Of a stretch of 64,000 nucleotides of DNA, positions 1-64,000 are shown one piece after another. The stretch comes from Wenjunlia vitaminophila DSM 41686 (GTDB lineage Bacteria; Actinomycetota; Actinomycetes; Streptomycetales; Streptomycetaceae), in contig NZ_KB904680.1 of assembly GCF_000380165.1 (NCBI RefSeq), positions 62,001 to 126,000 on the forward strand, read 5' to 3'. The position numbers and the translations under genes were made by a program. Within the stretch, counting starts at the first letter, position 1, and the number at the start of each line of letters is the position of its first letter. Under the pieces are notes generated by a model, which saw nothing but the letters and a program-made list of their open reading frames with translations, was not told the origin of the DNA and made no database searches.

Positions 1-310
1 GAGCAGCTCTCCCGGCTCGTCGCCGGCGGACCGCTGACCGAAGAACGCCAGGGCCCGGCACCGCTACGTCCGGCTGGCCGGACCGGAGGTGGCCGCCCTG
101 GTCGAAGCCCTCGCCCCGTACGCCCCGCGGACCCCGCACCCACGGAGTCTGCGCGAGTCGGTCCGGTTCAGCGCCGAAGCACACGCCCGCACCCGTGACG
201 ACCACCTGGCGGGGCGGCTGGGCGTGGCCCTGGCCGACGCGATGGTCACCCGGGGCCTGGTCGCCACCGTCTCCGGGCTCGCCGTCACCCCGGAGGGCCG
301 GGCCGCGCGA
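1..310 (+). pseudogene. ArsR-like winged-helix regulator remnant (frameshifted)
   Basis: The first ~54 bases read EQLSRLVAGGPLTEERQG in frame 1. The text then continues only after a one-base shift as RHRYVRLAGPEVAALVEALA and RESVRFSAEAHARTRDDHLA. Together this is the second half of the winged helix and the following helical region of an ArsR-family regulator (known family pattern: QGRHRYYRLA, then CYDHLAGRLGV). An extra C near base 56 explains the shift. Similarity stops near base 310, in GLAVTPEGRA, without the usual C-terminal segment, so the gene is broken at both places and is also cut by the window edge. No function is expected. A sequencing error could explain the shift but not the missing C-terminus. 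Confidence 0.55.
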
Positions 311-450
311 GGTCGAAAGAACCGACCCGCGTCCCGCGCTCCTCAACCGCACTGCAGAGGAGCGGGCCGGGGACGGCCAGGCACGGTGACGTCACCGCGT
401 CGCCTCCGGCGGGCCGCACGCGCGACGGCCCACCGGAGGACACCAGCGAC

Positions 451-1098
451 CTACCCGTCCAGCAGGTCGTTCATGACGGCGATCTCGTCGGTCTGCGCGG
501 TGACGATGGCCTTGGCGAGGTCCTTGGCGGGCTGGTAGGCGCCCTCGGACCGTTCGGTGGTGGCCATGTCCACGGCGCCCTCGTGGTGTTCGACCATCAT
601 TCGCAGGAAAGCGGCGTCGAACGCCTCACCGGACAGCTTCTCCAGCTCGCCCATCTCCTTGTCGCTCATCATCCCCGGCATGCTGTCGTGACCGGAGTGG
701 TCCATCCCGTGGGAGCCCTCCCCCCCGGCGTCCGCCGGGTCCTGCGGGACCTCCTCGCCCCAGCTCGTCAACCACCCGGACATGGTGGTGATCTCCGGGT
801 CCTGCGCCTTCTTGATCTGCTCGGCGAGGTCCTTGACCTCCTTGGACGCGGCCCGGCCGGGGGCGAGGTCGGCCATGTCCACCGCCTGCCGGTGGTGCGG
901 GATCATGCCCTGCGCGAACTGCACGTCCTGGGCGTTGTGGGCGTCGTCCACGGCCTGCGAGGCCGAACGACCCGCGGTGTTGGAGGGTGTTCCGGATGCC
1001 TCGTCCTCGTCCCCGCCACAGGCGGCGAGCACCACGGAGGCAGCGGCGAGGGCGATGGCGAGGGCGGCCCGGCGAACCCGGGAACGGTGTGTGGTCAT
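451..1098 (-). CDS. DUF305 family lipoprotein
   Basis: 215 aa from ATG 1098 (MTTHRSRVRRAA); an upstream ATG at 1131 would add a non-signal-like extension. The N-terminus is a lipoprotein signal peptide: basic start, hydrophobic ALAIALAAASVVLA, then the lipobox LAAC with the Cys at about residue 27. The mature part has the two halves typical of DUF305 (ferritin-like): AQGMIPHHRQAVDMADLA at about 60-77 and RMMVEHHEGAVDMA at about 165-180. The HH pairs and nearby Met/His-rich GMDHSGHDSMPGMM suggest metal (copper) binding at the outer face of the membrane; that role is inferred from the family. It lies 150 bp downstream of the DUF6153 gene on the same strand, a pairing often linked to copper handling. 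Confidence 0.9.
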   Translation of the reverse strand: MTTHRSRVRRAALAIALAAASVVLAACGGDEDEASGTPSNTAGRSASQAVDDAHNAQDVQFAQGMIPHHRQAVDMADLAPGRAASKEVKDLAEQIKKAQDPEITTMSGWLTSWGEEVPQDPADAGGEGSHGMDHSGHDSMPGMMSDKEMGELEKLSGEAFDAAFLRMMVEHHEGAVDMATTERSEGAYQPAKDLAKAIVTAQTDEIAVMNDLLDG

Positions 1099-1249
1099 GG
1101 TGTGGCAACTCCTGGGTGCACAGCGGTGCACGTCGGTGCCCCCGGCGTTGGCGCGAACGCGCGTCTACACCGGACGGGCACGCATGGTCGAAGGCAGCTC
1201 GGAGCACGGCCCGCCCCGGTGACGACCGGAGGCAGGCGTGCGGGTGCCT

Positions 1250-1663
1250 CTAGATCCGCAGGAGTTGCAGTTGCGCCAGATCGGGCGGTGCCCGAACGGC
1301 GGCGTGGGGTACGGCCGGCCACCCGGCGGGCACGGCGACCGCGGCGGGGTCGAACGGCGCCGGGGCGAGGTCCGGCACGGCCGGGGCCGCACCGAGGCCG
1401 CTGGCGGCGCAGGTCGCGTCCGCGTGGTGCGGGTGACCTCCGGTGTCGTGGGAGCAACTGGCCCCGGCCCGGTGCACGTGGGCCACGTCGTCGTCCGCGT
1501 GCGCCGTCGCCGTGGCGTGCCGCGCCATCCCGCCGCCGAGCCCCGCTGCACCGGGTGCGAGCCCGTGCATCCCCACGAGTCCGGCCAGCAGCACCAGGAC
1601 CAGCGACACCAGGACCCCGGGCGCCCCGGGGCGCCCGTTCACCTGTGGTGGTCGGCCGGTCAC
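1250..1663 (-). CDS. DUF6153 family membrane protein
   Basis: 137 aa, GTG start at 1663. One N-terminal membrane segment (VLVSLVLVLLAGLVGMHGLA, about residues 17-36) is followed by a His-rich stretch (HATATAHADDDVAHVH, CSHDTGGHPHHADATC) and a conserved-looking end DLAQLQLLRI. The layout of one TM helix, His/Cys-rich loop and LQxLRI tail matches DUF6153 of actinobacteria. Function is unknown; the His/Cys region suggests metal binding. The DUF305 lipoprotein follows on the same strand, so the two may be co-transcribed. Confidence 0.8.
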   Translation of the reverse strand: MTGRPPQVNGRPGAPGVLVSLVLVLLAGLVGMHGLAPGAAGLGGGMARHATATAHADDDVAHVHRAGASCSHDTGGHPHHADATCAASGLGAAPAVPDLAPAPFDPAAVAVPAGWPAVPHAAVRAPPDLAQLQLLRI

Positions 1664-1740
1664 GCCGCCATCCTAGGGGTGTCCGCATCCCCGCCGGAGC
1701 ACTACCCCAGGCCCCGACCGAATGACACCGTCGAGCGACT

Positions 1741-2118
1741 GTCCGACTCCCCGCCCAGGAGATCGCCGACAGGGCAGTGGACGCCTCCGGCCACGCCAGG
1801 TCCGTGCACATGACCTTCAGCGCGGAGGACGAGCTGTTCGAGGAGTTCACCTCGTTGTGCGAACTCAAGGGCCATCAGGAGGACCTTGCCGAGTGGCACG
1901 AGGGATGGTTGTACAGCAGGGGCGGGGCCACCGAGGTCGACAGCACACCCACAGGGGGGCTCAACTACCCCGGCAACGAGGACACCGGCCGCATCCACGT
2001 CTCCACAGTGGGTGTCCCCCGGTTGTTGGAAGTAGATGATGACCACGGCCGTGGGCGGAGCATCCTGCTTGACGTCTCCCTGTCCGACGAGCCCGAGGCG
2101 GACGCCACGGCCGTCTGA
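1741..2118 (+). pseudogene. Decayed paralogue of the next lipoprotein gene
   Basis: The frame starting near 1741 reads LPAQEIADRAVDASGHARSV, matching LSAKEIGDKSLETLKQATSM of the intact lipoprotein at 2350-3159. It then jumps to FTSLCELKGHQEDLAEW and GGATEVDSTPTGGLNY, HVSTVGVPRLLEVDDD, matching DMVETCDLEKMTASMTE, GEVTEVNGTPAIELNY and YVSTVGKPYPLKVDDK. About 75 residues in the middle are missing. The signal peptide is also gone: an in-frame TGA lies at 1723. The first usable start would be GTG 1777. It is best read as a tandem duplicate with a lost 5' end and an internal in-frame deletion. Confidence 0.7.
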
Positions 2119-2349
2119 GACGCGGACCCGGACTCGGTGACGGACGCACGGCGCCCGTACGGCTCGGTGATCGGCCAGACTCCCTGGTCAGGGGCCCATC
2201 GACGCGTACCCGGGCAGCCTGCCGACCAGAGCCGTTGGCCAGAACGTCACCCAGGGTAGGTAAGCTGCCTCGTCCGGGTCCGCCGCGCGCCGGTCACCCC
2301 TGTGTCTCGGTCGGGGCTCGTGGCGGAACAGAACAGAAATGAGAGCTAG

Positions 2350-3159
2350 ATGAAACTCAGGCGGAGCCTGGCCCTGACGGCGGCGGTATGCGCACTGGTT
2401 GCCGGGGCGGCGGCCTGCGGCAGTGACGACGATCCGAAGGACCCGGGCTCACCGTTCCAGAAGGACAAGTCCAACTCCTCGTCCAAGCCGGAGGAGAAGC
2501 AGGCGGAGTCCAACGGCGTGACCGAGTTGTCCGCGAAGGAGATCGGCGACAAGTCCCTGGAGACCCTGAAGCAGGCCACCTCCATGCACATGGTCGGCAC
2601 GGCGGACGGCGCCAAGCTGGACCTGCTCCTGGACAACAGCGGCAACTGCCGCGGGACCATGGGCCTCGAGGGTATCGAGATGGAGATGCTCCGCAAGGGC
2701 GAGTCGTTCTGGCTTAAGGGAGACGAGGGCTTCTGGAGCATGGCCGTCGGCAAGGACGCCGATGCGGCCAAGGCGGTCGTGGGCGACCGCTACATGCTCG
2801 TCCCCGCGGGCGACGAGCAGTACGGGGACATGGTCGAGACCTGCGACCTGGAGAAGATGACGGCGTCGATGACCGAGGACAGCGCCGAGACCACCTACAC
2901 CAAGGGCGAGGTCACCGAGGTCAACGGCACACCCGCCATCGAACTGAACTACAAGGACACTGACGGGACGGGGACCATTTACGTCTCCACCGTGGGCAAG
3001 CCCTACCCGCTGAAGGTGGACGACAAGTCCAGCACGCAGCCTGCCGCCATCGTCTTCTCCGACTTCGACAAGCCGGTGGACGTGCAGGCCCCGCCGGACG
3101 ACAAGGTGCTGGACGTGTCCGTGCTCGAGGACATGGCCGACGAGGGCACGGCTGCCTGA
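2350..3159 (+). CDS. Secreted lipoprotein, LppX/LprG-like size class
   Basis: 269 aa. MKLRRSLALTAAVCALVAGAAACGS is a clear lipoprotein signal with the lipobox Cys at about residue 23. A charged Ser/Lys linker (about 30-55) leads to a globular domain of about 210 residues with no membrane segment. The domain layout (VTELSAKEIGDKSLE, then THMVG-like strand, C-terminal IYVSTVGKPYPLKVDD) resembles the actinobacterial lipoproteins that carry lipids or act as cell-wall lipoproteins, but I do not recognise the exact family. A weak purine-rich site (GAGAG) lies just before the ATG. A degenerate tandem copy lies immediately upstream and a strong hairpin follows the stop. Confidence 0.8.
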   Translation: MKLRRSLALTAAVCALVAGAAACGSDDDPKDPGSPFQKDKSNSSSKPEEKQAESNGVTELSAKEIGDKSLETLKQATSMHMVGTADGAKLDLLLDNSGNCRGTMGLEGIEMEMLRKGESFWLKGDEGFWSMAVGKDADAAKAVVGDRYMLVPAGDEQYGDMVETCDLEKMTASMTEDSAETTYTKGEVTEVNGTPAIELNYKDTDGTGTIYVSTVGKPYPLKVDDKSSTQPAAIVFSDFDKPVDVQAPPDDKVLDVSVLEDMADEGTAA

Positions 3160-3177
3160 CGCACCGGCCGAACAGCG

Positions 3178-3218
3178 AGGGCCCCGTTCGGGCGATCATG
3201 TCGCCCGAACGGGGCCCT
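3178..3218 (+). terminator. Long perfect hairpin after the lipoprotein gene
   Basis: An 18-bp perfect stem (3178-3195 with 3201-3218) closes a 5-base TCATG loop. It starts 18 bases after the lipoprotein stop and has no U-tract, as usual for actinomycete terminators. The symmetry would work in either direction. Confidence 0.8.
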
Positions 3219-3298
3219 CCGGCGCACCGCGGAGCAGGCGGTTGCGCCAGGGATCACCTCCTGCCGACGGGTCCGTGACTGGCCCGCCCTGGCCCGAC

Positions 3299-3532
3299 GA
3301 CGTCACGCCGCACCTCCTGCCGCCGCACACGCCCGAGCTGAACCCCGATGAGCTGGTCAACGCGGATCTCGAGCACAGCCTGACCAAGCACCGGGCCCGC
3401 AACCAGGCCGGCCCCGCCGCTGGGACCCGCCGGTCCTTCCACGGACGTCGGTGAGCGCCGCACGTCGTCCGCGGCTCCTTCGGTGGCCCGCACGTCCGCC
3501 GCACCTGGGATGCGAACTCCACGAGTTTCTGA
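3299..3532 (+). pseudogene. IS630-type transposase C-terminal remnant
   Basis: One frame reads LLPPHTPELNPDELVNADLE and KHRARNQAGPAAGTRRSFHG, which is the IS630-family DDE transposase block around the last catalytic Glu (ELNPxE). After a frameshift near 3450 the text continues as HVVRGSFGGPHVRRTW, the usual transposase C-terminus, ending at TGA 3530. Everything upstream of this block is absent. It is an insertion-sequence fossil lying just after the terminator of the lipoprotein gene. Confidence 0.7.
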
Positions 3533-3610
3533 TCAACAGTCCCGTGGCGTCGTCAGCGGCGTTCTCCCGGAGTTCGGGTGTACCAGAGACGAGCCGTCGT
3601 GTGACGGCGG

Positions 3611-3826
3611 TCAGTCGCCGCCGTCGCCCCCGCCGTCGCCCCCGCTACCGCCGCCGAACTCGCCGCCAGCGCCACTACTGCCCGTGCGGCCGCCATCACT
3701 GCGGTGCTTGTACTTGCCGGAGTGCTCCCACCAAAGGTCCCAAAGCCAACTCCAGATGCCGACGGCGGCGAAGCACACAGCAGCCACGATGACCGCGATC
3801 CAGAACATCTCCTCAACGGGGTCCAC
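3611..3826 (-). CDS. Small single-pass membrane protein with Gly-rich tail
   Basis: 71 aa if begun at GTG 3826, which has AGGAGG about 9 bases upstream; an ATG at 3808 sits directly on a GGAG and is less likely. One membrane helix (MFWIAVIVAAVCFAAVGIWS) is followed by Trp-rich WLWDLWWEHSGKYKH and a Gly/Asp/Ser tail (GGEFGGGSGGDGGG). This W-rich/HSGKYKHR/Gly-tail design recurs in short actinobacterial proteins of unknown role. It stands alone between the transposase remnant and the kinase. Confidence 0.6.
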   Translation of the reverse strand: MDPVEEMFWIAVIVAAVCFAAVGIWSWLWDLWWEHSGKYKHRSDGGRTGSSGAGGEFGGGSGGDGGGDGGD

Positions 3827-4085
3827 CGCTTCCGCCTCCTCCGCCTCCCAGTGCCGACCCTGGCGGTCAACCCTTCGACGAAGGGCTAACCGGGTGGTAC
3901 GCACCCGCCGTCTGCGAACCTCATGCCCCCCACTGGCGGGACGGCCAGAACGACGTCCCAGCCACCCTCCGGCGAGCGGCCCGCGACTGCCGTCGGCCCC
4001 TGACCCTCAGCCCCACCTCGCCGCAGCAATCGCCGCGGTCCCGTCATCTTGCTCCGGACATGAGCGACCGGACAAGCACGTCCCG

Positions 4086-5723
4086 CTATTCCGCCGCGGC
4101 CGTGTAGTGGGCGAGTTGGCCCTGTACGTGCAGGGTGTCAGGGTGATCAGCACCGAGCACCCGAGTGCGGTCACGAACCAGATCCGCATACAGATCCCGC
4201 GCCGCTGCCGCGTCACCCGCCTCAGCCGTGAAGAAGGCATGCCAGTCCCGCGCGAACAGGGTGTCAGGGTGATCAGCACCAAGCACCCGTACGTGGTCAC
4301 GGACCAGTTCCGCACACAGGTCACGCGCGGCCACCGCGTCACCCGCCAGACCCGTGTGACGGGCGTGCCAGTCCCGCGCGCGGAGGGTCTGGGGATCATC
4401 AGCGCCCAGCACCCGAGTGCGGTCACGAACCAGATCGGCACACAGGTCCCGCGCCGCTCCCGCGTCACCCGCCGCACCCGTGAAGCGGGCGTGCTGGTTC
4501 TGCACGTGCAGGGTGTCAGGGTGGTCGGGGCCGAGCACCCGAGTGCGGTCACGAACCAGATCGGCATACAGATCCCGCGCCGCTCCCGCGTCACCCGCCT
4601 CAGCCGTGAAGAAGGCATGCCAGTCCCGCGCGAACAAGGTGTCAGGGTGATCAGCACCAAGCAGCCGCACGTGGTCACGAACCAGATCGACATACTGGTC
4701 CCGCGCGGCCGCCGCGTCACCCGCCGCACCCAGCGCCTGTGCCTCACGGGCGCGCTCCTGCAGGTCCGCTGTGATGGGACGCGTTGTCGCCGATGTCGGG
4801 GGTGGGGCGGTCGGGGCCGTGGGTGACGGGCTGCCGAAGCCCTCGATCACGGCGAGCGCCCTGGCGGGGAGCCAGCTCGTTGCAGCGTGGGGGGCGGAGG
4901 TCCGGTCCCGGTGATGCCTGAACTCCTCGAGTATCTGGCTCAGGGTCGGCCGCGCCTCCGGCTCCTTGGACAGGCACCGCCCCACCACGTCAGCCAGCTC
5001 GCTGGGCAGGCCGTTCAGGTTCGGCGGCTGATACAGCGTCTGGGCCAGGACATCGCCCGCGCTCGGCCCTTCGAACGGTGCGTGCCCCGTCGCCGCGAAC
5101 ACCATCACCGCACCCAACGCGAACACGTCACTGGCCGGCCCGGCGGCTCCCCGGATGTGCTCCGGGGCCATGTACCCCGAGGTGCCCATCACCTGCGTGG
5201 AAGCCGTCCCCACCGCGTCCAGTGCCTTGGCGATCCCGAAATCGATCACTCGCGGTCCATCAGCGGTCACCAGCACGTTCGCCGGTTTCAGGTCCCGGTG
5301 CACCAACCCGGCACCATGGACCGACAACAGCGCCTCCGCGATGCCGGCCGCGACCCACCACACACCCGCCGGCGGCAGTACCCCTGCCCGCTCGATGAGG
5401 GTGTCGAGCGGCGGCGCGGCAACGAACGCGACGGCCATCCAGAGCAGCTCCGCGTCCGACGCGGACACCTCGACCACCGGCGCGGTGAACGCTCCACTCA
5501 CCGCCCGGGCCGCTGATGCCTCCCGGACGAAACGCGCCCGGAACCCGTCCTCGTCCGCGAGGTGCGGGCGGATCACCTTGACCGCGTACAGCCGCGTGCC
5601 GAGACCACGAGCCAGGTAGACGCGGCCCATTCCGCCCTGTCCCAGTACCCGGAGCACCGTGTACGGACCCACCGTCGTCGGGTCCCGGCCGTCCAGCGGA
5701 CTGCCCCACATCAGATCCGCCAC
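4086..5723 (-). CDS. Ser/Thr protein kinase with tandem TPR-like repeats
   Basis: 545 aa, GTG 5723 preceded by GAGGGGAG. The kinase domain (about 18-275) has the Gly loop LGQGGMGRV, VK in YAVKVIRP, catalytic LVHRDLKPANV, the metal-binding DFG in VIDFGIA and the APE-type MAPEHI. After a Pro/Thr linker (about 285-320) come about five 42-residue units of the form AGDAGAARDLYADLVRDRTR plus LGADHPDTLFARDWHAFFT, a TPR_10/12-like tetratricopeptide pattern. There is no membrane helix, so it is cytosolic, unlike PASTA kinases. The repeats likely bind a protein partner. The repeats are nearly identical in DNA, including a 378-bp (three-unit) offset match, which points to recent expansion. Confidence 0.92.
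   Translation of the reverse strand: MADLMWGSPLDGRDPTTVGPYTVLRVLGQGGMGRVYLARGLGTRLYAVKVIRPHLADEDGFRARFVREASAARAVSGAFTAPVVEVSASDAELLWMAVAFVAAPPLDTLIERAGVLPPAGVWWVAAGIAEALLSVHGAGLVHRDLKPANVLVTADGPRVIDFGIAKALDAVGTASTQVMGTSGYMAPEHIRGAAGPASDVFALGAVMVFAATGHAPFEGPSAGDVLAQTLYQPPNLNGLPSELADVVGRCLSKEPEARPTLSQILEEFRHHRDRTSAPHAATSWLPARALAVIEGFGSPSPTAPTAPPPTSATTRPITADLQERAREAQALGAAGDAAAARDQYVDLVRDHVRLLGADHPDTLFARDWHAFFTAEAGDAGAARDLYADLVRDRTRVLGPDHPDTLHVQNQHARFTGAAGDAGAARDLCADLVRDRTRVLGADDPQTLRARDWHARHTGLAGDAVAARDLCAELVRDHVRVLGADHPDTLFARDWHAFFTAEAGDAAAARDLYADLVRDRTRVLGADHPDTLHVQGQLAHYTAAAE
4110..4740 (-). repeat. 126-bp coding tandem repeats in the kinase gene
   Basis: The C-terminal part of the kinase is built from 126-bp (42-codon) units. 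The blocks around 4200-4305 and 4578-4683 match almost base for base at an offset of exactly 378 bp, three units, so a multi-unit segment appears to have been duplicated. Copy number is likely to vary between strains. Confidence 0.8.
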
Positions 5724-5884
5724 GAAGCTCCCCTCACGCGCACCGGCCCTCCGCGGCCCATCATCGCCGAACCGCGGAGATCACCGCCACCGCCGCCGCC
5801 GGACCGACCAACGACCAGCGAACCAGCCGCCCGTTGCGTTCGCCCCCTCCTCGGCCTCACCGGATGAGTCCAGGCGAGATCACT

Positions 5885-7825
5885 TCACGCGAACACCCTG
5901 TTCCCCGCGGTGAGTGCGCGGAGCTCGGACCGGGTCTCCGGGTCGGTGGAGTAGATCACCGTGCCGATCATTCCCCGGGTCAGCAACACCTTGTAGGTGT
6001 TGCGAACCAACCGGTCCACCTCCGAGTCAGGCGTCTTCTTCCTGAAGACCGGGTCCCTGGACGCGTTCCGGTCAACGATCCATCGGTCACCACGCCACAC
6101 CAGGTCAGGACCGATGATCACACCGCTCCAGTCGTATTCGAATCCCTGTGCTGTGTAGACGCATCCCACCTGCCCGAAACCGGCTTCGTCCGTCGCCCAC
6201 AGCGCTGCCGGCGGAGCTCCCGAGACGGCCCGGTCCCCGTACACGTTCCACGGTCGGGACCAGTCTCCGATGACCACGTCCGCGGGAAGCTCCTGCCCCG
6301 GCGAGACGTTCCTCGTCCATGGCCAGCAGTAGCCGGCGCTCATCCGCGCCCGGTAGCCCAGAGCGCGCTGCTCCTCGAGGAAGCCCTCCATCTCCTGCGG
6401 GCTGTCCACGACGACGAGTTCCATCCGGTCGTCAGGGAGCCAGGGAACAGGAGTGCCTCCGTCGAGGCCGAGGAGCGCAACCACCCAGTGCAGGTATGCC
6501 TCGCTGCCGCCGCACCGGAACTGACCGTCAAGCGGGATCACCCGGCACTGGAGGCCCTTCGCGTCGGCGGCCCCCCTGATGTCCTCGACCCGACCGATCT
6601 CCCCCGGACGCACGACCTGGTGCTCGTCCAACAGGAACACCGGAACCCGTGCCGCGTCGATCAACTCCTCGACCTGCGCCTTGCCCGTGCGGTGCGCAGC
6701 GCGGGTATAACGGTTCGCCGACGTCTCGCGTATGCGGTGGGCCTCGTCGCAGATGAGCACCTCGATGCTGTTGCGCTCGGCCACCATGAAACTGTTGAAG
6801 TACTTGAACAGGTCACGTACCGCCGGCTTCCCGGAACCAGCGACCTTCCTCATGGTCGTGGTGAACGAGCTGGAACCAGTCGCGTGCAGCGCGGTGACTC
6901 CCTGTCGCCACAGCTCCCCGAGTAGCGACAGGGCGATGACGCTCTTCCCCGTTCCCGGACCGCCAGTGATGACCACGACCTCCTTGTGGTCCGACTGCCG
7001 TGCTCGCCTGACCGCGTTCATCACCATGCGGTAGGCCACCTGCTGCTCATCCAGCAGTACGAACTGCTCGCGGTTCCGCACCTCCTCCGCGGCCACGTCC
7101 ATGAGCTGCTTGGACGGAGCGATCCTGCCGGCGAGAAGTGCGTCCGCGGCCTGGGCGCCGGACCTGGGAGCGAGCCTGGCGCGGAGGAAGTCCGCGAACT
7201 CACCACGCTGGTCGCCGGTGAACAGTGCCCCGTAGGCGTCCTCGTCGCGCTGTCGGAGACCGTCCACGGCCCTCTCCGTGGCGTTGTGCAGGTAGGCCGC
7301 ACCGCAGACGCGTTCAGGGTGGTCGGAGAGAGCGCCGTTGAAGTCGACCAGGTAACGACAGTAGCCACGGACCTGGTCGACGGGGTGCAGGACGGGGCGT
7401 CCGTAACCCTCGACGTGACACAACGACTGGTCGTCGTCGTCCGGTAAGGCCCTCGACCACTGCTTGAGCTCAACGACCACGTAGGAGGGGGCACCGGTCC
7501 TTGGGTGCACGCCGGCCAGGACGGCGTCGGCTCGCCTGCTGTTCAGCGGCAACGCGTACTCGAGCAGCACTTCCACCTGACCGAGCCCCGCGCTCCGGAG
7601 GGCGCTCACCAGCGCGGGGATGCTGCGCTCCCAGGAGCGCCGCTCCTGGGAGCTGGGCCGGTGACCGTACGCGCGCACGAACTGCTCAGTCATCCTCAGG
7701 GCCAGCGAGTTGGCGAACATCTCAGCGGCCACCGCGTCGGCGGAGTCACGGAAGAGCGCGGAGTCGTGGTGTGGCAAGAGACAGTCCCCCAGGCAGCACG
7801 AAGGAGCTCGTGCGGGTGGGGGCAT
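5885..7825 (-). CDS. PD-(D/E)XK nuclease fused to DUF2075 (Schlafen-3-like) helicase
   Basis: 646 aa from ATG 7825; TTG 7777, after a GGGGGA, is a plausible later start because family members begin near the LFRDSADAV segment. The N-terminal domain carries a nuclease-like signature: Asp100 in RRADAVLAG and E119-x-K121 in VVVELKQW. The C-terminal part (about 270-646) is a P-loop helicase of the DUF2075/Schlafen group 3 type: Walker A GGPGTGKS at about 290, Walker B VLICDEAHRIR at about 355, and a late VYTAQGFEYDW motif. It acts on nucleic acids in the cytosol; a role in phage defence is inferred, not shown. It stands alone, between the kinase and the barstar gene. Confidence 0.85.
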   Translation of the reverse strand: MPPPARAPSCCLGDCLLPHHDSALFRDSADAVAAEMFANSLALRMTEQFVRAYGHRPSSQERRSWERSIPALVSALRSAGLGQVEVLLEYALPLNSRRADAVLAGVHPRTGAPSYVVVELKQWSRALPDDDDQSLCHVEGYGRPVLHPVDQVRGYCRYLVDFNGALSDHPERVCGAAYLHNATERAVDGLRQRDEDAYGALFTGDQRGEFADFLRARLAPRSGAQAADALLAGRIAPSKQLMDVAAEEVRNREQFVLLDEQQVAYRMVMNAVRRARQSDHKEVVVITGGPGTGKSVIALSLLGELWRQGVTALHATGSSSFTTTMRKVAGSGKPAVRDLFKYFNSFMVAERNSIEVLICDEAHRIRETSANRYTRAAHRTGKAQVEELIDAARVPVFLLDEHQVVRPGEIGRVEDIRGAADAKGLQCRVIPLDGQFRCGGSEAYLHWVVALLGLDGGTPVPWLPDDRMELVVVDSPQEMEGFLEEQRALGYRARMSAGYCWPWTRNVSPGQELPADVVIGDWSRPWNVYGDRAVSGAPPAALWATDEAGFGQVGCVYTAQGFEYDWSGVIIGPDLVWRGDRWIVDRNASRDPVFRKKTPDSEVDRLVRNTYKVLLTRGMIGTVIYSTDPETRSELRALTAGNRVFA

Positions 7826-8005
7826 GTCCTCAGACGCTGACCGTGGACAGCATCCGTGCGGGAAGCCCGGCGGGCCGCTTGGATTTTCCGAGTGACTCTA
7901 TCGTCGGGCGGTGACAGTGCCGCGGGCGCTGCCCGACCGGTCCGTGGTGCGGGACCGCACCGGGCCGGCACGCCGTGGGGGGTTCCGTGTCGGGCAGACC
8001 ACGAC

Positions 8006-9091
8006 TCACGCCAGGGTGACGTCCATACCACCCTCAGCCAGGGCTGCGAGGACCTCGGCGAACAGGTCGTGGGGGTGTCCGTCCGCTGTCAGGGTTGGGG
8101 ACAGGTGCTCGCGTGCGGTCGCGGCTCCCCGCCAGAGCAGGCTTGCGGGGGCTGTGTAGCCGAAGGTTCCGCGCAGGCAGTCGTCGAGGGCGGCGAGGCA
8201 GCCGCCGAAGTAGCCACCCGGCCCGTTCACCGCCTCGCCCAGCGCCAGGTAGAGGCCCGGTACATCGGTGACGTACCGGCCGTCGAGTTCGTAGTGGTGA
8301 CCAGGCGGCCGGTCACGGTGAGCGCGCCGGCAGGCCCGCTCTCGGACGAGATCGAGCCAGGCCCCGCGGCGCCGGGTGTCGAGGCCCGCCCATGTACCCG
8401 GGGCCCCCGGCGGTCCGGCGAGCCACTGCCCCCAGATCTGCCGGGCGTGTTCGGGAACGGGCGTGAGAAGTTCCCCATCGAGTTCCAGGTCGATCAGACC
8501 CGTCCCGTACGAGGACGGACGCCAAGCACGAACCCTGGTCCACAGGTGCCGTTCGGTAAGTGGCTGGCCCTGGTCGTCACACAACTCCAGGGCGGCTTCG
8601 CCCAGGTCCAACGCCCGCCGGGTGCCCTTGGCCAGTGCCGCCCGCAACTGGTCACCCGGGGCGAGCCCTCGCAGGACGAGCGGGGGCCGCGCCCGCTCGG
8701 ACGGCAGGACGCGGGCGAACTCCTGGCAGCAACCCAGCCACTGGTGCCCGTCGTGCACGCGGACGGGACCCCTGTGTCCCTCCGGTGGGCCTTCGTGGTC
8801 GTCCAGGCCGGTGAGCACGAGACTCCCTGTCCCGGAGAGCTGCCCCAGGCTCTCCACGTCCTCCAGCAGCCAGGGGCCGAGCGCCTCGTCCCCCGGCACC
8901 AGCCACACCCTGCTGCCGACCCAGCCACGCACCTCGGCACCTTCCGGGGCCCAGCCGAACAGTTCGTACGTCCCGCGCCTGGGCTCCCCGAAGAGTCCGT
9001 CCGCCACGGCGCACACGCCCCACACGTGGCCGTGCTCCGTCTCCGTCAGCGTGTACCGCCCCCGCCCGTGACGGCCCCGGTCCTCATGCAC
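8006..9091 (-). CDS. Barstar-domain protein with unknown N-terminal region
   Basis: 361 aa from GTG 9091. The open frame extends to 9283 but would then overlap the upstream gene, and the extra residues are basic and low-complexity. The last ~90 residues are a barstar (barnase inhibitor) domain: HHYELDGRYVTDVPGLYLA, GEAVNGPGGYFGGCLAALDD, and the terminal LFAEVLAALAEGG. The first ~260 residues (YTLTETEHGHVWG, FGWAPEGAEV, WLEDVESL-like) are a soluble region often seen fused to barstar in actinomycetes, of unknown role. No barnase-type RNase lies nearby, so it would be an orphan immunity protein. It is the last gene of the minus-strand block that begins at the PfpI-like gene, 86 bp behind DUF6010. 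Confidence 0.8.
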   Translation of the reverse strand: MHEDRGRHGRGRYTLTETEHGHVWGVCAVADGLFGEPRRGTYELFGWAPEGAEVRGWVGSRVWLVPGDEALGPWLLEDVESLGQLSGTGSLVLTGLDDHEGPPEGHRGPVRVHDGHQWLGCCQEFARVLPSERARPPLVLRGLAPGDQLRAALAKGTRRALDLGEAALELCDDQGQPLTERHLWTRVRAWRPSSYGTGLIDLELDGELLTPVPEHARQIWGQWLAGPPGAPGTWAGLDTRRRGAWLDLVRERACRRAHRDRPPGHHYELDGRYVTDVPGLYLALGEAVNGPGGYFGGCLAALDDCLRGTFGYTAPASLLWRGAATAREHLSPTLTADGHPHDLFAEVLAALAEGGMDVTLA

Positions 9092-9177
9092 GGGGCAATG
9101 ATGCCCGGACCCGGCCCTCACGACGAAGCCCTTCCCAGCGCGCTCGGGGCGACCCCGGGTGACTCGGTGCGGCCTGG

Positions 9178-9618
9178 TCAGGAGGGGGCAGAGGCGTGAT
9201 CGTGTGCGTGGTCCGCTGTCCGGCCGGGCCTGAGCCCGCGGCGGACGAGCGCGGTCAGGGGAGGGCCTCCGCGGAAGCACCACAGAGCGATGACCGGATC
9301 ACAGATGGCGCAGGCCATGGATGAGTCGTGGTAGAACGGCAGGATCGGGTTGCCCTTGAGTTGGTGGGCCGTGTCCCAGGCCGTGTGGAGCAGCCAGCCG
9401 ATGCCGATGAAGGTCCAGGAGTCCAGGCCCCGGTAGGCGACGTAGGCCATGAGTGCGACGAACGGGAGCTCCCACGGGCCGAATCCGCCCCCGCTCAGAT
9501 AGGCAGCGCCGGCTCCGCCCACCATGATCGCATTGAGGCGGCGTCGGTGCGGTTCTTTGATCAGGGACATCAGCAGGCAGTAGACGGTGCCGACGATCAC
9601 CGGTGACACAAGGTTCAT
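9178..9618 (-). CDS. DUF6010 family membrane protein
   Basis: 146 aa, ATG 9618. Several hydrophobic segments (VSPVIVGTVYCLLMSLI, LNAIMVGGAGAAYLSGGG, LPFVALMAYVAYRGL, FIGIGWLLHTAWDTAHQL) make it an integral membrane protein; FGPWELPFV and GNPILPFYHDSSMACAICDP fit DUF6010. Function unknown. Its start overlaps the stop of the preceding gene (ATGA), showing translational coupling. Confidence 0.75.
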   Translation of the reverse strand: MNLVSPVIVGTVYCLLMSLIKEPHRRRLNAIMVGGAGAAYLSGGGFGPWELPFVALMAYVAYRGLDSWTFIGIGWLLHTAWDTAHQLKGNPILPFYHDSSMACAICDPVIALWCFRGGPPLTALVRRGLRPGRTADHAHDHASAPS

Positions 9619-9917
9619 GAGGGGATGGCTTCTTCCTCCTGGGAGCGGGCCGAATCACCGCGGGCGAGCAGTCGCAGCGCGAGCAGCCCCCCGGCGCCCG
9701 GAACGAGGGCCAGGACCTTGACGGCGGCCGGGGCCCGCCTGAGGCGCCAGGTCCCGACGACGACGAACAGGTAGGCGCAGCCGTGGGTGGGGCCCATCAG
9801 GGATGAGACGGGCTTGAGGTGGACGGTGAACACGTTGGTCAGCATCACGACCAGGGAGATCAGCTCGGCGTGAGCCGCGATGCGCAGATGGGGCGGGGGC
9901 CGGAGGTGCATGGTCAT
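9615..9917 (-). CDS. Small DUF3817-like membrane protein
   Basis: 100 aa with three hydrophobic segments (LISLVVMLTNVFTVHL, CAYLFVVVGTWRL, VLALVPGAGGLLALRLL). The GPTHGCAYLFVVV motif resembles DUF3817 integral membrane proteins. The start overlaps the upstream stop by 4 bp and the stop overlaps the next ATG by 4 bp, so it is the middle of a coupled three-membrane-protein set. Confidence 0.65.
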   Translation of the reverse strand: MTMHLRPPPHLRIAAHAELISLVVMLTNVFTVHLKPVSSLMGPTHGCAYLFVVVGTWRLRRAPAAVKVLALVPGAGGLLALRLLARGDSARSQEEEAIPS

Positions 9918-10390
9918 GCCCCCGTGGTGGAGCCGGGACGGATGATCATCAGTACGGTGACGGTGGCCCAGAGCAGGTTGAAGATGCCGGTGGCCGTGGC
10001 GAGGCGGCCCGGCGTCGGGGGGAGCGGCGCTGGTACCCGCGAGGCGGAACCCGTCGTCTCGGCCAGGGCGCGGTCCTGGGCGGGCAGGATCAGGAGTGTC
10101 AGTACGCCGGCGGCCGTCGCGGTCAGCAGGATCGCGGCGATCAGCCAGGCGTCGCCGAGGACACCGAGACTGCTGGCCGTGGCGAAGCCGAAGAGGGGAA
10201 CCGCGATGCCGATGCCCGCGTAGACCCGGCAGATCCGGTGCAGCGTCTTCAGAGTGGCGCGGGCCTCGCTGTCGTCGGAGGCGTCGAGGGCGCGGCGCAG
10301 CGTTGCGGGAAACATGCTCGCGGCGACGGTGACCGGGCCGACGGTGGTGATGGCGGCCAGGACGTGCAAGGAGAGAAGAAGCTTGGTCAC
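9914..10390 (-). CDS. DUF2269-like integral membrane protein
   Basis: 158 aa, GTG 10390 overlapping the previous stop (GTGA). Four hydrophobic segments: LLLSLHVLAAITTVGPVTVA, IGIAVPLFGFATASSLGVLG, AWLIAAILLTATAAGVLTLL and the C-terminal IFNLLWATVTVLMIIRP. The H in the first helix (SLHVLAAI) and the overall layout resemble DUF2269 membrane proteins. Role unknown; coupled to its neighbours on both sides. Confidence 0.6.
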   Translation of the reverse strand: MTKLLLSLHVLAAITTVGPVTVAASMFPATLRRALDASDDSEARATLKTLHRICRVYAGIGIAVPLFGFATASSLGVLGDAWLIAAILLTATAAGVLTLLILPAQDRALAETTGSASRVPAPLPPTPGRLATATGIFNLLWATVTVLMIIRPGSTTGA

Positions 10391-10704
10391 GCCTGGTGCT
10401 CCGGGGTGGTCCGGCGTTCGCCGGCGACCTTCGAAGACGGAAGGCAGCCGGCCTTGGAGGTGCCCTGGAGGGTGTCGCCGTTCACCGTCACGTCGAATGT
10501 CAGGTTCAGCCGCACGGGCTTGGTGATGGCCTGCTTCCAGGTGAGCCGGTCGCCGGCGAGGGTGATGTCGGCGAGTGCCACGTCCTCGCCGGCTCCGTGG
10601 GCGACGCCGGTCAGGACGCCGTTCTGCTCGCGGAGTTCGACCACGGCCTTGATCTTGCCGATGGGGGTGGAGATGGACAGGTTCCAGGTGCCTTCGACGG
10701 ACAT
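10387..10704 (-). CDS. Small soluble beta-rich protein (unknown)
   Basis: 105 aa from ATG 10704 (MSVEGTWNLSISTPIGKIKA). An open frame continues upstream but encodes basic low-complexity sequence overlapping the PfpI gene in another frame, so it is not used. Alternating strands (GVLTGVAHGAGEDVALADIT, RLTWKQAITKPVRLNLTFDV, GDTLQGTSKAG) look like a small beta-sandwich or barrel of a kind common in actinobacteria, with no assigned function. It lies 65 bp after the PfpI-like gene and is coupled to the next membrane protein. Confidence 0.7.
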   Translation of the reverse strand: MSVEGTWNLSISTPIGKIKAVVELREQNGVLTGVAHGAGEDVALADITLAGDRLTWKQAITKPVRLNLTFDVTVNGDTLQGTSKAGCLPSSKVAGERRTTPEHQA

Positions 10705-10769
10705 GCTGATGGTCTTCCTGACGGTGCGGGGGGGGATGGTGAGTGCCTGGTCTGCGAAGGGCCGAGGGC

Positions 10770-11459
10770 TCAGGGGATGGTGGGCGTCGGGCCCTGCGCG
10801 CGCCAGACGGTGCCGCGCCGCTCGTGGGAGAAGAGTTCTTCGACGGCGTGCGCGACGCGGGGGCCCACCTCGCGTTCCAGTAGGTACAGGCCCAGATCGA
10901 GACCGGAGGTCACTCCGGCGCCGGTGATCAGGTCGCCGTCGTCCACGATGCGTGCGCGGACCGCGTGGGCGCCGGTGGCGTCCAGCATGTCCAGGCCCAG
11001 GTGGTGGGTGGTGGCGGGACGTCCCTCCAGCAGGCCGGCCATGGCCAGGACGAGCGACCCGCCGCAGACGGTGGCGACGGTGATGTCCGGGTCGTCCATT
11101 GCCTTCTTGAGGAGCGCGGGGAGCTCGGTGGTCAGCGTGCGGCCCAGCAGCACCGGGACGAACTCGTCCTGCTTCCACTCGCCGGCGCCCACCTCTTCGT
11201 CCGGGACCTCGCCGGGTTCGCCCACGCGGCCGGAGGCGCCGGGCACCAGGAGCACGTCGGCGCGCTCCAGGTCGATGGCGCCGGCGGCGCGCAGCGTCAG
11301 TCCTCCGGTGCCGCTGACGACCTCGCGAGGGCCCTCCGCGGTGACCAGCTCGACGGTCACCGCGCCGTCCGACGCCGAGCCGCCGGCGTACAGCACCTCA
11401 TACGGGCCGATGGCATCGAGCGGGTCGAAGCCATCGAACAGGACGACCTGGATGTGCAT
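10770..11459 (-). CDS. DJ-1/PfpI family protein
   Basis: 229 aa from ATG 11459 (MHIQVVLFDGFDPLDAIGPY); the in-frame start at 11483 is less family-like. The fold is class-I glutamine-amidotransferase-like: DGFDPLDAIGPYEVL at the N-terminus, the nucleophile elbow TVCGGSLVLAMAGLL with Cys at about residue 131, and TTHHLGLDML after it. This sub-type resembles isonitrile hydratase/PfpI-like proteins, so a small-molecule hydrolase, hydratase or stress role is possible. It is the first gene of the minus-strand operon and is divergent from the GlxA-type regulator, which carries the same fold. Confidence 0.88.
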   Translation of the reverse strand: MHIQVVLFDGFDPLDAIGPYEVLYAGGSASDGAVTVELVTAEGPREVVSGTGGLTLRAAGAIDLERADVLLVPGASGRVGEPGEVPDEEVGAGEWKQDEFVPVLLGRTLTTELPALLKKAMDDPDITVATVCGGSLVLAMAGLLEGRPATTHHLGLDMLDATGAHAVRARIVDDGDLITGAGVTSGLDLGLYLLEREVGPRVAHAVEELFSHERRGTVWRAQGPTPTIP

Positions 11460-11653
11460 GGGTGTTCCTTCGGGGGGCTCCATCGGGACGCTCCGAAGTC
11501 AACCGGCCTTCCGGGCGCCCGCCCAGTGGCACTAGCGACAGGTTTCAACGGGATAGTGACAACACTCCCACGAAGGGTGTGAGCTGCGGCGATATGGAGA
11601 TTCCGGAGTACGGTCCCGGGTCCGTCGGGCTGATGGCCAGGTATGTTATAGCC

Positions 11654-12592
11654 ATGCACACGGTTGCCGTTCTCGCGTTGGACCGGGTGATCCCGTTCGA
11701 CCTGTCCACCCCGATCGAGGTGTTCTCCCGGACCCGCCTGCCCGACGGGCGACCCGGCTACCAGGTCCGGGTGTGCGCGGAGCGCGAGGAGGTCGACGCC
11801 GGGGCCTTCACCCTGCGTGCCCCCTGGGGTCTGGAGGGCCTCAAGGGCGCGGACACGATCATCGTGCCGGGCGTCGCCGATCTCGCTACCTCGCTCCCTC
11901 CCGCCGTGCACGACGCGCTGCGGTCGGCCGCTGCCGACGGCACCCGGATCGCCTCCATCTGCGTGGGCACCTTCCCCCTGGCTGCCACCGGGCTCCTCGA
12001 CGGGCTGCGCGTCACGACCCACTGGCGCGCGGCCGGGCTTCTGGCCGCCACCCACCCGGACATCGACGTCGACCCGGACGTCCTCTACGTCGACAACGGC
12101 CAGTTCCTCACCTCGGCCGGCGCCGCCGCGGGTATGGACCTGTGTCTGCACATGATCCGCCGTGACTACGGCTCGGCCGTCGCCGCCGACGCCGCCCGCC
12201 TGTCAGTGATGCCCCTCGAACGGGAGGGCGGACAGGCGCAGTTCATCGTCTACGACCACGCACCCACACCGCAGGGCTCCGAGCTCGAGGTGCTGCTCAC
12301 CTGGCTACGGGAGAACCTGGCCCGCGACCTCGCCCTTGCCGACATCGCCGAGCGGGCCGGGACCAGCACCCGAACCCTGATCCGGCGCTTCCGCGACCAG
12401 ACAGGCACCACCCCGCTCCAGTGGCTCCACCGAGCCCGCATCCGCCAGGCACAGCACCTGCTGGAAACCACGGAGCACTCCGTGGAGCGCATCGGTTACC
12501 AGGTCGGCTTCGGCTCACCCACCACCTTCCGGGACCGCTTCAAACGCGCCACCGGCGTCAGCCCGCAGACCTACCGGCGCACGTTCAGCTAA
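11654..12592 (+). CDS. GlxA-type AraC-family regulator
   Basis: 312 aa from ATG 11654 (MHTVAVLALDRVIPFDLSTP). Residues 1-185 are a DJ-1/PfpI-like sensor domain with IASICVGTFPLAATGLLDGL and VTTHWRAAGLL. Residues about 215-312 are an AraC/XylS DNA-binding domain with two helix-turn-helix units: LALADIAERAGTSTRTLIRR and VERIGYQVGFGSPTTFRDRF. The divergent layout with the PfpI-like operon across a ~195-bp gap suggests it controls that operon, probably through a ligand bound by its own PfpI-like domain. Confidence 0.9.
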   Translation: MHTVAVLALDRVIPFDLSTPIEVFSRTRLPDGRPGYQVRVCAEREEVDAGAFTLRAPWGLEGLKGADTIIVPGVADLATSLPPAVHDALRSAAADGTRIASICVGTFPLAATGLLDGLRVTTHWRAAGLLAATHPDIDVDPDVLYVDNGQFLTSAGAAAGMDLCLHMIRRDYGSAVAADAARLSVMPLEREGGQAQFIVYDHAPTPQGSELEVLLTWLRENLARDLALADIAERAGTSTRTLIRRFRDQTGTTPLQWLHRARIRQAQHLLETTEHSVERIGYQVGFGSPTTFRDRFKRATGVSPQTYRRTFS

Positions 12593-12742
12593 CCAGTAAC
12601 TCGGAGCACCGCCGTCGATCCGGTTGCACGGCGCCCATGGCTGTCGCGTTGCCCCCCGTGTCGAACGAGCGGACCCGGCCCGCGAGCGCGGCCACGCGGA
12701 ACGCGGCAACGGTTCCGACGCCACAGCGTCCCGCAACACGCT

Positions 12743-13285
12743 TCAGCGGGAGAGCTTCTCGTACGCCTTGCGGGCGATGAGCATCGTGTCCGAGCACGTT
12801 CCGCCGTACCACACGGATGCCTTGCCCCTGCCGCCGGAGATTGGCCAGTCGACATAGCAGGAGGAGTCGTAGCCCGGGTTCTGAGGGCCGTACGTCGCGT
12901 GGGGGATGCCGTTCATCGGTTGCATGCCTGCCGTACTCGGTTGCGTGCTCTGCGAGTAGCCGATGACCAGGTTCCCCCCGCCGACCTCCGGGTTCGGTCC
13001 CGGCCAGAAGCACTGCCACCAGTAGTAGGGATTTCCGCTCTTCGGCTTTGGCCAGTCCATCCGGAACTCGTCCCCAGCGTGCTTCGCCTCGCCCACGCGC
13101 AGGTTGTCGAGGTACTCGGTGGACAAGGCCTCGCAGGGGTCCACCAGCGAATCGTCCGACCGCGCGCTGTCGGCGACGGCTTGCTTGAGTTCCTCGAAGT
13201 TGTTCACCCCGAAGAACGCAAGGATGGCGATGGTGCCCGCCACCACACTGATCCAGGCTGCTGCCTTGCTGGGTCCGCTCTCCAC
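12743..13285 (-). CDS. Membrane-anchored exported protein, DUF3558-like
   Basis: 180 aa from GTG 13285 (VESGPSKAAAW). One N-terminal membrane segment (AAAWISVVAGTIAILAFFGV) anchors an extracytoplasmic domain beginning VDPCEALSTEYLDNL, which resembles the start of DUF3558-type domains, and ending with YDSSCYVDWPI and GGTCSDTMLIARKAYEKL. Four Cys in the outer domain could form two disulphides. The longer reading frame to 13534 adds basic low-complexity sequence that overlaps the kinase promoter and is unlikely. Function unknown. Confidence 0.7.
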   Translation of the reverse strand: MESGPSKAAAWISVVAGTIAILAFFGVNNFEELKQAVADSARSDDSLVDPCEALSTEYLDNLRVGEAKHAGDEFRMDWPKPKSGNPYYWWQCFWPGPNPEVGGGNLVIGYSQSTQPSTAGMQPMNGIPHATYGPQNPGYDSSCYVDWPISGGRGKASVWYGGTCSDTMLIARKAYEKLSR

Positions 13286-13526
13286 CGCTCCCCCACGATT
13301 CCACCCCGGAGACCATCGGTCCGGGCTGAGACCGTAGCAACTGGGCGTACCCTCCAACACCGCCCGTGGTGCGGCTTCGTTCCGCCTGGTGGTGAAGTCC
13401 CGAGGCGCGAGGTGCGCCCTGGTGGCAGGGGCTGGCCGGCCGCGTCGAAGTACTGCGTGCGCGGTAGCGGACGCTCGTCCGTCAGCCGGACTCGCCCGCG
13501 GTGACGTCCGGCTAGGGTGCGTGCGT

Positions 13527-14657
13527 ATGAGCACGAAACGGTTCGCTGTCCGGGCCGGTGTCAGGGACTGGGCAATCGCCGTGTGCGTGGCGGCGATGCT
13601 GCTGAGCGCCGCGCTCTCCGGCGATCACACCGGCACGGATCTCGACCTCCTGGGGTACGCACTGCTGGTGGTCGGCGGTCTGGCGCTGGGCGCGCGCCGC
13701 CGGGCCCCGGTTGCCGTCCTGGTCGTCACCGGGCTGTGCGTGGTGGGCTGTCAGGCGGCTGGTCTTGAGGTGCCGGCCGTGGCGTACCTGTTCGCGGTGT
13801 ACGCCGCGGTGCGGGCGGGGCACCTCAGGATCACGGTGGCGGCATCGGTGGCCCTGCTGGTCGCTCTCCCGCTCACGGCCCTGGCCTCCTCCCACGGCGG
13901 GCCCGTGGACGAGGCGCTCGCCCGGACCCGGGGCGTCATCGAGCTCGGCTGGCTGGTCGCCGCCGGTGCCGCGGGTGAGGCGCTGCGGCAGGCCGAGCGG
14001 CGGGCGGACGAGGCCGAGCGCACCCGCGAGGAGACCGCGCGGCGTCGCGCCGACGAGGAGCGGCTGCACATCGCGCGGGAGTTGCACGATTCGCTCACCC
14101 ATCAGATCTCGGTCATCAAGGTGCAGGCCGAAGTCGCCGTCCACGTGGCCCGCAGGCGCGGCGAGCAGGTGCCCGAGGTCCTGCTGGCGATCCAGGAGGC
14201 GGGTCGGGAGGCGGCCCGGGACCTGCGGGCGACCCTGGAGGCGCTGCGGGACGACGACACGGCCCCGCCGCGCGGCCTCGACCACGTGCCGGAGCTGGTG
14301 AAACGGGCCCGTACGAGCGGACTGGCCGCCACGTTGACGATCGAAGGACAACGGTGCGCCGTTCCGGCCGCGGTGGACCGGACCGCCTACCGCATCGTCC
14401 AGGAGTCACTCACCAACGTCGCCCGCCACGCCGCCGCCAGCACGGCCTCCGTCCGGATCGGCTACCGTGCGGACGCCCTCGCCATACGCGTCGACGACGA
14501 CGGCAAGGCCGTGCCGGGCACAGCCCCGTTGCCCGGTATCGGACTGCTGGGGATGCACGAACGCGTCACCGCCCTCGGCGGTCACCTGCGGGCCGAACCC
14601 CGCGACGAGGGCGGCTTCACCGTGCAGGCCGAGCTTCCGGTGGACCGAACGCCGTGA
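13527..14657 (+). CDS. NarL-family sensor histidine kinase
   Basis: 376 aa from ATG 13527. Four or five hydrophobic segments form the N-terminal membrane domain (WAIAVCVAAMLLSAALSG, LLGYALLVVGGLALGA, VAVLVVTGLCVVGCQAAG, ITVAASVALLVALPLTALA). A coiled charged linker leads to a HisKA_3 dimerisation domain with the phospho-acceptor in ARELHDSLTHQIS (about 187), and then a HATPase_c domain: YRIVQESLTNVARHA (N-box), IRVDDDGK, GIGLLGMHERV. The stop overlaps the GTG of the response regulator (GTGA), so the pair is translationally coupled. Confidence 0.93.
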   Translation: MSTKRFAVRAGVRDWAIAVCVAAMLLSAALSGDHTGTDLDLLGYALLVVGGLALGARRRAPVAVLVVTGLCVVGCQAAGLEVPAVAYLFAVYAAVRAGHLRITVAASVALLVALPLTALASSHGGPVDEALARTRGVIELGWLVAAGAAGEALRQAERRADEAERTREETARRRADEERLHIARELHDSLTHQISVIKVQAEVAVHVARRRGEQVPEVLLAIQEAGREAARDLRATLEALRDDDTAPPRGLDHVPELVKRARTSGLAATLTIEGQRCAVPAAVDRTAYRIVQESLTNVARHAAASTASVRIGYRADALAIRVDDDGKAVPGTAPLPGIGLLGMHERVTALGGHLRAEPRDEGGFTVQAELPVDRTP

Positions 14658-15316
14658 TCCGTGTCCTGCTCGTCGATGACCAGCCGCTCCTTCGCAGCGG
14701 GTTCCGGGCGCTCCTCGACCTCGAAGACGACATCGAGGTGGTTGCCGAGGCCGCCGACGGCATGGAGGGGGTGGCGCTCGCCAGGCAGCACGTGCCCGAC
14801 ATCGTGCTCATCGACATCCGGATGCCGGTCGTCGACGGCATCGAGGCGACCCGGCGCATAGCCGCGGACCCGACGCTGGACGGGGTGCACGTCGTCATCC
14901 TGACCAACTACGGCCTCGACGAGTACGTGTTCGACGCGCTGCGCGCCGGCGCCGCCGGGTTCCTCGTCAAGGACATCGTGCCGCAGGACCTCCTCCACGC
15001 CGTGCGGGTCGCCGCACGCGGTGACGCGCTGCTCGCGCCGTCGATCACCCGCAAGCTGATCAACCGCTTCGTCGCCCAGCCGCCCCACCTCGGCGCCGGC
15101 ACGGGGCTGAAGGAGCTGACCAACCGTGAGCGCCAAGCCGTCGTCCTGGTCGCACACGGCCTGTCCAACGACCAGATCGCCGACCGCATGGTGATCAGCC
15201 CACTGACCGCGAAGACCCACATCAACCGGGCCATGGCCAAACTCCGCGCCCGTGATCGCGCCCACCTCGTGGTCCTCGCCTACGAGTCCGGCCTGGTGGC
15301 CCCCCGGAACGGCTGA
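14654..15316 (+). CDS. NarL/FixJ response regulator
   Basis: 220 aa, GTG 14654. Receiver domain: VLLVDDQPLLRSGF with the acidic pair, phospho-acceptor Asp in PDIVLIDIRMP (about 53), T in VVILTNY and K in GFLVKDI. A LuxR-type helix-turn-helix follows: LTNRERQAVVLVAHGLSNDQ and LTAKTHINRAMAKL. It is the partner of the overlapping histidine kinase. Targets cannot be told; the neighbouring MMPL transporter is on the opposite strand. Confidence 0.94.
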   Translation: MIRVLLVDDQPLLRSGFRALLDLEDDIEVVAEAADGMEGVALARQHVPDIVLIDIRMPVVDGIEATRRIAADPTLDGVHVVILTNYGLDEYVFDALRAGAAGFLVKDIVPQDLLHAVRVAARGDALLAPSITRKLINRFVAQPPHLGAGTGLKELTNRERQAVVLVAHGLSNDQIADRMVISPLTAKTHINRAMAKLRARDRAHLVVLAYESGLVAPRNG

Positions 15317-15339
15317 CGCCGAGGGGCCACCGTGCCACG

Positions 15340-15788
15340 GCGTCGGCGGCGGGCAGGTGACTGTCACCTCGTCGGGCACCGGCCGTTCGCTCATCCAGCC
15401 CCAGGTCATCGGCGCGCGCCGGACGGCCTTCGGCTTCACCGCCCGGAGGGCGACGTTGAGCCCTCCGGGCAGCCTTGCCGACATGAACAGGTTCCTTCCC
15501 GACAACCCGGGCGGGAAGTCGTCGAACGCCTCGCGGGAGGTGATGACGAGCCGACCGATCCGCTGGTGCGGGCCCTCGACGACAAGCGCCGGCGGGCCGC
15601 CCCAGTCGTTGCTGGCCGGCGTTCCGTCCCGCGGGTCGAGTTGGTCGAACAACCCGGCCAGAGCCGCGCCACTCCGAGGACCGACAGGTCGGCGTCCGCT
15701 CCGTCGGCCGGACCGGCACGAGGACCGGCTTGTCGCCGCCGGCGTCCTCGTACACGGTGGTGCCTGCCGACAGTCGTACCCCAGCCAT
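15340..15788 (-). pseudogene. Twice-frameshifted gene of unknown family
   Basis: It opens with a good start (ATG 15788, GGGGAG 8 bases before) reading MAGVRLSAGTTVYEDAGGDK, PVLVPVRPTE. A one-base loss near 15690 shifts the text to DADLSVLGVAR and another near 15660 to ALAGLFDQLDPRDGTPASND, followed by WGGPPALVVEGPHQRIGRLV and SGRNLFMSARLPGGLNVALR. Each stretch has protein-like composition only in its own frame, so this was one gene. The 3' end fades into the region antisense to the response regulator. The family is not recognised. Two nearby one-base losses could also be assembly errors. Confidence 0.5.
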
Positions 15789-15837
15789 GGGTGGGACTCC
15801 CCGGAACCGTCAGTGCCCGCGTTCGGAACGAGGAAGG

Positions 15838-18024
15838 TCAGACGTTGACCTCTTCGCCCACCTCGGCCGGTGCGGCCGGGGTGCCAGGGAGGGCCTTCGG
15901 CGCCCGACGCCCGGGCATCCACCAGTTGGCCTTGCCGCACAGTTCCATCACCGCGGGGACGAGGACCATCCGGATGATGGTGGCGTCGATGAACACCGCG
16001 ACGGCCATGCCCAGACCGATCTGCTTGACCGACACGTCGGGGCCGAGCAGGGAGGTCGTGAAGACGGCGATCATGATGGCGGCGGCGGCCGTGATGAGTT
16101 TGGCGGTGCGTGCCAGTCCGCGGGTGACGGCCGTCCCGGTGTCGCCGGTGCGCTCGTACTCCTCGTGTATCCGCGAGATCAGGAAGACCTCGTAGTCCAT
16201 CGAAAGCCCGAACAGGAGCGGGAACATCATCATCGGTACCCAGGTCGTGATCGGCATGTCGGTGGGGAAGCCGAGGGCCGAACCGAACCAACCCCACTGG
16301 ACGACCGCGACCAGCACGCCGTAGGCGGCGCCGATCGACAGCAGGTTCATCACGGCGGCCTGGAGCGCGATCGTGACCGACCTGACCAGCACGACCAGGA
16401 GCAGCAGGGACATGGAGATGACGACCGCGATCATCAGGGGCAGGCGCGAGCTGGTGTCCTCGGCGAAGTCGATCGCGCCGGCGTTCGGGCCGCCGACGTG
16501 GACATCGTCGCCTCCGGGTGTCTCGGGCAGCACGTCGTCGCGGAGTTCGTGCACCAGGTTCGCGGTCGCCTCCTCCTGGAATCCGGTCCTGGGGAACGCC
16601 ACGAAGGTGGCGGCCTGTTCGTCCTTGCTGAACCGGGGCTCCGTGACGTAGGCGATGCCCTCGGTCCCGCGGACCGCTTCGACGACGGGACGCAGATCGG
16701 CGTCCTTGGACTCGACCGGGGTGGCGAAGATGAGGGGTGCGCTGTACCCGGGGCCGAAGCCCTCGGAGACGATCTCGTAGGAGATGTAGCTGCTCCTGTC
16801 GTGGGGCTGGACACTGGCGTCCGGCAGGCTCAGCCGCATCGACAGCACGGGGGCGGCCAGCACCAGCAGGCCCGCGGTGGCCAGGACCGCGGCGACCAGT
16901 GGCCTGCGCTGCACCACGCCCGCCCAGCGCTCGGCGGCGGTGCGGCGCTCCCGGGACGGGACGCTGACGGCCGCGCGCCGGCGGGACGTCCGACGGGGCA
17001 GGCGCAACGAATCGATCTTGTGGCCGGTGAAGCCCAGGAAGGCCGGCAGCAGGGTCACCGCGGCGATCATCGTCACCAGCACGGTCACCGACGCGCCGAT
17101 GGCCACGCCGGTCATCATCTTCTGCCCCATGGCGACCAGGCCCAGCAGGGCGATCATAACGGTGGTGCCGGCGAACAGCACCGCGTGACCCGCCGTGGTG
17201 ATGGCCTTGACCGTGGCGGTCTCGGGCTCGTCACCGTCGTGCAGACTCTCCTTGTAGCGGGTCACGATGAACAGGGCGTAGTCGATGCCGACGCCGAGCC
17301 CGATCAACGCGGCGACGAGCACGGTGAAGTCCGGTGAGGGGACCAGGTACCCCACGAGCTTGGTCAGGGCGATGCCGCCGAGGATCGCCATGAGGGCCGT
17401 CACGATCGGCAGACCCATCGCCACCAGTGACCCGAAGGCGATGAACAAGATCACTGCCGCCACCAGGACGCCCACGCTCTCGGTCGGCCCCTGCGCGGGT
17501 GTCTCGGCCTTCTCTGCCTCGTCCCCGCCCAGTCCCAGCGTCACGCCGTCAGCGGAGGCGTCCTTGACCATGGTCACCAGGGGCTTGACGTCGGACTTGT
17601 CCAGGTCCTTGTCGGTCAGCGGGATGGTCGTACGGGCAATGCGACGATCCTTGGTCACCAGGTCCTCGTCCTGGTACGGCGAGGTCACCGGTCCCGTGAC
17701 CGGTGACGCCTCGAGATCGGCGAGGACCTTCTCGATCCTCTGCCGCGCGGCGGGGTCGTCGATGCCCTTCCTCGCCTTGATCGCGAGGGTCAGCGTGTCC
17801 CCCTGCTGCTCGGGGAAGTGCTTCTCGATCAGGGCCTGTGCCCTGGCGGACCCGGAGTCCCCACCGGAGTAGTCGTTGTCGGGAGCGGCGCCGTAGCCGA
17901 AGCCGACGAACGCCACGGCGATGACGCCGATGATCCAGGTCAGGAGGACCAGGCGGCGGCGCCGGTAACAGAACCGGGCCAGTCCCGCCAGAGCTCCGTC
18001 CGAACGGGGAGTCTCGGTTGGCAT
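15838..18024 (-). CDS. MMPL (RND-type) transporter
   Basis: 728 aa from ATG 18024 with GAGGAGA upstream. It has the two-fold MMPL layout: TM1 (LVLLTWIIGVIAVAFVGFGY), a large periplasmic loop, a five-helix bundle (about 190-365) containing LVAALIGLGVGIDYALFIVT, a second TM/loop and a second bundle (about 530-705) with the matching FGLSMDYEVFLISR. The GxGxDY/GLSMDYE motifs are those of proton-driven RND/MMPL pumps for lipids or drugs. It sits alone; a perfect palindrome lies 18 bases upstream of the start, typical of TetR-type control, but no TetR gene is adjacent. Confidence 0.93.
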   Translation of the reverse strand: MPTETPRSDGALAGLARFCYRRRRLVLLTWIIGVIAVAFVGFGYGAAPDNDYSGGDSGSARAQALIEKHFPEQQGDTLTLAIKARKGIDDPAARQRIEKVLADLEASPVTGPVTSPYQDEDLVTKDRRIARTTIPLTDKDLDKSDVKPLVTMVKDASADGVTLGLGGDEAEKAETPAQGPTESVGVLVAAVILFIAFGSLVAMGLPIVTALMAILGGIALTKLVGYLVPSPDFTVLVAALIGLGVGIDYALFIVTRYKESLHDGDEPETATVKAITTAGHAVLFAGTTVMIALLGLVAMGQKMMTGVAIGASVTVLVTMIAAVTLLPAFLGFTGHKIDSLRLPRRTSRRRAAVSVPSRERRTAAERWAGVVQRRPLVAAVLATAGLLVLAAPVLSMRLSLPDASVQPHDRSSYISYEIVSEGFGPGYSAPLIFATPVESKDADLRPVVEAVRGTEGIAYVTEPRFSKDEQAATFVAFPRTGFQEEATANLVHELRDDVLPETPGGDDVHVGGPNAGAIDFAEDTSSRLPLMIAVVISMSLLLLVVLVRSVTIALQAAVMNLLSIGAAYGVLVAVVQWGWFGSALGFPTDMPITTWVPMMMFPLLFGLSMDYEVFLISRIHEEYERTGDTGTAVTRGLARTAKLITAAAAIMIAVFTTSLLGPDVSVKQIGLGMAVAVFIDATIIRMVLVPAVMELCGKANWWMPGRRAPKALPGTPAAPAEVGEEVNV

Positions 18025-18041
18025 TCGTCTTCTCCTCGAGT

Positions 18042-18062
18042 CATTGAGCGTTGCGCTCAATG
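18042..18062 (-). promoter_or_regulatory. Perfect palindromic operator before the MMPL gene
   Basis: CATTGAGCG and CGCTCAATG (18042-18050 and 18054-18062) form a perfect 9-bp inverted repeat around TTG, 18 bases from the MMPL start. Short-spaced dyads of this type are typical TetR-family operators. The cognate regulator is not in the immediate neighbourhood. Confidence 0.65.
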
Positions 18063-18274
18063 CTCGTGATCAAGCTCCCCGGTGTCGTCGTACGGAGGAA
18101 GACACTGCGCCGACCGCGTCTGCTGCGGACGGTGTACTCCGCCGGGAGTACACGCCGGTCAGTCGGGCCGTGGCAGTCGGCCGTCCCCACGCATCGGGGG
18201 CACTGGGTGGGACCAGGCATACTTCTGGTTGCCAACAGGCCTTACTGCACGTTGTGTTGAACGGGGGAACTCGT

Positions 18275-19552
18275 GTGAATCGGCTCGGGCGCGTACTCGG
18301 GGCAGTGGTGGCCGCCGGCCTCCTCACCTCCTGCGGAGGAGGCTCGGGAAGCGATGAACCGGAAGGGTCCCGTGGGTCGCAGACCGCTACGACGCAGCCT
18401 TCGTCGTCCGCCCCTCCTGAGCAGGTCCCACCGACAACACAGTTGTCCGTGCCCGACCTCTATGACCCCTCCCGCGGCTGGGAGTCGGACCTGCCGGGGG
18501 ACCAGCTCGCCCTGCGGCACTCCGGTGCGGTCGCCGTCTTCCGGCAGGGCGGGAAGAACGACGGCACCTTCATCGTGCTCGATGTGACCAACGGCCAGAC
18601 CCTGTGGCGGTCCGAAGTGAAGGGCCACGGCATGATGTCCGCCTTCTCGGCCACCGTGAACGGGAAGGACTACCTGGTCGCCTACGCCTCCGGCGCCAAG
18701 GACGCCGACGTGGTCAGCAAGGGCCAGGAGGTCACGACGATCGACATCTTCCCCGCCCGTGCCGCTGGGGACGACGTCAAGCCGGCTCACCACCTCGAAC
18801 TGGACGGCGACGGTGTCGTCAGCAACGGCGGCGGCGGACTGCTGGTGCACCTGGACGACGACGTGGTGATGACGGTGGACCCGGCCACGGGCGCCACGAA
18901 GACGTACGACCTGCGCACGATGGAGCCGCCAGCCACCGAGTGCAAGCTGTGCTTCGCGTCGACCAAGGCGGTGGCCGTCACGCCGCGCGGGCCGCTGCTG
19001 GCCACCGACACGCAGCCCTACGGCCACTACTGGGTGCCGGGAGCCTGGTCGGGCGGGTCTCTCACCACCAACAGTGAGAACAAGGTGTTCATCGCCCCGA
19101 TCAGCGACTCCCTCATCGCGAAGTGGCACGACGACGGCGTGGCCAACGACACCTGGGCCGTCCTGGACCCCGCCACGGGAGAGGTCCGCGCCAAGGTCGA
19201 CTGCGTGCCCGGTGGGGGCGACGACTCCGACGGAGCCTCCCTGTCCCCCAACGGCCGCTACCTCATCCGCGGCAACACGGCCTTCGACCTGGAGAAGGGC
19301 ACCGGTCTGTGCTTCGAGGAGACCGACCAGGACAAGCCGGTTCACCTGAGCGGTGTGACCGATGACGGCACCGCCTTCGGTATCGGTGCCTCGACCGCCG
19401 ACCAGACCGACCCGCGGGTGACGATCGACCTGGCCACCGGCCAGGTCGAGGCCAGCGACTACGTCGTGACCCCGTTCGCGGACTACTCCGGATACGGTCT
19501 GTTCTGGGAGGACTCCACGAACACCATGGTCGCCTACCCACACGCCAAGTGA
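18275..19552 (+). CDS. Lipoprotein with PQQ-like beta-propeller domain
   Basis: 425 aa from GTG 18275 after a GGGGGAAC ribosome site. Signal peptide and lipobox: RVLGAVVAAGLLTSCGGG (Cys about residue 19). A Ser/Thr/Pro linker (about 25-60) leads to a repeated beta-blade pattern such as VLDVTNGQTLWRSEVKG, VMTVDPATGATKTYDL, AVLDPATGEVRAKVDC and TIDLATGQVEAS, as in PQQ-binding-like or WD-type propellers. Cys pairs (CKLCF) may be structural. It would sit on the outer face of the membrane; ligand unknown. Confidence 0.82.
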   Translation: MNRLGRVLGAVVAAGLLTSCGGGSGSDEPEGSRGSQTATTQPSSSAPPEQVPPTTQLSVPDLYDPSRGWESDLPGDQLALRHSGAVAVFRQGGKNDGTFIVLDVTNGQTLWRSEVKGHGMMSAFSATVNGKDYLVAYASGAKDADVVSKGQEVTTIDIFPARAAGDDVKPAHHLELDGDGVVSNGGGGLLVHLDDDVVMTVDPATGATKTYDLRTMEPPATECKLCFASTKAVAVTPRGPLLATDTQPYGHYWVPGAWSGGSLTTNSENKVFIAPISDSLIAKWHDDGVANDTWAVLDPATGEVRAKVDCVPGGGDDSDGASLSPNGRYLIRGNTAFDLEKGTGLCFEETDQDKPVHLSGVTDDGTAFGIGASTADQTDPRVTIDLATGQVEASDYVVTPFADYSGYGLFWEDSTNTMVAYPHAK

Positions 19553-19711
19553 CCTCGGCCCCCGGTGCTGGCCACGGCGTCGAGCTCCTCGAAGCGAAAC
19601 TGGAGCTCCGTCCGTCGTTCCCGCTGCGGGTGGTCACCAAGCACAGCGAGGAGGTGTGCGCCGTCCTGGAGTGGTTCGTGCACACCGCGAGCACCCACCG
19701 CGGCGGGAACT
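19550..19711 (+). CDS. Possible short coupled ORF (54 aa, uncertain)
   Basis: A GTG overlapping the lipoprotein stop opens a 54-codon frame containing LLEAKLELRPSFPLRVVTKH and EEVCAVLEWFVHTA. Its composition is protein-like, and the end resembles the C-terminus of a LysR-type substrate-binding domain, so it may be a gene fragment rather than a working gene. A hairpin follows at 19722. Confidence 0.3.
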
Positions 19712-19721
19712 GACCGGCTGT

Positions 19722-19746
19722 GTGACGTCCCACGGCCGGACGTCAC
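19722..19746. terminator. Hairpin between convergent genes
   Basis: GTGACGTCC (19722-19730) pairs perfectly with GGACGTCAC (19738-19746) over a 7-base loop. It lies between the plus-strand lipoprotein region and the 3' end of the giant ATPase on the minus strand, so it may terminate from either side. Confidence 0.5.
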
Positions 19747-19822
19747 TGCTGGCCAGAGGCCAGATGGTCGCCGGGGTCAACGGTGTGCGGGCGCTGCCCG
19801 CACACCGGTCGAGGGTCGTCCC

Positions 19823-22800
19823 TCACCCCCTTCGCGACCAACAGCCCCGAAGAACCGGTTCCATCCGCAGTCGCGAGCCGTCCCGTTCCAGGGCCTGGAT
19901 GGCCTCCAGGCAGGCACAAGCCCAGACGGCGTCCTCCTTCCGGACTCCGTGGTACTCGGCAACCGTCAGCAGGTAGTCCTCGCTCTCCCACCCGGTCGCC
20001 CGTTCGGCATCGAGTGCCTGGTAAGTGGCGACGACCACAGGGTCGATGGCGAGGCCTGACGCCGTGACCAGCTCCACGGAAAGTTCCTTCTGCTGGAGCT
20101 CGGCGGCGAGCAGGTGCAGGGCCTCGTCCTGATTGCCCTGTTCGGCGTACAGGTCAAGGGCCCGGTCCAGCAGCATCGGCCAGCCACCGGTGACCTCGAC
20201 CAGCCGGTTCAGCCGGTCGTCCGTGTGAAACGTCTCACTTCGCTGTGCCCAGGAACGCAGGCTCCTTCTGTCATGGCGACGCAACGCCACGGTCAGGGCA
20301 CTGCCGTTGGAGCCGGTCAACAGGTCGCGCCAGAGGCCGAACTGGTCGGTTCCGGCGATCAGGACCACTGCCCTGGTCACACCAGAACGTGACGGCAGCA
20401 GCGTGCGAGCCAGCTCCAGCGCCTCACGACAGTTGTCCACATTCACTTCCTTGTGGGCGAGGTCGCTGATGACGACCCGGCGTTCTCCGGCCTGGCCGGA
20501 GACCAACTGCTGACGGAAGACCTTGGTGCTCCCGATGGCCGGAGCGCTCCAGCCGGGAACCCGGCTGGTGACCGCCCGCAGCGCATCGGCGACGTCACTC
20601 ACTCCTGTGGCGGCTGTCCCAAGGACGACACGAGTCTGGTTGGTATGGCTTCCCAGCAGGTCGTCGATCTGGTTGACGGTGAGCGGGGCAGGTCGCCTGT
20701 TCGGCAGGTCCGGCCTGCCCTCCAGGACAAGGACGTCCTCCAGCTCGCACTCACTCGCCGCACTGTTGAGTTGGGCGACGATCTCCTGCTGGGTGCCGAT
20801 CATGCGCAGAGCGTTGGGGCCGCGCAAGTGCCAGCCCCGACCGTCGTGGTTGGGAGCGAGCACACCGAGCCCCACCATTTCCTGGAGGTACGCGCGGAAC
20901 CCCTCACTGTCGAGGTGGGCGAAACCGGCGTTCCACCAGCTCGCGCACTCCTCACGCAGCTCCACGTCGGTGAGCCTCCGCTCCAGCCCGTAGTGGCGGG
21001 CGTAGTCCGCGAGAACGTTGGCGATGACGCGGTACCGGTCGTCGAGGTTGAGCGTGTCCTTGAAGGCCGCGGTGATGTCCGCCCGAAGGGAGTGGTCTGA
21101 TTCCACCGCCTCCACGTCGGCGGCCTCGATGGTGTACGGCGGCCCGGCCACCCCCCGGGTACGTCGGCGTTGCATCACCTCGACCAGCCGGCTACCGAAC
21201 ATCTGGAGGAGGAAGGGTTGGTAGGAGCAGTAGCCGAGTACCCGGTTCACCAGGTCCATGTCGGCGAACTCGAACCCGAGGGCGCGCATCGGGAGGAGCA
21301 GCAGGTCGGCGGCGAACTGCGGGGCCAGAGGTCCAACGACCGTCGGTGTCTGGGCCAGGTGGCTGTACGGGCCGTTCCGTGCCAGCCTCGTGTACCGCTG
21401 CACGGAGTGCAGACCCGCGAAGACCACTTTGAACCGGTTACGGGTCTCCTCGCAGAGGACCCTCAAACGCCTGGTCTGGGCACACTGCGGTGCGTCGGTC
21501 TCGAAGAAGCGATCGCACTCGTCGAGGAGGACCAGGAGCCGGCGACGTGGATCGACCGCGAGCCAGTTCTTGACGCCGTCGCAGACGCGCTGGTGCGGAT
21601 CAGTCACCCGTGCTTTGCGGCGTTGCTGTTGAGGGAGCACATCCAGCCCACGCCCGGACAGCTCCTGTGCGAGCACGGCCCAGATCGCATCGGCTCCGAG
21701 CGCCGCACCGCCCCCGATGTTGTGGCGGTCCAGGTTCACGTAGACCGAGTGGTGGTACCCCGGCTGCTGCTCCCGGAACCGCTCGCCTGCGTCGTTGAGC
21801 AGAGCGGACTTGCCCAGGCCGCGCCCACCGAAGATGATCTGGGTGCCCTCCGGGTCGATGATGCTCTTGCGTTCGGCATCACGCCCGTAGAACATCTCTC
21901 GACTGATCCGGCCGCGCTTGTCCTTGCGATAGGGGTTGACTCCGCTGAACGGCAGCAGCACCTCGGTCGTTGCGCTCACCTGACGGTTGCCTCGGGCCGC
22001 GATGTAGGCGAGGGCTGCGTCGTCAACGACGAGCAGTGTCGGGCGTGCCGTGGAGTTGGCGGCCAGGGCCGCCCGAGCACTGCTTCCCAGGGTGCCGAAG
22101 TACAGAACCAGCAGGCTCTCCCCACTGGGGTCCTTGGCCGCCTGACTCAGTAGCAGTTCCGCCGCGGGGCGTCCCCACAGGAGCATCAGACGGAGCCTGC
22201 GTCCCTGCTCGAGGATCTCCGACCCGAAGGCGGGAACCCAGGCTCGCCCGTTGAGCTGCACCTTGGAGACCTCGGCGAAGATGTACTCCTCCGTGCGTGG
22301 CAGGTCGTCGCGAAGACGCGCGGACCCCGCCTCGTACCCAAGCAAGGACAGCGCGGGCAGTAGCAGCTCGTGGATGTCCATGCTGCGCCGCTGAGCGGCC
22401 TTGGTGGAGGCGAGCCGGCGCCAACCGTCGAGGGCGTTCGCAGCCCGGACGGCCTCGTCCTCCGAAAGGTGTCGGTAGTCCAGGGCGGACAGGTGGGGGT
22501 GCCGGTCGCGCTCGCGGATCGTCTCGATGAGGTCCCCGGTGATGCCCTTGGGCAGACGGTCGGGGACGGCCGGGAAGAAGTCGGAGAGGTGCGACTTCTC
22601 ACTCCGGGTCTCGGGAACCGGCTCACCCAGTTCGAGGAAGTAGATCACGTCCGCGGCGGTGGCGAGCTGCCCCGCGTCCAGGTGCCTCTGTGCCTGCGCC
22701 CGCTGCTCGGCTGTGATCGCGGGAAGTGCGTCCAGTCGTGCCCGGAGCCGGGCCGCCGCCTCGTCACGGTGCCGGGGCAGCAGCTCGGAGACCTTGTCGA

Positions 22801-25800
22801 GGATGACGCGTACCACGTGGAGTTCCCGCGAGGAGCCGTCCTCGGCCTTGGGGTGGCCATCGGCCAACAGCTCCTGGAGGGCGACGTCCTGTTCGTCGGA
22901 GACGGCACTGTCGAACCTCGCCTGCCGGAGTGCGGCCACGAGCTCCTCGTGTCGGGCGGAGAGCTCGAGGCGGCGCACTTCCTCCGCTTCCGACAGGCGC
23001 GATGGCCAGGAGGGGTCGTAGTGGACGATCAGCGGCGCTGGCAGTCCGCAACCCGCCAGGTCCAGGATGGCCCGTGCGGCCCCAAAGGCGTCGTGCTCGA
23101 GTTGGAGTTCCAGTGCCTCGTCCCATGTGCGACCCACCGCCTCCAGCAGGTCCTGGCACGTGGGTGACGCACCAGGTGGCAGGGGAACCTTGAGCAGCTC
23201 CATGTCCAGGGCCTGCCGTGGGTCGATCCACCCCGTCGTCGTACGGTCTGGCGTACCGCGTTCGAGCTCCGGGCGCAGGTCCTGGAGCGCGTCGCGTGCC
23301 GCCCGCGCCGCGGCGGCGGGCAGTGTCGCACGACGCCGGGCCATCTCCTCCGTATCTGCGACTGCCCGGGGCAAGGCAGTGAGCACGGCCTGACGCATCT
23401 CCGAGATCTCCCGCACGGCCCACTCGTTGTCGGTGGCGGCACGGCTCCTCGGAGACTGGGAGAGCTCGAGCCAGGCCTTGGCGCACTCAACGGTCCGCTG
23501 GACGAGGTTGACCAGGTCCTGCCGCCCCGAGCCCTGGAGGACTCGGCTGCTCGACCCGTGGTCCTTACGGCGCTTCTGGTCCATCCGGTCGATCTCCGAG
23601 TGGATGTCGCTCAACCGTGACCACCTTTCGATGGTCTCCCGCATCTGCGTCTCGGCCTGCGCATCGGCCTGAGGATCGGCGTCGATGACCGCCCTGAGGG
23701 TACTTCCAAGAATCCCGGTCGGGCGCAGCCACTCCTTCGCTATCTCGGTGGCCCGATGGAAACGAAGGCGCTGGGTCTTGAGCAGCCCCCGGGCGACATC
23801 GGCGATCTCCCGCCGCTCCGCCTCGAATTCCGTCATGGTCATGATAACGGCCATGGGGGGCGCGATGAGCATGGCTCCGTTGAGCGCCCGGTCCGCAACG
23901 GCGACGGCGACGGCAGACAGCCCATTGGGGAGCCGTGGCGCCAGCGCCTTGAGCTGCGCACCCGCCACGTGCTCACCGGTGAGCAGGGCGGCACGGATGA
24001 GCGCGGGGAGCGCCACCAGCTCCACGCCCTCCGTCGCGCGCGCGTCGGCCGCGTCCCAGTTCTGAAGCACCTCCTCGACGAGCCGCGAACCGCTGGTGTA
24101 CCCGGGACGCAGGCCGGTGCAGACCGCGGCGAGGCGCAGGGCCGCCTCCTCGGCAGCGGAGCGACCGGCCGCCTTCGAGAGGTGCGCGGCGAGCCCGAAG
24201 CGCCCCTCGGTCACCAACCGAGCGATCACGTCGTCCACGTCGAAGCCGGGAGTTTCGGGCTCAGCGGCGCTCTCGCTGGGCGCTGACTCCGGTTCCCCGG
24301 CGGCCGGGGACGTGGGGGAATCGTCGCTGTCCTTCGAGGGTTCCTCGTCGCCCCGCCCCGCATTGTCCGGCTGCCGCACCGTGGTCAGTCCCGCCGGTTC
24401 CGGATCGCGGCCTCCCGTGGGCTCGGCCGGACCGGTCATCTCCCGGTCGTTGGTCCCGTGCCCCTCCTGCGTGCCGGGTGGGGACAGGTGGGTGGGTTGG
24501 TGCGTGCCGTTGGAGGGGGTCAGGGCGCTACGTTCGGGGGCATCGGCCGGGGCAGCCTGGGACTCCGGCGACGGCACGGGCCAGTCTTCCGGGATACTCG
24601 TCGGTTCCGAGCGACACGACTGCTGCTCCTGCGCCCCGGAGCTGGTCGGCCGGGCATCGATTGAGCGGCCCGTCTCGGGCAGGAACAACTCCTCATACCT
24701 GAGGGCCACCAGCGCGCAGTCCGGCAGGCCCATGCCGACCTGCTGCCGCAGCGCTTCGACCTGCTCCTTCTCCCGAGGCTGTTCTCGCAGCTCGACGAGC
24801 TCCACCAGCGCAACGAGCGCCGCTGCTCGCCGTTGGGCGCCTGTCTCCCACGACGAGGTGTCCAGCAGATCGCGGGCGTGGCCAAGGGCTGTCTCCAGGA
24901 CCGCAGTGAGTGCGGCATCCGCCGGACACTCCATCGTGAGCAGTCTCCGCAGGGCCTCGCGGACGGCGCGGTCCCGGTCGCGTTCCGAGCAGTGAGCTGC
25001 CACGGCCTCGGCCAGGGTGTCCAGGCGGCACTCGACCCCTTTGATTCCCACCGCCTCGAGGGCCTGGTTCACCTGCGCATAGGCGGCGGGCAAGGCTCCG
25101 AGGGCGCCGAGATCGTTCGTCGCCGGGGGAAGGCCGCCGGTAACCGCGTCGTCCACCCGCCGCACCGCACCCCGGGCGGCGACGACCAGTGCCGTCAGGT
25201 GGTCCAGCGCGGCGCCCGGCTCCATGACCGCGCCCGGCTCGTGACGTTCCCCATTGTCAGTCGCGTCCTGATCGCTCGGCATGCCGGTCGGCGCGGTGTC
25301 TCTGGGCGAGGGGGCGGCAGCAACGGGGGATCCACTCGCCTCGTGATCGGGGGTGGTGGCCGAAGCTGGCTGAACGTCCGAGCCTGCGTGGGCGCCCTCC
25401 TCCCGCGGGGCCACGGGTTGTCCGGTACGCGTCCGTGACTGGTGTCCCTGGCCGGGAACTGCCTGCGGGGTGGCCTCCACCACTCGTGCGGCTGCTTCCC
25501 GGAGCGTCTCGAGCTGAGCAGGCGCCGCGGTGACGCCGAGCCAGCCCTGACTGGCCAACCACACCAGCGCCCTGGCGTCCACCGCGGAGGCCTCACACCA
25601 GGCGAAGACAGCGAGACGGACGAGGTTCGGGCTCCATCGCTGGCACGGGTCCGTCGTTTCGAGTCGCTCGTCGTGCTGCCAGGCGGCCATGGCCACGTCT
25701 TCGATGACGCGCGAGGTCAGCCCCTGCGCCGGGCACGCGCACGCCTTCTTGCACGCCTCCCGCTGAAGCCTGCTGAGCACATCACCGCACAGCGACTTGC

Positions 25801-26035
25801 TCGGCTTGCGCGGCGTGGTCAGGGGAATGCCGAGTTCACGCAGGAGGAGTTTTCGCTCGCCCATGAACAACGACGTGAACGCCAGCGCCACCTCGTCCGT
25901 GGTGAGGACGCCCAACGCGTCACAGACGGGCGTTTCTAGGGCGTTCAGGGCTCGAGCGAGGTCCTCGAGCAGGTGGACGGGGGTGCCCGGTGGGGACAGT
26001 GGTGGTTGTGCGATGACCCGGTACCGGTCGTGCAT
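19823..26035 (-). CDS. Giant STAND-like P-loop ATPase, defence-island gene
   Basis: 2070 aa from ATG 26035 (GGAG 6 bases upstream). The N-terminal ~1300 residues are mostly helical with two Ser/Pro/Glu-rich disordered linkers (about 200-260 and 470-590) and a Cys cluster CKKACACPAQG near residue 95. A STAND-type NTPase follows: MFYGRDAERKSI, Walker A IFGGRGLGKSALL at about 1405, Walker B LLVLLDECDRF at about 1505 and a sensor-like FKVVFAGLHSVQRY. The last ~450 residues include a second, Walker-less ATPase-like fold (VVLGTAATGVSDVADALRA, VVLIAGTDQFGLWRDLL). Proteins of this build usually sense an invader and oligomerise; no toxic effector domain is recognisable. It is the last of three large co-directional genes behind drmC. 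Confidence 0.8.
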   Translation of the reverse strand: MHDRYRVIAQPPLSPPGTPVHLLEDLARALNALETPVCDALGVLTTDEVALAFTSLFMGERKLLLRELGIPLTTPRKPSKSLCGDVLSRLQREACKKACACPAQGLTSRVIEDVAMAAWQHDERLETTDPCQRWSPNLVRLAVFAWCEASAVDARALVWLASQGWLGVTAAPAQLETLREAAARVVEATPQAVPGQGHQSRTRTGQPVAPREEGAHAGSDVQPASATTPDHEASGSPVAAAPSPRDTAPTGMPSDQDATDNGERHEPGAVMEPGAALDHLTALVVAARGAVRRVDDAVTGGLPPATNDLGALGALPAAYAQVNQALEAVGIKGVECRLDTLAEAVAAHCSERDRDRAVREALRRLLTMECPADAALTAVLETALGHARDLLDTSSWETGAQRRAAALVALVELVELREQPREKEQVEALRQQVGMGLPDCALVALRYEELFLPETGRSIDARPTSSGAQEQQSCRSEPTSIPEDWPVPSPESQAAPADAPERSALTPSNGTHQPTHLSPPGTQEGHGTNDREMTGPAEPTGGRDPEPAGLTTVRQPDNAGRGDEEPSKDSDDSPTSPAAGEPESAPSESAAEPETPGFDVDDVIARLVTEGRFGLAAHLSKAAGRSAAEEAALRLAAVCTGLRPGYTSGSRLVEEVLQNWDAADARATEGVELVALPALIRAALLTGEHVAGAQLKALAPRLPNGLSAVAVAVADRALNGAMLIAPPMAVIMTMTEFEAERREIADVARGLLKTQRLRFHRATEIAKEWLRPTGILGSTLRAVIDADPQADAQAETQMRETIERWSRLSDIHSEIDRMDQKRRKDHGSSSRVLQGSGRQDLVNLVQRTVECAKAWLELSQSPRSRAATDNEWAVREISEMRQAVLTALPRAVADTEEMARRRATLPAAAARAARDALQDLRPELERGTPDRTTTGWIDPRQALDMELLKVPLPPGASPTCQDLLEAVGRTWDEALELQLEHDAFGAARAILDLAGCGLPAPLIVHYDPSWPSRLSEAEEVRRLELSARHEELVAALRQARFDSAVSDEQDVALQELLADGHPKAEDGSSRELHVVRVILDKVSELLPRHRDEAAARLRARLDALPAITAEQRAQAQRHLDAGQLATAADVIYFLELGEPVPETRSEKSHLSDFFPAVPDRLPKGITGDLIETIRERDRHPHLSALDYRHLSEDEAVRAANALDGWRRLASTKAAQRRSMDIHELLLPALSLLGYEAGSARLRDDLPRTEEYIFAEVSKVQLNGRAWVPAFGSEILEQGRRLRLMLLWGRPAAELLLSQAAKDPSGESLLVLYFGTLGSSARAALAANSTARPTLLVVDDAALAYIAARGNRQVSATTEVLLPFSGVNPYRKDKRGRISREMFYGRDAERKSIIDPEGTQIIFGGRGLGKSALLNDAGERFREQQPGYHHSVYVNLDRHNIGGGAALGADAIWAVLAQELSGRGLDVLPQQQRRKARVTDPHQRVCDGVKNWLAVDPRRRLLVLLDECDRFFETDAPQCAQTRRLRVLCEETRNRFKVVFAGLHSVQRYTRLARNGPYSHLAQTPTVVGPLAPQFAADLLLLPMRALGFEFADMDLVNRVLGYCSYQPFLLQMFGSRLVEVMQRRRTRGVAGPPYTIEAADVEAVESDHSLRADITAAFKDTLNLDDRYRVIANVLADYARHYGLERRLTDVELREECASWWNAGFAHLDSEGFRAYLQEMVGLGVLAPNHDGRGWHLRGPNALRMIGTQQEIVAQLNSAASECELEDVLVLEGRPDLPNRRPAPLTVNQIDDLLGSHTNQTRVVLGTAATGVSDVADALRAVTSRVPGWSAPAIGSTKVFRQQLVSGQAGERRVVISDLAHKEVNVDNCREALELARTLLPSRSGVTRAVVLIAGTDQFGLWRDLLTGSNGSALTVALRRHDRRSLRSWAQRSETFHTDDRLNRLVEVTGGWPMLLDRALDLYAEQGNQDEALHLLAAELQQKELSVELVTASGLAIDPVVVATYQALDAERATGWESEDYLLTVAEYHGVRKEDAVWACACLEAIQALERDGSRLRMEPVLRGCWSRRG

Positions 26036-26083
26036 ACGTGCTCCGTTCAACGAAGGTGAAGGTGGAGAAAGTGTGGGTCGCCG

Positions 26084-28366
26084 TCACTGGCCCTTGGTGT
26101 ACTCGTTGACGAACGTGTGGTTCGCTGGCAGCTCCCAGCCATCCGCCTTGCCGAGCCGGCGACAGTGCTCCCGGAACGCGGCCCGCTGCTGCTCACTGGG
26201 TGACGCGCCGGGACGAAGCCTCCGCAGGTGTCCATGGACGTACTGCGGTGTCATCGGCACGCCCGACGGCTTCGGGGCCGGGATCACGGACGATGGGCGG
26301 GCCACCGGGCGGGGGTCGGGGTCGTAGCCCAGGAGGGCGATCTCCGGTTCACCACGTCGTGCCGGGTGGTGGGGCCATCCGTCGCCGTCCCGGCTGCCGG
26401 TGGCTGGGTAGAGCCGTCCATCGGCGATCAGGGCGTCGGCTGCCTCGTCCAGGGCCGCGGCCTGTTCCGCTGTGAGTTTCTGCCCATAGACGACGGAGGG
26501 CAGCGCCGACCGGTCGAGCAACGCGTGGCCGTCGTCTGTGAGCAGCCCGCAACGCCGCACCGCACGCATCACCAGCGCACGCGGTCCAAGGCCGGCGGCG
26601 GTGTCGCCGGCCCGGTCACTGCCCGGGGCGGTCTCCCGGGTCAGAACCGAGCTGTCGTACTCGTGCGCCAGGGTCCGTCCCTCCACCACCTCGGGTACCT
26701 CCCGCGGGATGGTGGTGATCCGGATGACCCGTCCACCCCGGGGCCACTGGAGACGCAGGACGAGCCCCGGGAAGAAACCGATCGGCCAGCAGACGCCGTT
26801 GATCCTGCCGGTGTCCGCAGTGAGTTCGGCCACGACGTCCTGAACTGACTCGTCATCCTCGAGTTCCTCCCCTAGATGGGTCAGTTCCAGGCGCACTGGA
26901 ACGTGGTCGCTGCCCGTCATTCGCAATCCGTCTGCGATGATCGGTCGCAGTGGTAAGTAGTCGTCGAGGAGATGGGCGAGCCTCAGCGGCGCCAACCATG
27001 CGACCTCGCTGTCGTCGATGCGCAGGAGCTGTCCGCAGCCCAGGCGGGCGTCGTCGGCGAGTGGGGCATCCAGAGGCTCGGCGGGGAGGGGAACCACCGG
27101 CGCCGACTCCATCGGCTGTTCCTGGACGGCAGCGGTCCCCGTCGTTCCGTTGTCGCCAGGGCGGGCACTGTTCCACCAGCTGCCACCGAGATCACAGGAC
27201 CGCCACAGGCCACCGTCCTGGAGATCGTCCTCGAGGGACACCCGGGTACCGTTCTCGAAAACGCCGTCCTCGGTTTCCCTGCGGATCACGTCGGCGAGCG
27301 CCAGATTGGCTCTGCACACAGCTGCCGCGTAGCCGACGCCGGACAGCAGAGGCGCGGCTCCCGGGAACTCGCGCAGGCGCGGGCCGACGGCGGTGTGGGC
27401 GACAGTTCCAGCGCGAGGGCCACGACGACGCCGTGACGCGGGAGTCGCGGCGTACTGCACGGTGGTGACGAGGCGCTCCATGTCATTCCTGCCCAGCGGC
27501 CCCTGGTCCCGCCAGCCCGCGGCGAGAGCGTTGCGGCTCACCGCGTACCGCCCCCACATCCGCAGGGCGTCACTGGTCTCCAGCGTCCGCTCCACAACGG
27601 CCAGCAGGCGGCGCAGCGCCCCGGCCAGAGCGGCCTGCTGCCCGCTGCCTGCCAGCTCAGGAAGGCTGACCGGAACGAACGGACTGAGGAGTTGGTCGCG
27701 GGCCACGGTGAGCAGGTAGTCGGCATAGAAGTGCACATCGTCGTGGGCGGCGGCGCGGGAAGGGTAGACGGCATCGACGAGGACGTGTCCGTCCTGGTTG
27801 ATCCAACGGTGGTGGTGACGTAGACGGTTGAGCTGCGTCTGAGCGAGGCTGAGACCGGGGCCGAAGGCGTGCGGGTCCGGGACCAGCAGCTCGCGCCGGA
27901 CCGCGGGTCCTTGGTCGGCGGATTCCGCTCCGGCCTGGCCGGCGGCCGGAGGGTCGGGCACCGAGAAGGTCGAGGAGCTGTCCGGATCACCGGTTCGAGC
28001 GCGGCCCTCCTTGTACACGATTTCGGCGAACAAGGGTTGTGATCCCGTGGTCACGCGCACCATTGCGCCAACGGGAAGCGCAGGGATGCGTTCCCCGAGC
28101 GTGACGCCGGGGAAGCCGTCCGGGTCCAGTGGGCTGTCACCGTATCCTTCGCCGGCGAGCCCGTAGCCGAAGTAGGCGGCGTTGAAGGCGACCGTTACAT
28201 GGACCGGGGCGCCGCGCCTGGCGACCAGGGCCTCCAGATAGAGCCGCAGCCGGTCCCGCTCGGTGGCACACACGGCGTCGTAGCCGTCGGTCATGGCGGG
28301 TGTGAGCACTGGTTCGTCGGTGTACGGCCGCCACGCCCCGTCAAGCTCCCAGGGAGCGTCGCTCAT
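26084..28366 (-). CDS. Unknown 760-aa protein between giant helicase and STAND gene
   Basis: 760 aa from ATG 28366 with GAGGGGAA upstream; the open frame runs further up but would overlap the helicase gene and has shadow-like composition. I recognise no domain. It is soluble, acidic and rich in Trp/Asp-containing stretches. An N-terminal region has HVTVAFNAAYFGYGLAGEG and VGAMVRVTTGSQPLFAEIVY. The middle is helical (RDQLLSPFVPVSLPEL, RLLAVVERTLETSDAL), and the C-terminus has a DUF-like helical tail (YVHGHLRRLRPGASPSEQQR). Gaps of 35 and 48 bp to its neighbours indicate one transcription unit. It probably works with the helicase and the STAND ATPase, by position only. Confidence 0.7.
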   Translation of the reverse strand: MSDAPWELDGAWRPYTDEPVLTPAMTDGYDAVCATERDRLRLYLEALVARRGAPVHVTVAFNAAYFGYGLAGEGYGDSPLDPDGFPGVTLGERIPALPVGAMVRVTTGSQPLFAEIVYKEGRARTGDPDSSSTFSVPDPPAAGQAGAESADQGPAVRRELLVPDPHAFGPGLSLAQTQLNRLRHHHRWINQDGHVLVDAVYPSRAAAHDDVHFYADYLLTVARDQLLSPFVPVSLPELAGSGQQAALAGALRRLLAVVERTLETSDALRMWGRYAVSRNALAAGWRDQGPLGRNDMERLVTTVQYAATPASRRRRGPRAGTVAHTAVGPRLREFPGAAPLLSGVGYAAAVCRANLALADVIRRETEDGVFENGTRVSLEDDLQDGGLWRSCDLGGSWWNSARPGDNGTTGTAAVQEQPMESAPVVPLPAEPLDAPLADDARLGCGQLLRIDDSEVAWLAPLRLAHLLDDYLPLRPIIADGLRMTGSDHVPVRLELTHLGEELEDDESVQDVVAELTADTGRINGVCWPIGFFPGLVLRLQWPRGGRVIRITTIPREVPEVVEGRTLAHEYDSSVLTRETAPGSDRAGDTAAGLGPRALVMRAVRRCGLLTDDGHALLDRSALPSVVYGQKLTAEQAAALDEAADALIADGRLYPATGSRDGDGWPHHPARRGEPEIALLGYDPDPRPVARPSSVIPAPKPSGVPMTPQYVHGHLRRLRPGASPSEQQRAAFREHCRRLGKADGWELPANHTFVNEYTKGQ

Positions 28367-28401
28367 GCGGTTCCCCTCTTCTGTGGTCGGGTTCTTCGCG
28401 A

Positions 28402-31400
28402 TCAGTCGCGGAGTTGCTTCGGCGACACGGACCCACCACCGTTTCGGGCGTGCCAGCGGCCGTCTTCCGTACTGGAGAGCAGCCCTGCCTGAACCAGCCG
28501 ATTCAGGCTCCCTTCGACCTCCGAGGTTGTGACATCCAGTCGTCCGCCGAAGTGGCGGCTGTCCCGAAGGGGCCTGGGGAGCGGCTCGTGCCGATTGCGG
28601 GCGGGCTGGTAGGCCGACTCGTCGCCGCGCAGGGCGTGCCACAGGATGCGGAGATGGACACCTTTCGCCATCAGGCGCACGAGTTGGTGGGTCTGGCTGT
28701 CGAGCCTTCGGGACCGCAGCGCACTGTCAGTGGTGCCCGCGGTACTGGGTGCGGCGCTCTCGAACGCTGCGGCGACGGCAGGGCGACGCTCGTGCGGTGG
28801 CCAGTCCGGCACCGCCCAGCAGGCGGAGCAGCGGCAGAGCGCGGTCGAGCAACAGCCGTCCGGCAGCGTCTGAACGCCGAAGTAGGAGGAGAGCTTCCGC
28901 TGGGCGCAGGTCGTGGTGTCCGTGAAGAAGTCCTGCAACAAGGCGAGTTCCTGGTCGGCGCGCGCCGTACGCCGGGACATCAACGGCAGGTAGCCCTCCG
29001 GTAGCCGGCTGCGGTGGACGGTGAGGCCGGTGACGAAGCGGCAGCTCGGTGCCGCGGACACGTCGAGGAGTCCACGGTCGTGCAGATCGGCCAGGATCTC
29101 CCAGGTGCCAGCCGGTCCCTCGGCATGTTCCCGGTAGCCGGGCACTCGTTCGACCAGGAGGCTGTCCACTGTGTGGACCCGCAGACGGCCGCGGTCCGGC
29201 AGGGCGAGGACGGCGTCTACGACCGTTCGTTCCATCGCGCCGGTCGGCTCCCCCGGAACCGGCCCCCCACTCGGGTGTAGATCTCCCGGTCCAACCGCGC
29301 ACAGCGGTGGGTAGTCGCCGAGATCGGTGACGGCGCCGAGGTCGGCGAGTGTGCCGAAGGCCCGCATCACTCCGGTCCGGTAGCGGTCCACGGTGTACTC
29401 GTTGTCCGCTTCGCGCTCGTTCAGCAGTCCGGTTGCTACGTCCTCGCTCAGCAGGGCGTTGGCGAGGGCGGCGGCGTCCATGGTGTCCCTGGAGCTGAGC
29501 ACCGTCTGTCCCATCCGACGCAAGAGTGAGGCCGGCAGGTCGCGCCCGGTCATGAACTGGACGGTGCGCAGACCGCGGCTCGTTGCCAGGGCGAGCGCAA
29601 CGTTGGCTTGCCGCTCGTCGGTCAACGCGGCACCAGACGCGTCCCGCCCGGCTCGTCCGATCTGTTGATACAGCGCGGCGAGGTCGGTGGGGGGTGAGAC
29701 ACAGAACACGGTCCGGACATCTGGCCGATTGATCCCCAGCCCGAAGGCGGAGGTGGCCACGATGACGATCGGGGCGAACCCTTCCTCTTCCTGCCGCGGG
29801 GCCTCCCTGAACTCGTTCATCACGGCTGCCTTCTCCGCCTCGGTGAGGCGACCGTGGAACCTGAGCACCCGCACCCCGGCGTCGCCCACGTACTCGCGGA
29901 GATGGGCGTGGAGCGCGTTCACCTCCTTCACGGTGAGGCAGTAGAAGATCGCGTGCCCGGACAGCGCGTCCACCACCCGCTCGGCGAGCCCGACCACTCC
30001 CCTGGGTCCTGGCCTGTTCAGGGAACGACGGAAGACCGCCAGTTCGGGTCGTACCGGATTCCCCCGGACGGTGACCAGGCCGCCACGTGCGTCGGGCCTG
30101 GAGGCCTCCGCACGCTCCTCGGCGGAGCCGTCGGCAGGTGGTTCCGGGGGCAGTCCGAACACTCCCTCCCTGAGTGCGGCGTGCACCGACCGGTTTGCGG
30201 TGGCCGTGACCGCGGTGACCGGCAGCCCGTACGTGTCGCGTAGCTCCGCGATGAACCGCTCGACCCGCCGCATGCCGGGCCGGAAGTCCTCCCACTGCGC
30301 CATGGTGTGCGCCTCGTCCACGACGATTCTCGTCAACCGGCCAGCCGCGACCGCCTCCCGGACGAGTTCCCTGAAGCGCCGTTGGCAGAGCCGTTCCGGA
30401 CTGACGTAGACCAACCTGATCCCGTGGTCCGCCCTTCCCTGGAGCTCGTCGGCGACCTCAGTCTTTCCCGCCCGGCTGCTGGACTCCCGCAGCGGGGAGA
30501 TCAGGGCGCGTACGGCTCCTCCTATGGAACGGTTGAGCTCCAGTGCCTGGTCGTGCATGAGCGCCACCAGTGGGCTGATGACCAGGGTGATTCCGGGCAG
30601 CACCAGTGCCGGAAGCTGGAAGGTGTAGCTCTTGCCGAAGCCGGTGGGCAGGAGTCCCAGGACGTTCCGTCCCTCAGCAACCGCGCTGATCACCGCGCGC
30701 TGTGCTGGCTTAAGGGTGACCGGCTCGTCGGAGAGACGGAGTAGCCCGGCGGCCACGGCGGCTCGCGCCAGCACCTCCTCCTCCAGGCGGCCCTGTGTGC
30801 GAAGCCGCGCCATCTCTCCCACAGTGAGGGTCAGCCCCCTGAGGCGACGGGTGTGGGGAAGCAGCGTGTGCCGCTCGAGGGCGTCGTCCGTGCACAGTTC
30901 GGCGGCACGGGTCTCGCCGAGGAGCCGGCCGCCCGCCAGGAACCGCCAGATCCGGCGCCATCCATCGACCATCGTGGTCACGTTGCCGCCGCCTCGTTCT
31001 CCGGTCACCGGGTCGTCCCTCAGCAGCTGAGGGTCCAGACTGCCGAGGAACGCCTTGCGGTAGGCGCGACGCAGCCCAGTGTGCCCACCGAGATTTCGGT
31101 CACTGATCACGATCACCCCCCGGTGCCTCCGGGAGCGGATGAGACGGCCCACGGCCTGGCGGAGGTGGAGGGCCGCGAGCGGTAGGTAGTAGCGCTCGGT
31201 CGCCACCATGTCCGGGTCCTGGTGCCCCGCCTCCTCCGCCCGGGCACGGACCGCGGCCCGACGTGCTTCGACGACGGGATCGGCGAAGGGAGCGAACGGC
31301 AACTTGTTGATCCACACCAGCCGGAGTCGCCGCTCGTCCGCGACATCGACGCCCTGCCACAGCCCCCGGGTGCCAACCAGGAATCCTCCTCCCTGGTCCT

Positions 31401-34380
31401 CGTCGGTGAACTGTGCGACGGCGCGGCCGTTGCCCAGGACCAGCGCCGGGACGACGGGCACGGACGACTCGCGCGACCTCAGCTCCCGTACCAGCAGGTC
31501 GCCTATCCCTCCGGCGGTGGCGCGGGCGGTGGTAAGCACCATGCCGCCACCGTCGTGTCCCCGCCCGTCCTGACGCTCCCGCATCAGTTCTGCCGCGTAT
31601 CCGGCGAGTTGGTGGGCGACTGTCCGCATGGCGCCCTCCTCCTGCTCGGCCCAGGAGGGGAAGTCGGAGAAGCAGACCAGCTCGGCCTGGCTACTCAGGT
31701 CGAAGGGCGAAGGCAGGGCCAGTGTGGGCAGCGTGTTCGCCAGACCGAGCCGTTCGGTGACGAACGCCCAGGTGCCCGCTGTGCGCAGGGTGGCGGAGAG
31801 GTAGTAGGCGCGCTGGAACGAACCGAGGAAGCGGCGCCACACGGCGTCGGCTGGCAGTTCCACCGGGCTGGTGGTGACGCGGAACTGGTAGGCACGCAAA
31901 CCAGGCTCGGGTTCGGCCAGCTCCTCCAGGTACACGACCCGGGAAGGGACCACGCCGGCCTCCTCGCCCCCGGGAGCCGGGTTCTCCTCGCCCGTCGCCG
32001 TTCCGGGCTTCCCCCTCCCGTCCAGGGCCAACCCGGGAGTCAACAGGTGATCGATGTCCGCGGTGATGCGGTCGAGTGCGCCGGTGGCGTCGTCCGCCCG
32101 GCTGGCCAGACGCGCCGCCCGCTGCCGGGCATGGCCGTCGAGGTCCTCAGTGTTCGCGACGAGGTACCGACCGAGTGCCGCTCCCACCGCGTGGACGCCC
32201 TGGCGGACACGGACCAGCAGTCGCTGGATCTGACGAGTGTGGCGGGTGCCGGAGGTTCCACTGTAGGGGCTGGCGAGCACGGCGGCGCGGCTTCCGACGC
32301 GCACGCCGACGCCCTTGGCTCGGGCATCGAAGGCCTGCGCGGCGAGACGCGGCAGTTGCTCACTATCGAACAGCCGCTCGAGTTCGTCCAGTGCGCGGAC
32401 CACGCGATCCCGGAGCGCCCCGTTGGGGGCGTCCGCCACCCAGGCTCGGCAGTCCAGGAGCAGGTTCTCCAGGTCCCGGTAGTCAGTGGTGACACTGAGG
32501 GCGGAGGTGGCCGCGTTCTCCAGTTCGTGTGCCTCGTCGATGATCAGCAACGTGTCCGGGCCGAGGGCACGTAGGTCGTCGAGGTGCGTGAGGGCGAGCG
32601 CGTGGTTCGCGATGACCAGGCGGTGGTTCCCGATCGCCTCACGCACCGTGTCAGTGTGCGCGACCAGGGGGCTGTCCGCTCCTGGTTGGTAGTCATCATT
32701 GCGTTGGGAGAGGGCCTCCAGGCACAGCGGGAGGACGGGCCCGAGGTAGTCGTCGAAGAAGGCAGGTATATCCGTGGGATCGACCGATCTCGCCGCCCAC
32801 GATGACGGGGGTTCCGGGCAGGCTCGCAGACGTAACAACAGGTAGGTCGCCAGCTCCCGGAAACCGGTCCGCTCGACGAGTCGGCGCCGGTCACGCCCCC
32901 GCCTCCCCGCTCGCCCCTGGCTGGCCGGCGACGCCCCCCGACCGGTGGGGGGTGTCGTCCCCGCCTGGGGTGTTCGAGCCGCCTCGGCCAGCTGAGCGGT
33001 CAGTTCTGCGAGTGACAGCCGGCCAGCTCGTCCCTTGACCAGGTCGGCAATGTCCACCAGTCCGGGACACACGTGGCCGAGCCGCGTGAGGTCCCGGGCC
33101 AACTGGCCTTGCAGTTGCTTGGTATGGGTGGCTATCACGGCAGTACGGCCCGGCCCGGCCGCCAACCAGTCCAGGGCAACGGCGAGGACCGCGTAGCTCT
33201 TGCCGGTCCCGGTCGGTGCCTCGAGCAGACCTGGAACCCCGCGGTCGATCCACGATTGCAGGGTCGTCGCCATATCCCGCTGGGCCGGTCGAGGCTCGGC
33301 CTTCTCCCCGTGCACCTCCCCTGCCAGCGCCGCGGGGTCCACCCGACCGTCAGCGTCGCGCAGGCTGCCGTCCACGGTGAACCGGGCCCGCCCTCTCCGC
33401 CTGCCGCTCGTGCCCCGTCGGTGCGGATGTCCGGCAAGCTCCCGGCCGAGCAGCTCGGCGACGCGCCGCTGGTCCCAGGCGCCACTGAACTCTCCCCGGG
33501 CTCCCGCGGACGAGGCGAGCTGGTACACCATCCGCCAGGCAGGTGAGTCGGCGCACACGTCGCGCACCAGCGCGGCCAGCTCCGGATCCCAGCGGGTCAC
33601 CTCCTGGACGACCCGCTCCACCAGTCGTACCAGCAGGGTGGCGTCGTCTCCCGCCGCGTGCTCCCGGAGCCCGGACCGCTCTACACCCACCGCCTCGGCG
33701 AGACGGTGCAGCCGGTGTGACTGCTCCGCCGGCCACACGGCGTGCGCGAGGTACAACCCGTCCACCAGGTGGGCTCCGGCCAACGGGTCACCCAGCTCCA
33801 CAGCGCTGGCCGCCTCGCGCACCACCGGGAAGTCCAGCACGGTTCCGTTGTACGCAACGACCGTGTCCGCATCGGCGAGGTACCGGGCGAACTCCTCCCA
33901 CACCTGCCGAGGCGCCAGCCCCTCGTCCCGGACCCGCCGGCGAACGCCGGCGTCCACGAGGGTCTCCTCCCCCCAGGTCAATCGCAGCAGCCACTCCCGA
34001 CGGGGGCAACGAGCGATCCATTCCGGGTCCGTACCGAACCGCACCGCACCGAGCTGGTACACCTGGCGTTCCAGGAACGGATCCTCCCCCTTGGTCCGGA
34101 CCACACTCTCCACATCGATCGCCACGGCCCGCAGCCCACCGACCCGCTGTGTCCGCTGTGGTCCGGCCGCCTGCGACTCCGCCGGAACCGCGAAGAACCG
34201 CCCGGTGGCCTCCCGCAACAGCCCGGCCGCCACGGCCTGCCTCAGCCGCTTGACCACCAACTCCTCGATCGCCCCGGGGTGCGACCGCTGCACCGCCGCG
34301 GCCACCTCGCCGGCGGTGAGCCCCGTCGGTGATTCCCGCACGAGCTCGACGATCCGCAGGACACCACCCGGAACCCGCAC
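28402..34380 (-). CDS. DnaQ exonuclease-DinG helicase-RecQ helicase fusion
   Basis: 1992 aa from GTG 34380, preceded by GAGGGAGGGAAC. In order: a winged-helix segment (about 1-60); a DEDDh 3'-5' exonuclease like DnaQ (AVAIDVES at about 85, VVAYNGTVLDF at about 170, HAAGDDA at about 243); a DinG/XPD-type SF2 helicase (Walker A EAPTGTGKSY at about 390, IIDEAHELEN at about 615, VGRLIRSRRHRG at about 1080); and a RecQ-type helicase (LLPTGFGKSYTFQLP at about 1247, VVDEAHTMAQWEDFRP at about 1356, YQQIGRAGRDASG at about 1575) with a Cys4 zinc site (TTCAQRKLSSYF, CCSTALCRCSACW at about 1840). DnaQ-DinG fusions are known; joining a complete RecQ helicase to one is unusual. It would digest or unwind invading DNA. 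It follows drmC after 194 bp and starts the three-gene block. Confidence 0.92.
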   Translation of the reverse strand: MRVPGGVLRIVELVRESPTGLTAGEVAAAVQRSHPGAIEELVVKRLRQAVAAGLLREATGRFFAVPAESQAAGPQRTQRVGGLRAVAIDVESVVRTKGEDPFLERQVYQLGAVRFGTDPEWIARCPRREWLLRLTWGEETLVDAGVRRRVRDEGLAPRQVWEEFARYLADADTVVAYNGTVLDFPVVREAASAVELGDPLAGAHLVDGLYLAHAVWPAEQSHRLHRLAEAVGVERSGLREHAAGDDATLLVRLVERVVQEVTRWDPELAALVRDVCADSPAWRMVYQLASSAGARGEFSGAWDQRRVAELLGRELAGHPHRRGTSGRRRGRARFTVDGSLRDADGRVDPAALAGEVHGEKAEPRPAQRDMATTLQSWIDRGVPGLLEAPTGTGKSYAVLAVALDWLAAGPGRTAVIATHTKQLQGQLARDLTRLGHVCPGLVDIADLVKGRAGRLSLAELTAQLAEAARTPQAGTTPPTGRGASPASQGRAGRRGRDRRRLVERTGFRELATYLLLRLRACPEPPSSWAARSVDPTDIPAFFDDYLGPVLPLCLEALSQRNDDYQPGADSPLVAHTDTVREAIGNHRLVIANHALALTHLDDLRALGPDTLLIIDEAHELENAATSALSVTTDYRDLENLLLDCRAWVADAPNGALRDRVVRALDELERLFDSEQLPRLAAQAFDARAKGVGVRVGSRAAVLASPYSGTSGTRHTRQIQRLLVRVRQGVHAVGAALGRYLVANTEDLDGHARQRAARLASRADDATGALDRITADIDHLLTPGLALDGRGKPGTATGEENPAPGGEEAGVVPSRVVYLEELAEPEPGLRAYQFRVTTSPVELPADAVWRRFLGSFQRAYYLSATLRTAGTWAFVTERLGLANTLPTLALPSPFDLSSQAELVCFSDFPSWAEQEEGAMRTVAHQLAGYAAELMRERQDGRGHDGGGMVLTTARATAGGIGDLLVRELRSRESSVPVVPALVLGNGRAVAQFTDEDQGGGFLVGTRGLWQGVDVADERRLRLVWINKLPFAPFADPVVEARRAAVRARAEEAGHQDPDMVATERYYLPLAALHLRQAVGRLIRSRRHRGVIVISDRNLGGHTGLRRAYRKAFLGSLDPQLLRDDPVTGERGGGNVTTMVDGWRRIWRFLAGGRLLGETRAAELCTDDALERHTLLPHTRRLRGLTLTVGEMARLRTQGRLEEEVLARAAVAAGLLRLSDEPVTLKPAQRAVISAVAEGRNVLGLLPTGFGKSYTFQLPALVLPGITLVISPLVALMHDQALELNRSIGGAVRALISPLRESSSRAGKTEVADELQGRADHGIRLVYVSPERLCQRRFRELVREAVAAGRLTRIVVDEAHTMAQWEDFRPGMRRVERFIAELRDTYGLPVTAVTATANRSVHAALREGVFGLPPEPPADGSAEERAEASRPDARGGLVTVRGNPVRPELAVFRRSLNRPGPRGVVGLAERVVDALSGHAIFYCLTVKEVNALHAHLREYVGDAGVRVLRFHGRLTEAEKAAVMNEFREAPRQEEEGFAPIVIVATSAFGLGINRPDVRTVFCVSPPTDLAALYQQIGRAGRDASGAALTDERQANVALALATSRGLRTVQFMTGRDLPASLLRRMGQTVLSSRDTMDAAALANALLSEDVATGLLNEREADNEYTVDRYRTGVMRAFGTLADLGAVTDLGDYPPLCAVGPGDLHPSGGPVPGEPTGAMERTVVDAVLALPDRGRLRVHTVDSLLVERVPGYREHAEGPAGTWEILADLHDRGLLDVSAAPSCRFVTGLTVHRSRLPEGYLPLMSRRTARADQELALLQDFFTDTTTCAQRKLSSYFGVQTLPDGCCSTALCRCSACWAVPDWPPHERRPAVAAAFESAAPSTAGTTDSALRSRRLDSQTHQLVRLMAKGVHLRILWHALRGDESAYQPARNRHEPLPRPLRDSRHFGGRLDVTTSEVEGSLNRLVQAGLLSSTEDGRWHARNGGGSVSPKQLRD

Positions 34381-34574
34381 GTTCCCTCCCTCATTCGTGC
34401 TGCGTGCTCTGCGGGTCCCCCACCTCACAGAGGGTGATCTCCGCAGGCTACGTCCCCTCTGCACATGGCGAGGCGCCTTTGGACATATTCCTCACGGGTA
34501 AAATCAGCCAACGTGTGTTGACGCATGCGCCGGCGCGCTGCCTCGCCACGGCGGCCCACGCCCGCCCCGGAGAC

Positions 34575-35333
34575 TCACTTCCCCAACCGCACCAGCACGC
34601 CCAGTCGCTGGAGCTCCCTGATGTGCTCGGCCGCCCTTCCGGGGGCCGTGCCGCCCCGCACCACGACCCCGGCTTCCAGGTTGCGCCGGGCGGCGGACTC
34701 GGTGAGGTTCGCGCTGCCCAGGTAGAGCACCTCCCGATCGGCGACCGCCAACTTCGCGTGTTGGCGGGCCCGGTAGGCCCGTGCGTGGGCGGCCCAGTGC
34801 CACAGGCGGGCACCCGGCACCGCGGCGAACGCGTCGGCGGGCTCCGGACCGGAGAGCAACCCCCGGGCTCCGTGAAGTGTCTCGACCACGATGTCCACCG
34901 CGACCCCTCTCGCCACGGCGTCGGTGAGGGCCCTGGTCAAGGTGGCGTAGGGACGAGCGGCGTAGGTCATGGCCAGCAGCTCGTCCCGTGCCTGGGCCAC
35001 CACCTCGACCAGCACGTGAGCGGTGGCCCTGACCGGGACTCGAGGCGTGGAAGGACCGCTCCACACGGTTCGGACCTCGACGGCATCCCGGCGCCGGGTC
35101 CAGGCAGCGGCATACCCGCGCAGGTAGGCAGCCGCCTCGGACGGGGACACCCCTTCGGCATCCATGGCCTGGTACAGCACGCCGACCGCGTCGCTTGCGG
35201 CGCCCTGGAGCACGACCAGCGCGTGGTCAGCGCCTCGTCCCCGAGCGAGGAGCCCCGCCAGGTCCTTGGTGCCAGTGGGCCCGAGCGCCGTGGCCGCACC
35301 GTGCGCCGCGGCCTCGAACCGCCGGCGGCTCAC
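34575..35333 (-). CDS. drmC: DISARM phospholipase D-like protein DrmC
   Basis: 252 aa, ATG overlapping the drmB stop (ATGA). It has a single PLD (HKD) motif RQHAKLAVADREVLYLGSAN followed by LTESAARRNLEAGVVV at about 190-220, the hallmark of DrmC. The N-terminal ~100 residues are helical. DrmC belongs to the core drmABC set of DISARM (Ofir et al. 2018), although it was reported there to be dispensable for protection. PLD-family nuclease activity would need two HKD motifs and therefore a dimer. Confidence 0.9.
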   Translation of the reverse strand: MSRRRFEAAAHGAATALGPTGTKDLAGLLARGRGADHALVVLQGAASDAVGVLYQAMDAEGVSPSEAAAYLRGYAAAWTRRRDAVEVRTVWSGPSTPRVPVRATAHVLVEVVAQARDELLAMTYAARPYATLTRALTDAVARGVAVDIVVETLHGARGLLSGPEPADAFAAVPGARLWHWAAHARAYRARQHAKLAVADREVLYLGSANLTESAARRNLEAGVVVRGGTAPGRAAEHIRELQRLGVLVRLGK

Positions 35334-37228
35334 GGCAGCAGACCGACGGGGGTCAGCACCGGCGCCGGGTCGTCACCGAGCGGGAGCAGGAAGCGTCGGT
35401 CGAGGAACCGGTTGCCCCGCTCGCACGTGGTTTCCGAGACGAAGAGGCAGACATGGCACGCCGCGCCGTGGAGGTAGTCGTCCGGGAAACATGGGAGACG
35501 CTCGGCGCACAGCGGGTCGGAGGAACAGTGCGCGGCGTCCCGAAGCGCTCTGCGCACGATCCGTTCGAAGTGCGGCGCCCTGGCGAGCGAGACCAGCCCG
35601 CCGAGGGTGCCCTCGGAGTCCGGTACGGCCGTGTAGAGGAGAATCCCCGTCCTGGGATCGTCGTCGTCACCGGCGTAGATCCGTTCCGCCAGACTCGCCG
35701 AGTTGTAGCCGCACTCCAGGGCGATGGTGCGGATGAGCAGGTGGGAGAGGGTGTGCAGGGCGAAGTAGCGCTCACCCGGCCAGCCGTACATGGGGTCGAA
35801 CGGAGTGGTGAGCCGGTCGGACCTGCGCTTGTCCCGGAAACGGGCGAACGCCTCACGGTGCGCCGTCATCTGCGGCGATGACCGGACGTCGGCCACCCAT
35901 TCGGCCATCCGGCCGGGGTGCACCCGCAGGAAGATCCCTTCGCCTCGCACCTCACTGGCCGGGACCCAGGAGGGGGCGGAACGGCTGAGCCGCACCGGGG
36001 TGGCGATCCCCTCGGACTCCCGGTCGGGCGCGTCGAGCCGGGTGAACCCGATCAGCGCCCGGGCCTCTCGCAGCCGCTCGACCTGTCGGACGTCGGAGAA
36101 GAGCCCTCCCAGCGCGTCGGGCACCGTCACCGGGGCGAGAGCGAAGTCATCACTCGGTTCGGCCGGTGGCGGCCCGGACAGCACGTCCCATTCCGGACCG
36201 AGCAGATCCGACTGGGTCGCGGTGTCGCTCACCGTCTCGGCACCGCCTCCGTTCCTGCGCGCCTCGATGGCGGCGAGCACGGCAGCCGGGTCGTACTCCC
36301 GGAGGTAGCCGTACCCGGGAAGAGTGGCGAGGAACTGGTACATCTCCACCGAGTTGACGTTCTCCAGCGCCGGCCACTGGTCGTCCAGGAGCTTGCTGAT
36401 GGAGGCGCCCCGCGCCGGTGGCAACGCGAGCGCACTGAGCGTCATCGGGAACCAGTGGTTGGACGCTCCGGCGACCATCAGGGTGGCTTCCTCGTCGCAG
36501 CCGCGCTCCGCGTACGTCCCGAGATGGGGGTGCCGCCCCCGGCATGCGGGCAGTTGCTCCTGCCCGTCGGCCCCCATCGCCTCGCGGATGTTGCGCCTCG
36601 CCCCGCAGGCGACGCACTCCAGAGTCACGTTGGCCGCCTGGTTGCCGCCGTGGTCCAGCATCCGAAGTCGGGGCCTGGAGGTTCCGCAGTCCCGGCCGCG
36701 GTGAACGAACTGGACGTACGGGAACTCGTCGAGGTGGCCGCGGGTGCAGACCAGGGTGAAACGCGCCGCGACGGCGAGGGGTTTCTTCGCCTTGCAGTCG
36801 TGGACGAACTTCGCCTCGTGCGGGGCCCTGGGGTTGTTGTTGACGAAGGCGAACACCCCGGAGTCGATGGCGGCGAGCTCGTAGCACGCGGTGCACCGCA
36901 TCCACTGGGGGAACGGAGTGACGGGAACTCCGGTTCCCTGAGCGGACTGCTCCTTGGGTGAGTTGTCCGCCCCCTCCATCCAGGGCGCCGCCCGCAGCTC
37001 GGTGATCTGGTCCTGGCCGTACAGTTGCAGGGCGCGATTGACCGCGTGCCTCAGCCGTGGCTCGTCGATGACGTAGTCGGCGAGTCCGCTGAAGTTCCAC
37101 GTCTCCAGGCCCTTGACCAGGACGGAGAAGTGAGGCAGGTCGATCAGTGCGCCGACGCCCGCGGTGAACATCAGGTGACTGGGGCGAACGGTCCCCACGC
37201 GGCGGAAGTACCCGGTCGTGCTGGTCAT
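35330..37228 (-). CDS. drmB: DISARM protein DrmB (DUF1998)
   Basis: 632 aa from ATG 37228, which overlaps the drmA stop by 4 bp; the 35 residues upstream are shadow sequence. The N-terminus GYFRRVGTVRPSHLMFTAGV is typical of DrmB. Cys pairs near residue 110 (MRCTACYEL), around 210 (LECVACGARRNIRE) and at the end suggest zinc sites. The DUF1998 core lies at about 485-632: ERYFALHTLSHLLIRTIALE, LAERIYAG, then CSSDPLCAERLPC and LHGAACHVCLFVSETTCERG. DrmB pairs with the DrmA helicase in the core complex that loads on phage DNA. Confidence 0.93.
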   Translation of the reverse strand: MTSTTGYFRRVGTVRPSHLMFTAGVGALIDLPHFSVLVKGLETWNFSGLADYVIDEPRLRHAVNRALQLYGQDQITELRAAPWMEGADNSPKEQSAQGTGVPVTPFPQWMRCTACYELAAIDSGVFAFVNNNPRAPHEAKFVHDCKAKKPLAVAARFTLVCTRGHLDEFPYVQFVHRGRDCGTSRPRLRMLDHGGNQAANVTLECVACGARRNIREAMGADGQEQLPACRGRHPHLGTYAERGCDEEATLMVAGASNHWFPMTLSALALPPARGASISKLLDDQWPALENVNSVEMYQFLATLPGYGYLREYDPAAVLAAIEARRNGGGAETVSDTATQSDLLGPEWDVLSGPPPAEPSDDFALAPVTVPDALGGLFSDVRQVERLREARALIGFTRLDAPDRESEGIATPVRLSRSAPSWVPASEVRGEGIFLRVHPGRMAEWVADVRSSPQMTAHREAFARFRDKRRSDRLTTPFDPMYGWPGERYFALHTLSHLLIRTIALECGYNSASLAERIYAGDDDDPRTGILLYTAVPDSEGTLGGLVSLARAPHFERIVRRALRDAAHCSSDPLCAERLPCFPDDYLHGAACHVCLFVSETTCERGNRFLDRRFLLPLGDDPAPVLTPVGLLP

Positions 37229-40200
37229 CGCTTGGCCCTCCTGGATGCCGGGGCAGCGGTCGGACCGTACTCGTCGGCGTCCACCGTCACGTCCGAGTCG
37301 CCGGGCTTCTCGCGCGCGGGGCCGAAACGCCACGGCGGCCCGGTGCTTGTGGCCGGATCGACGAAGTCACCCCCGCCCGAAAACAGCAGGTTGATCTCGT
37401 TCTCCGTCTCCCGCATGGACATCGGCACGGTCAGCTCGGTCCACCGTGTTCCGTCGGCCCTGTGTAGCAGCCCCCGGACGTTGGTGTCCTTCTTCTTCTC
37501 CTTGCGGTAGCCGGTCAGGGCCGTTCCCGACCGCGCGTCGAGCCACTTCTCCCGTAAGGTGTCGAGACGTTCCGCGAGGTACTCGCGGGCGTTGGGGTCA
37601 CCGGCGCGATCCGCACGCTCCAGCAGGCGCCGCCGGACGTCGGTGGCGGCCTCCCCGTCGAGGTCCACGTCGTGGGCGTCGGTGTTGCGGGAGTGCTGGT
37701 ACTCGGACTGGCGCAGGGCCGCGACGAAGGTGGCGGCGGTGCCGCGGTCCAGGGACCGGCGGGTGAACGGCGTCACCGACAACGCCTCGACCTGTCGGTA
37801 GAACGTGGCGTGGTAGTGCGTGAAGTCCTCGAAGTGCGCGAGGTCGCGGGGGCGTGACCAGTTGTACAGGGTGACGACCAGTCCGGGGCGTCGGGGGTCC
37901 CTTCCGACCCGTGAGGACGCCTGGATGTACTCGGCCGTGTTCTTCGGCTGGCCGACCACGAGCATCAGGCCGAACCGGGAGACGTCGATCCCGACCTGGA
38001 GCATCGACGTGGCCAGCACCACGTCCACGGCCTGCTTCTCCGACGCGGTCAGCCGTACCCTGGGCTCCCGTTTGTCCTTCTTGGCGGCGGCGTACTCACG
38101 CAGCAGCGCCCGCCGTCGCACCGAGGTGTCCCGTTGCTGGTCGAAACCCACCTCGAGGCGTTTGAGCGTGGCACCGATGTCGGCCGAGGAGACGCGGGAG
38201 GTGAGTTCCTGGATGGTGAGCATGCCGGACGCGCTGACGAGGCGGTCGGCGATCGGGTGCCGCCCCCGGCGACTGCCGTTGGAGCGGACCCGGGTGGTGA
38301 TGTCGTCGTCCAGGTAACGCCGCATGCCGGCGAGTTCGCGGGTGGCGTTGAAGTAGCCGACGAGGGTCATGTACGGGTCCGCGGGCGCTCCGTGGTCGTC
38401 GAAGAGCTGTTGGGCGCCGAGGAGCAGGATCTCGGCCACGCGGATCTCGGCGGCCTTCAGCCGCGTCCCGTGGGCGCACACCCCCAGGTACCGCCGCCCT
38501 GGGTGGCTTCTGCTGAGTCCGACCTGACGGGAGAAGAACGTGTCTCCCGCGTCGAGTACCTGCGGGGGGAAGATGGCCACCTTCCGTCCGAAGACGCCGC
38601 GCACCTGGGCAGCGGCACGCTTGGTGGTGGCCGTGGAGGCCACGATCTTGGGGCCGACCTCATGACGCACGCCGTCGGCGTCGTGGAAGGACCAGGTGCA
38701 CAGCTGGTCCACGGCGGCCTCGAAGAGCCCCACGGTGGTGCCGAGCGCCCCCGATATCAGGTGCAACTCGTCCTGGATGATCAGGTCCGGTGGTCGCAGC
38801 CTGGTCACCCGCTGGGAGACAACCGCGGGCCACTCGTCCCCCTTGGCGACGTGTCTGCCACGGCACTTGGTCTCCGCGTCGAGGTCGTCGTGTCGGTACC
38901 CGTGCCGCTCGCACCACTCGGTGACCCGTCCGAACAACAGCCCGCTGTAGCCGTTCCACGGGAGCTGGGCGAACTTGTCCACGGTGGCGATGAGCATCGT
39001 GGGGGCGAGCCGGTAGATCTCCTCGTCCACGGTGAGCACCGGGATGCCCTCGTTGCGCGCGCTGCGCCGGGAGAAGGGACAGCGCCCTACGCCGGTGATC
39101 TCGGAGCTCTTCTCCCCCTCACCGCGCGGGCAGTACAGCAGTATCCGGCGCTGGATCTCGTCGGCTTCCATGTTCCGTCGGGCGGTCAGCTCGGTACCGC
39201 ACCAGGGGCAGGTGAGCACCTGGAGCACCCTGGCGTACTTGTCGCTGGCGCTCTCCCTGGCATCTGCTATCTGCTCCCGGGCCTCGCCGAACCAGTTGGG
39301 TGACACGGAGGTGCCCACCCACATCCCGATCCGGAACGGGGTGGTTCCCCACCGGGTGTCTCCCTGCCCCACGTGTTCCCTGCGCAGCACCTCACAGGCG
39401 CTGACGAGTGCCGCCGCGCGCTGGAACTGCTGGGCGGTGAGCAGCCTCAGGGTGTAGCGCATGATGACGGCCACTCCCGCCTCACCACTGCGGGCCTCGG
39501 TATCCGTACCGATCACTCCCTGGAGGCGGCGCACGGCGAACGTGTAGGCCGCGAGCCCCAGGTACGCCTCGGTCTTGCCGCCACCGGTCGGGAAGAACAG
39601 CAGATCGACCACCGCATCCCGGCCGCTGCCGCGGTGCCGGTGGCCGGGACGGGAGAGGGAGTCCAGGTTGAGCAGGATGAAGGCGAGCTGGAAGGGCCAC
39701 CAGGTCGCGCCTTCCTTGCCCCTGCCGTACACCGCGGCGTGGGCGGCGCGGTAGGAGGCGGGATCGTGCGCGTGCCTGCCCCGCGCCTGGGCGATGGCGG
39801 TGTTGCGACGTTGTAGGGCCATGGCGCGGTTGGCGAAGCGGAACGCCTCGAGCGCCGTGTCGTCCCCGCGGAGCAGGGCGATGCCCGCGGCGATCCGCTC
39901 GGCCACCTCCTCGGCCTGCTCCACGGCGGCGGTGGCCGCGGGGGCGAGGTGGCCGGGGAGTGCGCCGGCCCGCTCCCGTTCCTGCTCCAGCCAGACCTGG
40001 TAGCCGTCGGCGAGTGGGGCGAGCGCGGTGGCCAGTTCCTCGCGGCGCTCCGGCACGGCCAGGGCCGCGAGCTCGTCCATTCCGAGTTCGAGTCCGGCGA
40101 GCAGACCCTGTTCCCGTGCCGTCGGTGCGGTGGTGGCCGGCACGTCGTACTCGGGCAGCCAGGTGGTGGTCAGGCGGTGCGCCCGACGCTCGCCGTTCCG

Positions 40201-41088
40201 CACGTGGGCGCGTACCGCGACGTTGCGTCCCATGGCGTGCTTGAGGTGGTCCCGGTAGAGCAGGCGCAGTCGGCGTTCCTCCGGGTCGTCGGGCCCGCTG
40301 TTCGCGGCGCCGGGGTCGAGCGGGTCGTCGATCGGCAGGAAGACGGCGGCCTGGTCGTCGGGGAAGGCGGTGACCTCGAGCTCGGTCTGGAACAGCCAGT
40401 TGGTGTCCCTGCGCCCCTGCGCCTCCGCCAGCTTGTTGACGAGGGCGACCTCGACGACCCTGACGTCCTCGCCGTGCGCGGTGCCGGCCCGCTGTCGCAC
40501 CCGGATGTCCAGGCACACCGCGGTGTCGGCGCTGTCCCCCTCCAGCAGCCGCCGCGTGCTGTGCTCGGTGGTGACGGTGACGTCCTCCTGGTGTTCCACC
40601 GGCTCCCGGACCCACGCCGCCGGTCCTTCTCCGGCCGCTCCGCCCGAGGGACCGACGGTGTAACGCCCCCAGCGCGCGGTGACGGTGAGCGTGCCCACGG
40701 ACGCCGGGACCGCGAAGGACAGTCCCATGGAGGACGCCCACATCCGTCCGGCGGCCTGCGGCGTCAGCAACTCGGGCAGCCCGGGGTCGCTCTGCTCCCC
40801 GTCGCAGCCGCCGTCCGTGTCGCCGGACTGCGCCGCGACCCTGGCAATCATCGCCTGGGTCGTCCCCGAGACCGGCTGTGGACCGAGCATGCCCACCAGG
40901 TACCGGTCGCGGGGACCGGTGGAGTGCTGCGGGAGTGTCTCCCGCTCCCCGTCCCACGGGCCGAGCAGGTCACGCCGGATGTAGTCGCCCAGCTTGTCTC
41001 GCACGTCGTACGAGTCGGCGGGCTGGAACGTCTGCGGAACCTCGTCCAGCGGGTGCGGCACCGACACCGGGGCGGTCTTGGGGGACAT
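37225..41088 (-). CDS. drmA: DISARM helicase DrmA
   Basis: 1287 aa from ATG 41088 (MSPKTAPVSVPHPLDEVPQT); the longer open frame to 41712 overlaps the divergent ATPase gene and is not used. The SF2 helicase core has Walker A LLFFPTGGGKTEAYLGLAAY at about 500, a DELH-type box PPDLIIQDELHLISGALG at about 770, and the late motifs DVSRFGLMLVVGQPKNTAEY and ASSRVGRDPRRPGLVVTLYN at about 1040-1065. The N-terminal half is a DrmA-specific region. A CPWCGTELTARRN zinc pair lies near residue 630. It is the first gene of the drmABC unit, with stop/start overlaps into drmB and drmC. Confidence 0.94.
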   Translation of the reverse strand: MSPKTAPVSVPHPLDEVPQTFQPADSYDVRDKLGDYIRRDLLGPWDGERETLPQHSTGPRDRYLVGMLGPQPVSGTTQAMIARVAAQSGDTDGGCDGEQSDPGLPELLTPQAAGRMWASSMGLSFAVPASVGTLTVTARWGRYTVGPSGGAAGEGPAAWVREPVEHQEDVTVTTEHSTRRLLEGDSADTAVCLDIRVRQRAGTAHGEDVRVVEVALVNKLAEAQGRRDTNWLFQTELEVTAFPDDQAAVFLPIDDPLDPGAANSGPDDPEERRLRLLYRDHLKHAMGRNVAVRAHVRNGERRAHRLTTTWLPEYDVPATTAPTAREQGLLAGLELGMDELAALAVPERREELATALAPLADGYQVWLEQERERAGALPGHLAPAATAAVEQAEEVAERIAAGIALLRGDDTALEAFRFANRAMALQRRNTAIAQARGRHAHDPASYRAAHAAVYGRGKEGATWWPFQLAFILLNLDSLSRPGHRHRGSGRDAVVDLLFFPTGGGKTEAYLGLAAYTFAVRRLQGVIGTDTEARSGEAGVAVIMRYTLRLLTAQQFQRAAALVSACEVLRREHVGQGDTRWGTTPFRIGMWVGTSVSPNWFGEAREQIADARESASDKYARVLQVLTCPWCGTELTARRNMEADEIQRRILLYCPRGEGEKSSEITGVGRCPFSRRSARNEGIPVLTVDEEIYRLAPTMLIATVDKFAQLPWNGYSGLLFGRVTEWCERHGYRHDDLDAETKCRGRHVAKGDEWPAVVSQRVTRLRPPDLIIQDELHLISGALGTTVGLFEAAVDQLCTWSFHDADGVRHEVGPKIVASTATTKRAAAQVRGVFGRKVAIFPPQVLDAGDTFFSRQVGLSRSHPGRRYLGVCAHGTRLKAAEIRVAEILLLGAQQLFDDHGAPADPYMTLVGYFNATRELAGMRRYLDDDITTRVRSNGSRRGRHPIADRLVSASGMLTIQELTSRVSSADIGATLKRLEVGFDQQRDTSVRRRALLREYAAAKKDKREPRVRLTASEKQAVDVVLATSMLQVGIDVSRFGLMLVVGQPKNTAEYIQASSRVGRDPRRPGLVVTLYNWSRPRDLAHFEDFTHYHATFYRQVEALSVTPFTRRSLDRGTAATFVAALRQSEYQHSRNTDAHDVDLDGEAATDVRRRLLERADRAGDPNAREYLAERLDTLREKWLDARSGTALTGYRKEKKKDTNVRGLLHRADGTRWTELTVPMSMRETENEINLLFSGGGDFVDPATSTGPPWRFGPAREKPGDSDVTVDADEYGPTAAPASRRAKR

Positions 41089-41181
41089 CGATACGAGGGC
41101 CCTTCTTCGCTTGGGGGGCGGTTCCCTGGCAAAACACGAGGAACTGACGGCAGGTCCATGAAGCACGCAGAGCGCAAGCCG

Positions 41182-41204
41182 TTGACTCAGTTCACAATAC
41201 ATGA
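41182..41204 (+). promoter_or_regulatory. TTGACT-GTTCAC box between drmA and the AAA ATPase
   Basis: TTGACT (41182-41187), two bases, then GTTCAC (41190-41195) and AATACATGAG. The same layout occurs before the kinase at 55115-55128 (minus strand) and, with two changes, at 58926-58939. It lies in the divergent gap, so it could serve either gene. TTGACT fits a -35 box but no good -10 follows at 17-18 bases. Confidence 0.35.
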
Positions 41205-41344
41205 GGTGACGAACTGCCATCATCGAACCGTGATTCTCGCGATGAAAAGTGGCACCGGGCGCCGCCGCACTGTCGGCGCCCCACGACGGGCGGGCGGCGA
41301 TACTCCTCCCCACCGTGACCAGCGTGCTGAGGTAGCTTGTCGAT

Positions 41345-42664
41345 GTGACTGCACAGGCCATCGAAGAGGTACGCCTGACCGCGTTCAAGAGCTTCCGCGG
41401 TGAGACACTCAGGCTTGCCCCGTTGACCGTGCTGATCGGCCGCAACAGCGGCGGCAAGTCCAACGCCCTCGACGGCCTTGAGGTGCTGTCCCGGCTGGCC
41501 AGCGGCGAGGACATCACCGACGCCCTGGAGAGCCGGCACAGCGCGGCCGGCCCGGTGCGCGGCGGCCTCGCCGGCTGCGTCCCCCACGGAACCGACAGTT
41601 TCACTCTGGGGTGCAGCGTCACAGGGGAACAAGGCCCCATCCACCTCGACGTGACGGTCACCCTCGAACCGGATGTGCGAATCGTCGCGGAACGCCTCGA
41701 GGGTCCGACCAAGAGCGGCCCCCGTCCCCTCCTGAAGAGCTACGACCCGGACCCACACCTCGGCGACATCCACGCCGCCTGGCACAACGGCAAACCGGGG
41801 CGCAACCCCAGCGGGCCGTTCCGTGGCTCCCGACTCCTCACCGCCCAACTGCCGTCACGCATCGAGGGCCGCACCCGCGGCGAACGCGACACCCTGCACG
41901 CGGCGGAAGCCATGCTGTCCGCCCTGTCCAGCGTCTTCCACCTCGACCCGGTCCCGCACCTGATGCGCCAGTACGTCCCCTCCCGTGACACCCAGATCCG
42001 CAGGACCGCGGAGAACCTCTCCGCGGCCATCGGCAACATCGAACGCAGGGACCCCGCGCTCTTCCGGCGGCTGGTAACCCTGCTGCGCGGCCTCGCCGAC
42101 CACCAGATCGAAACCCTCACGGTCACCCGCTCCGACCTCGGCGACGTCATGCTGGGGCTCGACGAGGGCGAGCAGGGGCTGACCCCCGCCCGGGAGATGA
42201 GTGACGGGATGCTCCGCTTCCTCGCCATCACCACGTCACTGCTCACCGGCAGCCGAGGACTCGACCTCGGCCCCGGGAAACGCCCCCTGTCCGCCCCGTC
42301 CGACCAGGCGCTGATGCTCGTCATCGAGGAACTGGAGAACGGCCTGCACCCGTCCCAGGCCTCCGAGGTGCTCCACCTCGTCCGGCAGGCCAGCGAGGAG
42401 AACGGCACCCAGGTGCTGATCACGACCCACAGCCCGGCGCTGCTCTCCGCCCTGTCCCGCGAGGACCACGAAGGCGTCGTGGTCTGCCACCGGGACCGCG
42501 ACTCCGGGACCAGCCGCCTGACCAGGCTCACCGAACTGGACGGGTACCCGGTGGCCATGGCCAGCGGTCCCCTGGGCGACGTCGTCACCCAGGGGCGCCT
42601 GGAAAGAACCGAACCCGACCAGCGGGACTTCTCCGACTTCGACCGGCTCCTCGGGATCGGGTGA
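41345..42664 (+). CDS. AAA-family (SMC/ABC-like) ATPase of a two-gene cassette
   Basis: 439 aa, GTG 41345. RLTAFKSFRGETLRLAPLTV and LIGRNSGGKSNALDGLEVLS give the N-terminal Walker A (about residues 35-42) of an OLD/AAA_21-type ATPase. The C-terminal half has a signature-like REMSDGMLRFLAI, Walker B LMLVIEELENGLHPSQ and the His switch VLITTHSPALLSAL. Such ATPases act as switches for a linked effector in OLD, Gabija, Septu or PARIS-like systems. Here no TOPRIM domain is fused; the next gene, 3 bp downstream, is a PIN-like protein, the likely effector. It points away from drmA. Confidence 0.88.
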   Translation: MTAQAIEEVRLTAFKSFRGETLRLAPLTVLIGRNSGGKSNALDGLEVLSRLASGEDITDALESRHSAAGPVRGGLAGCVPHGTDSFTLGCSVTGEQGPIHLDVTVTLEPDVRIVAERLEGPTKSGPRPLLKSYDPDPHLGDIHAAWHNGKPGRNPSGPFRGSRLLTAQLPSRIEGRTRGERDTLHAAEAMLSALSSVFHLDPVPHLMRQYVPSRDTQIRRTAENLSAAIGNIERRDPALFRRLVTLLRGLADHQIETLTVTRSDLGDVMLGLDEGEQGLTPAREMSDGMLRFLAITTSLLTGSRGLDLGPGKRPLSAPSDQALMLVIEELENGLHPSQASEVLHLVRQASEENGTQVLITTHSPALLSALSREDHEGVVVCHRDRDSGTSRLTRLTELDGYPVAMASGPLGDVVTQGRLERTEPDQRDFSDFDRLLGIG

Positions 42665-42667
42665 CCC

Positions 42668-43141
42668 GTGGCGCGCGGAGTGGAGTTCGTGGACACCTCG
42701 ATCCTCTGCAACCTGCTGGGCATCCCCGGCAAGTGCCAGGACCGGGACACCGTCGTCGCCGACCTCAAACGCAAACGCGAGGCTCGCGACCGCGACCTGC
42801 TGTTACCGGTGACCGCCGTCATCGAGACCGGCAACCACATCGCCCAGATATCCGACGGCCACCACCGCAGGACCTGCGCCGAACGCTTCGCGAACCTGCT
42901 CACCATGGTCGTGGAGGGCAAGGCGCCCTGGGCGCTGAATGAGGTGGAGTGGGACGCCGCCCACCTCACCACCCTGATCCGCGGCGGCAACTCGGGCAGC
43001 ACCCTGGTGGAACACGCCTGCAACCGGCTCGGCTGCGGCGACCTGAACATCCTGATCGAACGGGACCGCTACCTGGCCCGCACCTCGGGGGTGACCGCCA
43101 CCGTGTGGACCCTCGACGAACTGCTGAGCGCCTACGCCTGA
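42668..43141 (+). CDS. PIN-like nuclease, partner of the AAA ATPase
   Basis: 157 aa, GTG 42668, three bases after the ATPase stop. The pattern of acidic residues fits a PIN nuclease: VEFVDTSILCNLLG (Asp9), PVTAVIETGNHIA (Glu near 59), then a C-terminal GCGDLNILIERDRY (Asp near 125). The near-contact with the ATPase gene indicates a working pair: ATPase sensor plus RNA- or tRNA-cutting effector is the natural reading, but the substrate is unknown. Confidence 0.7.
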   Translation: MARGVEFVDTSILCNLLGIPGKCQDRDTVVADLKRKREARDRDLLLPVTAVIETGNHIAQISDGHHRRTCAERFANLLTMVVEGKAPWALNEVEWDAAHLTTLIRGGNSGSTLVEHACNRLGCGDLNILIERDRYLARTSGVTATVWTLDELLSAYA

Positions 43142-43157
43142 GACCAGCGGCGACCTC

Positions 43158-43182
43158 GGCGAGCGGGCGATCCCCGCTCGCC
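43158..43182. terminator. Bidirectional hairpin between convergent genes
   Basis: GGCGAGCGGG (43158-43167) pairs with CCCGCTCGCC (43173-43182) over a 5-base loop. It lies 17 bases after the PIN gene and 43 bases from the end of the opposing ATPase gene. Confidence 0.75.
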
Positions 43183-43224
43183 GCCCTGGCTCCATTGGCC
43201 CTCCCCCGGCGTCGCCGGGCACGT

Positions 43225-43668
43225 TCAGCGCCGTCGCGCGAGGTCCCTCTCCGCCCAGACGACCTTCACCCGCCCGTCACGCACATCCCACCCCCAGCGG
43301 TCGGCGAGCTCCGCCACCACCAACAGCCCCCGGCCCGACTCGGCCTCCGGCGACGGCACGTCAACCGACGGCTGAGGGGGTCGCTCCGGACGGGAGTCGG
43401 ACACCTCCACCCGCACCGTCCCGGACCGCAGGGACAACCCCAGCCCGAAGTCCCGACCAGGCACGCCGCCATGAATCACCGCGTTGGTGGCCAGCTCCGC
43501 CGTGATCCAGGCAACCCCTCGGGAGACACCCGCAGTGTGGGGCACACCCCAACTCTCGAGCTGCTGCACCACCAGCAACCTGGCGAGCCGCGCCCCGCGC
43601 CAAGTGGAGCTGAGCGGCACGGAGAACGAGACGGCGGGCGAGGCAGGAGCGACGAAATTCGCATTCAT
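43225..43668 (-). CDS. Anti-sigma-type ATP-binding protein (HATPase_c)
   Basis: 147 aa, ATG 43668. A single histidine-kinase-like ATPase fold: WITAELATNAVIHGG (N-box), VRVEVSDSRP (G1) and SGRGLLVVAELADRWGW (G2). Such short RsbW/SpoIIAB-like proteins are standard partners of Scr1-type XRE regulators and DUF397 proteins in actinomycetes, and here it is divergent from exactly that pair. It likely binds or phosphorylates a regulatory partner. Confidence 0.88.
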   Translation of the reverse strand: MNANFVAPASPAVSFSVPLSSTWRGARLARLLVVQQLESWGVPHTAGVSRGVAWITAELATNAVIHGGVPGRDFGLGLSLRSGTVRVEVSDSRPERPPQPSVDVPSPEAESGRGLLVVAELADRWGWDVRDGRVKVVWAERDLARRR

Positions 43669-43750
43669 GCCGTAACCGTGCGGTCACGCCACTACCCTGA
43701 CCAGGTAGCACGGTCGTACCGGAGTGGCGGTACGAGGCGGGAGGGGCTTC

Positions 43751-43777
43751 TGTACGGACGTTGTACGGGTCCTGTAC
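43751..43777 (+). repeat. Three TGTAC repeats at 11-bp steps before the Scr1 gene
   Basis: TGTAC occurs at 43751, 43762 and 43773, each within a longer similar 11-mer (TGTACGGACGT, TGTACGGGTCC, TGTACCCGGCC). The spacing of exactly one helical turn puts the three copies on one face of the DNA, 77 bp before the Scr1-type regulator start. It is a candidate operator for that regulator. Confidence 0.5.
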
Positions 43778-43853
43778 CCGGCCAGCACCGACACCGGCGG
43801 CCGGCCCCCTCGTTGAACCAGGGACGTGACACCGGAACGTGGGGGTGCCCCGT

Positions 43854-44693
43854 ATGACTACTACTACCACCACCGGTCCACGAAAACGGGACAAGGACGA
43901 CGATCGCCCCGGCATCTGGGTCGGCTACGGCAAACTCGTCAAGCTGTTCCGCGAGAAGGCCGGCCTGACCCAACAACAGCTCGCACAGGCCCTGGGCTAC
44001 TCCGTGGAGCTGGTCGCCTCCGTCGAGCAGGGCCGCCGCCCCGCGAAGGCCGCGTTCACCGCCCGCGCGGAGGAGGTGCTGGAGGCCGGCGGGGCACTGC
44101 GGGTGTTGCAGGAGAACGTGGACCTGGCCAAGTTGCCCGAGTTTTTCCGCGACTTCGCCATCATCGAGGCGGAGGCCGTGAGCCGCTGCTCATACGATCC
44201 GCTGCTCGTCCCCGGCCTGCTCCAGACGGAGGAGTACGCGCGGGCACTCTTCTCAGGACACTGCCCACCGTTGGACGATGAGGTCATCGAACAACACGTG
44301 GAGGCGAGGCTGGCGAGGCAACGGCTCCTGACGCGGACGCCGTTGGTGGATTTGTCCTTCGTAGTTGGGGAGGCCGCGCTACTCAACCCGGTGGGCGGAC
44401 CCATGACCATGCGCGGTCAGTTACAACAGTTGCTGAGCCTAGGAGCCTACCGAAATATCACCATCCAGGTCATGCCACTCACTCCCGGCTTCCACCCCGG
44501 ACTCAATGGGCCGATGGTCCTCCTGGAAACGCCAGAGCACCGGCGAGTCGGCTACATCGAGTCCCAGGAGGTCGGTGTGGTGATCACTGACCAAACTAGT
44601 GTCAGCGCGTTTGATCAGCGATACGGCAAACTGCGATCTCAGTCTTTGAACGTCGAAGAATCAGCGCAGCTCATCCAACGCATTGGAGAATAG
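43854..44693 (+). CDS. XRE-family Scr1-type regulator
   Basis: 279 aa from ATG 43854, with GGGGGTG 7 bases upstream (an in-frame GTG at 43839 is inside that site). The N-terminal helix-turn-helix KLVKLFREKAGLTQQQLAQA plus LGYSVELVASVEQGRRPA is followed by the Scr1 C-terminal domain (DUF5753): CSYDPLLVPGLLQTEEYARA, then VVGEAALLNPVGGPMTMRGQ and ITIQVMPLTPGFHPGLNGPM. It forms the regulatory, antitoxin-like half of a pair with DUF397, two bases downstream. The 3' half drops in GC and contains a rare TTA leucine codon at 44421. Confidence 0.93.
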   Translation: MTTTTTTGPRKRDKDDDRPGIWVGYGKLVKLFREKAGLTQQQLAQALGYSVELVASVEQGRRPAKAAFTARAEEVLEAGGALRVLQENVDLAKLPEFFRDFAIIEAEAVSRCSYDPLLVPGLLQTEEYARALFSGHCPPLDDEVIEQHVEARLARQRLLTRTPLVDLSFVVGEAALLNPVGGPMTMRGQLQQLLSLGAYRNITIQVMPLTPGFHPGLNGPMVLLETPEHRRVGYIESQEVGVVITDQTSVSAFDQRYGKLRSQSLNVEESAQLIQRIGE

Positions 44694-44695
44694 TA

Positions 44696-44911
44696 ATGGC
44701 TCAATCAACAGGTAGGATCGCCCCGCTGTCATGGCGTAAGAGCAGTTACAGTGGGTCAGGCGGCGGAGACTGTATCGAGATAGCCTGCGCAGAAGACACT
44801 GTCCACGTACGAGACTCGAAGGACCCAGAAGGACCGATGCTCACGTTCTCTTCAACACAGTGGTTGACTTTCATTTCGTTTTCCACCACCTTGCCAAATT
44901 CCGACACGTGA
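44696..44911 (+). CDS. DUF397 protein
   Basis: 71 aa. PLSWRKSSYSGSGGGDCIEI, VHVRDSKDPEGPMLTFSSTQ and WLTFIS are the DUF397 core. The family normally ends in a short KxGxFD-like tail; here it ends FSTTLPNSDT, so the last ~10 residues look altered. It follows the Scr1-type regulator by two bases and is thought in this family to act as its small partner. Confidence 0.88.
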   Translation: MAQSTGRIAPLSWRKSSYSGSGGGDCIEIACAEDTVHVRDSKDPEGPMLTFSSTQWLTFISFSTTLPNSDT

Positions 44912-44930
44912 CAGCACGTATTCGCAAAGA

Positions 44931-44968
44931 ACTTCACGCCGCAAACCCGCAAAAAGGCGGCGTGAAGT
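44931..44968. terminator. Hairpin after DUF397
   Basis: ACTTCACGCCGC (44931-44942) pairs perfectly with GCGGCGTGAAGT (44957-44968) over a 14-base loop. It separates DUF397 from the convergent drmMI gene. Confidence 0.6.
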
Positions 44969-44992
44969 CGCAAACCAACGAAACTAAACCGA

Positions 44993-47900
44993 CTAGAAGA
45001 GCACATTGCCAGGCGGAAAGAGCCCGTCGGCAAAATCGCCACCAGGGGCCGCAGACTCGCGGCCCCTTTTCTCGTGGACCTTCTGACGGCGCGCCTCAGC
45101 GGAAGGCGAGGGCATACCGGGATGCTTTTTAATCTTCTTATGCAAGCCGAGAAATACCTCGTCAGCGTACGCTTGATGGTTAAGCTGTCGGAGGCGGTCG
45201 ATTATCTCCGTCCGCGCCATTAAGCCAATGGTGTGACGTGGGCCTTGGTCAGTTTCATGGAATCCATGATCCAGCATACATGCATCGCAAGTTGAGTGAA
45301 TCCCTAGCGCAGACCCAACATCACCAAGCAGATCATGCCAGCCATAAGCAGCAACAGTCGCCCGATCAACTTCCTCATGCAAGCGGCGAAGCTCTACTAT
45401 TTCACTGACTTCACAAAGCGGATCATGGAACAAGTTATAGGTTTCAGTGAGACCGATATTCTTAGCCAGCATCACCTGGCGACGATGAGCATCGAGACGA
45501 GTGCCCGCGACCCGGAGTTCCTCAGTTAGCGGTGGGCGAATTAGCGTTTCAAACACATCGCTTGGCGTATAACGCACTCGCGTTTCAAGGGTCGAGGAAC
45601 GATCAATTACCCACCAATAGTGAACGGCGCTACTCAGAAATGCGAGCATAGACGGGTCGTTCGTAGCAAATACACATAGCTGCTCACTGAAAACTTGACC
45701 AGTCTCAACCATAACGGGTAGGGCCACCTTACTCACCCTTGCCATCACGACACACTGCCGAAGAGGCTCGAGTGCTCGGATTAGGGCGGGGCGCTTTTCC
45801 GCATATTGCCACCAGTAATCACGATAGATTTTTCGATTATTCCCTTCCCGCTCCGGCTTGACGAGGTCAGCAACCTGTCCGTAGGCCCTTGAATACTCTC
45901 GAGCCCGAGCTTCCGGCCAGTCATGAAAGTCGATGACCCAGCGATCCGAGCCATGTTCAGGATGATTGTTAATATCCTGCCCATTGAGATAAGGGAATAA
46001 CACATCTGCATATTTCGGGTCTTCGTCAATCCACGAACGCGCCGTCTCCTCGGGAACTGTGAACCCCAGTCCGAGAACATACGAGCCAATGAAAGCCAGT
46101 CCGCGATTCCTCACCAGCGGCTCCGCCCACGACGCCTCCCGCGAAACCGGATTGAGCGACGTAGAAATCCCCCGCGGCACCGGCAGCCTCCCCAGCACCG
46201 TCACCGCGTTCTCCCCCAGCGGCGCCCGGCTGGTCCACACCGCGCAGTACTCCAGCATCGCCGAACGCGACGGCCACGGCGCGCTCTTCACCGCGCGGCG
46301 GATGGTGACCCCCGCCGCCTCGAGCTGGTCCAGTCCTACCTCTCGGGTGTCGCCCTGAGCCAGGGTGTTCGTGGCGATGAGGCCGCCCTGCCCGCTCGCG
46401 TTGAGCAGTTCGTGCACCCGTAGTTCGAAGTACGCCACCAGGTCGGCGCTGCCCCGTTTGCCGTCGGCGAGGAAGTCCACCAGGTACTCGCGGTACGCCT
46501 CCCCCATCGCGCCCGTCAGTTTCTGCCCGCCGAGGAACGGTGGGTTTCCCACCACCGCGTCGAAGCCGTCATGTCCGTCCGTGAACACCTCGGGGAACAC
46601 CAGGGGCCAGTGCACGGGAACCCGTTCCATGCCCCCGTCGGGAAGTTCGCTCGCCAGCCACCGCTTCGCTGTGGCGCGGGCGTCGCGCAGCAGCTCCGAG
46701 TCGTCGCTGACTTCCTGCGCCACCATGCCGGCGACGATCTGGCCCGCCAGGGGGAACAGGTCGCGGAGTCGTTCCCCGCCGTCCCTGTCGTACCACGGCA
46801 CCCTTCCTGAGGCACAGGTTGCCAGGCCAGCGCCGACGAGCAGGTCCCCGACGAGGCGCAACCGGGCGGAGTGTTCGTTGACCTCGGCGAGTAAAGCGCG
46901 CTTCCGTTCCAGCGCGGGGAGATCGACACCCTTGACCGCGGTGATGGCGAGCCGTTCCCGGGTCAGTTCGTCCACACGCCTGCGGGCCGCCGTCGCGAAC
47001 ACGTCGTCCTGGTCAACGGGCTTGAGGTGGAGGCCTTCCAACTGCCGCATGCTGGAGATGCCGAGCAGCGAGTCACCGGCCACCAGCCGGTCGTCGAGGA
47101 AGGTGAACGGTCGCTTGGGGTCCATGGAGATCAGCCACAGGGAGAGTTTGGCCATCTCCACGGCCATGGGGTTGATGTCCGCGCCGTACAGGCAGTGTTC
47201 GATGACCTGGCGGCGGGCCTCGATGACGACGGGGTCCTGTTCGGCGTCGGCCGCGGTCACCGCGTCCACGGCGTGGCCCTCGCGGAAGGCGATGGCATCG
47301 ACGCGTTCGCCGTCCGCCGCCCAGGCCTCGATCAGCCGTTCGGCGAGGTAGCGGCAGGCGGCGACGAGGAAGGCGCCCGAACCCATGGCGATGTCGGCGA
47401 CCTTGAGGGCCAGGATGTCGTCCGCTGACTTCAGCCGCCAGGTGCTCCGGTCCGCGGTCTGGAGCGGTCCGTGGTCGTACACCAGGGGTTCGAGGGTGTG
47501 GAGGACCACTTCCTCCGCGAGGTGGCGGGGGGTGTAGTGGGTACCTGTGTTCTTCCGGAGGGTGGACGTGCCGACGTACATGGAGCCGCTGCGGATGACG
47601 GCGGGCAGTCCTCGCAGGTCGTGGCGGATGAGGCCGAAGAAGGGGAGCAGCCGCTCGGTCAGCCGCGGGTCTCGGGTGGCCGACCCCAGCAGGCGTTCCG
47701 CCTCGGCTAGGGCCTCTCCCTCCAGCGGGGTGAGGAGTTTCTCCAGCTTGTTGGCGGAGGCGGGGGGCTTGGGGTCCTTCCAGGTGTCGTGGATCCTCTT
47801 GGCGAGGTCCTTGACCGTGCGGGACGTGGCCGCCAGTGACTCGAGCGTGCGCAGGGGGACCTTGTGCTCCAGGCCGGCGGGGCCGATCAGGGTGACCATG

Positions 47901-49303
47901 TCCTCGATGGCGCGCTCGCCGTCGTAGGAGAGCAGGCCCTCGTAGACGTAGCCGATCTGTTCGACGTCCAGGGCGCGGAAGCTCAGCGTCCTGACCTCCC
48001 GGCTCCGGCCGCTGCCGACCTCCACTTCCTGGACGGCGCGGAGCATGTGCAGCACGGTGCGGTCGTCGATGGGCAGGAGCGGGGTGGTGTTCTCCAGCCA
48101 CGGGTACAGGGTGGGGTCGAAGATGGAGCCGTCGTAGGCGGGCAGGTGCAGCTCGGGGTGGCGTACCCCGCCCCGCACGGCGTGGAACAGGGCGATCAGC
48201 CGGTGCCAGGCGGTGGTGGTGTGGTCCAGGGCTCCCTCGCCCTCGGCGTCGGCGCGGGACCGGAGTTCGTCGCGGAGGTGGCGGGCGGAGTACGACGTGG
48301 CATAGACCTCGTTGTCGGCGGGGAGCAGGCCGCGTTCCTCGGCGCAGAGCAGGAACACCAGGCGCATCATCACCGCCACCGCGGCGCGGTAGACCTCGTT
48401 CGCGGTCACTCCTGAGGCGCGCAGGCCGACCGCGCCGTGTTCCATGGCGCGGGCGTCGGCCCGGCCGATGGCGTCCACCAGCAGTTCCACGGCCTGGCGG
48501 ACCTGGACGCCGAGGGCGTCGGTGACGTCCTCGCCTGCCTCCACGCTCTGTTTCAGCAGGCCGACGAGTGTGTCGGCCTCGTCGTACTCGAAGAAGCGGC
48601 GGCGGGACAGCAGGGAGCGGAAGGCTCGGACGACGGTGCGTTCGGACGCCTCGTTCCAGCCGATGGCGTCGAAGAGGGCCGTGGTGGTGACGCCGCCGAC
48701 AGGGGCCCAGACCAGGCACCACCAGCGGCCGTCGGTGACCAGTCCGAGGGGGACGCCATGGTGGCGCAGCAGCCGGGACAGCCGGTCGGCGGGGCTGGCC
48801 GACCAGGTGTCGCTGGTGGTCCGGGCGGTGGGCACGGTTCCGGCGGGAACGGTCATGCCCAGCAGGCGGACGCGTTTGGCGGCGCTGGCCGTGTCGGGTT
48901 CCGTGGTGAGGTCCGCGTCGGGTTCGGTCAGCGCGAAGTCCACCCGGAGCTGGACGTCGTGGTCGCCGACGTCGATGGTGAACCGGTCGAGAACGTCGTC
49001 GTGGCCGGGGCGCCGGGCGAGGGCGTCGTTCCATTCGAGCAGGGACCCGAGGACGTAGGAGATCCAGGCATCGCGCTGGGACCGGGGGTCGGCTTGCCAG
49101 TCCGCGTGGCGGAGGCGGAGGCGGGCGCGTTCGTCCCTGTCCAGTGCGTCGAGCTGCGGCCAGGTCCGGCGCAGCACCGGCATGGTGAGGAAGGGACCGG
49201 AGACCTCGGTGAGGTCGAGCCACTCCTGGTGCTGGGCGCGGCTGTCGAGGGCCTTGGCCCTGGCGGCGGCGTGGCCGGGCGACACGGCGGGGCGGCGGCT
49301 CAT
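44993..49303 (-). CDS. drmMI: DISARM adenine methylase DrmMI (Eco57I-like)
   Basis: 1436 aa from ATG 49303, which overlaps the drmD stop (ATGA); the longer frame to 49978 lies inside drmD. The methylase core has motif I DIAMGSGAFLVAACRYLA at about 638 and motif IV VVGNPPFLGGQKL at about 918, as in Eco57I-type N6-adenine methylases; the N-terminal ~550 residues are the helical arm of the family. The C-terminal ~370 residues form the target-recognition region. Class 1 DISARM uses this enzyme to mark host DNA. The last third (below about 46.1 kb) has clearly lower GC and rare TTA codons at 46000 and 45223, unlike the rest of the gene, suggesting an exchanged recognition domain. Confidence 0.92.
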   Translation of the reverse strand: MSRRPAVSPGHAAARAKALDSRAQHQEWLDLTEVSGPFLTMPVLRRTWPQLDALDRDERARLRLRHADWQADPRSQRDAWISYVLGSLLEWNDALARRPGHDDVLDRFTIDVGDHDVQLRVDFALTEPDADLTTEPDTASAAKRVRLLGMTVPAGTVPTARTTSDTWSASPADRLSRLLRHHGVPLGLVTDGRWWCLVWAPVGGVTTTALFDAIGWNEASERTVVRAFRSLLSRRRFFEYDEADTLVGLLKQSVEAGEDVTDALGVQVRQAVELLVDAIGRADARAMEHGAVGLRASGVTANEVYRAAVAVMMRLVFLLCAEERGLLPADNEVYATSYSARHLRDELRSRADAEGEGALDHTTTAWHRLIALFHAVRGGVRHPELHLPAYDGSIFDPTLYPWLENTTPLLPIDDRTVLHMLRAVQEVEVGSGRSREVRTLSFRALDVEQIGYVYEGLLSYDGERAIEDMVTLIGPAGLEHKVPLRTLESLAATSRTVKDLAKRIHDTWKDPKPPASANKLEKLLTPLEGEALAEAERLLGSATRDPRLTERLLPFFGLIRHDLRGLPAVIRSGSMYVGTSTLRKNTGTHYTPRHLAEEVVLHTLEPLVYDHGPLQTADRSTWRLKSADDILALKVADIAMGSGAFLVAACRYLAERLIEAWAADGERVDAIAFREGHAVDAVTAADAEQDPVVIEARRQVIEHCLYGADINPMAVEMAKLSLWLISMDPKRPFTFLDDRLVAGDSLLGISSMRQLEGLHLKPVDQDDVFATAARRRVDELTRERLAITAVKGVDLPALERKRALLAEVNEHSARLRLVGDLLVGAGLATCASGRVPWYDRDGGERLRDLFPLAGQIVAGMVAQEVSDDSELLRDARATAKRWLASELPDGGMERVPVHWPLVFPEVFTDGHDGFDAVVGNPPFLGGQKLTGAMGEAYREYLVDFLADGKRGSADLVAYFELRVHELLNASGQGGLIATNTLAQGDTREVGLDQLEAAGVTIRRAVKSAPWPSRSAMLEYCAVWTSRAPLGENAVTVLGRLPVPRGISTSLNPVSREASWAEPLVRNRGLAFIGSYVLGLGFTVPEETARSWIDEDPKYADVLFPYLNGQDINNHPEHGSDRWVIDFHDWPEARAREYSRAYGQVADLVKPEREGNNRKIYRDYWWQYAEKRPALIRALEPLRQCVVMARVSKVALPVMVETGQVFSEQLCVFATNDPSMLAFLSSAVHYWWVIDRSSTLETRVRYTPSDVFETLIRPPLTEELRVAGTRLDAHRRQVMLAKNIGLTETYNLFHDPLCEVSEIVELRRLHEEVDRATVAAYGWHDLLGDVGSALGIHSTCDACMLDHGFHETDQGPRHTIGLMARTEIIDRLRQLNHQAYADEVFLGLHKKIKKHPGMPSPSAEARRQKVHEKRGRESAAPGGDFADGLFPPGNVLF
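45045..45070 (+). terminator. Canonical hairpin with T-tract inside the drmMI 3' end
   Basis: GGGGCCGC (45045-45052) and GCGGCCCC (45059-45066) with TTTT following. On the plus strand this is a classical intrinsic terminator for the DUF397 transcript, although it lies inside the last ~25 codons of the convergent drmMI. Confidence 0.55.
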
Positions 49304-52300
49304 CGGCGGGCTTCCTTCGCGGGGATCACAAAGACGACGGCGACGGGGAAGAGATGGGAGCGGGGGTCCATGTAGCGCGTGGCGATGGCGGCGAGTTCCC
49401 GGGTCCGCTCGGCGGGCAGGCCGGCGATGCGAGCCCGCCAGCGTTCCCGGTCCTCGCGGTACTGGCGCTGTTCCGCGCTGCTCAGTTCGCGTTCGGCGAA
49501 GAGCGCGATCTGTTCGTTGGCCGCGTCGCCTTCCTCCTTGAGCTTGGCGCGCAGTGTGGCCTCGAACCGGTCGAGTGTCGCCTGGATGCGGTGTTCCTCC
49601 TCGGCGCGCCGCTCGCCGAGTTCGCGTTCCAGGGTGGCGCGGCGTTCCCGGGCCCGGGCCGCCAGCGAGTCGTACAGCGGCCGTTGGAGTTTGGGCCAGG
49701 TGGCGGTGAGGTCCTGGCGCAGGTGGGGGGCTGCCTCGGTGCCTTCGGTAAGGGCATGGGCGAGGACCTGCCCCTGGGACCGTACGGACTCCCAGCGGCG
49801 GAAGCGTCCGGTGTCGCCGAACCAGCCACCGGCGTAGAGGATCTCCTCGTGCAGGCGGGTTCCGTCGGAGCCGACGAGGACGTAGCGCGCGTAGGCGGAG
49901 ACCAGGGTGGTGGTGACGGTGGGGTCGTCGGTGACCACGGCGGTGACGCGGTGCAGGCCGACGGTGTCGGCGTTCCACACGGCGGCGGTCAGCAGGCGGG
50001 TGGAGAGCGCGACGAGTGGGTGTTTCAGGTGGGCGAGGACGACGTCGTCGCGGCCCTCCGCCGCCGTGCGGGGGTCGAAGGTGACAGGGCGTCGCACGTC
50101 GGGGCGGAGCTTGTGGGCCAGCCCGGCGGTGGCGCGCTCCCAGGTTCCTGACAGCGTCGGCACCTCGTACAGCCCGCCGTCGTGGTCCTCGTGGTGGTAC
50201 GGGGTGAGGGGCCGCTGGTTGTCCAGGGCGAGGGCGGTGTCAACGACGCGCTTGACCGTGGTCGGGGTCAGGTTGAGGGCGGTCACGGTGTCGTCGTACT
50301 GGTCGGCGAGACGGCGTGCCTGGGCAGTGACGTTCTGCTCGGGGGCGACCTCGCCGCCGGTCCTACGGCCCCTGATCTGCCGGGTTCTGGCGTTCTCGAT
50401 GTCGATGGGGGTGTGATCGCCGGTCATGCGACGTTGGACTGCGTCGGCGATGACGGCGTTGACCGCGCCGAGGTCCGCCTCCATCCTGGCGACCTTGCGC
50501 GCGACCCGGGACAGGAACTCCAGGTCCGCCTCGTAGGAGCCGGGCGGGGCCTGCTGCCAGCCGGCCCCGATGAAGTGGGTGATCTCGGGGTCCGCCCGCT
50601 GTCCCCAGCGGTCGATCCGGCCGATGCGCTGTTCGAGCTTGTTGGGGTTGAAGGGGATGTCGTAGTTGATCAGCCGGTGGCAGTGGTTCTGGAGGTCGAT
50701 GCCCTCACCGGCAGCGTCCGTGGCGAGCAGGATGCGGACCCGTCCCTCAGCGGAGTCCGGGTGTGCCTGGAAGCCGAGGCGGATGGTTTCGCGTTCCTCG
50801 GAGCTGAGGCCGCCGTGCAGCACGGCGACCCGACCGTCATCGGTGAGCTTCTCCTGGCGCAGCAGGTCGAGCAGCCACCGCTGGGTGTCACGGTACTCGG
50901 TGAACACGACCACGCGCTCGTTGGTCCAGTGCTGGTCCGGGCAGCAGATGGCGCGCAGGGCACCGATCAGCACGTCGGCCTTGGAGTCTGCTGTGGCCTC
51001 GTGGGTCAGTGCCCAGCGTTCCATCTCCGTCAACAGCCGCAGTTCCTCACCGTCCTCGTGTGGGGTGAGGGTGGTGGCCCGGGTCAGCGCGTCGTCCTCG
51101 GCGTCGGCAAGGCCGAGGTCGTCGAGGTCGGCGGCCAGTTCGGGGAAGTCCTCGAGCCATTCCGGGACCTCGGTGGCGGCGGTCCTGGGGCGTCCGTCGG
51201 TGTCCTCCACGTGCGAGAGGTAGACCCGAACGGTGTGTAGGAAGGCAGCCGGGGATGAGAACAGGCGCTTCTTCAACAGCAGGGTGACCAGGTCAGCGGC
51301 GCGGCGTCCGCCGCGTGCCCTCGCGGCGATCCTCCTCTTGCGCAGGTCGGCGAAGCTGCTGAGCAGGCCGTGGATCTCGCGCTCGGCCGGGGTGTATTCG
51401 ACGTCGAGCACCCTGGACGTCCGGGTGCGGAACCGGGGAGTGCCGTCCTTGTTGGTGACGTTTGCCTTGAGCCGGCGTACGACGGTGTCGGCCAGTGCCT
51501 GCTCGTCGGGGTCAACACCCCGGGCGAACCGCTGGTTGTCGATGAGCTCGAGGAGCGCCGTGTAGGACTCGGGGTAGCCGTTGTGCGGGGTGGCGGAGAG
51601 GAACAGTCGGTGTTCGAAGTGGGGAACGAGCCGCCGGATCAGCTTGGTCTGCTGGGAGTCCACGGCGTAGACCTGCTTGGGTGCCGCGGGCGCCACGTGG
51701 TGTGCCTCGTCGAGGACGAGGAGGTCGAAGAACCTGCGCGTCGCCGTCGGGCCGGCCCCGGGGTCGTCGGGTGTCGCGGCGTCGGCGGGGACGACCTCGT
51801 CGAGCAGCCGCTGCGCCTTGGCGCCGCGCAGCCAGGGCAGGGAGACAATGGTCAAGGGGTGGACGCGGAACGGGTTCGCCGCGGTGCCGTGGGTGCGGCG
51901 GAGCCGGGCGCAGCGCTCGGAGTCAATGATGGTGAACTCAAGGCCGAACTTCTCGGCGAGTTCGTCGCGCCACTTCAGGGTCAACCCCGCGGGACACACG
52001 ACCATCACGCGCCGGGCCCGGGCGCGCAGTAACAGCTCCTGTATGACGAGTCCGGCCTCGACGGTCTTGCCGAGGCCGACGTCGTCGGCGAGGAGGAGGT
52101 TGACGCGTGGTGCGCCTACCGCGCGGGCGACCGGTTCGAGTTGGTAGGGCTCGATGGCCACCCCCGAGCGGAACGGGGACTGGAGCGTCTTGACGTCTGC
52201 GGAGGCCACCGCGGACCAGCGCACGGCGTCGAGGAAGGCGGCGAGGCGGGCTGGGGGATCGAAGCGACCGGTGGAGGCGTCGGGGAGGGAGCCCGCGGGC

Positions 52301-52533
52301 AGCACCCGACGGCCCGGCTCCACCTCCCAGATGACGCTGAGGGTGTCCCCGAAGTAGCCGTCGGCGACGGACTGGAGGTGCACCAGGGTCGCCGCTGGCG
52401 CGTCCGACGGCGACGGGGCGGGATCGACGGCCGTCACAACCCAGCTCTGGCCGCGGACCTCGACCAGGCTGCCCTCCTCGGGGAGCGGTTCCCGAGGAGG
52501 GCGGCTGGTGCCACGCTGGTCTGTCGCTGTCAT
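49300..52533 (-). CDS. drmD: DISARM SNF2-like helicase DrmD
   Basis: 1077 aa from ATG 52533 (MTATDQRGTSRPP). SNF2-type SF2 core: LLLADDVGLGKTVEAGLVIQ at about 150, LLVLDEAHHVAPAAPKQ at about 273, LFLSATPHNGYPESY, and the C-terminal RecA lobe with VVFTEYRDTQRWL and LEQRIGRIDRWGQ at about 636. The last ~300 residues are a long charged coiled coil (RARERRATLERELGERRAEE). drmD is the class 1-specific helicase of DISARM. Its stop overlaps the drmMI start, so the two are translated together. A stem-loop lies in its leader. Confidence 0.93.
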   Translation of the reverse strand: MTATDQRGTSRPPREPLPEEGSLVEVRGQSWVVTAVDPAPSPSDAPAATLVHLQSVADGYFGDTLSVIWEVEPGRRVLPAGSLPDASTGRFDPPARLAAFLDAVRWSAVASADVKTLQSPFRSGVAIEPYQLEPVARAVGAPRVNLLLADDVGLGKTVEAGLVIQELLLRARARRVMVVCPAGLTLKWRDELAEKFGLEFTIIDSERCARLRRTHGTAANPFRVHPLTIVSLPWLRGAKAQRLLDEVVPADAATPDDPGAGPTATRRFFDLLVLDEAHHVAPAAPKQVYAVDSQQTKLIRRLVPHFEHRLFLSATPHNGYPESYTALLELIDNQRFARGVDPDEQALADTVVRRLKANVTNKDGTPRFRTRTSRVLDVEYTPAEREIHGLLSSFADLRKRRIAARARGGRRAADLVTLLLKKRLFSSPAAFLHTVRVYLSHVEDTDGRPRTAATEVPEWLEDFPELAADLDDLGLADAEDDALTRATTLTPHEDGEELRLLTEMERWALTHEATADSKADVLIGALRAICCPDQHWTNERVVVFTEYRDTQRWLLDLLRQEKLTDDGRVAVLHGGLSSEERETIRLGFQAHPDSAEGRVRILLATDAAGEGIDLQNHCHRLINYDIPFNPNKLEQRIGRIDRWGQRADPEITHFIGAGWQQAPPGSYEADLEFLSRVARKVARMEADLGAVNAVIADAVQRRMTGDHTPIDIENARTRQIRGRRTGGEVAPEQNVTAQARRLADQYDDTVTALNLTPTTVKRVVDTALALDNQRPLTPYHHEDHDGGLYEVPTLSGTWERATAGLAHKLRPDVRRPVTFDPRTAAEGRDDVVLAHLKHPLVALSTRLLTAAVWNADTVGLHRVTAVVTDDPTVTTTLVSAYARYVLVGSDGTRLHEEILYAGGWFGDTGRFRRWESVRSQGQVLAHALTEGTEAAPHLRQDLTATWPKLQRPLYDSLAARARERRATLERELGERRAEEEHRIQATLDRFEATLRAKLKEEGDAANEQIALFAERELSSAEQRQYREDRERWRARIAGLPAERTRELAAIATRYMDPRSHLFPVAVVFVIPAKEARR

Positions 52534-52583
52534 GGCTGTCTGTGTTCCCCTCGGACAACGCCTGGTTCGAACAGGCAAGGATG

Positions 52584-52610
52584 CAACTACCGGTTAAACA
52601 CGGGTAGTTG
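52584..52610 (-). promoter_or_regulatory. Inverted repeat in the drmD leader
   Basis: CAACTACC (52584-52591) and GGTAGTTG (52603-52610) form an 8-bp dyad around an 11-base AT-richer centre, 50 bp before drmD, in an otherwise GC-rich region. It could be an operator or an RNA hairpin controlling the first DISARM unit. Confidence 0.45.
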
Positions 52611-52674
52611 GCCGGGTATCGGCAGCATAGCAAGCGATGCTGCTGTGAACAGAGCTCACGGCAGATGAGGGTGG

Positions 52675-54069
52675 TCAGCGCTGGTCGTGGAGCAGACGAC
52701 GGACGCGGACGAGGAGCTGCTCCGCGCGTCGTCGCCGGTCGTCCTGGGCCGGGAGGAGCCCACGCGTCTCCTCGTGCACGTCGTTCAGAAGCTGGTGAGC
52801 GCGGCGGTGGTCGCCGGTCCCGGCCACCAGCACCGCGATCTCCAGCCGGGTGTCGAGGACCGTGGGGTCTGCCGGACCGAACACCTGCTGCTGGATCGGA
52901 AGCAGCGCCTGGTAGGCGTCGAGAGCTTCGGAAATCTCGCCCAGAGCAGCGAGGCAGGCCGCGGCACCGGCCCGGCAGGTGATCAGGGCCCGGTCGGTGG
53001 GTGGGCGGTCGCGACGCAGAACGGTCTCCAGGGAACGGAAGCCGTCGTGCGCGGGGCCCGGCTGGCCGGTCCGGCGCATCCGGTCCAGACGATGGAGTTC
53101 GGCGGAGACCGTCTCGTCGTCAAACGCCGCGAACAGCACCTCAGTTGCCGGTGGCCCGTTGCGCTCGGTTCGGGCCGCGGCCTGGTCGGGATACGGAGAC
53201 GGCCGCCGCGCGGTCCAGGGGGAGAGCAGGTCGCGTACCTGGGCGGCCGAGGCGGGCCGGTCTGTCGGGTCCTTGGCGAGCAGCCGCATGACCAGGTCGG
53301 TGAGTGCCGCCGGCAGTTCGGGGTGGTGGTGGGACAGCGGCGGCACCGGCTCGGTGCGGTGCCGGAAAAGCAGCATCAGGGCGTTGGGCGCGGTCAGCGG
53401 AGGTACCCCGGCGAGCAGTTCGTAGGCGACGCAGCCGAGCGAGTACAGATCACTCAGAGTGGTCGCCTGGCCCTCGGCCTGCTCAGGGGCCATGAAGCCG
53501 GGTGTGCCCGGGGTGGCGTGGGTGCCGGTGAGTGCCTCGTCGTTGGGGTCGGGTTGCAGGGCCGCCGCGATACCGAAGTCCAGGACCTTCACCTGGCCCG
53601 CTGGGGTGAGCATCAGGTTGGACGGCTTGAGGTCCCGGTGGATGACGCCCCTGGTGTGGGCGTAGGTGAGGGCGTCCGCAGTCTGGGCAAGGATGTCGGC
53701 CGCATGGTCAGCGGGTAACCGGCCGCGGTGTTTCAGCAGGTCACAGAGGGTGGTTCCGGGCACCAGTTCCATGACGAGATAGAGCTGCCCATCATCTAGC
53801 CGCCCTTGGTCGTAGATGATCGGTATGCCGGGGTGGTCAAGGCGCGCGGTGAACCGGGCCTCGCGGACAAACCGCCGCTCCAGGACGGCGCGGGCGCTGC
53901 CCTGACACCGTGGGACGAAGAGCTTCACCGCCACCGACCGGTCGAGCTGCCGGTCGTGGGCCGCCCACACCTCCCCCATGCCGCCGTGGCCAAGCCGCTC
54001 CTTCAGCTCGTAACGCTCCCCGATGGCCCGCAGCACGGTCCGCCCCCACTCCACGGTTTGACACGCCAC
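52675..54069 (-). CDS. Soluble Ser/Thr kinase with helical C-terminus (kinase 1)
   Basis: 464 aa from ATG 54069; GTG 54036 just before AIGERYELKERLG is also possible. Kinase domain: LGHGGMGEVWAAHD, VAVKLFV, GVIHRDLKPSNLM, VKVLDFGIAAAL, PGFMAPEQAEGQ. The last ~170 residues form a TPR-like helical region (CLAALGEISEALDAYQALLP, VLDTRLEIAVLVAGTGDHRR). No membrane helix. It lies 141 bp upstream of drmD on the same strand and 54 bp behind kinase 2, so it may be part of the DISARM transcript. Kinases are known in BREX/Pgl-type defence (PglW), which makes a regulatory role in the island plausible. Confidence 0.9.
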   Translation of the reverse strand: MACQTVEWGRTVLRAIGERYELKERLGHGGMGEVWAAHDRQLDRSVAVKLFVPRCQGSARAVLERRFVREARFTARLDHPGIPIIYDQGRLDDGQLYLVMELVPGTTLCDLLKHRGRLPADHAADILAQTADALTYAHTRGVIHRDLKPSNLMLTPAGQVKVLDFGIAAALQPDPNDEALTGTHATPGTPGFMAPEQAEGQATTLSDLYSLGCVAYELLAGVPPLTAPNALMLLFRHRTEPVPPLSHHHPELPAALTDLVMRLLAKDPTDRPASAAQVRDLLSPWTARRPSPYPDQAAARTERNGPPATEVLFAAFDDETVSAELHRLDRMRRTGQPGPAHDGFRSLETVLRRDRPPTDRALITCRAGAAACLAALGEISEALDAYQALLPIQQQVFGPADPTVLDTRLEIAVLVAGTGDHRRAHQLLNDVHEETRGLLPAQDDRRRRAEQLLVRVRRLLHDQR

Positions 54070-54123
54070 CCCCGTCGTCCCCCGAGAACGACGATCCTCT
54101 CACTTCCACCGCCCTCGTCGCGA

Positions 54124-55068
54124 TCACTGCCGGTGCGGTCCCTGGGGAAGTACGAACGGCCGGAGCGGGTCTTCCGCGGCGAAGTGGCCCCCGCTGGCCC
54201 GGGCGGGTTCGGAGCGCGGCAGGAACGGGCCCAGCGCCGCGTACACGTCCGCGGCCGATGCGGGACGCCCGCCGCGGTCCTTCGTCAGCAGGGCGTCAAC
54301 CAGACGCTGCAGGCCTGGGGGAACATCGATCCCACACGAGGCGATCGTGGGCGGCGTCTCGCACAGGTGTCGGCTGACCAGGAGGGCCGGCTGCTCCGGG
54401 GGGAACGGCGGTGCCCCGGTGAGCATCTCGTGGAGCAGACAACCCACGCTGTACAGGTCGCTCCTGCCGTCGAGATCCCTTCGACCGGACAGGAGTTCCG
54501 GGGAGGCGTACACGATGTTCCCCAGGTGCTCTCCCGTTTCTGTCAGGCGGACCCCGGCGTCGGAGGCCACCTTGACCAGGCCGAAGTCGAGGATCTTCAC
54601 GACTCCGTCACGGCGAATCATGATGTTCTGCGGCTTGAGGTCCCGGTGAACGAGGCCCGCGGCGTGCGCAGCCGACAGTCCGGAGCAGACCTGGGCCGCC
54701 ACCGCCGCCGCGGTGGCGACGTCGAACCGCTCGCCCGGCTGTTCCCCCAGGACCAGGTCGAGGGTGGCACCGTCAACGAGCTGCATGGCGAGCCAGCAGG
54801 TCTCGTCCACGACGTCCGCGTCGTGGACCGTGGCCACGTTGGCGTGATCCACCCTGGCGGCGGCCTGCGCTTCCCGCTCGAAGCGGCGCAGTACCTGCTG
54901 GCGGGTGCCGGGATCGGCCAGCAGCCCGGCGGCGACAGTCTTGATCGCCACCGGACGTCGCAGGCGGAGGTCCCGCGCCAGCCAGACCCGCCCCATGCCC
55001 CCCGATCCCAGAAGCCCCTCCAGGCGGTAGCGGTTGCCAAGGACGGCCCCCGCGGTGAGCACGCACAC
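54124..55068 (-). CDS. Soluble Ser/Thr kinase (kinase 2)
   Basis: 314 aa from GTG 55068, placed by GAGGAGGG 5-6 bases upstream; the ATG at 55128 would add 20 residues lacking a ribosome site. Kinase domain alone: LLGSGGMGRVWLARD, VAIKTVAA, GLVHRDLKPQNIM, VKILDFGLV, YASPELLSG, with no membrane helix and only a short tail. Upstream on the minus strand, TTGACT-AT-GTTCAC (55128-55115) resembles the box between drmA and the AAA gene. Confidence 0.9.
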   Translation of the reverse strand: MCVLTAGAVLGNRYRLEGLLGSGGMGRVWLARDLRLRRPVAIKTVAAGLLADPGTRQQVLRRFEREAQAAARVDHANVATVHDADVVDETCWLAMQLVDGATLDLVLGEQPGERFDVATAAAVAAQVCSGLSAAHAAGLVHRDLKPQNIMIRRDGVVKILDFGLVKVASDAGVRLTETGEHLGNIVYASPELLSGRRDLDGRSDLYSVGCLLHEMLTGAPPFPPEQPALLVSRHLCETPPTIASCGIDVPPGLQRLVDALLTKDRGGRPASAADVYAALGPFLPRSEPARASGGHFAAEDPLRPFVLPQGPHRQ

Positions 55069-55114
55069 GATCCCTCCTCGAACGTCGCACTGCACAGGCA
55101 GGCAGCGACACTCT

Positions 55115-55128
55115 GTGAACATAGTCAA
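55115..55128 (-). promoter_or_regulatory. TTGACT-GTTCAC box before kinase 2
   Basis: Minus strand TTGACT (55128-55123), AT, GTTCAC (55120-55115), 46 bases before the GTG start of kinase 2. Same two half-sites and spacing as 41182-41195. Confidence 0.35.
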
Positions 55129-55260
55129 TGGTCGTAGTAGCCTGCCAGAGTGTTGTAGACCACAGCGCCAGCGCCGCGAAAGGCATGATGCAAGCCGCCA
55201 GTCAGGCCCCCAGGTTCCCGATCTTGGGTAGGCCTGCCGTCCTACGTACGGAGATCCTCC

Positions 55261-57267
55261 ATGTCGTCAAGCCAGCCCGTACCCGTCAGTCTGGCGGAGA
55301 TCGCACGGATTGCCGGAGTGGGGCGCGCGGCGGTCAGCAACTGGCGGCGGAGGCACGACTCGTTCCCGCAACGCGTCGCCGGAACGGACGCCAGCCCCCT
55401 GTTCTCACTGGACGCGGTGGAGCAGTGGTTGAGAGCGAACGGCAAGCTGCGCGAAACCAGGGGGCTCGAGCTGCTGTGGCCCCGGTTCGAAGCGCTCGGC
55501 AGCCGGTACACCACTGCCCTGGCCATCGCGGAGGTAGGTCGGCGGATGCGGCGCAGCCGACCCCGGCCGGGCACTGAGCCCATCCCGCCGCAGGCGTGGC
55601 AGCTGATCCGCGAAGCCGTCCGACTGGGCCGGCGGGAAGGGCCCGCGGAAACGTTCGAGTTCCTGCTGCGCAGGTGGTTGGACACCCATGTACGGCAGAT
55701 CAGCACCACGCCGCCGCAGCTGGCGGACCTGATGGTGGGCATCGCCTCGCTCGTGACGCCGAACGCTGACCGCCCGTTCACCGTCCTGGACCCGGCGTGC
55801 GGCGCCGGCCATCTCCTCATGTCAGCCGCGACGGCCTACGCGTCACCAACGCTGATCGGCTGTGAGCTCGACCCGACCGTCGCCGCTCTCGCCGCAGAAC
55901 GGCTGGCGTTCCATACCGAGGGGACTCACGCCTCCGTCACCGTTCGGGACGGCAACTCCCTGTCCAGCGACCCCTACGCGAACCTCACCGCCGACGTGGT
56001 GGTCTGCACTCCGCCGTACAACGAACGGGACTGGGGGTACGAGGAGCTGGCCACTGACCCCCGCTGGGTGTACGGCCTGCCCCAGCGCAGTGAATCAGAG
56101 CTCGCTTGGGTCCAACACACGCTGGCGCGGCTACGCCCCGGGGGCACCGCGGTGCTCCTGCTTCCTCCTGGGGTCGCGTCCCGCCGATCGGGACGCAGGA
56201 TTCGCCAGGGGCTGCTGCGGGCCGGGGTGCTGCGGGCCGTGGTCGCCCTGCCGCCGGGGTGCGCCCAGCCACACAGCGTCTCTCTGCACCTGTGGGTCCT
56301 TCGGACCCCGGACGACGGCAGTCACCGGGCGACCGCGGAGGACATCCTGCTCGTGGACGCGACCAGTCACACCGACAGGGGTGCTGACGGCAGGGACGCC
56401 GGACCGAACTGGCAGGCGCTCTCCGACCACGTGCTAGGTTCCGCGTTGCCGCTCCTGGATGCGCCACCTTCCTCACGCCCCGCCGCGAGCAGCGTCAGGG
56501 TCCCCGTGGTGGACCTCCTGGGCGACGAGGCTGACCTCACCCCCGGACGGCACATCACCCCCGACCGGGCTGCCAGGGGTAAACAACTGGCTGCGTCCTG
56601 GGAGAAGTTCGCCTCCTTCCTTTCCGAGCTCAATGACACCCGTGACACCCTGTCCAGCCTGAAACTGGCCAGTGACGACGTGCCGCAGTGGCCCACCCGG
56701 AACCTCGGGGAACTCTGTCGCGCCGGAACCGTCGTCCTGCGCAGTGGACAACAGCCCCCGGACGGGGCAGTCCTCGACGGCGAGCCCGGAGGCGACAGCG
56801 TGCCGTTTCTGACCGTGCCCGACCTCCTGCAAGGAGGGACCCCCCGAGCATGGGTCGCCGGCGACGCCTCCGCGGTGGTGGTGCGGAAGGGAGACGTGGT
56901 GGTCGTGGGCGTGGTCCGGGCCTTCTCTGCCTGGGTTCACCAGGGCCCGCCCGTCGCCCTCGGACCGCAACTGCACGCGTTGTACGTGACGCCCGGCATG
57001 CTCGACGCCCACTTCCTGGCGGGGTGCCTGCGCGCGCCGTCCAACAGTCGTCAGGCGGGCACCCACACCTCGACATCGTCCCGCGTCGATGTGCGCCGGC
57101 TGCTGGTCCTCCAGCCGCCCCTGGAGGACCAACGCCGCTACGGTGAGGTGTTTCGGCAGATCTCCACCTTTGAGCAGCTCCTGACCAGGACGGGGGAACT
57201 CGGGCGTGGCCTCATCGGTGACCTCAGCGAACAGCTTGCCTCCGGGCATCTGTCATCGAGGGGCTGA
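55261..57267 (+). CDS. N6-adenine methylase fused to a recognition domain
   Basis: 668 aa. An N-terminal DNA-binding segment (LAEIARIAGVGRAAVSNWRR, FSLDAVEQWL) is MerR/excisionase-like. The HsdM-like core has motif I TVLDPACGAGHLLMSAA at about 180 and GCELDPTVAALAAERL; motif IV reads VVVCTPPYNERDWG at about 243, with Thr in place of the usual Asn/Asp. The C-terminal ~200 residues look like an HsdS-type recognition domain with a closing helix (PFLTVPDLLQGG, VVLGP.., LLVLQPPLEDQRRYGEVFRQ). It reads in the opposite direction to the flanking kinases. The likely job is host DNA marking for the neighbouring pPIWI-RE/nuclease genes; whether TPPY is active is open. Confidence 0.88.
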   Translation: MSSSQPVPVSLAEIARIAGVGRAAVSNWRRRHDSFPQRVAGTDASPLFSLDAVEQWLRANGKLRETRGLELLWPRFEALGSRYTTALAIAEVGRRMRRSRPRPGTEPIPPQAWQLIREAVRLGRREGPAETFEFLLRRWLDTHVRQISTTPPQLADLMVGIASLVTPNADRPFTVLDPACGAGHLLMSAATAYASPTLIGCELDPTVAALAAERLAFHTEGTHASVTVRDGNSLSSDPYANLTADVVVCTPPYNERDWGYEELATDPRWVYGLPQRSESELAWVQHTLARLRPGGTAVLLLPPGVASRRSGRRIRQGLLRAGVLRAVVALPPGCAQPHSVSLHLWVLRTPDDGSHRATAEDILLVDATSHTDRGADGRDAGPNWQALSDHVLGSALPLLDAPPSSRPAASSVRVPVVDLLGDEADLTPGRHITPDRAARGKQLAASWEKFASFLSELNDTRDTLSSLKLASDDVPQWPTRNLGELCRAGTVVLRSGQQPPDGAVLDGEPGGDSVPFLTVPDLLQGGTPRAWVAGDASAVVVRKGDVVVVGVVRAFSAWVHQGPPVALGPQLHALYVTPGMLDAHFLAGCLRAPSNSRQAGTHTSTSSRVDVRRLLVLQPPLEDQRRYGEVFRQISTFEQLLTRTGELGRGLIGDLSEQLASGHLSSRG

Positions 57268-57359
57268 CTCCACCACTCGGGGCCGCGAGCGGCGCATGAG
57301 GAGGCCAGCCAGTGGTTGCGCAGGCCGAGAACCGAGGGTGCGTCGCGTCCCTGACGAGG

Positions 57360-58850
57360 TCACCCATCTGCGGTTCGAGGCTCTTGTCCCGGTGGATCCA
57401 GACGCCGTCGGTCAAGTTCGTTCGCCACTTCCTCGCGCACTCGCCCAACGGCACGCGCATGTTCCTCCGGCAGCGTCTCGATGGTGCGGACCACCTCCGC
57501 GAGGGCTGCCGACGCCCCGTTGAGCTGACCGAGAACCAGTCGGCACTCGGCAGCCCGCAGCCGGAGCACCGCGCGTTCCGCCCGCTGCCCGGCCTCCTCA
57601 CCTTTGGCCATGTCCTCGGCCAGGCACGTGTACAGGGGTGCGGCCCCGCCGTAGTCACCCGCCCGCCGCAGTCCTTCCGCGGCCAGCCACCAGACCTCTC
57701 GGACCAGCGGCCGGCGCACTCCCCATTCAGCGCGGACGCGTGGGGCCAGTCCGGCCAGGTGTCTCACCGCCGCTCCCGACTCACCCCGGTCGAGTTCCTT
57801 CTGTGCCGCGGCGCACGCCTCCTCCACATGGGCCGTGTCCAACCACTCCGCTTCCATTTCCCCGGGCGAGGAGTCTGGGGTGAGGTCGTGGTTGACCCGT
57901 GCTCGGTCCGGGGCGCGGAACGGCAGCGTCGGGTCAGGGTGCAACCTGGGCGAGGGGGCAGGATCTCCCTCGGACGGGGCGTGGCACCGCACGATCGACA
58001 GCACCTCGCCGATGTCAGGGCGGTCCTGCGGCTCCTTGGCGAGCATGCGCAGTACGAGGTCGTCCAGCTCTCCGGGAATCCATCCGGCGTGGACGCACAG
58101 GGGCATCGGTTCGTCTCTCAGATGCTGTTCGATCGGTCCTCTGTCCCCGGAGGCAGGGAAAGGTGGGCATCCGGCGAACAGTTCGTAGCAGACGCAACCG
58201 AAGGAGTAGATGTCGGCGTACGGTGTGGGTTCCCTCTCCAGGATCTGCTCGGGTGCCTGGTAGCCGCGGCTGCCCAGCGTAGAACCGTGTCGGGTGTAGG
58301 CGGTGACCCCCGCCCCCAGAGGTTTGGCGATGCCGAAGTCGATCAGGGCGGCGGAGCCTTCCCAGGAGAGCATCATGTTCTGCGGTTTCAGGTCTCGGTG
58401 GACCACCGGCAACGCGTGCACACAGGCCAGCGCCTCGGCGATCTGGACGGCGACGGCTGCCGCCACTCGCAGGGTGAGTGGCTGACGTTGCCGCAGGAAC
58501 TCATACAACGTGACGCCTTCGACCAGACGCATCGCCAGGTACGGAGACCCCCGGTGAGTGCCCTGACCATACAGTTCGGGAATCCCCGGGTGCCTGATCG
58601 TTCCCAGCAGCCGGCCCTCTCGACGGAACCTGCCCCGCAGCGCGTCGAGCTCGGTGAGCCTGTCCTCGGTGTCGAGCTGCCGGAGGTCCTCCGTATCCGG
58701 TCGGAGGAACTTCACGGCCACCTCGCGCTCGACCATGCGGTCGTCGGCGCGCCACACCTCGGCCATGCCGCCCTTGCCGATCAGAGCCGTCAACTCGTAG
58801 CGATCACCAACGACGTCCCTCGCCCGAATGTACTCGGACTCCCTGTCCAC
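57360..58850 (-). CDS. Soluble Ser/Thr kinase with helical tail (kinase 3)
   Basis: 496 aa from GTG 58850 (GAGAGG upstream); a frame open to 58946 adds non-conserved residues. Kinase domain: LIGKGGMAEVWRADD, VAVKFLRP, LPVVHRDLKPQNMM, ALIDFGIAKPL, GYQAPEQILE. The last ~170 residues are helical, TPR-like (AHVEEACAAAQKELDRGESG, LLVLGQLNGASAALAEV-type). No membrane helix. It is divergent from the RecB-like nuclease gene and convergent with the methylase gene. Confidence 0.9.
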   Translation of the reverse strand: MDRESEYIRARDVVGDRYELTALIGKGGMAEVWRADDRMVEREVAVKFLRPDTEDLRQLDTEDRLTELDALRGRFRREGRLLGTIRHPGIPELYGQGTHRGSPYLAMRLVEGVTLYEFLRQRQPLTLRVAAAVAVQIAEALACVHALPVVHRDLKPQNMMLSWEGSAALIDFGIAKPLGAGVTAYTRHGSTLGSRGYQAPEQILEREPTPYADIYSFGCVCYELFAGCPPFPASGDRGPIEQHLRDEPMPLCVHAGWIPGELDDLVLRMLAKEPQDRPDIGEVLSIVRCHAPSEGDPAPSPRLHPDPTLPFRAPDRARVNHDLTPDSSPGEMEAEWLDTAHVEEACAAAQKELDRGESGAAVRHLAGLAPRVRAEWGVRRPLVREVWWLAAEGLRRAGDYGGAAPLYTCLAEDMAKGEEAGQRAERAVLRLRAAECRLVLGQLNGASAALAEVVRTIETLPEEHARAVGRVREEVANELDRRRLDPPGQEPRTADG

Positions 58851-58925
58851 TGCTGTGCCTCTCGACGCTCTTCTGACCGTTCGGCGGCCAGAGTAGCGTG
58901 AATCATTATCAGCATGTGACTGATG

Positions 58926-58949
58926 TGGACTGAGTACACAATGCATGCG
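58926..58949 (+). promoter_or_regulatory. Third copy of the TTGACT-GTTCAC-like box
   Basis: TGGACT, GA, GTACAC, AATGCATGCG (58926-58949) matches the box at 41182-41205 at about 20 of 24 positions. It lies in the divergent gap between kinase 3 and the nuclease gene. Confidence 0.35.
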
Positions 58950-59027
58950 ATGGTGAGTTAGATTGCTCCAGTGAGCCCTCTTGGTCTCACTCGATCACCT
59001 CCACTCGCGTCTCTCCACGGTGAGGTC

Positions 59028-60770
59028 ATGACCGAACCCTCCATGCATGCCGATGTCGTCGGATCTTCCTGGTTCATCAGCGTCAAGCCCGGCACTGTCC
59101 GCGAGGAGCCCGGCGCCTGCCCCACCCACCGGGGGGCCGCCATACGCCCACTTGTCCCCGCGCCCCGCCCAGGCTTCGGGCCACTTCAACAGTTCGGTTT
59201 CGGCCCGCTCTGCGACGCCTTGGATCGGGTGGAACACCAGGGCGGGGCTGTCGCGGGTGTGCTCGAGGAGCTCCGCCTGCGACGCGGCGACTTACGGGGC
59301 TGGGGAGTCCCAGCACATGCCGCACTGGTGCGGTGGACGACCGAGATGGTGCCTCGCTTCCTGGCGGCTCGTGCGGCCGAGCAGCGGACGGCTGCCGAAG
59401 CGGGGCTTCCCCCCAGCGATCCGATTCCCTGGCCCTGGGTCGTCCGGACGGCGCGGACCGACGTCCCCGACGCGAGGGGAGCACGCCAGTACGAGCACAC
59501 CGTGTGGGGGCGGGCCTACGCCTCGGCGGACGGTACGCTCCGCGATCTGTGGTTGCCTTCCTTCGGACAGGCGAAGGAAGGCCTGCCCGAGGCCGAACTG
59601 GCCGCCATCGCCTACGTCCTGTTGAACGGCGAACCGGAACCTCGCCGCCGACGGGGCAGCGCGCCCCCGCCCAGTGCCACCCGCACCAAACACCCGCCGC
59701 ACCGGCTCAGAGTCTTCTCCTTCGGGTGCGCGGACGGCAGTTGGCGCACGCTCCTCGACTGGCGCGACGAGCAGGTACAGGAGCAGTTCGTCGGACACGC
59801 CGCCCCGGCGTTCCACCGCGCCGCCACCGATACCGGGGCACGCCCCGGGCCGGACTGCGTCGAGTGCAAGGCGATCAGCCGGTGCCAGACGCTCCAGCGG
59901 ACACCTCGGTTGTGGCATGGCAGGCCCACCGTCCCGGCGCGGCGGCGACGGTCGCTCTCCGCCTGGGACCTGCGGTTGTACGCCCAGTGTCCCGCCCAGT
60001 ACCACCTCACCCGTCACCTGCGACTCACGTCGCTCCAGCAGGAGAGTGACGCCGCGCGGCGGGGCAGGGCCGTGGACGCCTGGCTCAACGAGGCCCACCG
60101 CTCTCGCCGCCCTCGAGGGTGCAGGGAACTTCCAGGACCGACCTCTGCGACGAGCTGGTCAGCGGGCGGGTACCGACTGGAGGGCGCGCTCGCTCAGGAA
60201 GGCGCCGCCATGCTCCGGGAGCACCAGTCGCTGTGCCCGCTGGACGGTCTGGGTGAGGACGAGCAGGTCCTGGTGCAGCACCGGGTCACCACGTACGTTC
60301 CCGAACTCGACGTGGTGGTGATCGCTGTCCCGGACCTGCTCCACACGCGCGCCGGAGGCTGGGTCTGGCGGGAGACCAAGACGTCCACACGCCCGTTGTG
60401 GGAGGGCAGGTCGCTGATGGCCCAGTACCCACAACTGGCCTTGGGTGTGCTGTTGCTGGCGGCAGGAGCGATGGGGGCCCAGCCTCGACGTTCCTGGGTC
60501 GAGTTCGAGCTGCTGAACGGCAACGACGGTGCGCTGGAGCCGCTGGATCCCAGTCAGCCGGTAGTGGTCGACGAAGCCCGTGATGTCGTGCACGAGCTCG
60601 CGCAACCGCTGCTGGACGACGCCGACTACGCGCCACGGACCGGACGGCACTGTCACGGCTGCCAGGCACGGCCCTGGTGCACCGCGGGTTCGGCCTACGT
60701 GGTCGAGCACCCCTCGCCCCCCGACCACGCCGATGCGGGCCCGCGACCCGAGGAGGCCGACGATGTCTGA
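59028..60770 (+). CDS. RecB-like PD-(D/E)XK nuclease with Fe-S cysteines
   Basis: 580 aa from ATG 59028 (MTEPSMHADVVGSSWF); ATG 59043 is an alternative and the site before either is weak. The C-terminal part is a RecB/Cas4/AddB-type nuclease: LSAWDLRLYAQCPAQYHLTR (first Cys), VVVIAVPDLLHTRAGG with Asp, VWRETKTSTRP as the E-x-K pair, YPQLALGVLLL (QhxxY-like) and the closing HCHGCQARPWC, which with the first Cys makes a Cys4 Fe-S site. The N-terminal ~300 residues are a family-specific region with another Cys pair (CVECKAISRCQ). Its stop overlaps the next start by 8 bp. Confidence 0.85.
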   Translation: MTEPSMHADVVGSSWFISVKPGTVREEPGACPTHRGAAIRPLVPAPRPGFGPLQQFGFGPLCDALDRVEHQGGAVAGVLEELRLRRGDLRGWGVPAHAALVRWTTEMVPRFLAARAAEQRTAAEAGLPPSDPIPWPWVVRTARTDVPDARGARQYEHTVWGRAYASADGTLRDLWLPSFGQAKEGLPEAELAAIAYVLLNGEPEPRRRRGSAPPPSATRTKHPPHRLRVFSFGCADGSWRTLLDWRDEQVQEQFVGHAAPAFHRAATDTGARPGPDCVECKAISRCQTLQRTPRLWHGRPTVPARRRRSLSAWDLRLYAQCPAQYHLTRHLRLTSLQQESDAARRGRAVDAWLNEAHRSRRPRGCRELPGPTSATSWSAGGYRLEGALAQEGAAMLREHQSLCPLDGLGEDEQVLVQHRVTTYVPELDVVVIAVPDLLHTRAGGWVWRETKTSTRPLWEGRSLMAQYPQLALGVLLLAAGAMGAQPRRSWVEFELLNGNDGALEPLDPSQPVVVDEARDVVHELAQPLLDDADYAPRTGRHCHGCQARPWCTAGSAYVVEHPSPPDHADAGPRPEEADDV

Positions 60771-61947
60771 TTCCCCGCCGGCGACCGACTGGCTGGACAA
60801 CCAAGACCTGCGACTGCTGCGGGACGTCGCCACTGCCGTGCTCCGCCTGGCAGAGGTATCCGGTCTCGACTCCTTCACCCTGCCGTACCCCGCCCAGTCG
60901 CAGCGCGCCCTGGACGCCCTGGTGCTGAGCTGCCTGCGCGCCGGGGCCAGGCCACCTTCCGGGCTGCCGGAGCTGTTGCGCTGGTGCAGGACCCGACCGC
61001 TGTTCAGCTGGCCCCTCGATGGCCTGCACGAGGCCGGGTTCCAGAGCACAGACCGTCTGATCGACGGTTCCTCGGGAGAGCCGACCCAGCTCTGTCACGA
61101 ACTGGCGGTCGAGGGGCGGGGAGATAGCGCTTCCCGTCAGTACGACCGGTTGGTGGTGCACGAGGCCATGCGGGCCTGCCGGGAGGCCTCGTCACCGGAG
61201 TCATACACCGCGTTCCGACGGCTGCTGGTGACCCGGCCCGTGCTGACCGAGGCCGACTGGCTGGACATCGCCGCCGACCTCTACCTCGACCCCGTTCGTG
61301 ACCTGCTGGACGTCATCTACGTCGAGGTTCCGGACAGCTACCGGAGGGACGGCGGATACACCCCCTGTGGCCGCTGTCTGACCCTCCTGACGCCGATGGC
61401 CGACAAGGGTTGGTGGTGTGAACGGGACCAGTGCCGCCATCTCGGCACGCCCCCGCCGGCCCCGACGCTGAACCCCGCCGAGTGCGGCGAGGTGCGCCAC
61501 CTCTTCCGCCCGCTGCGCCAGTTCGTCACCTGGCCGGGGCAGGCGGAGGTGTCCCTGGAGGCGCGCCTGCGCACCAGGGGGCTGGCGGTGGAGATGTGGC
61601 CGGGCTTCGACGCCTACGACCTCCGGGTCACCTTCCCCGACGGACACGTGTGGGCGATCGACGTCAAGGACTGGGCTCATCCCGGTCTCCTGGGGCGTGC
61701 CGCCGAGGCGGTGCGCCGGGATCCGCCCTACGACGAGGCGTGCTGGGTGGTCCCGCGCTTCCGGGTCGAAGTGCGACGGGACTACCTCGAGGTCTACGCG
61801 CGCGAGCGCACCGAGCGAGCGGCGGGCCTGCGCCTGCTCACCGACGACCAGCTCGTCGCCGCGGCCACCGCGCGGCTACGCGGCAGCCGCGGCCCCTCCG
61901 CCCGCATCGCCCCCCTGAGCACGGAACACGGAGATCTCGATGCGTGA
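60763..61947 (+). CDS. pPIWI-RE-associated restriction endonuclease-like protein
   Basis: 394 aa from ATG 60763 (AGGAGG 8 bases upstream), overlapping the previous stop. A helical N-terminal domain is followed by a zinc ribbon (YTPCGRCLTLL, GWWCERDQCRHLG, about 195-225) and a PD-(D/E)XK fold: PGQAEVSLEARLRTRGLAV, FDAYDLRVTFPDG, VWAIDVKDWAHP with the Asp/Asp-x-Lys site. This zinc ribbon plus REase layout is that of the endonuclease found beside pPIWI-RE genes (Burroughs, Iyer and Aravind 2013). The stop overlaps the helicase start (ATG inside GATGCGTGA). Confidence 0.85.
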   Translation: MSDSPPATDWLDNQDLRLLRDVATAVLRLAEVSGLDSFTLPYPAQSQRALDALVLSCLRAGARPPSGLPELLRWCRTRPLFSWPLDGLHEAGFQSTDRLIDGSSGEPTQLCHELAVEGRGDSASRQYDRLVVHEAMRACREASSPESYTAFRRLLVTRPVLTEADWLDIAADLYLDPVRDLLDVIYVEVPDSYRRDGGYTPCGRCLTLLTPMADKGWWCERDQCRHLGTPPPAPTLNPAECGEVRHLFRPLRQFVTWPGQAEVSLEARLRTRGLAVEMWPGFDAYDLRVTFPDGHVWAIDVKDWAHPGLLGRAAEAVRRDPPYDEACWVVPRFRVEVRRDYLEVYARERTERAAGLRLLTDDQLVAAATARLRGSRGPSARIAPLSTEHGDLDA

Positions 61948-64000
61948 CCGCAGCCAATGGCACGAATCCCTGGCACGAGACCTCGGGCCATGGCCGGAGG
62001 AGCACTCGACGGTCACACCGGTCCTGCTCTGCCAGGTTGAGCTCGGTCTGCGGCTGCTGGAGGTTCTCGACGACGCCCGGCCTGCCAACGGCGTCTGGAC
62101 CCTCCTCGGAGGCTATCCCTTCGCCCGGGCGCTGGGCATCGCGCCGACCGCGTCCGAACGTCTGGCCCTGGCCGCCGCCCGGCACCTGCTGTGGCCCATG
62201 CGGCGTCGCCGGGTGTGGGAGCAGTGCTTGGAGACCTACCTGGGGCTCCCGGAGCGGCTGAGGGGGTACCGCGTGCCCGCGGCCGGCGGTCCGGCGCGTC
62301 GGGTTGATCCGCCGGTTGCCTCCCACCGCTTCGCCGTCTACGACGCCGCCCTCGGTGACCTGCCCCCCTTCATCCGCAAGCCGCTCCCCCAGGCCGGGGC
62401 TGGTTCCTACCGCTTCCTGGACCGGCAGCGGCACGCCTCCGTGCGCATTCCCGACGACGTCGTCCTCCCCCCGGCCGACGGCCACGACCTCGTCGCCGGA
62501 CGACCCGACCCGTCCAGCCCTCTCGACGTGCCGCGCGCCGAGCTCGCCAAGACCGCCAGGTGGATGGACGCGGAAGAGGAACGGCGCGGGCTGCCACGAG
62601 GCCACTGGCGACGCCGGCTCGAGGAGCTCCGCCTCCAGAGGCGCACGGACGACGGCATCTCGTTCACGAACACCGACCACCTCCGTCTGGACCAGTTGAC
62701 GCACCTGGTCGGCATGGTTGGCGCTGGCAAGTCCACTCTGATGACCCTGGTGGCCGTGTGGGCGCACCGTAGGGGCCTGCGGACCACCCTGGTGGTGGGT
62801 GACGTCGCCGAGCAACTGTTCCTGACCGAGCTGTTCCGGGGGCTCGGCCTGACCGTCGCCCTCGTTCAGGGCGGCAGCACCCGCGAGCAGCACACTCAGC
62901 GACTGCACCGCCGGCTCGCCGCCCGCGGGGAACGCTCCCTGCTCCGACAGACGAGCAAGGCGTTCGACCACCTCAGCACCGCCTGCCCGTTGGACGCCCT
63001 ACGGGGCCTCGACAGCGCCACGTCGCTGCGGTACGTGGACGCGCCGTGTGGCGGCCTTCACCCGGTCCGGCACGCCGCGACGCCTACGTCGCAAACCTAC
63101 CCGCTGTTCAGCGAGCTCGAACGGCTCCGTGCCAGACGAGACGGACCAGGCTCACACCGCACTCCCCCGGTGGAGGCCCACCCCTTGGAGGCGGACTCCG
63201 GAGAGCTCCGTGACCCCCACTCCTGTCCACTGTGGAGCGCCTGCCCCCGGCATCGGGCGACGCGCGAACTGGCCGACGCGCTGATCTGGGTGGCGAACCC
63301 GGCCAGCCTGGTCCAGACCGCCGTACCTCGGCAGATGAACGCCGAGCGCCTGCGCTACCTGGAACTCGCCTGCCTGCGCAGCAACATCGTGATCGTCGAT
63401 GAGGCGGACCGGGTCCAGATGCAGCTCGACCAGATCTTCGCCCCGTCCGCGACGCTGGTGAGGAAGGGACCGGAGTCCTGGTTGGACCGGCTCCAGACCC
63501 GCGAGATCGCCGAGCTGTCCCGACAGGGTCGCCTGCCCCTGTCCGAGCGGGACGTGGAACGCTGGTCCGCCGCTCTCGATGTGGTCAGCTCGGCGACCAA
63601 CCGGCTCTACGCCATGTTGATCCGCAGCAAGGAACTACGGGACTGGGCCCAGATCGACTACTTCAGTGCCTGGACGCTCCAGGAGCGCCTGCTTCAGGAG
63701 TGGTACCCCTCGCCGGAGCCGGTGAGCGAAGAGATGGTCGAGGAAGAGGTGGGGCTCTACGACGACGAGGACGACACCATGCCCCCGGACCGGGGGACGC
63801 CCGTGTCTCGGGACCCGTGCGCGGCACGCCGAGAAGAGATCAACCGACTGCTCGACGGCTTCCGGGACGACCCGCTGGGTGACCGGGGTCCCCGTGACCC
63901 CACCACCGACGCTCTCACCCGTCTAGCCCACGACCTGCTGCACACCCTGAACGAGAGCAACTCCCGAGAGCGCGTCCGCAACGTGCTCGACGGCTTCCTG
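61940..64000 (+). CDS. DinG-like Fe-S helicase of a pPIWI-RE island (partial)
   Basis: At least 687 residues from ATG 61940 (GGAG before it), open at the right edge. The first ~240 residues are a helical region of the kind seen in front of the helicase in pPIWI-RE islands (VTPVLLCQVELGLRLLEVLD, LLGGYPFARALG). Walker A is GMVGAGKSTLMTL at about 257-264. Four cysteines spaced as an XPD-type Fe-S cluster follow (STACPLDAL, DAPCGGL, HSCPLWSACPRH, about 350-435). Walker B is NIVIVDEADRVQ, a DEAD rather than DEAH form. The helicase would open DNA or an R-loop for the PIWI/REase partners. The remaining helicase motifs lie outside the window. Confidence 0.85.
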   Translation, partial: MRDRSQWHESLARDLGPWPEEHSTVTPVLLCQVELGLRLLEVLDDARPANGVWTLLGGYPFARALGIAPTASERLALAAARHLLWPMRRRRVWEQCLETYLGLPERLRGYRVPAAGGPARRVDPPVASHRFAVYDAALGDLPPFIRKPLPQAGAGSYRFLDRQRHASVRIPDDVVLPPADGHDLVAGRPDPSSPLDVPRAELAKTARWMDAEEERRGLPRGHWRRRLEELRLQRRTDDGISFTNTDHLRLDQLTHLVGMVGAGKSTLMTLVAVWAHRRGLRTTLVVGDVAEQLFLTELFRGLGLTVALVQGGSTREQHTQRLHRRLAARGERSLLRQTSKAFDHLSTACPLDALRGLDSATSLRYVDAPCGGLHPVRHAATPTSQTYPLFSELERLRARRDGPGSHRTPPVEAHPLEADSGELRDPHSCPLWSACPRHRATRELADALIWVANPASLVQTAVPRQMNAERLRYLELACLRSNIVIVDEADRVQMQLDQIFAPSATLVRKGPESWLDRLQTREIAELSRQGRLPLSERDVERWSAALDVVSSATNRLYAMLIRSKELRDWAQIDYFSAWTLQERLLQEWYPSPEPVSEEMVEEEVGLYDDEDDTMPPDRGTPVSRDPCAARREEINRLLDGFRDDPLGDRGPRDPTTDALTRLAHDLLHTLNESNSRERVRNVLDGFL

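Follow-up and report, generated by a model that had tools for sequence, protein, structure and literature searches.

DISARM needs self DNA to be marked so that it escapes self-attack. Its accounts in the literature (PMC9142583, PMC10273834) describe no exchangeable or invertible recognition end for the DrmMI methylase, and our literature search, which was thin on subscription papers, found no earlier report of an invertible or phase-variable DISARM methylase. Related behaviour is known from other systems. In MmeI the recognition domain comes after the methylase domain (PMC4833311), and the residues E806 and R808 read the last base pair, the E-R combination accepting only C and the K-D combination only G (PMC4833311; also PMC4081073). 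The BREX system of L. rhamnosus carries a full-length and a partial pglX gene beside a site-specific integrase (PMC7513527), and phase variation of pglX is mentioned elsewhere (PMC11842806). Finally, the hsdS invertons (PsrA, S. pneumoniae) combine inverted repeats, a silent end and a dedicated tyrosine recombinase with predicted motif switching.

The DrmMI loci analysed here resemble each of these systems in part. With the MmeI-family Type IIL enzymes they have in common the C-terminal fold (PDB ID 5hr4), the target recognition domain (TRD), the E/R specificity pair and a recognition that is diversified through residue pairs, whereas Pfam detects no N-terminal nuclease domain in DrmMI. Like BREX pglX, the invertible drmMI loci described below pair a full-length methylase with a partial copy and an integrase within an anti-phage system, although pglX belongs to another methylase family and another operon. 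They have all the listed attributes of the hsdS invertons as well, with the difference that hsdS encodes a separate Type I specificity subunit, whereas in DISARM the end in question belongs to the methylase chain itself, at its C-terminus.

The window (the whole 64-kb stretch of DNA analysed) contains a class 1 DISARM system, with drmD, drmMI, drmA and drmB identified by PADLOC in a single minus-strand locus at 35.3-52.6 kb (Table 1), so that core genes lie all around the tract considered here. drmMI shares its first 4 nt with the end of drmD, and its product, a DrmMI-family N6-adenine methylase, gives Pfam matches to Eco57I, MmeI_Mtase and MmeI_TRD. The Scr1-like and DUF397 genes sit between drmMI and drmA, both convergent to drmMI, with the stop codons of drmMI and DUF397 81 nt apart. 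The names that a first-pass annotation of this DNA had given to these genes (Scr1, DUF397, drmMI) agree with PADLOC for DrmMI and with Pfam for the other two (HTH/DUF5753 and DUF397).

Table 1. Coordinates of the DISARM genes, neighbouring genes and drmMI features in the window.
Feature	Position	Strand	Description
drmD	49300..52578	-	PADLOC E=0
drmMI	44993..49303	-	class 1 DISARM N6-adenine methylase, 1,436 aa, ATG start; PADLOC DrmMI E=0
GNPPF catalytic motif	46535..46549	-	residues 919-923
CCGCTGGTG	46112..46120	-	codons 1062-1064; homologue of CGNCTGGTA, the putative crossover core in the invertible relatives
Low-GC3 recognition end of drmMI	44993..46108	-	codons 1066-1436: TRD and C-terminal helices; GC3 step
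E1240-T1241-R1242	45578..45586	-	aligned with MmeI E806-S807-R808 (phmmer against 5hr4)
DUF397 gene	44696..44911	+	convergent to drmMI, within the tract; Pfam DUF397 E=3e-21
Scr1-like HTH/DUF5753 gene	43854..44693	+	Pfam; only the 3' end inside the tract
drmA	37225..41712	-	PADLOC E=8.5e-291
drmB	35330..37333	-	PADLOC E=2e-72
PLD-domain gene, probable drmC	34575..35333	-	Pfam PLDc_2 E=4.5e-14

Directly upstream of drmD is a gene for a protein kinase with TPR, PD-T4-6-like (52675-54069, minus strand), and downstream of the PLD gene a 2,020-aa double helicase is encoded, one part of it resembling DinG and another DpdF (28402-34464, minus strand). A 436-aa ORF without a Pfam or PADLOC match lies between the Scr1 gene and drmA (41740-43050, minus strand); it is probably a DISARM accessory gene, since an ORF 65% identical to it adjoins a drmA fragment in L050, a DrmMI locus used for comparison. 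In L050 an inverted block (13060-18176, minus strand) follows downstream of the first drmMI; it holds a second drmMI, 49% identical to that of the window, the homologue of the 436-aa ORF, and drmA cut down to its first 123 residues. By this gene order two DISARM operons meet in L050, one of them probably broken.

Maximum-likelihood change points on GC delimit a tract from 44,416 to 46,100 (log-likelihood gain 88), with a GC content of 0.700 before, 0.535 inside and 0.709 after it. At the 1.7-kb scale this is the GC minimum of the entire window (runner-up elsewhere 0.665, SD 0.026), a depth far outside chance expectation. The right edge is sharp: within drmMI, GC3 is 0.92 up to codon 1065 (support 1062-1067, log-likelihood gain 119) and about 0.52 beyond it, a step that corresponds to window position 46,108 (about 46,102-46,117). 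The left edge is fuzzy, being placed at 44,580 on total GC (support 44,339-44,627), and GC3 within Scr1 changes at about 44,586 (log-likelihood gain 8.4, support codons 127-247). Amino-acid composition can be rejected as an explanation for the low GC, the drop being equal at fourfold-degenerate sites.

Much of what the first-pass annotation had read from the letters is recovered by windowed GC and by change points on GC and GC3, namely a low-GC tract at about 44.4-46.1 kb with flanks near 70% (53.5% versus 70%), the sharp rebound near 46.1 kb in the middle of drmMI, seen here as the GC3 step, and the inclusion of the last 370 or so drmMI codons (371 of 1,436). Its value of 45-50% GC was too low, 400-bp windows giving about 51-56%, and the portion of Scr1 inside the tract is the 3' end as claimed but roughly the last third or less, not half.

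The GC3 step coincides with the start of an MmeI-like TRD. The structure predicted for DrmMI residues 900-1436 (pLDDT 87.8) has as its top PDB match in Foldseek the DNA-bound MmeI (5hr4; E=1.5e-18, TM 0.62), and Pfam places a weak MmeI_TRD match at residues 1082-1259. DrmMI possesses both the MmeI-like recognition domain and the gamma-class methylase domain by which the MmeI family is recognized. Its N-terminal half matched no nuclease family in Pfam at E<=0.001, including the PD-(D/E)XK type of Type IIL enzymes. It is other proteins of the DISARM system that are believed to attack DNA. In the alignment with MmeI, E1240 and R1242 of the window protein fall exactly opposite E806/R808, and because this pair matches the MmeI E/R code, the window DrmMI is predicted to read C as the last base, in an asymmetric motif ending in (m6A)C. 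For the Serratia DrmMI, whose motif is ACAC(mA)G (PMC9142583), the same code predicts a K/D pair.

Comparison with relatives, for which 80 actinobacterial DrmMI loci were retrieved, indicates that this end of the protein moves independently of the rest. The DrmMI closest to that of the window is only about 71% identical, but among the relatives themselves there are pairs 94-98% identical over residues 1-860 that are mostly 38-64% identical over residues 1080-1250. In most of the 22 near-identical pairs the divergent segment begins at residues 924-932, just past the NPPF motif, and its end varies from 1194 to 1363. Three Actinopolyspora proteins illustrate the pattern, being 98% identical before the recognition domain, 38-59% within it and 96% after it (1260-1385). 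FastTree phylogenies of residues 1-900 and 1066-1345 have only 4 of 33 splits in common, and the residue pair equivalent to E/R is itself variable across the relatives (K/D 53, E/R 13, R/D 4, G/G 4, G/T 2, P/V 1). Since near-identical DrmMI proteins carry unrelated recognition domains, since the trees are discordant, and since the step lies at the TRD start, it is strongly supported that the DrmMI recognition end is an exchangeable module and that exchange is family-wide. A conserved N-terminal part and a variable C-terminal part, as the first-pass annotation had expected of DrmMI homologues, are seen in this set; conservation of the full-length protein together with the same GC step, which had been named as the pattern that would speak against it, was not found, in that the step is common to the relatives and the conservation is not.

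A scan of all loci uncovered four with an inverted second recognition end, arranged tail to tail directly after drmMI: L016 (S. calidiresistens DSM 42108), L032 (S. physcomitrii LD120), L114 (genome G081) and L115 (genome G275). The two copies form inverted repeats of 245-350 bp that are 91-100% identical and map to window residues 1073-1191. Inversion in silico keeps the reading frame and yields a second full-length DrmMI at each locus (1381/1386, 1446/1438, 1442/1450 and 1387/1383 aa for the four loci), the alternative ends being 45-54% identical beyond the repeat, and it switches the specificity pair from K/D to E/R in L016 and from E/R to K/D in L114. Working and spare copies both contain CGNCTGGTA and diverge immediately after it. 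The flanks of L016 are swapped relative to those of L032, L114 and L115, again with divergence starting at CGNCTGGTA, as expected if L016 represents a locus caught in the opposite orientation, the comparison here being one between species. From these alignments CGNCTGGTA is likely the crossover core; it is homologous to window positions 46,112-46,120 (codon 1062), adjoining the GC3 step. The window itself contains no inverted TRD copy, hidden spare end or repeat.

Three further contigs from SID3212 and BV286 (L070, L071 and L073) break off within the homologue of the L032 inverted repeat, 99-244 nt into it; L070 and L071 come from a single assembly, as separate contigs with 10,551 nt of identical sequence. 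Assemblies often end inside repeats, and these three are likely further loci of the invertible kind.

Just past the spare copy, all four loci encode a tyrosine recombinase of about 280-287 aa. The four proteins are 69-89% identical to one another, and the two tested match Pfam Phage_integrase. The recombinase is absent from all other DrmMI loci examined (Fisher p=6e-7, a value to be read with the close relationship of L032 and L114 and the incompleteness of some loci in mind), and occurs in 2 of 395 family genomes, exactly those with an inverted copy. No relative of it was found in the window genome (G000), in 395 class-wide genomes (a search run without a positive control), or among phages and viruses. 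With a dedicated recombinase and inverted repeats around an alternative end, L016, L032, L114 and L115 are candidate invertons. It is quite probable on this gene organization that some streptomycetes have a phase-variable DISARM, in which the recombinase would invert the 3' end of drmMI and so switch the methylated motif and the self mark, and that the junction seen in the window is the same site. In the predicted motif switch the last base, for example, would be G or C, with (m6A)G expected at the motif end for K/D and (m6A)C for E/R.

For the window, the reading we prefer (at a probability of about 0.75) is that the tract marks an exchangeable DrmMI recognition cassette that was replaced by recombination in the window lineage. 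Conservation extends over the catalytic part (residues 1 to about 1062), whereas the TRD and tail from about residue 1065 would have been replaced by homologous recombination, probably as one tract that continues beyond the drmMI stop, spans DUF397 and reaches into the Scr1-like gene at its 3' end. This has to be weighed against the view, which we consider unlikely, that there was no recent event, and that the recognition domains of this family, by virtue of their descent from an old shared pool, are permanently GC-poor, the edge in the window being somewhat later. We compared GC3 over fixed regions, automatic three-segment change points having often taken weak upstream steps, and found it lower over residues 1066-1250 than over 1-880 in 79 of the 80 relatives (median 0.63 versus 0.91, with the same result at fourfold-degenerate sites). 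The window value of 0.52, the 6th lowest of 81, is low but not unique. Low GC in the recognition domain is therefore a family-wide property, and the step alone dates no single recent import. What this view fits poorly is the rest of the window tract. Over residues 930-1060 the window has a GC3 of 0.90, a region that is GC-poor in nearly all relatives and reaches at least 0.85 only in the window and L066, which makes the window junction later than usual; the edge is confined to about 5 codons; and the drmMI tail, DUF397 and the 3' end of Scr1 are GC-poorer than in most relatives, with 52% GC downstream of Scr1 as opposed to 56-69%. That the low GC extends this far is specific to the window and favours one replaced tract.

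That the tract instead joins two unrelated things, an exchanged drmMI end and a separately diverged, GC-poor 3' end of Scr1/DUF397, is similarly doubtful: GC3 declines gradually in Scr1 and its change point is weak and broad, as this explanation would have it, but GC stays low without a break from about 44.6 to 46.1 kb, the 81-nt intergenic gap included. Less probable still is that the window is a former inverton, its present end set by inversion near codon 1062, with later loss of a spare end and a recombinase from between drmMI and DUF397. The step at codon 1065 does adjoin the homologue of the core, GC is comparatively high ahead of the junction as at the inverton loci, and in L016 the order is spare end, recombinase and then DUF397-Scr1. 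However, neither a spare end nor a recombinase has left a remnant, with only 81 nt between the stop codons, inversion leaves the low GC within Scr1 unexplained, any kind of exchange would naturally have its junction at the TRD boundary, and the recognition domains of L016 and L032 cluster separately from that of the window.

In most close streptomycete relatives the Scr1/DUF397 pair is resident at this place and convergent to drmMI, which rules out import of the complete pair and makes recombination with a similarly organized donor the likely event. Against a replaced tract, the identity of the Scr1 protein to its relatives is no lower in the 3' end, and the left boundary is fuzzy. A DNA search of 395 family genomes and plasmids found no donor of the recognition end, the best identity over most of it being 65-66%. 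The only plasmid DNA match (window 45783-45862, 80 nt, 80% identical to MmeI-like DNA in Planktothrix agardhii) covers the conserved recognition-domain motif WWQYAEKRP. A cyanobacterial source was rejected, such recognition domains being no closer to that of the window than the N-terminal parts are (roughly 35-43% versus 30-41%), and carriage by phages or viruses is unsupported, with one phage match at 35% and ten distant viral matches. The first-pass annotation had explained the tract by a single import that swapped the recognition end of DrmMI. The exchangeable end is upheld by the near-identical backbones and discordant trees; the notion of one recent event is weakened by the GC-poor recognition domains of nearly all relatives and by the missing donor. 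We infer a single replacement event in the window and, for its DrmMI, a changed methylated site.

A new recognition end would lead to a different methylated sequence and thereby to a different self for DISARM. The most active form of this exchange may be that of the four relatives in which a tyrosine recombinase probably inverts a two-ended cassette at a core mapping to the window step. For these loci the MmeI residue code supplies concrete predictions of base changes. Exchange of recognition ends would also account for a GC dip that recurs at one spot of a GC-rich gene across the Actinobacteria. If swapping of recognition ends is routine, and a dedicated recombinase flips them in some strains, DISARM would diversify its self mark in the manner of Type I and BREX systems, and each lineage or subpopulation would present a different barrier to phages and plasmids.

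Follow-up and report, generated by a model that had tools for sequence, protein, structure and literature searches.

Three small Ser/Thr kinases (K1, K2 and K3) and a methylase with a helix-turn-helix domain (MT) lie between a DISARM system and a pPIWI-RE system in the 64,000-nucleotide stretch of DNA analysed here (the window). Comparison across genomes gives good support for K1 and K2 as inherited components of one DISARM clade, and for K3 and MT as inherited components of the actinobacterial pPIWI-RE systems that bear a PD-(D/E)XK nuclease (PDX). A 14-bp site shared by three promoter regions suggests a single switch over both systems. We favour, with some reserve, the view that the four genes form a module controlling the composite DISARM/pPIWI-RE locus, with MT on operators and the kinases as the switch.

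Gene content of the locus

The preliminary description had placed the kinases between DISARM and pPIWI-RE, and PADLOC and Pfam profiles bear this out. On the reverse strand are drmC, for the DISARM PLD nuclease (34575..35333; PADLOC DrmC, 359 bits), drmB, with DUF1998/MZB (35330..37333; PADLOC DrmB, 243 bits; Pfam MZB), and the helicase gene drmA (37225..41088; PADLOC DrmA, 965 bits). The drmA start was re-placed to 41088 by comparing N-termini with those of orthologues; the longest ORF extends to 41712. The drmMI ORF (44993..49978, true start probably near 49.3 kb; PADLOC DrmMI, 1730 bits) and drmD (49300..52578; PADLOC DrmD, 1405 bits) are on the same strand. Thus, DrmA, DrmB, DrmC and a methylase are all recognized by PADLOC models, and drmD and drmMI are also present.

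Directly upstream of drmD, also on the reverse strand, are K1 (52675..54069) and K2 (54124..55068, with an ORF to 55128; 314 aa). The probable start of K2 is the GTG at 55068, which is preceded by GAGGAGG. Because K2, K1, drmD and drmMI share a strand with short gaps between genes, and because we found no terminator-like site on that strand between 49000 and 59300, a shared transcript is plausible from the sequence. The preliminary description had called it probable for two of the kinases and drmD; their strand and order agree with that claim, and the transcript itself is plausible only. A scan for sigma-70 promoters found no match.

MT (55261..57267, forward strand) diverges from K2. K3 (57360..58850, with an ORF to 58946; reverse strand; 496 aa) diverges from the pPIWI-RE operon, which runs on the forward strand. 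The operon begins with PDX, encoding the PD-(D/E)XK nuclease (58971..60770, start at 58971 or 59028; PADLOC PprPDDEXK, 579 bits), followed by RE, which combines pPIWI_RE_Y and REase domains (60580..61947, true start probably at ~60.76 kb; PF18156, 196 bits; PF18154, 144 bits), and the gene for a DinG-type helicase with domain Z (61940..64000, continuing past the window to ~65668; PF18155 and PprDinG). The next gene, ending at ~68795 beyond the window, encodes the pPIWI-RE protein itself (PF13111, PF13032, PF18157 and PprPIWI in the extension).

K1, K2 and K3 contain full kinase domains (Pfam Pkinase, 166, 141 and 145 bits) and by their likely starts are 314–496 aa long. Their Kyte-Doolittle means over 19 residues peak at 1.5, 1.5 and 1.9, respectively, whereas 19 of 30 kinase ORFs examined from this genome, a set that takes in K1–K3, reach at least 2.0. 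Hence, the three kinases look soluble, and the earlier picture of three soluble-looking Ser/Thr kinases around a methylase is confirmed. K1 has a TPR-like C-terminus, the K2 tail carries a DPxxPF motif, and in K3 a conserved DP(T) linker is followed by a predicted seven-helix TPR-like domain. A 23-row alignment of K3 shows no variation at the catalytic Lys, the Glu of helix C, the HRDxKPxN motif, D and G within DFG, or P and E within APE; one row, L054, has DLG and SPE in place of DFG and APE. A pattern check was passed by 53 of 59 K3-type sequences, five others missing the Lys pattern only and one (L197) missing all. The K3 family thus carries the catalytic Lys, HRD, DFG and APE elements of a predicted active Ser/Thr kinase.

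We considered whether K1–K3 are housekeeping kinases, and ruled this out because the side of the tree containing them excludes 26 of 27 background kinases from the same genome. In a wider kinase tree the backbone was not resolved, the defence kinases did not form one group, and K3 was split in two; for this reason we do not claim a single clade of defence kinases. The top PADLOC matches of all three kinases are PD-T4-6 models. These models also match a kinase at 4086-5723 of the window that groups with the genome's other kinases, and the PADLOC kinase names PD-T4-6 and mad6 were therefore dropped as family evidence.

Inheritance of the kinases and MT with each system

The whole 6.43-Mb genome has 43 Pkinase matches, and the window itself is a defence island. 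With even spacing assumed, ~0.04 occurrences per genome of three kinases within 6.3 kb would be expected; kinases do cluster, which weakens this estimate and makes the comparative results the real test.

All 43 strong DrmD places were examined (39 fetched, three others and our own). K1 is present at 17 and K2 at 16 of the 43, directly upstream of drmD and within one DrmD clade, and their presence requires one change on the DrmD tree. No K1/K2-type kinase was found in 25 testable, more distant DrmD loci, although an unrelated kinase lies 8 kb from one of them (L176); at a further place, L173, there is ~0.6 kb of upstream sequence, so that absence there carries no weight. The order DrmD-K1-K2-MT is kept in eight loci with no pPIWI-RE gene in the examined stretch, and one of these eight genomes (G189) carries a pPIWI-RE locus elsewhere.

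For pPIWI-RE, 75 of 105 pPIWI_RE_REase places were examined (60, 13 and two of our own). After removal of seven duplicate records, and with three loci (L231, L233 and L244) left out as too short upstream, 58 of the 69 non-redundant, testable loci of the PDX type have a kinase upstream of the core, versus one of 70 loci without PDX. The 58 comprise 56 found by script and two, L226 and L238, recognized by inspection since they were hidden by overlapping reading frames. MT (>150 bits) is present in 54 of 67 PDX-type loci and none of 70 without PDX. The two genes go together: among 67 PDX-type loci, 53 have both, ten neither and four only one. Nine of the 11 kinase-less PDX loci carry another gene module, the others being L058 and L204; kinase and MT are therefore not obligatory. 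Kinase-bearing loci span six actinobacterial families, with Streptomyces, Nocardia, Umezawaea, Micromonospora, Actinomadura and Herbidospora as examples. Distances for K3 correlate with those for the helicase (r 0.95) as closely as core genes correlate with one another (0.93–0.97), and the correlation of MT with the helicase is 0.92 (0/2000 permutations). Of 325 pairs formed by K3-type or related loci, 29 have any flanking homologue in common, as do 12 of 253 without the composite loci.

The reverse question was asked of 394 genomes with profiles built on the C-terminal parts of K3 and K1 outside the kinase domain, the best 7–8 candidates being scored in each genome. The K3 profile found 26 places at 80 bits or more, of which 25 have a pPIWI-RE REase less than 5 kb away and one is beside DISARM. 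The K1 profile found 17 places at 139 bits or more, all beside drmD. Kinases at this locus in strains lacking both systems would have spoken against the preliminary description; none of the 26 K3-type and 17 K1-type places is away from the systems. Its proposed check for co-occurrence came out positive for both systems. Its tie between the kinases and defence holds for all three, with the revision that K1 and K2 go with DISARM, and K3 (with MT) goes with pPIWI-RE.

A 14-bp site at three promoter regions

The 14-bp site GTGWACWNAGTCMA has three matches in the 6.43-Mb genome, and the reversed-pattern control has none. The first putative operator, GTGAACTGAGTCAA (41182..41195, reverse strand), is 93 bp ahead of the drmA ATG; the second, GTGAACATAGTCAA (55115..55128, forward strand), is inside the 192-bp divergent K2/MT gap; and the third, GTGTACTCAGTCCA (58926..58939, reverse strand), which carries T at its fourth base, is inside the divergent gap between K3 and the pPIWI-RE operon. 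In other genomes the site is also found ahead of drmA. The pattern was derived from 21 family loci (18 for the K3/PDX region), so strict-site counts within the family set are not independent. Whole-genome counts, loci of other genera, and the drmA sites, which were not used for motif discovery, are better tests. In 26 hand-picked genomes (23 with a system and three chosen for lacking the loci) there are 63 sites versus three for the control, and none in the three genomes without loci.

The strict site is absent from 26 kinase-less DISARM loci, from nine pPIWI-RE loci of an MT-less clade, from 35 mostly cyanobacterial loci without PDX, and from nine pPIWI-RE loci whose MTs are more distant. Six of the last nine pass a looser test; L055, L056 and L071 fail it, as does L222. 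Of 55 loci with MT, 51 have this looser site at the PDX promoter, compared with two of 16 that lack MT. Both MT-less positives, and one more MT-less locus, are on contigs that end beside the kinase, and setting these aside leaves none of 13. L054, L197 and L203, which are complete loci that have a kinase and lack MT, are all without it (0/3). Hence, the looser site in pPIWI-RE loci tracks the MT gene and not the kinase. The p value of 1e-9 for this association is overstated because the loci are related by descent, and the looser criterion, a 13-of-15 match, also arises by chance: for 26 of 71 regions, 50 shuffles produced it at least once. A search for a separate motif in variant pPIWI-RE loci recovered only the looser form of the 14-bp site. 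Away from the loci there are at least five sites (in G364 and G106, two in G317, and one on another contig in G011), and further sites lie on the same contig as loci, 8–42 kb off. The DISARM locus of G081, which has K1 only, has no site although MT is present in that genome.

Could the site be the target of another regulator, or a conserved core of divergent promoters? MT would then be a plain self-marking methylase, and the co-location would stem from operon structure. The site overlaps TTGACT and GTGAAC, which resemble -35 hexamers, and in 30 of 81 distinct sites, where 7.9 would be expected, YANNNT follows GTGAAC by 16–19 bp; part of the site's conservation may therefore be due to a promoter. 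However, a promoter hexamer would be far less specific than a sequence with three exact sites in 6.43 Mb, and in the three complete loci above the site is lost along with MT even where kinase and core stay. The architecture of MT also bears on this point. It consists of an N-terminal HTH, an HsdM-like N6-methylase domain (N6_Mtase) and an S-like C-terminus. Motif I (DPACGAG) is present and motif IV is TPPY. Motif IV deviates from [NDS]PP[YFW] in 33 of 73 MT rows, near-duplicates counted, and the HTH is nearly invariant. A self-marking role is hard to reconcile with these last two features, and we regard this explanation as doubtful.

A proposed control module

In the reading we favour, MT would be a DNA-binding, methylase-derived regulator sitting on one operator sequence at three promoter regions. 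Because the operator is the same at all three, MT would set the expression of both systems together, jointly governing drmABC, the K2-K1-drmD-drmMI side and PDX-RE-helicase-pPIWI. K1 and K2 on the DISARM side, and K3 on the pPIWI-RE side, would use their tails as helical sensors or for docking. Upon infection, the kinases would phosphorylate MT or effector proteins, and the nucleases would be released or activated. We infer that MT binds the 14-bp site and that it represses rather than activates; MT or the nucleases would be the kinase substrates, with infection as the presumed trigger. A more specific version, which we offer tentatively, is that MT is a methylase turned sensor-repressor, silencing DISARM and pPIWI-RE via the three promoters. 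Unmarked incoming DNA would draw MT off through its target-recognition domain, and the kinases would lock it off by phosphorylation. If true, this would be a portable phospho-controlled licence common to DISARM, pPIWI-RE and type I restriction.

The kinase step is modelled on Pgl/BREX type 2, to which the preliminary description had aptly pointed. According to Hoskisson 2015 (PMC4365076), a kinase and a DNA methylase are paired in this Streptomyces phage defence, and the role proposed for PglW is to signal to the Pgl methylase by phosphorylation. The kinase-methylase pairing would work alike in the reading we favour. In contrast to Pgl, the kinases here are small and soluble-looking in place of PglW, and the effectors are DISARM and pPIWI-RE. 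At 314–496 aa, K1–K3 are not PglW-sized proteins with NERD and kinase domains, PglW giving only a partial 85-bit kinase match to K1, and there is no PglZ among the scanned window proteins, a subset of the window's genes.

The locus shares drmA, drmB, drmC, drmD and drmMI with DISARM of the drmD + drmMI class, from which it differs in that two kinases precede drmD, an HTH-methylase is added, and a marked site lies ahead of drmA. All four core genes of pPIWI-RE are present (three in Burroughs 2013; PprPDDEXK, PprRE, PprDinG and PprPIWI in PADLOC), with a divergent kinase and the HTH-methylase added. Burroughs 2013 describes the pPIWI-RE REase without an associated methylase gene; the frequency of MT in PDX-type loci is a difference from that description, not an exclusion of it. 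Compared through PADLOC models, MADS relatives are mad1 (HTH, 25 bits), mad2 (methylase, 81 bits) and mad6 (kinase, 206–242 bits), and other genes of the mad1–mad8 set are absent among the scanned window proteins except for a weak mad8 match; unlike in MADS, HTH and methylase are fused in MT. K1–K3 share the fold of PknB-type Hanks kinases (~32–36% identity to M. tuberculosis PknB structures), but no membrane or PASTA part was seen, and K1 and K3 have a TPR-like tail.

The limited, partly accessible literature searched holds no description of a kinase as a DISARM or pPIWI-RE component, in agreement with the accessible parts of Burroughs 2013 and Bravo 2022 and with the preliminary description, and none of a trigger or control of pPIWI-RE. 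The combination of a dedicated kinase with an HTH-methylase and a site unique to the cluster within this genome offers a control circuit open to direct testing, and suggests that a single regulon with one common methylase joins two different nuclease systems. Such a module would extend Pgl kinase-methylase logic to other defences, and would add genes that the PADLOC models used do not assign to DISARM or pPIWI-RE.

Alternatively, the kinases could be abortive-infection effectors or guards, similar to Stk2 or PD-T4-6, that phosphorylate broadly and so kill the cell or arrest it when restriction is defeated, with no role in control. Their soluble appearance, the TPR-like tails of K1 and K3, and their best PADLOC matches would fit, and Stk2 phosphorylates many cell targets upon infection, according to a review (PMC12926258). 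However, the PD-T4-6 models match the 4086-5723 kinase too, the specific pairing with MT and the shared sites point to control, and loci usually retain both kinase and MT or neither. We therefore consider this explanation unlikely. That the kinases and methylase are mere passengers of the island, where kinases are common in the genome, is highly improbable and largely refuted by an order and orientation fixed across several families with differing flanks, by the co-inheritance (r 0.95), and by reciprocal specificity across 394 genomes.

Three features of MT go beyond the preliminary description: its HTH, the often degenerate catalytic motif of its relatives, and its location at promoters whose site also marks drmA. 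Related genes occur in other settings. Two loci have an HTH-MT and a kinase around type I hsdM/hsdR, and in Nonomuraea gerenzanensis an HTH-MT is found with a PP2C phosphatase and a kinase.

Association of kinases and methylase with two defence systems

We describe a kinase and an HTH-methylase that belong to pPIWI-RE and to one DISARM clade, and one site common to both systems. On the minus strand of the window, the DISARM genes drmC, drmB, drmA, drmMI and drmD are followed by two Ser/Thr kinase genes, K1 and K2. The HTH-methylase gene, MT, is on the plus strand and starts 192 bp from K2. The third kinase gene, K3, is on the minus strand, tail to tail with MT and back to back with the plus-strand pPIWI-RE operon, PDX-RE-helicase-pPIWI (PDX, PD-(D/E)XK nuclease; RE, Y-REase). 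The Pkinase domain is complete in K1, K2 and K3, and none has an obvious membrane segment. The window corresponds to G000:C46:62001-126000, and its host genome is high in GC and 6.43 Mb long; the nearest named relatives of the window REase gene are in Streptomyces (72–73% identity).

K3 and MT are members of the form of pPIWI-RE that has PDX. The REase profile PF18154 is present in 94 of 394 family genomes, and we compared 60 further pPIWI-RE loci, then another 13 family loci and 6 from outside the family, and 68 from named genomes. Of the testable non-redundant loci with a PDX-bearing core, 58 of 69 have an upstream kinase; MT is present at some position in the locus in 54 of 67. Of the 70 PDX-less loci, a single one, from a cyanobacterium, has a kinase within the stretch, on the far side; no MT in this group exceeds 150 bits. 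Eleven PDX loci are without a kinase: L204, L058, in which MT is nonetheless present, and nine of one clade, in which another gene module occupies the kinase position. A profile of the K3 C-terminal domain finds 26 places of at least 80 bits in the 394 genomes, the next best being 60 bits; 25 of the 26 are <5 kb from a pPIWI-RE REase. All eight places outside the profile's own members are at pPIWI-RE. The remaining place (G018) is beside DISARM with K1, K2 and MT; there K3 is kept, short at its N-terminus, and a profile search of that genome found no pPIWI-RE REase. Pairwise distances of K3 and the helicase correlate closely (r 0.95, 46 non-redundant loci), with core genes equally close among themselves.

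K1 and K2 are members of one DISARM clade. At 43 strong DrmD loci in the 394 genomes, K1 (17 loci) and K2 (16 loci) are directly upstream of drmD on the same strand; 26 loci have neither, one of them being too short upstream for the test. The kinase label undergoes a single change on the DrmD tree (support 94). All 17 places of at least 139 bits for a K1 tail profile are at drmD, and the next scores 112 bits. Eight loci (L155–L162) keep DrmD-K1-K2-MT with no pPIWI-RE gene within the stretch read; beyond MT their genes are mostly unrelated, 2 of 28 pairs sharing one. In one genome (G160), K1-K2 with drmD and MT-K3 with pPIWI-RE are ~30 kb apart.

Where both systems adjoin at MT (the window, L036, L040, L050, L214, L217 and L245), each locus has one MT above 150 bits. 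A lone MT is also behind pPIWI-RE in L221 and L243, where it is paired with a DISARM-clade K2 at the end of the stretch. In the MT tree, the MTs of DISARM-only loci fall together with the L040 and window MTs (18 rows, support 99), within those of pPIWI-RE.

A 14-bp site that accompanies the methylase gene

Sequences before MT (21 representatives) and in the K3/PDX region (18) were compared for shared words. The word CTGTGAAC or its complement occurs before MT in 12 loci and at K3/PDX in 9, compared with maxima of 5 and 6 in shuffles. The consensus GTGWACWNAGTCMA has three matches in the whole 6.43-Mb genome, and its reversed control none. The three are 93 bp before the drmA start (41182–41195, minus strand), between K2 and MT (55115–55128, plus strand), and between K3 and PDX (58926–58939, minus strand). 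In 26 further, hand-chosen genomes there are 63 sites versus 3 for the control; at least 5 of the 63 are away from the loci, and others are 8–42 kb off on the same contig. The three of these genomes chosen for lacking the loci have none. A site also precedes drmA in L283, L284, L286 and L289 (conserved drmA N-terminus 117–151 bp on), in L285 and, by position, in L287, and precedes K2-type second kinases in L042, L046, L057 and L059. Extra sites between drmMI and drmA precede a 526-aa gene in L283 (9428) and a 2023-aa reading frame in L289 (10291).

The strict site is present in 21 of 23 K3-type loci, 29 of 33 named actinobacterial loci, and 10 of the 13 DISARM loci that carry K1 or K1/K2. The three exceptions (L164, L165 and L168) lack an MT in the stretch; in L163, the site, located at MT, is 7.5 kb from K2. 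It is absent from pPIWI-RE loci with more distant, variant MTs (0/9), the MT-less clade (0/9), kinase-less DISARM loci (0/26), named loci without PDX, mostly cyanobacterial (0/35), and other family loci (0/19). A looser site (TTGACTNNNTTCACA, 13 of 15, or palindrome) is at the PDX promoter in 51 of 55 MT-bearing loci versus 2 of 16 that lack MT. Those two and L241 are contigs that end beside the kinase; setting them aside leaves 0 of 13. L054, L197 and L203, which have a kinase and no MT, lack the looser site at the PDX promoter. Together, these counts and these three loci indicate that the site accompanies the HTH-methylase gene, not the kinase.

A proposed control circuit

MT is predicted to fold (pLDDT 87.5) as an HTH (residues 8–59), an HsdM-like methylase and an end that is S-like. 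Its HTH is almost invariant and motif I mostly kept; motif IV deviates from [NDS]PP[YFW] in 33 of 73 rows, counting near-duplicates (TPPY in the window; NPPS, NPPA, SPPT, YPPS and others elsewhere). On the simplest reading, MT would bind the site by its HTH. Bound MT would set drmABC expression, its own promoter together with K2-K1-drmD-drmMI, and K3 together with the pPIWI-RE operon. Overlap of the site with −35-like hexamers is what would be expected of a repressor site. A study of Pgl states that resistance requires the PglW kinase, proposed to relay a signal, probably by phosphorylation, that activates the Pgl methylase (PMC4365076). By that comparison, the kinases would be the natural input. 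MT binding, the sign of control, the kinase substrates and the trigger are all four what we infer.

Alignment shows that the kinases keep their catalytic residues (53 of 59 K3-type sequences in a pattern check). The K3 linker has an invariant DP and a nearly invariant T (DP[TKS] in 52 of 59); it is followed by a C-terminal seven-helix TPR-like domain, which hhalign relates to the K1 tail (probability 94%). A similar motif, DPxxPF, is in 22 of 23 K2 tails and 1 of 21 K1-type tails.

In the portions of the literature that our search reached, we found neither a kinase and HTH-methylase assigned to pPIWI-RE or to a DISARM clade nor a single site joining the two systems. PADLOC, a set of defence-system models, already covers the four core pPIWI-RE proteins; among its best 25 models for K1–K3 and MT, none is named for pPIWI-RE or DISARM.

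Methylase relatives and neighbouring genes

Related HTH-methylases adjoin type I restriction genes in three stretches: before a complete set on a Dietzia plasmid (L291, 11435–20013, with an NYN protein), and, in S. mirabilis and G001, together with a TPR kinase and genes resembling hsdM/hsdR (L212, 9646–20000; L293, 11840–24970). An accessory, phosphorylation-controlled role fits, as a methylase is already part of those restriction systems and of DISARM. The strict site was not found in the relatives' stretches (L282, L290–L293 and L212). In Nonomuraea gerenzanensis (L292, 11136–14749), a related HTH-methylase lies between a kinase and a PP2C phosphatase, back to back with the latter; the three may form a minimal reversible phospho-switch. 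Among the other loci scanned by motif, no such phosphatase turned up.

The module of the kinase- and MT-less PDX clade (L061, L062, L064–L070) is conserved at ~4.0–8.95 kb, REase-oriented, and is perhaps an alternative controller. In L070 it has four genes, of 299, 374 and 503 aa without a Pfam match and 447 aa, AAA/helicase-like, with relatives in those clade members inspected.

Beyond drmC, the window has two large proteins (28402–34464 and 19823–26050), one of 2020 aa that includes DinG-like and DpdF-like helicase parts, the other of 2075 aa, almost without a domain match (weak mad8), with a 64% relative upstream of pPIWI-RE in L069. GC falls to 0.565 at 44001–46000, adjoining the drmMI 3ʹ end, against ~0.70 around it. 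A fourth kinase (4086–5723, minus strand) falls among the other kinases of the genome (bg_L147), apart from K1–K3. Elsewhere in this genome are a second, distant pPIWI_RE_REase protein (G000:C34:7911-8228) and a kinase domain in a 2127-aa frame of PglW-like size (G000:C27:23112-31382); a 993-aa DrmD-like helicase is close to the latter, which may mark another Pgl/BREX-like locus.
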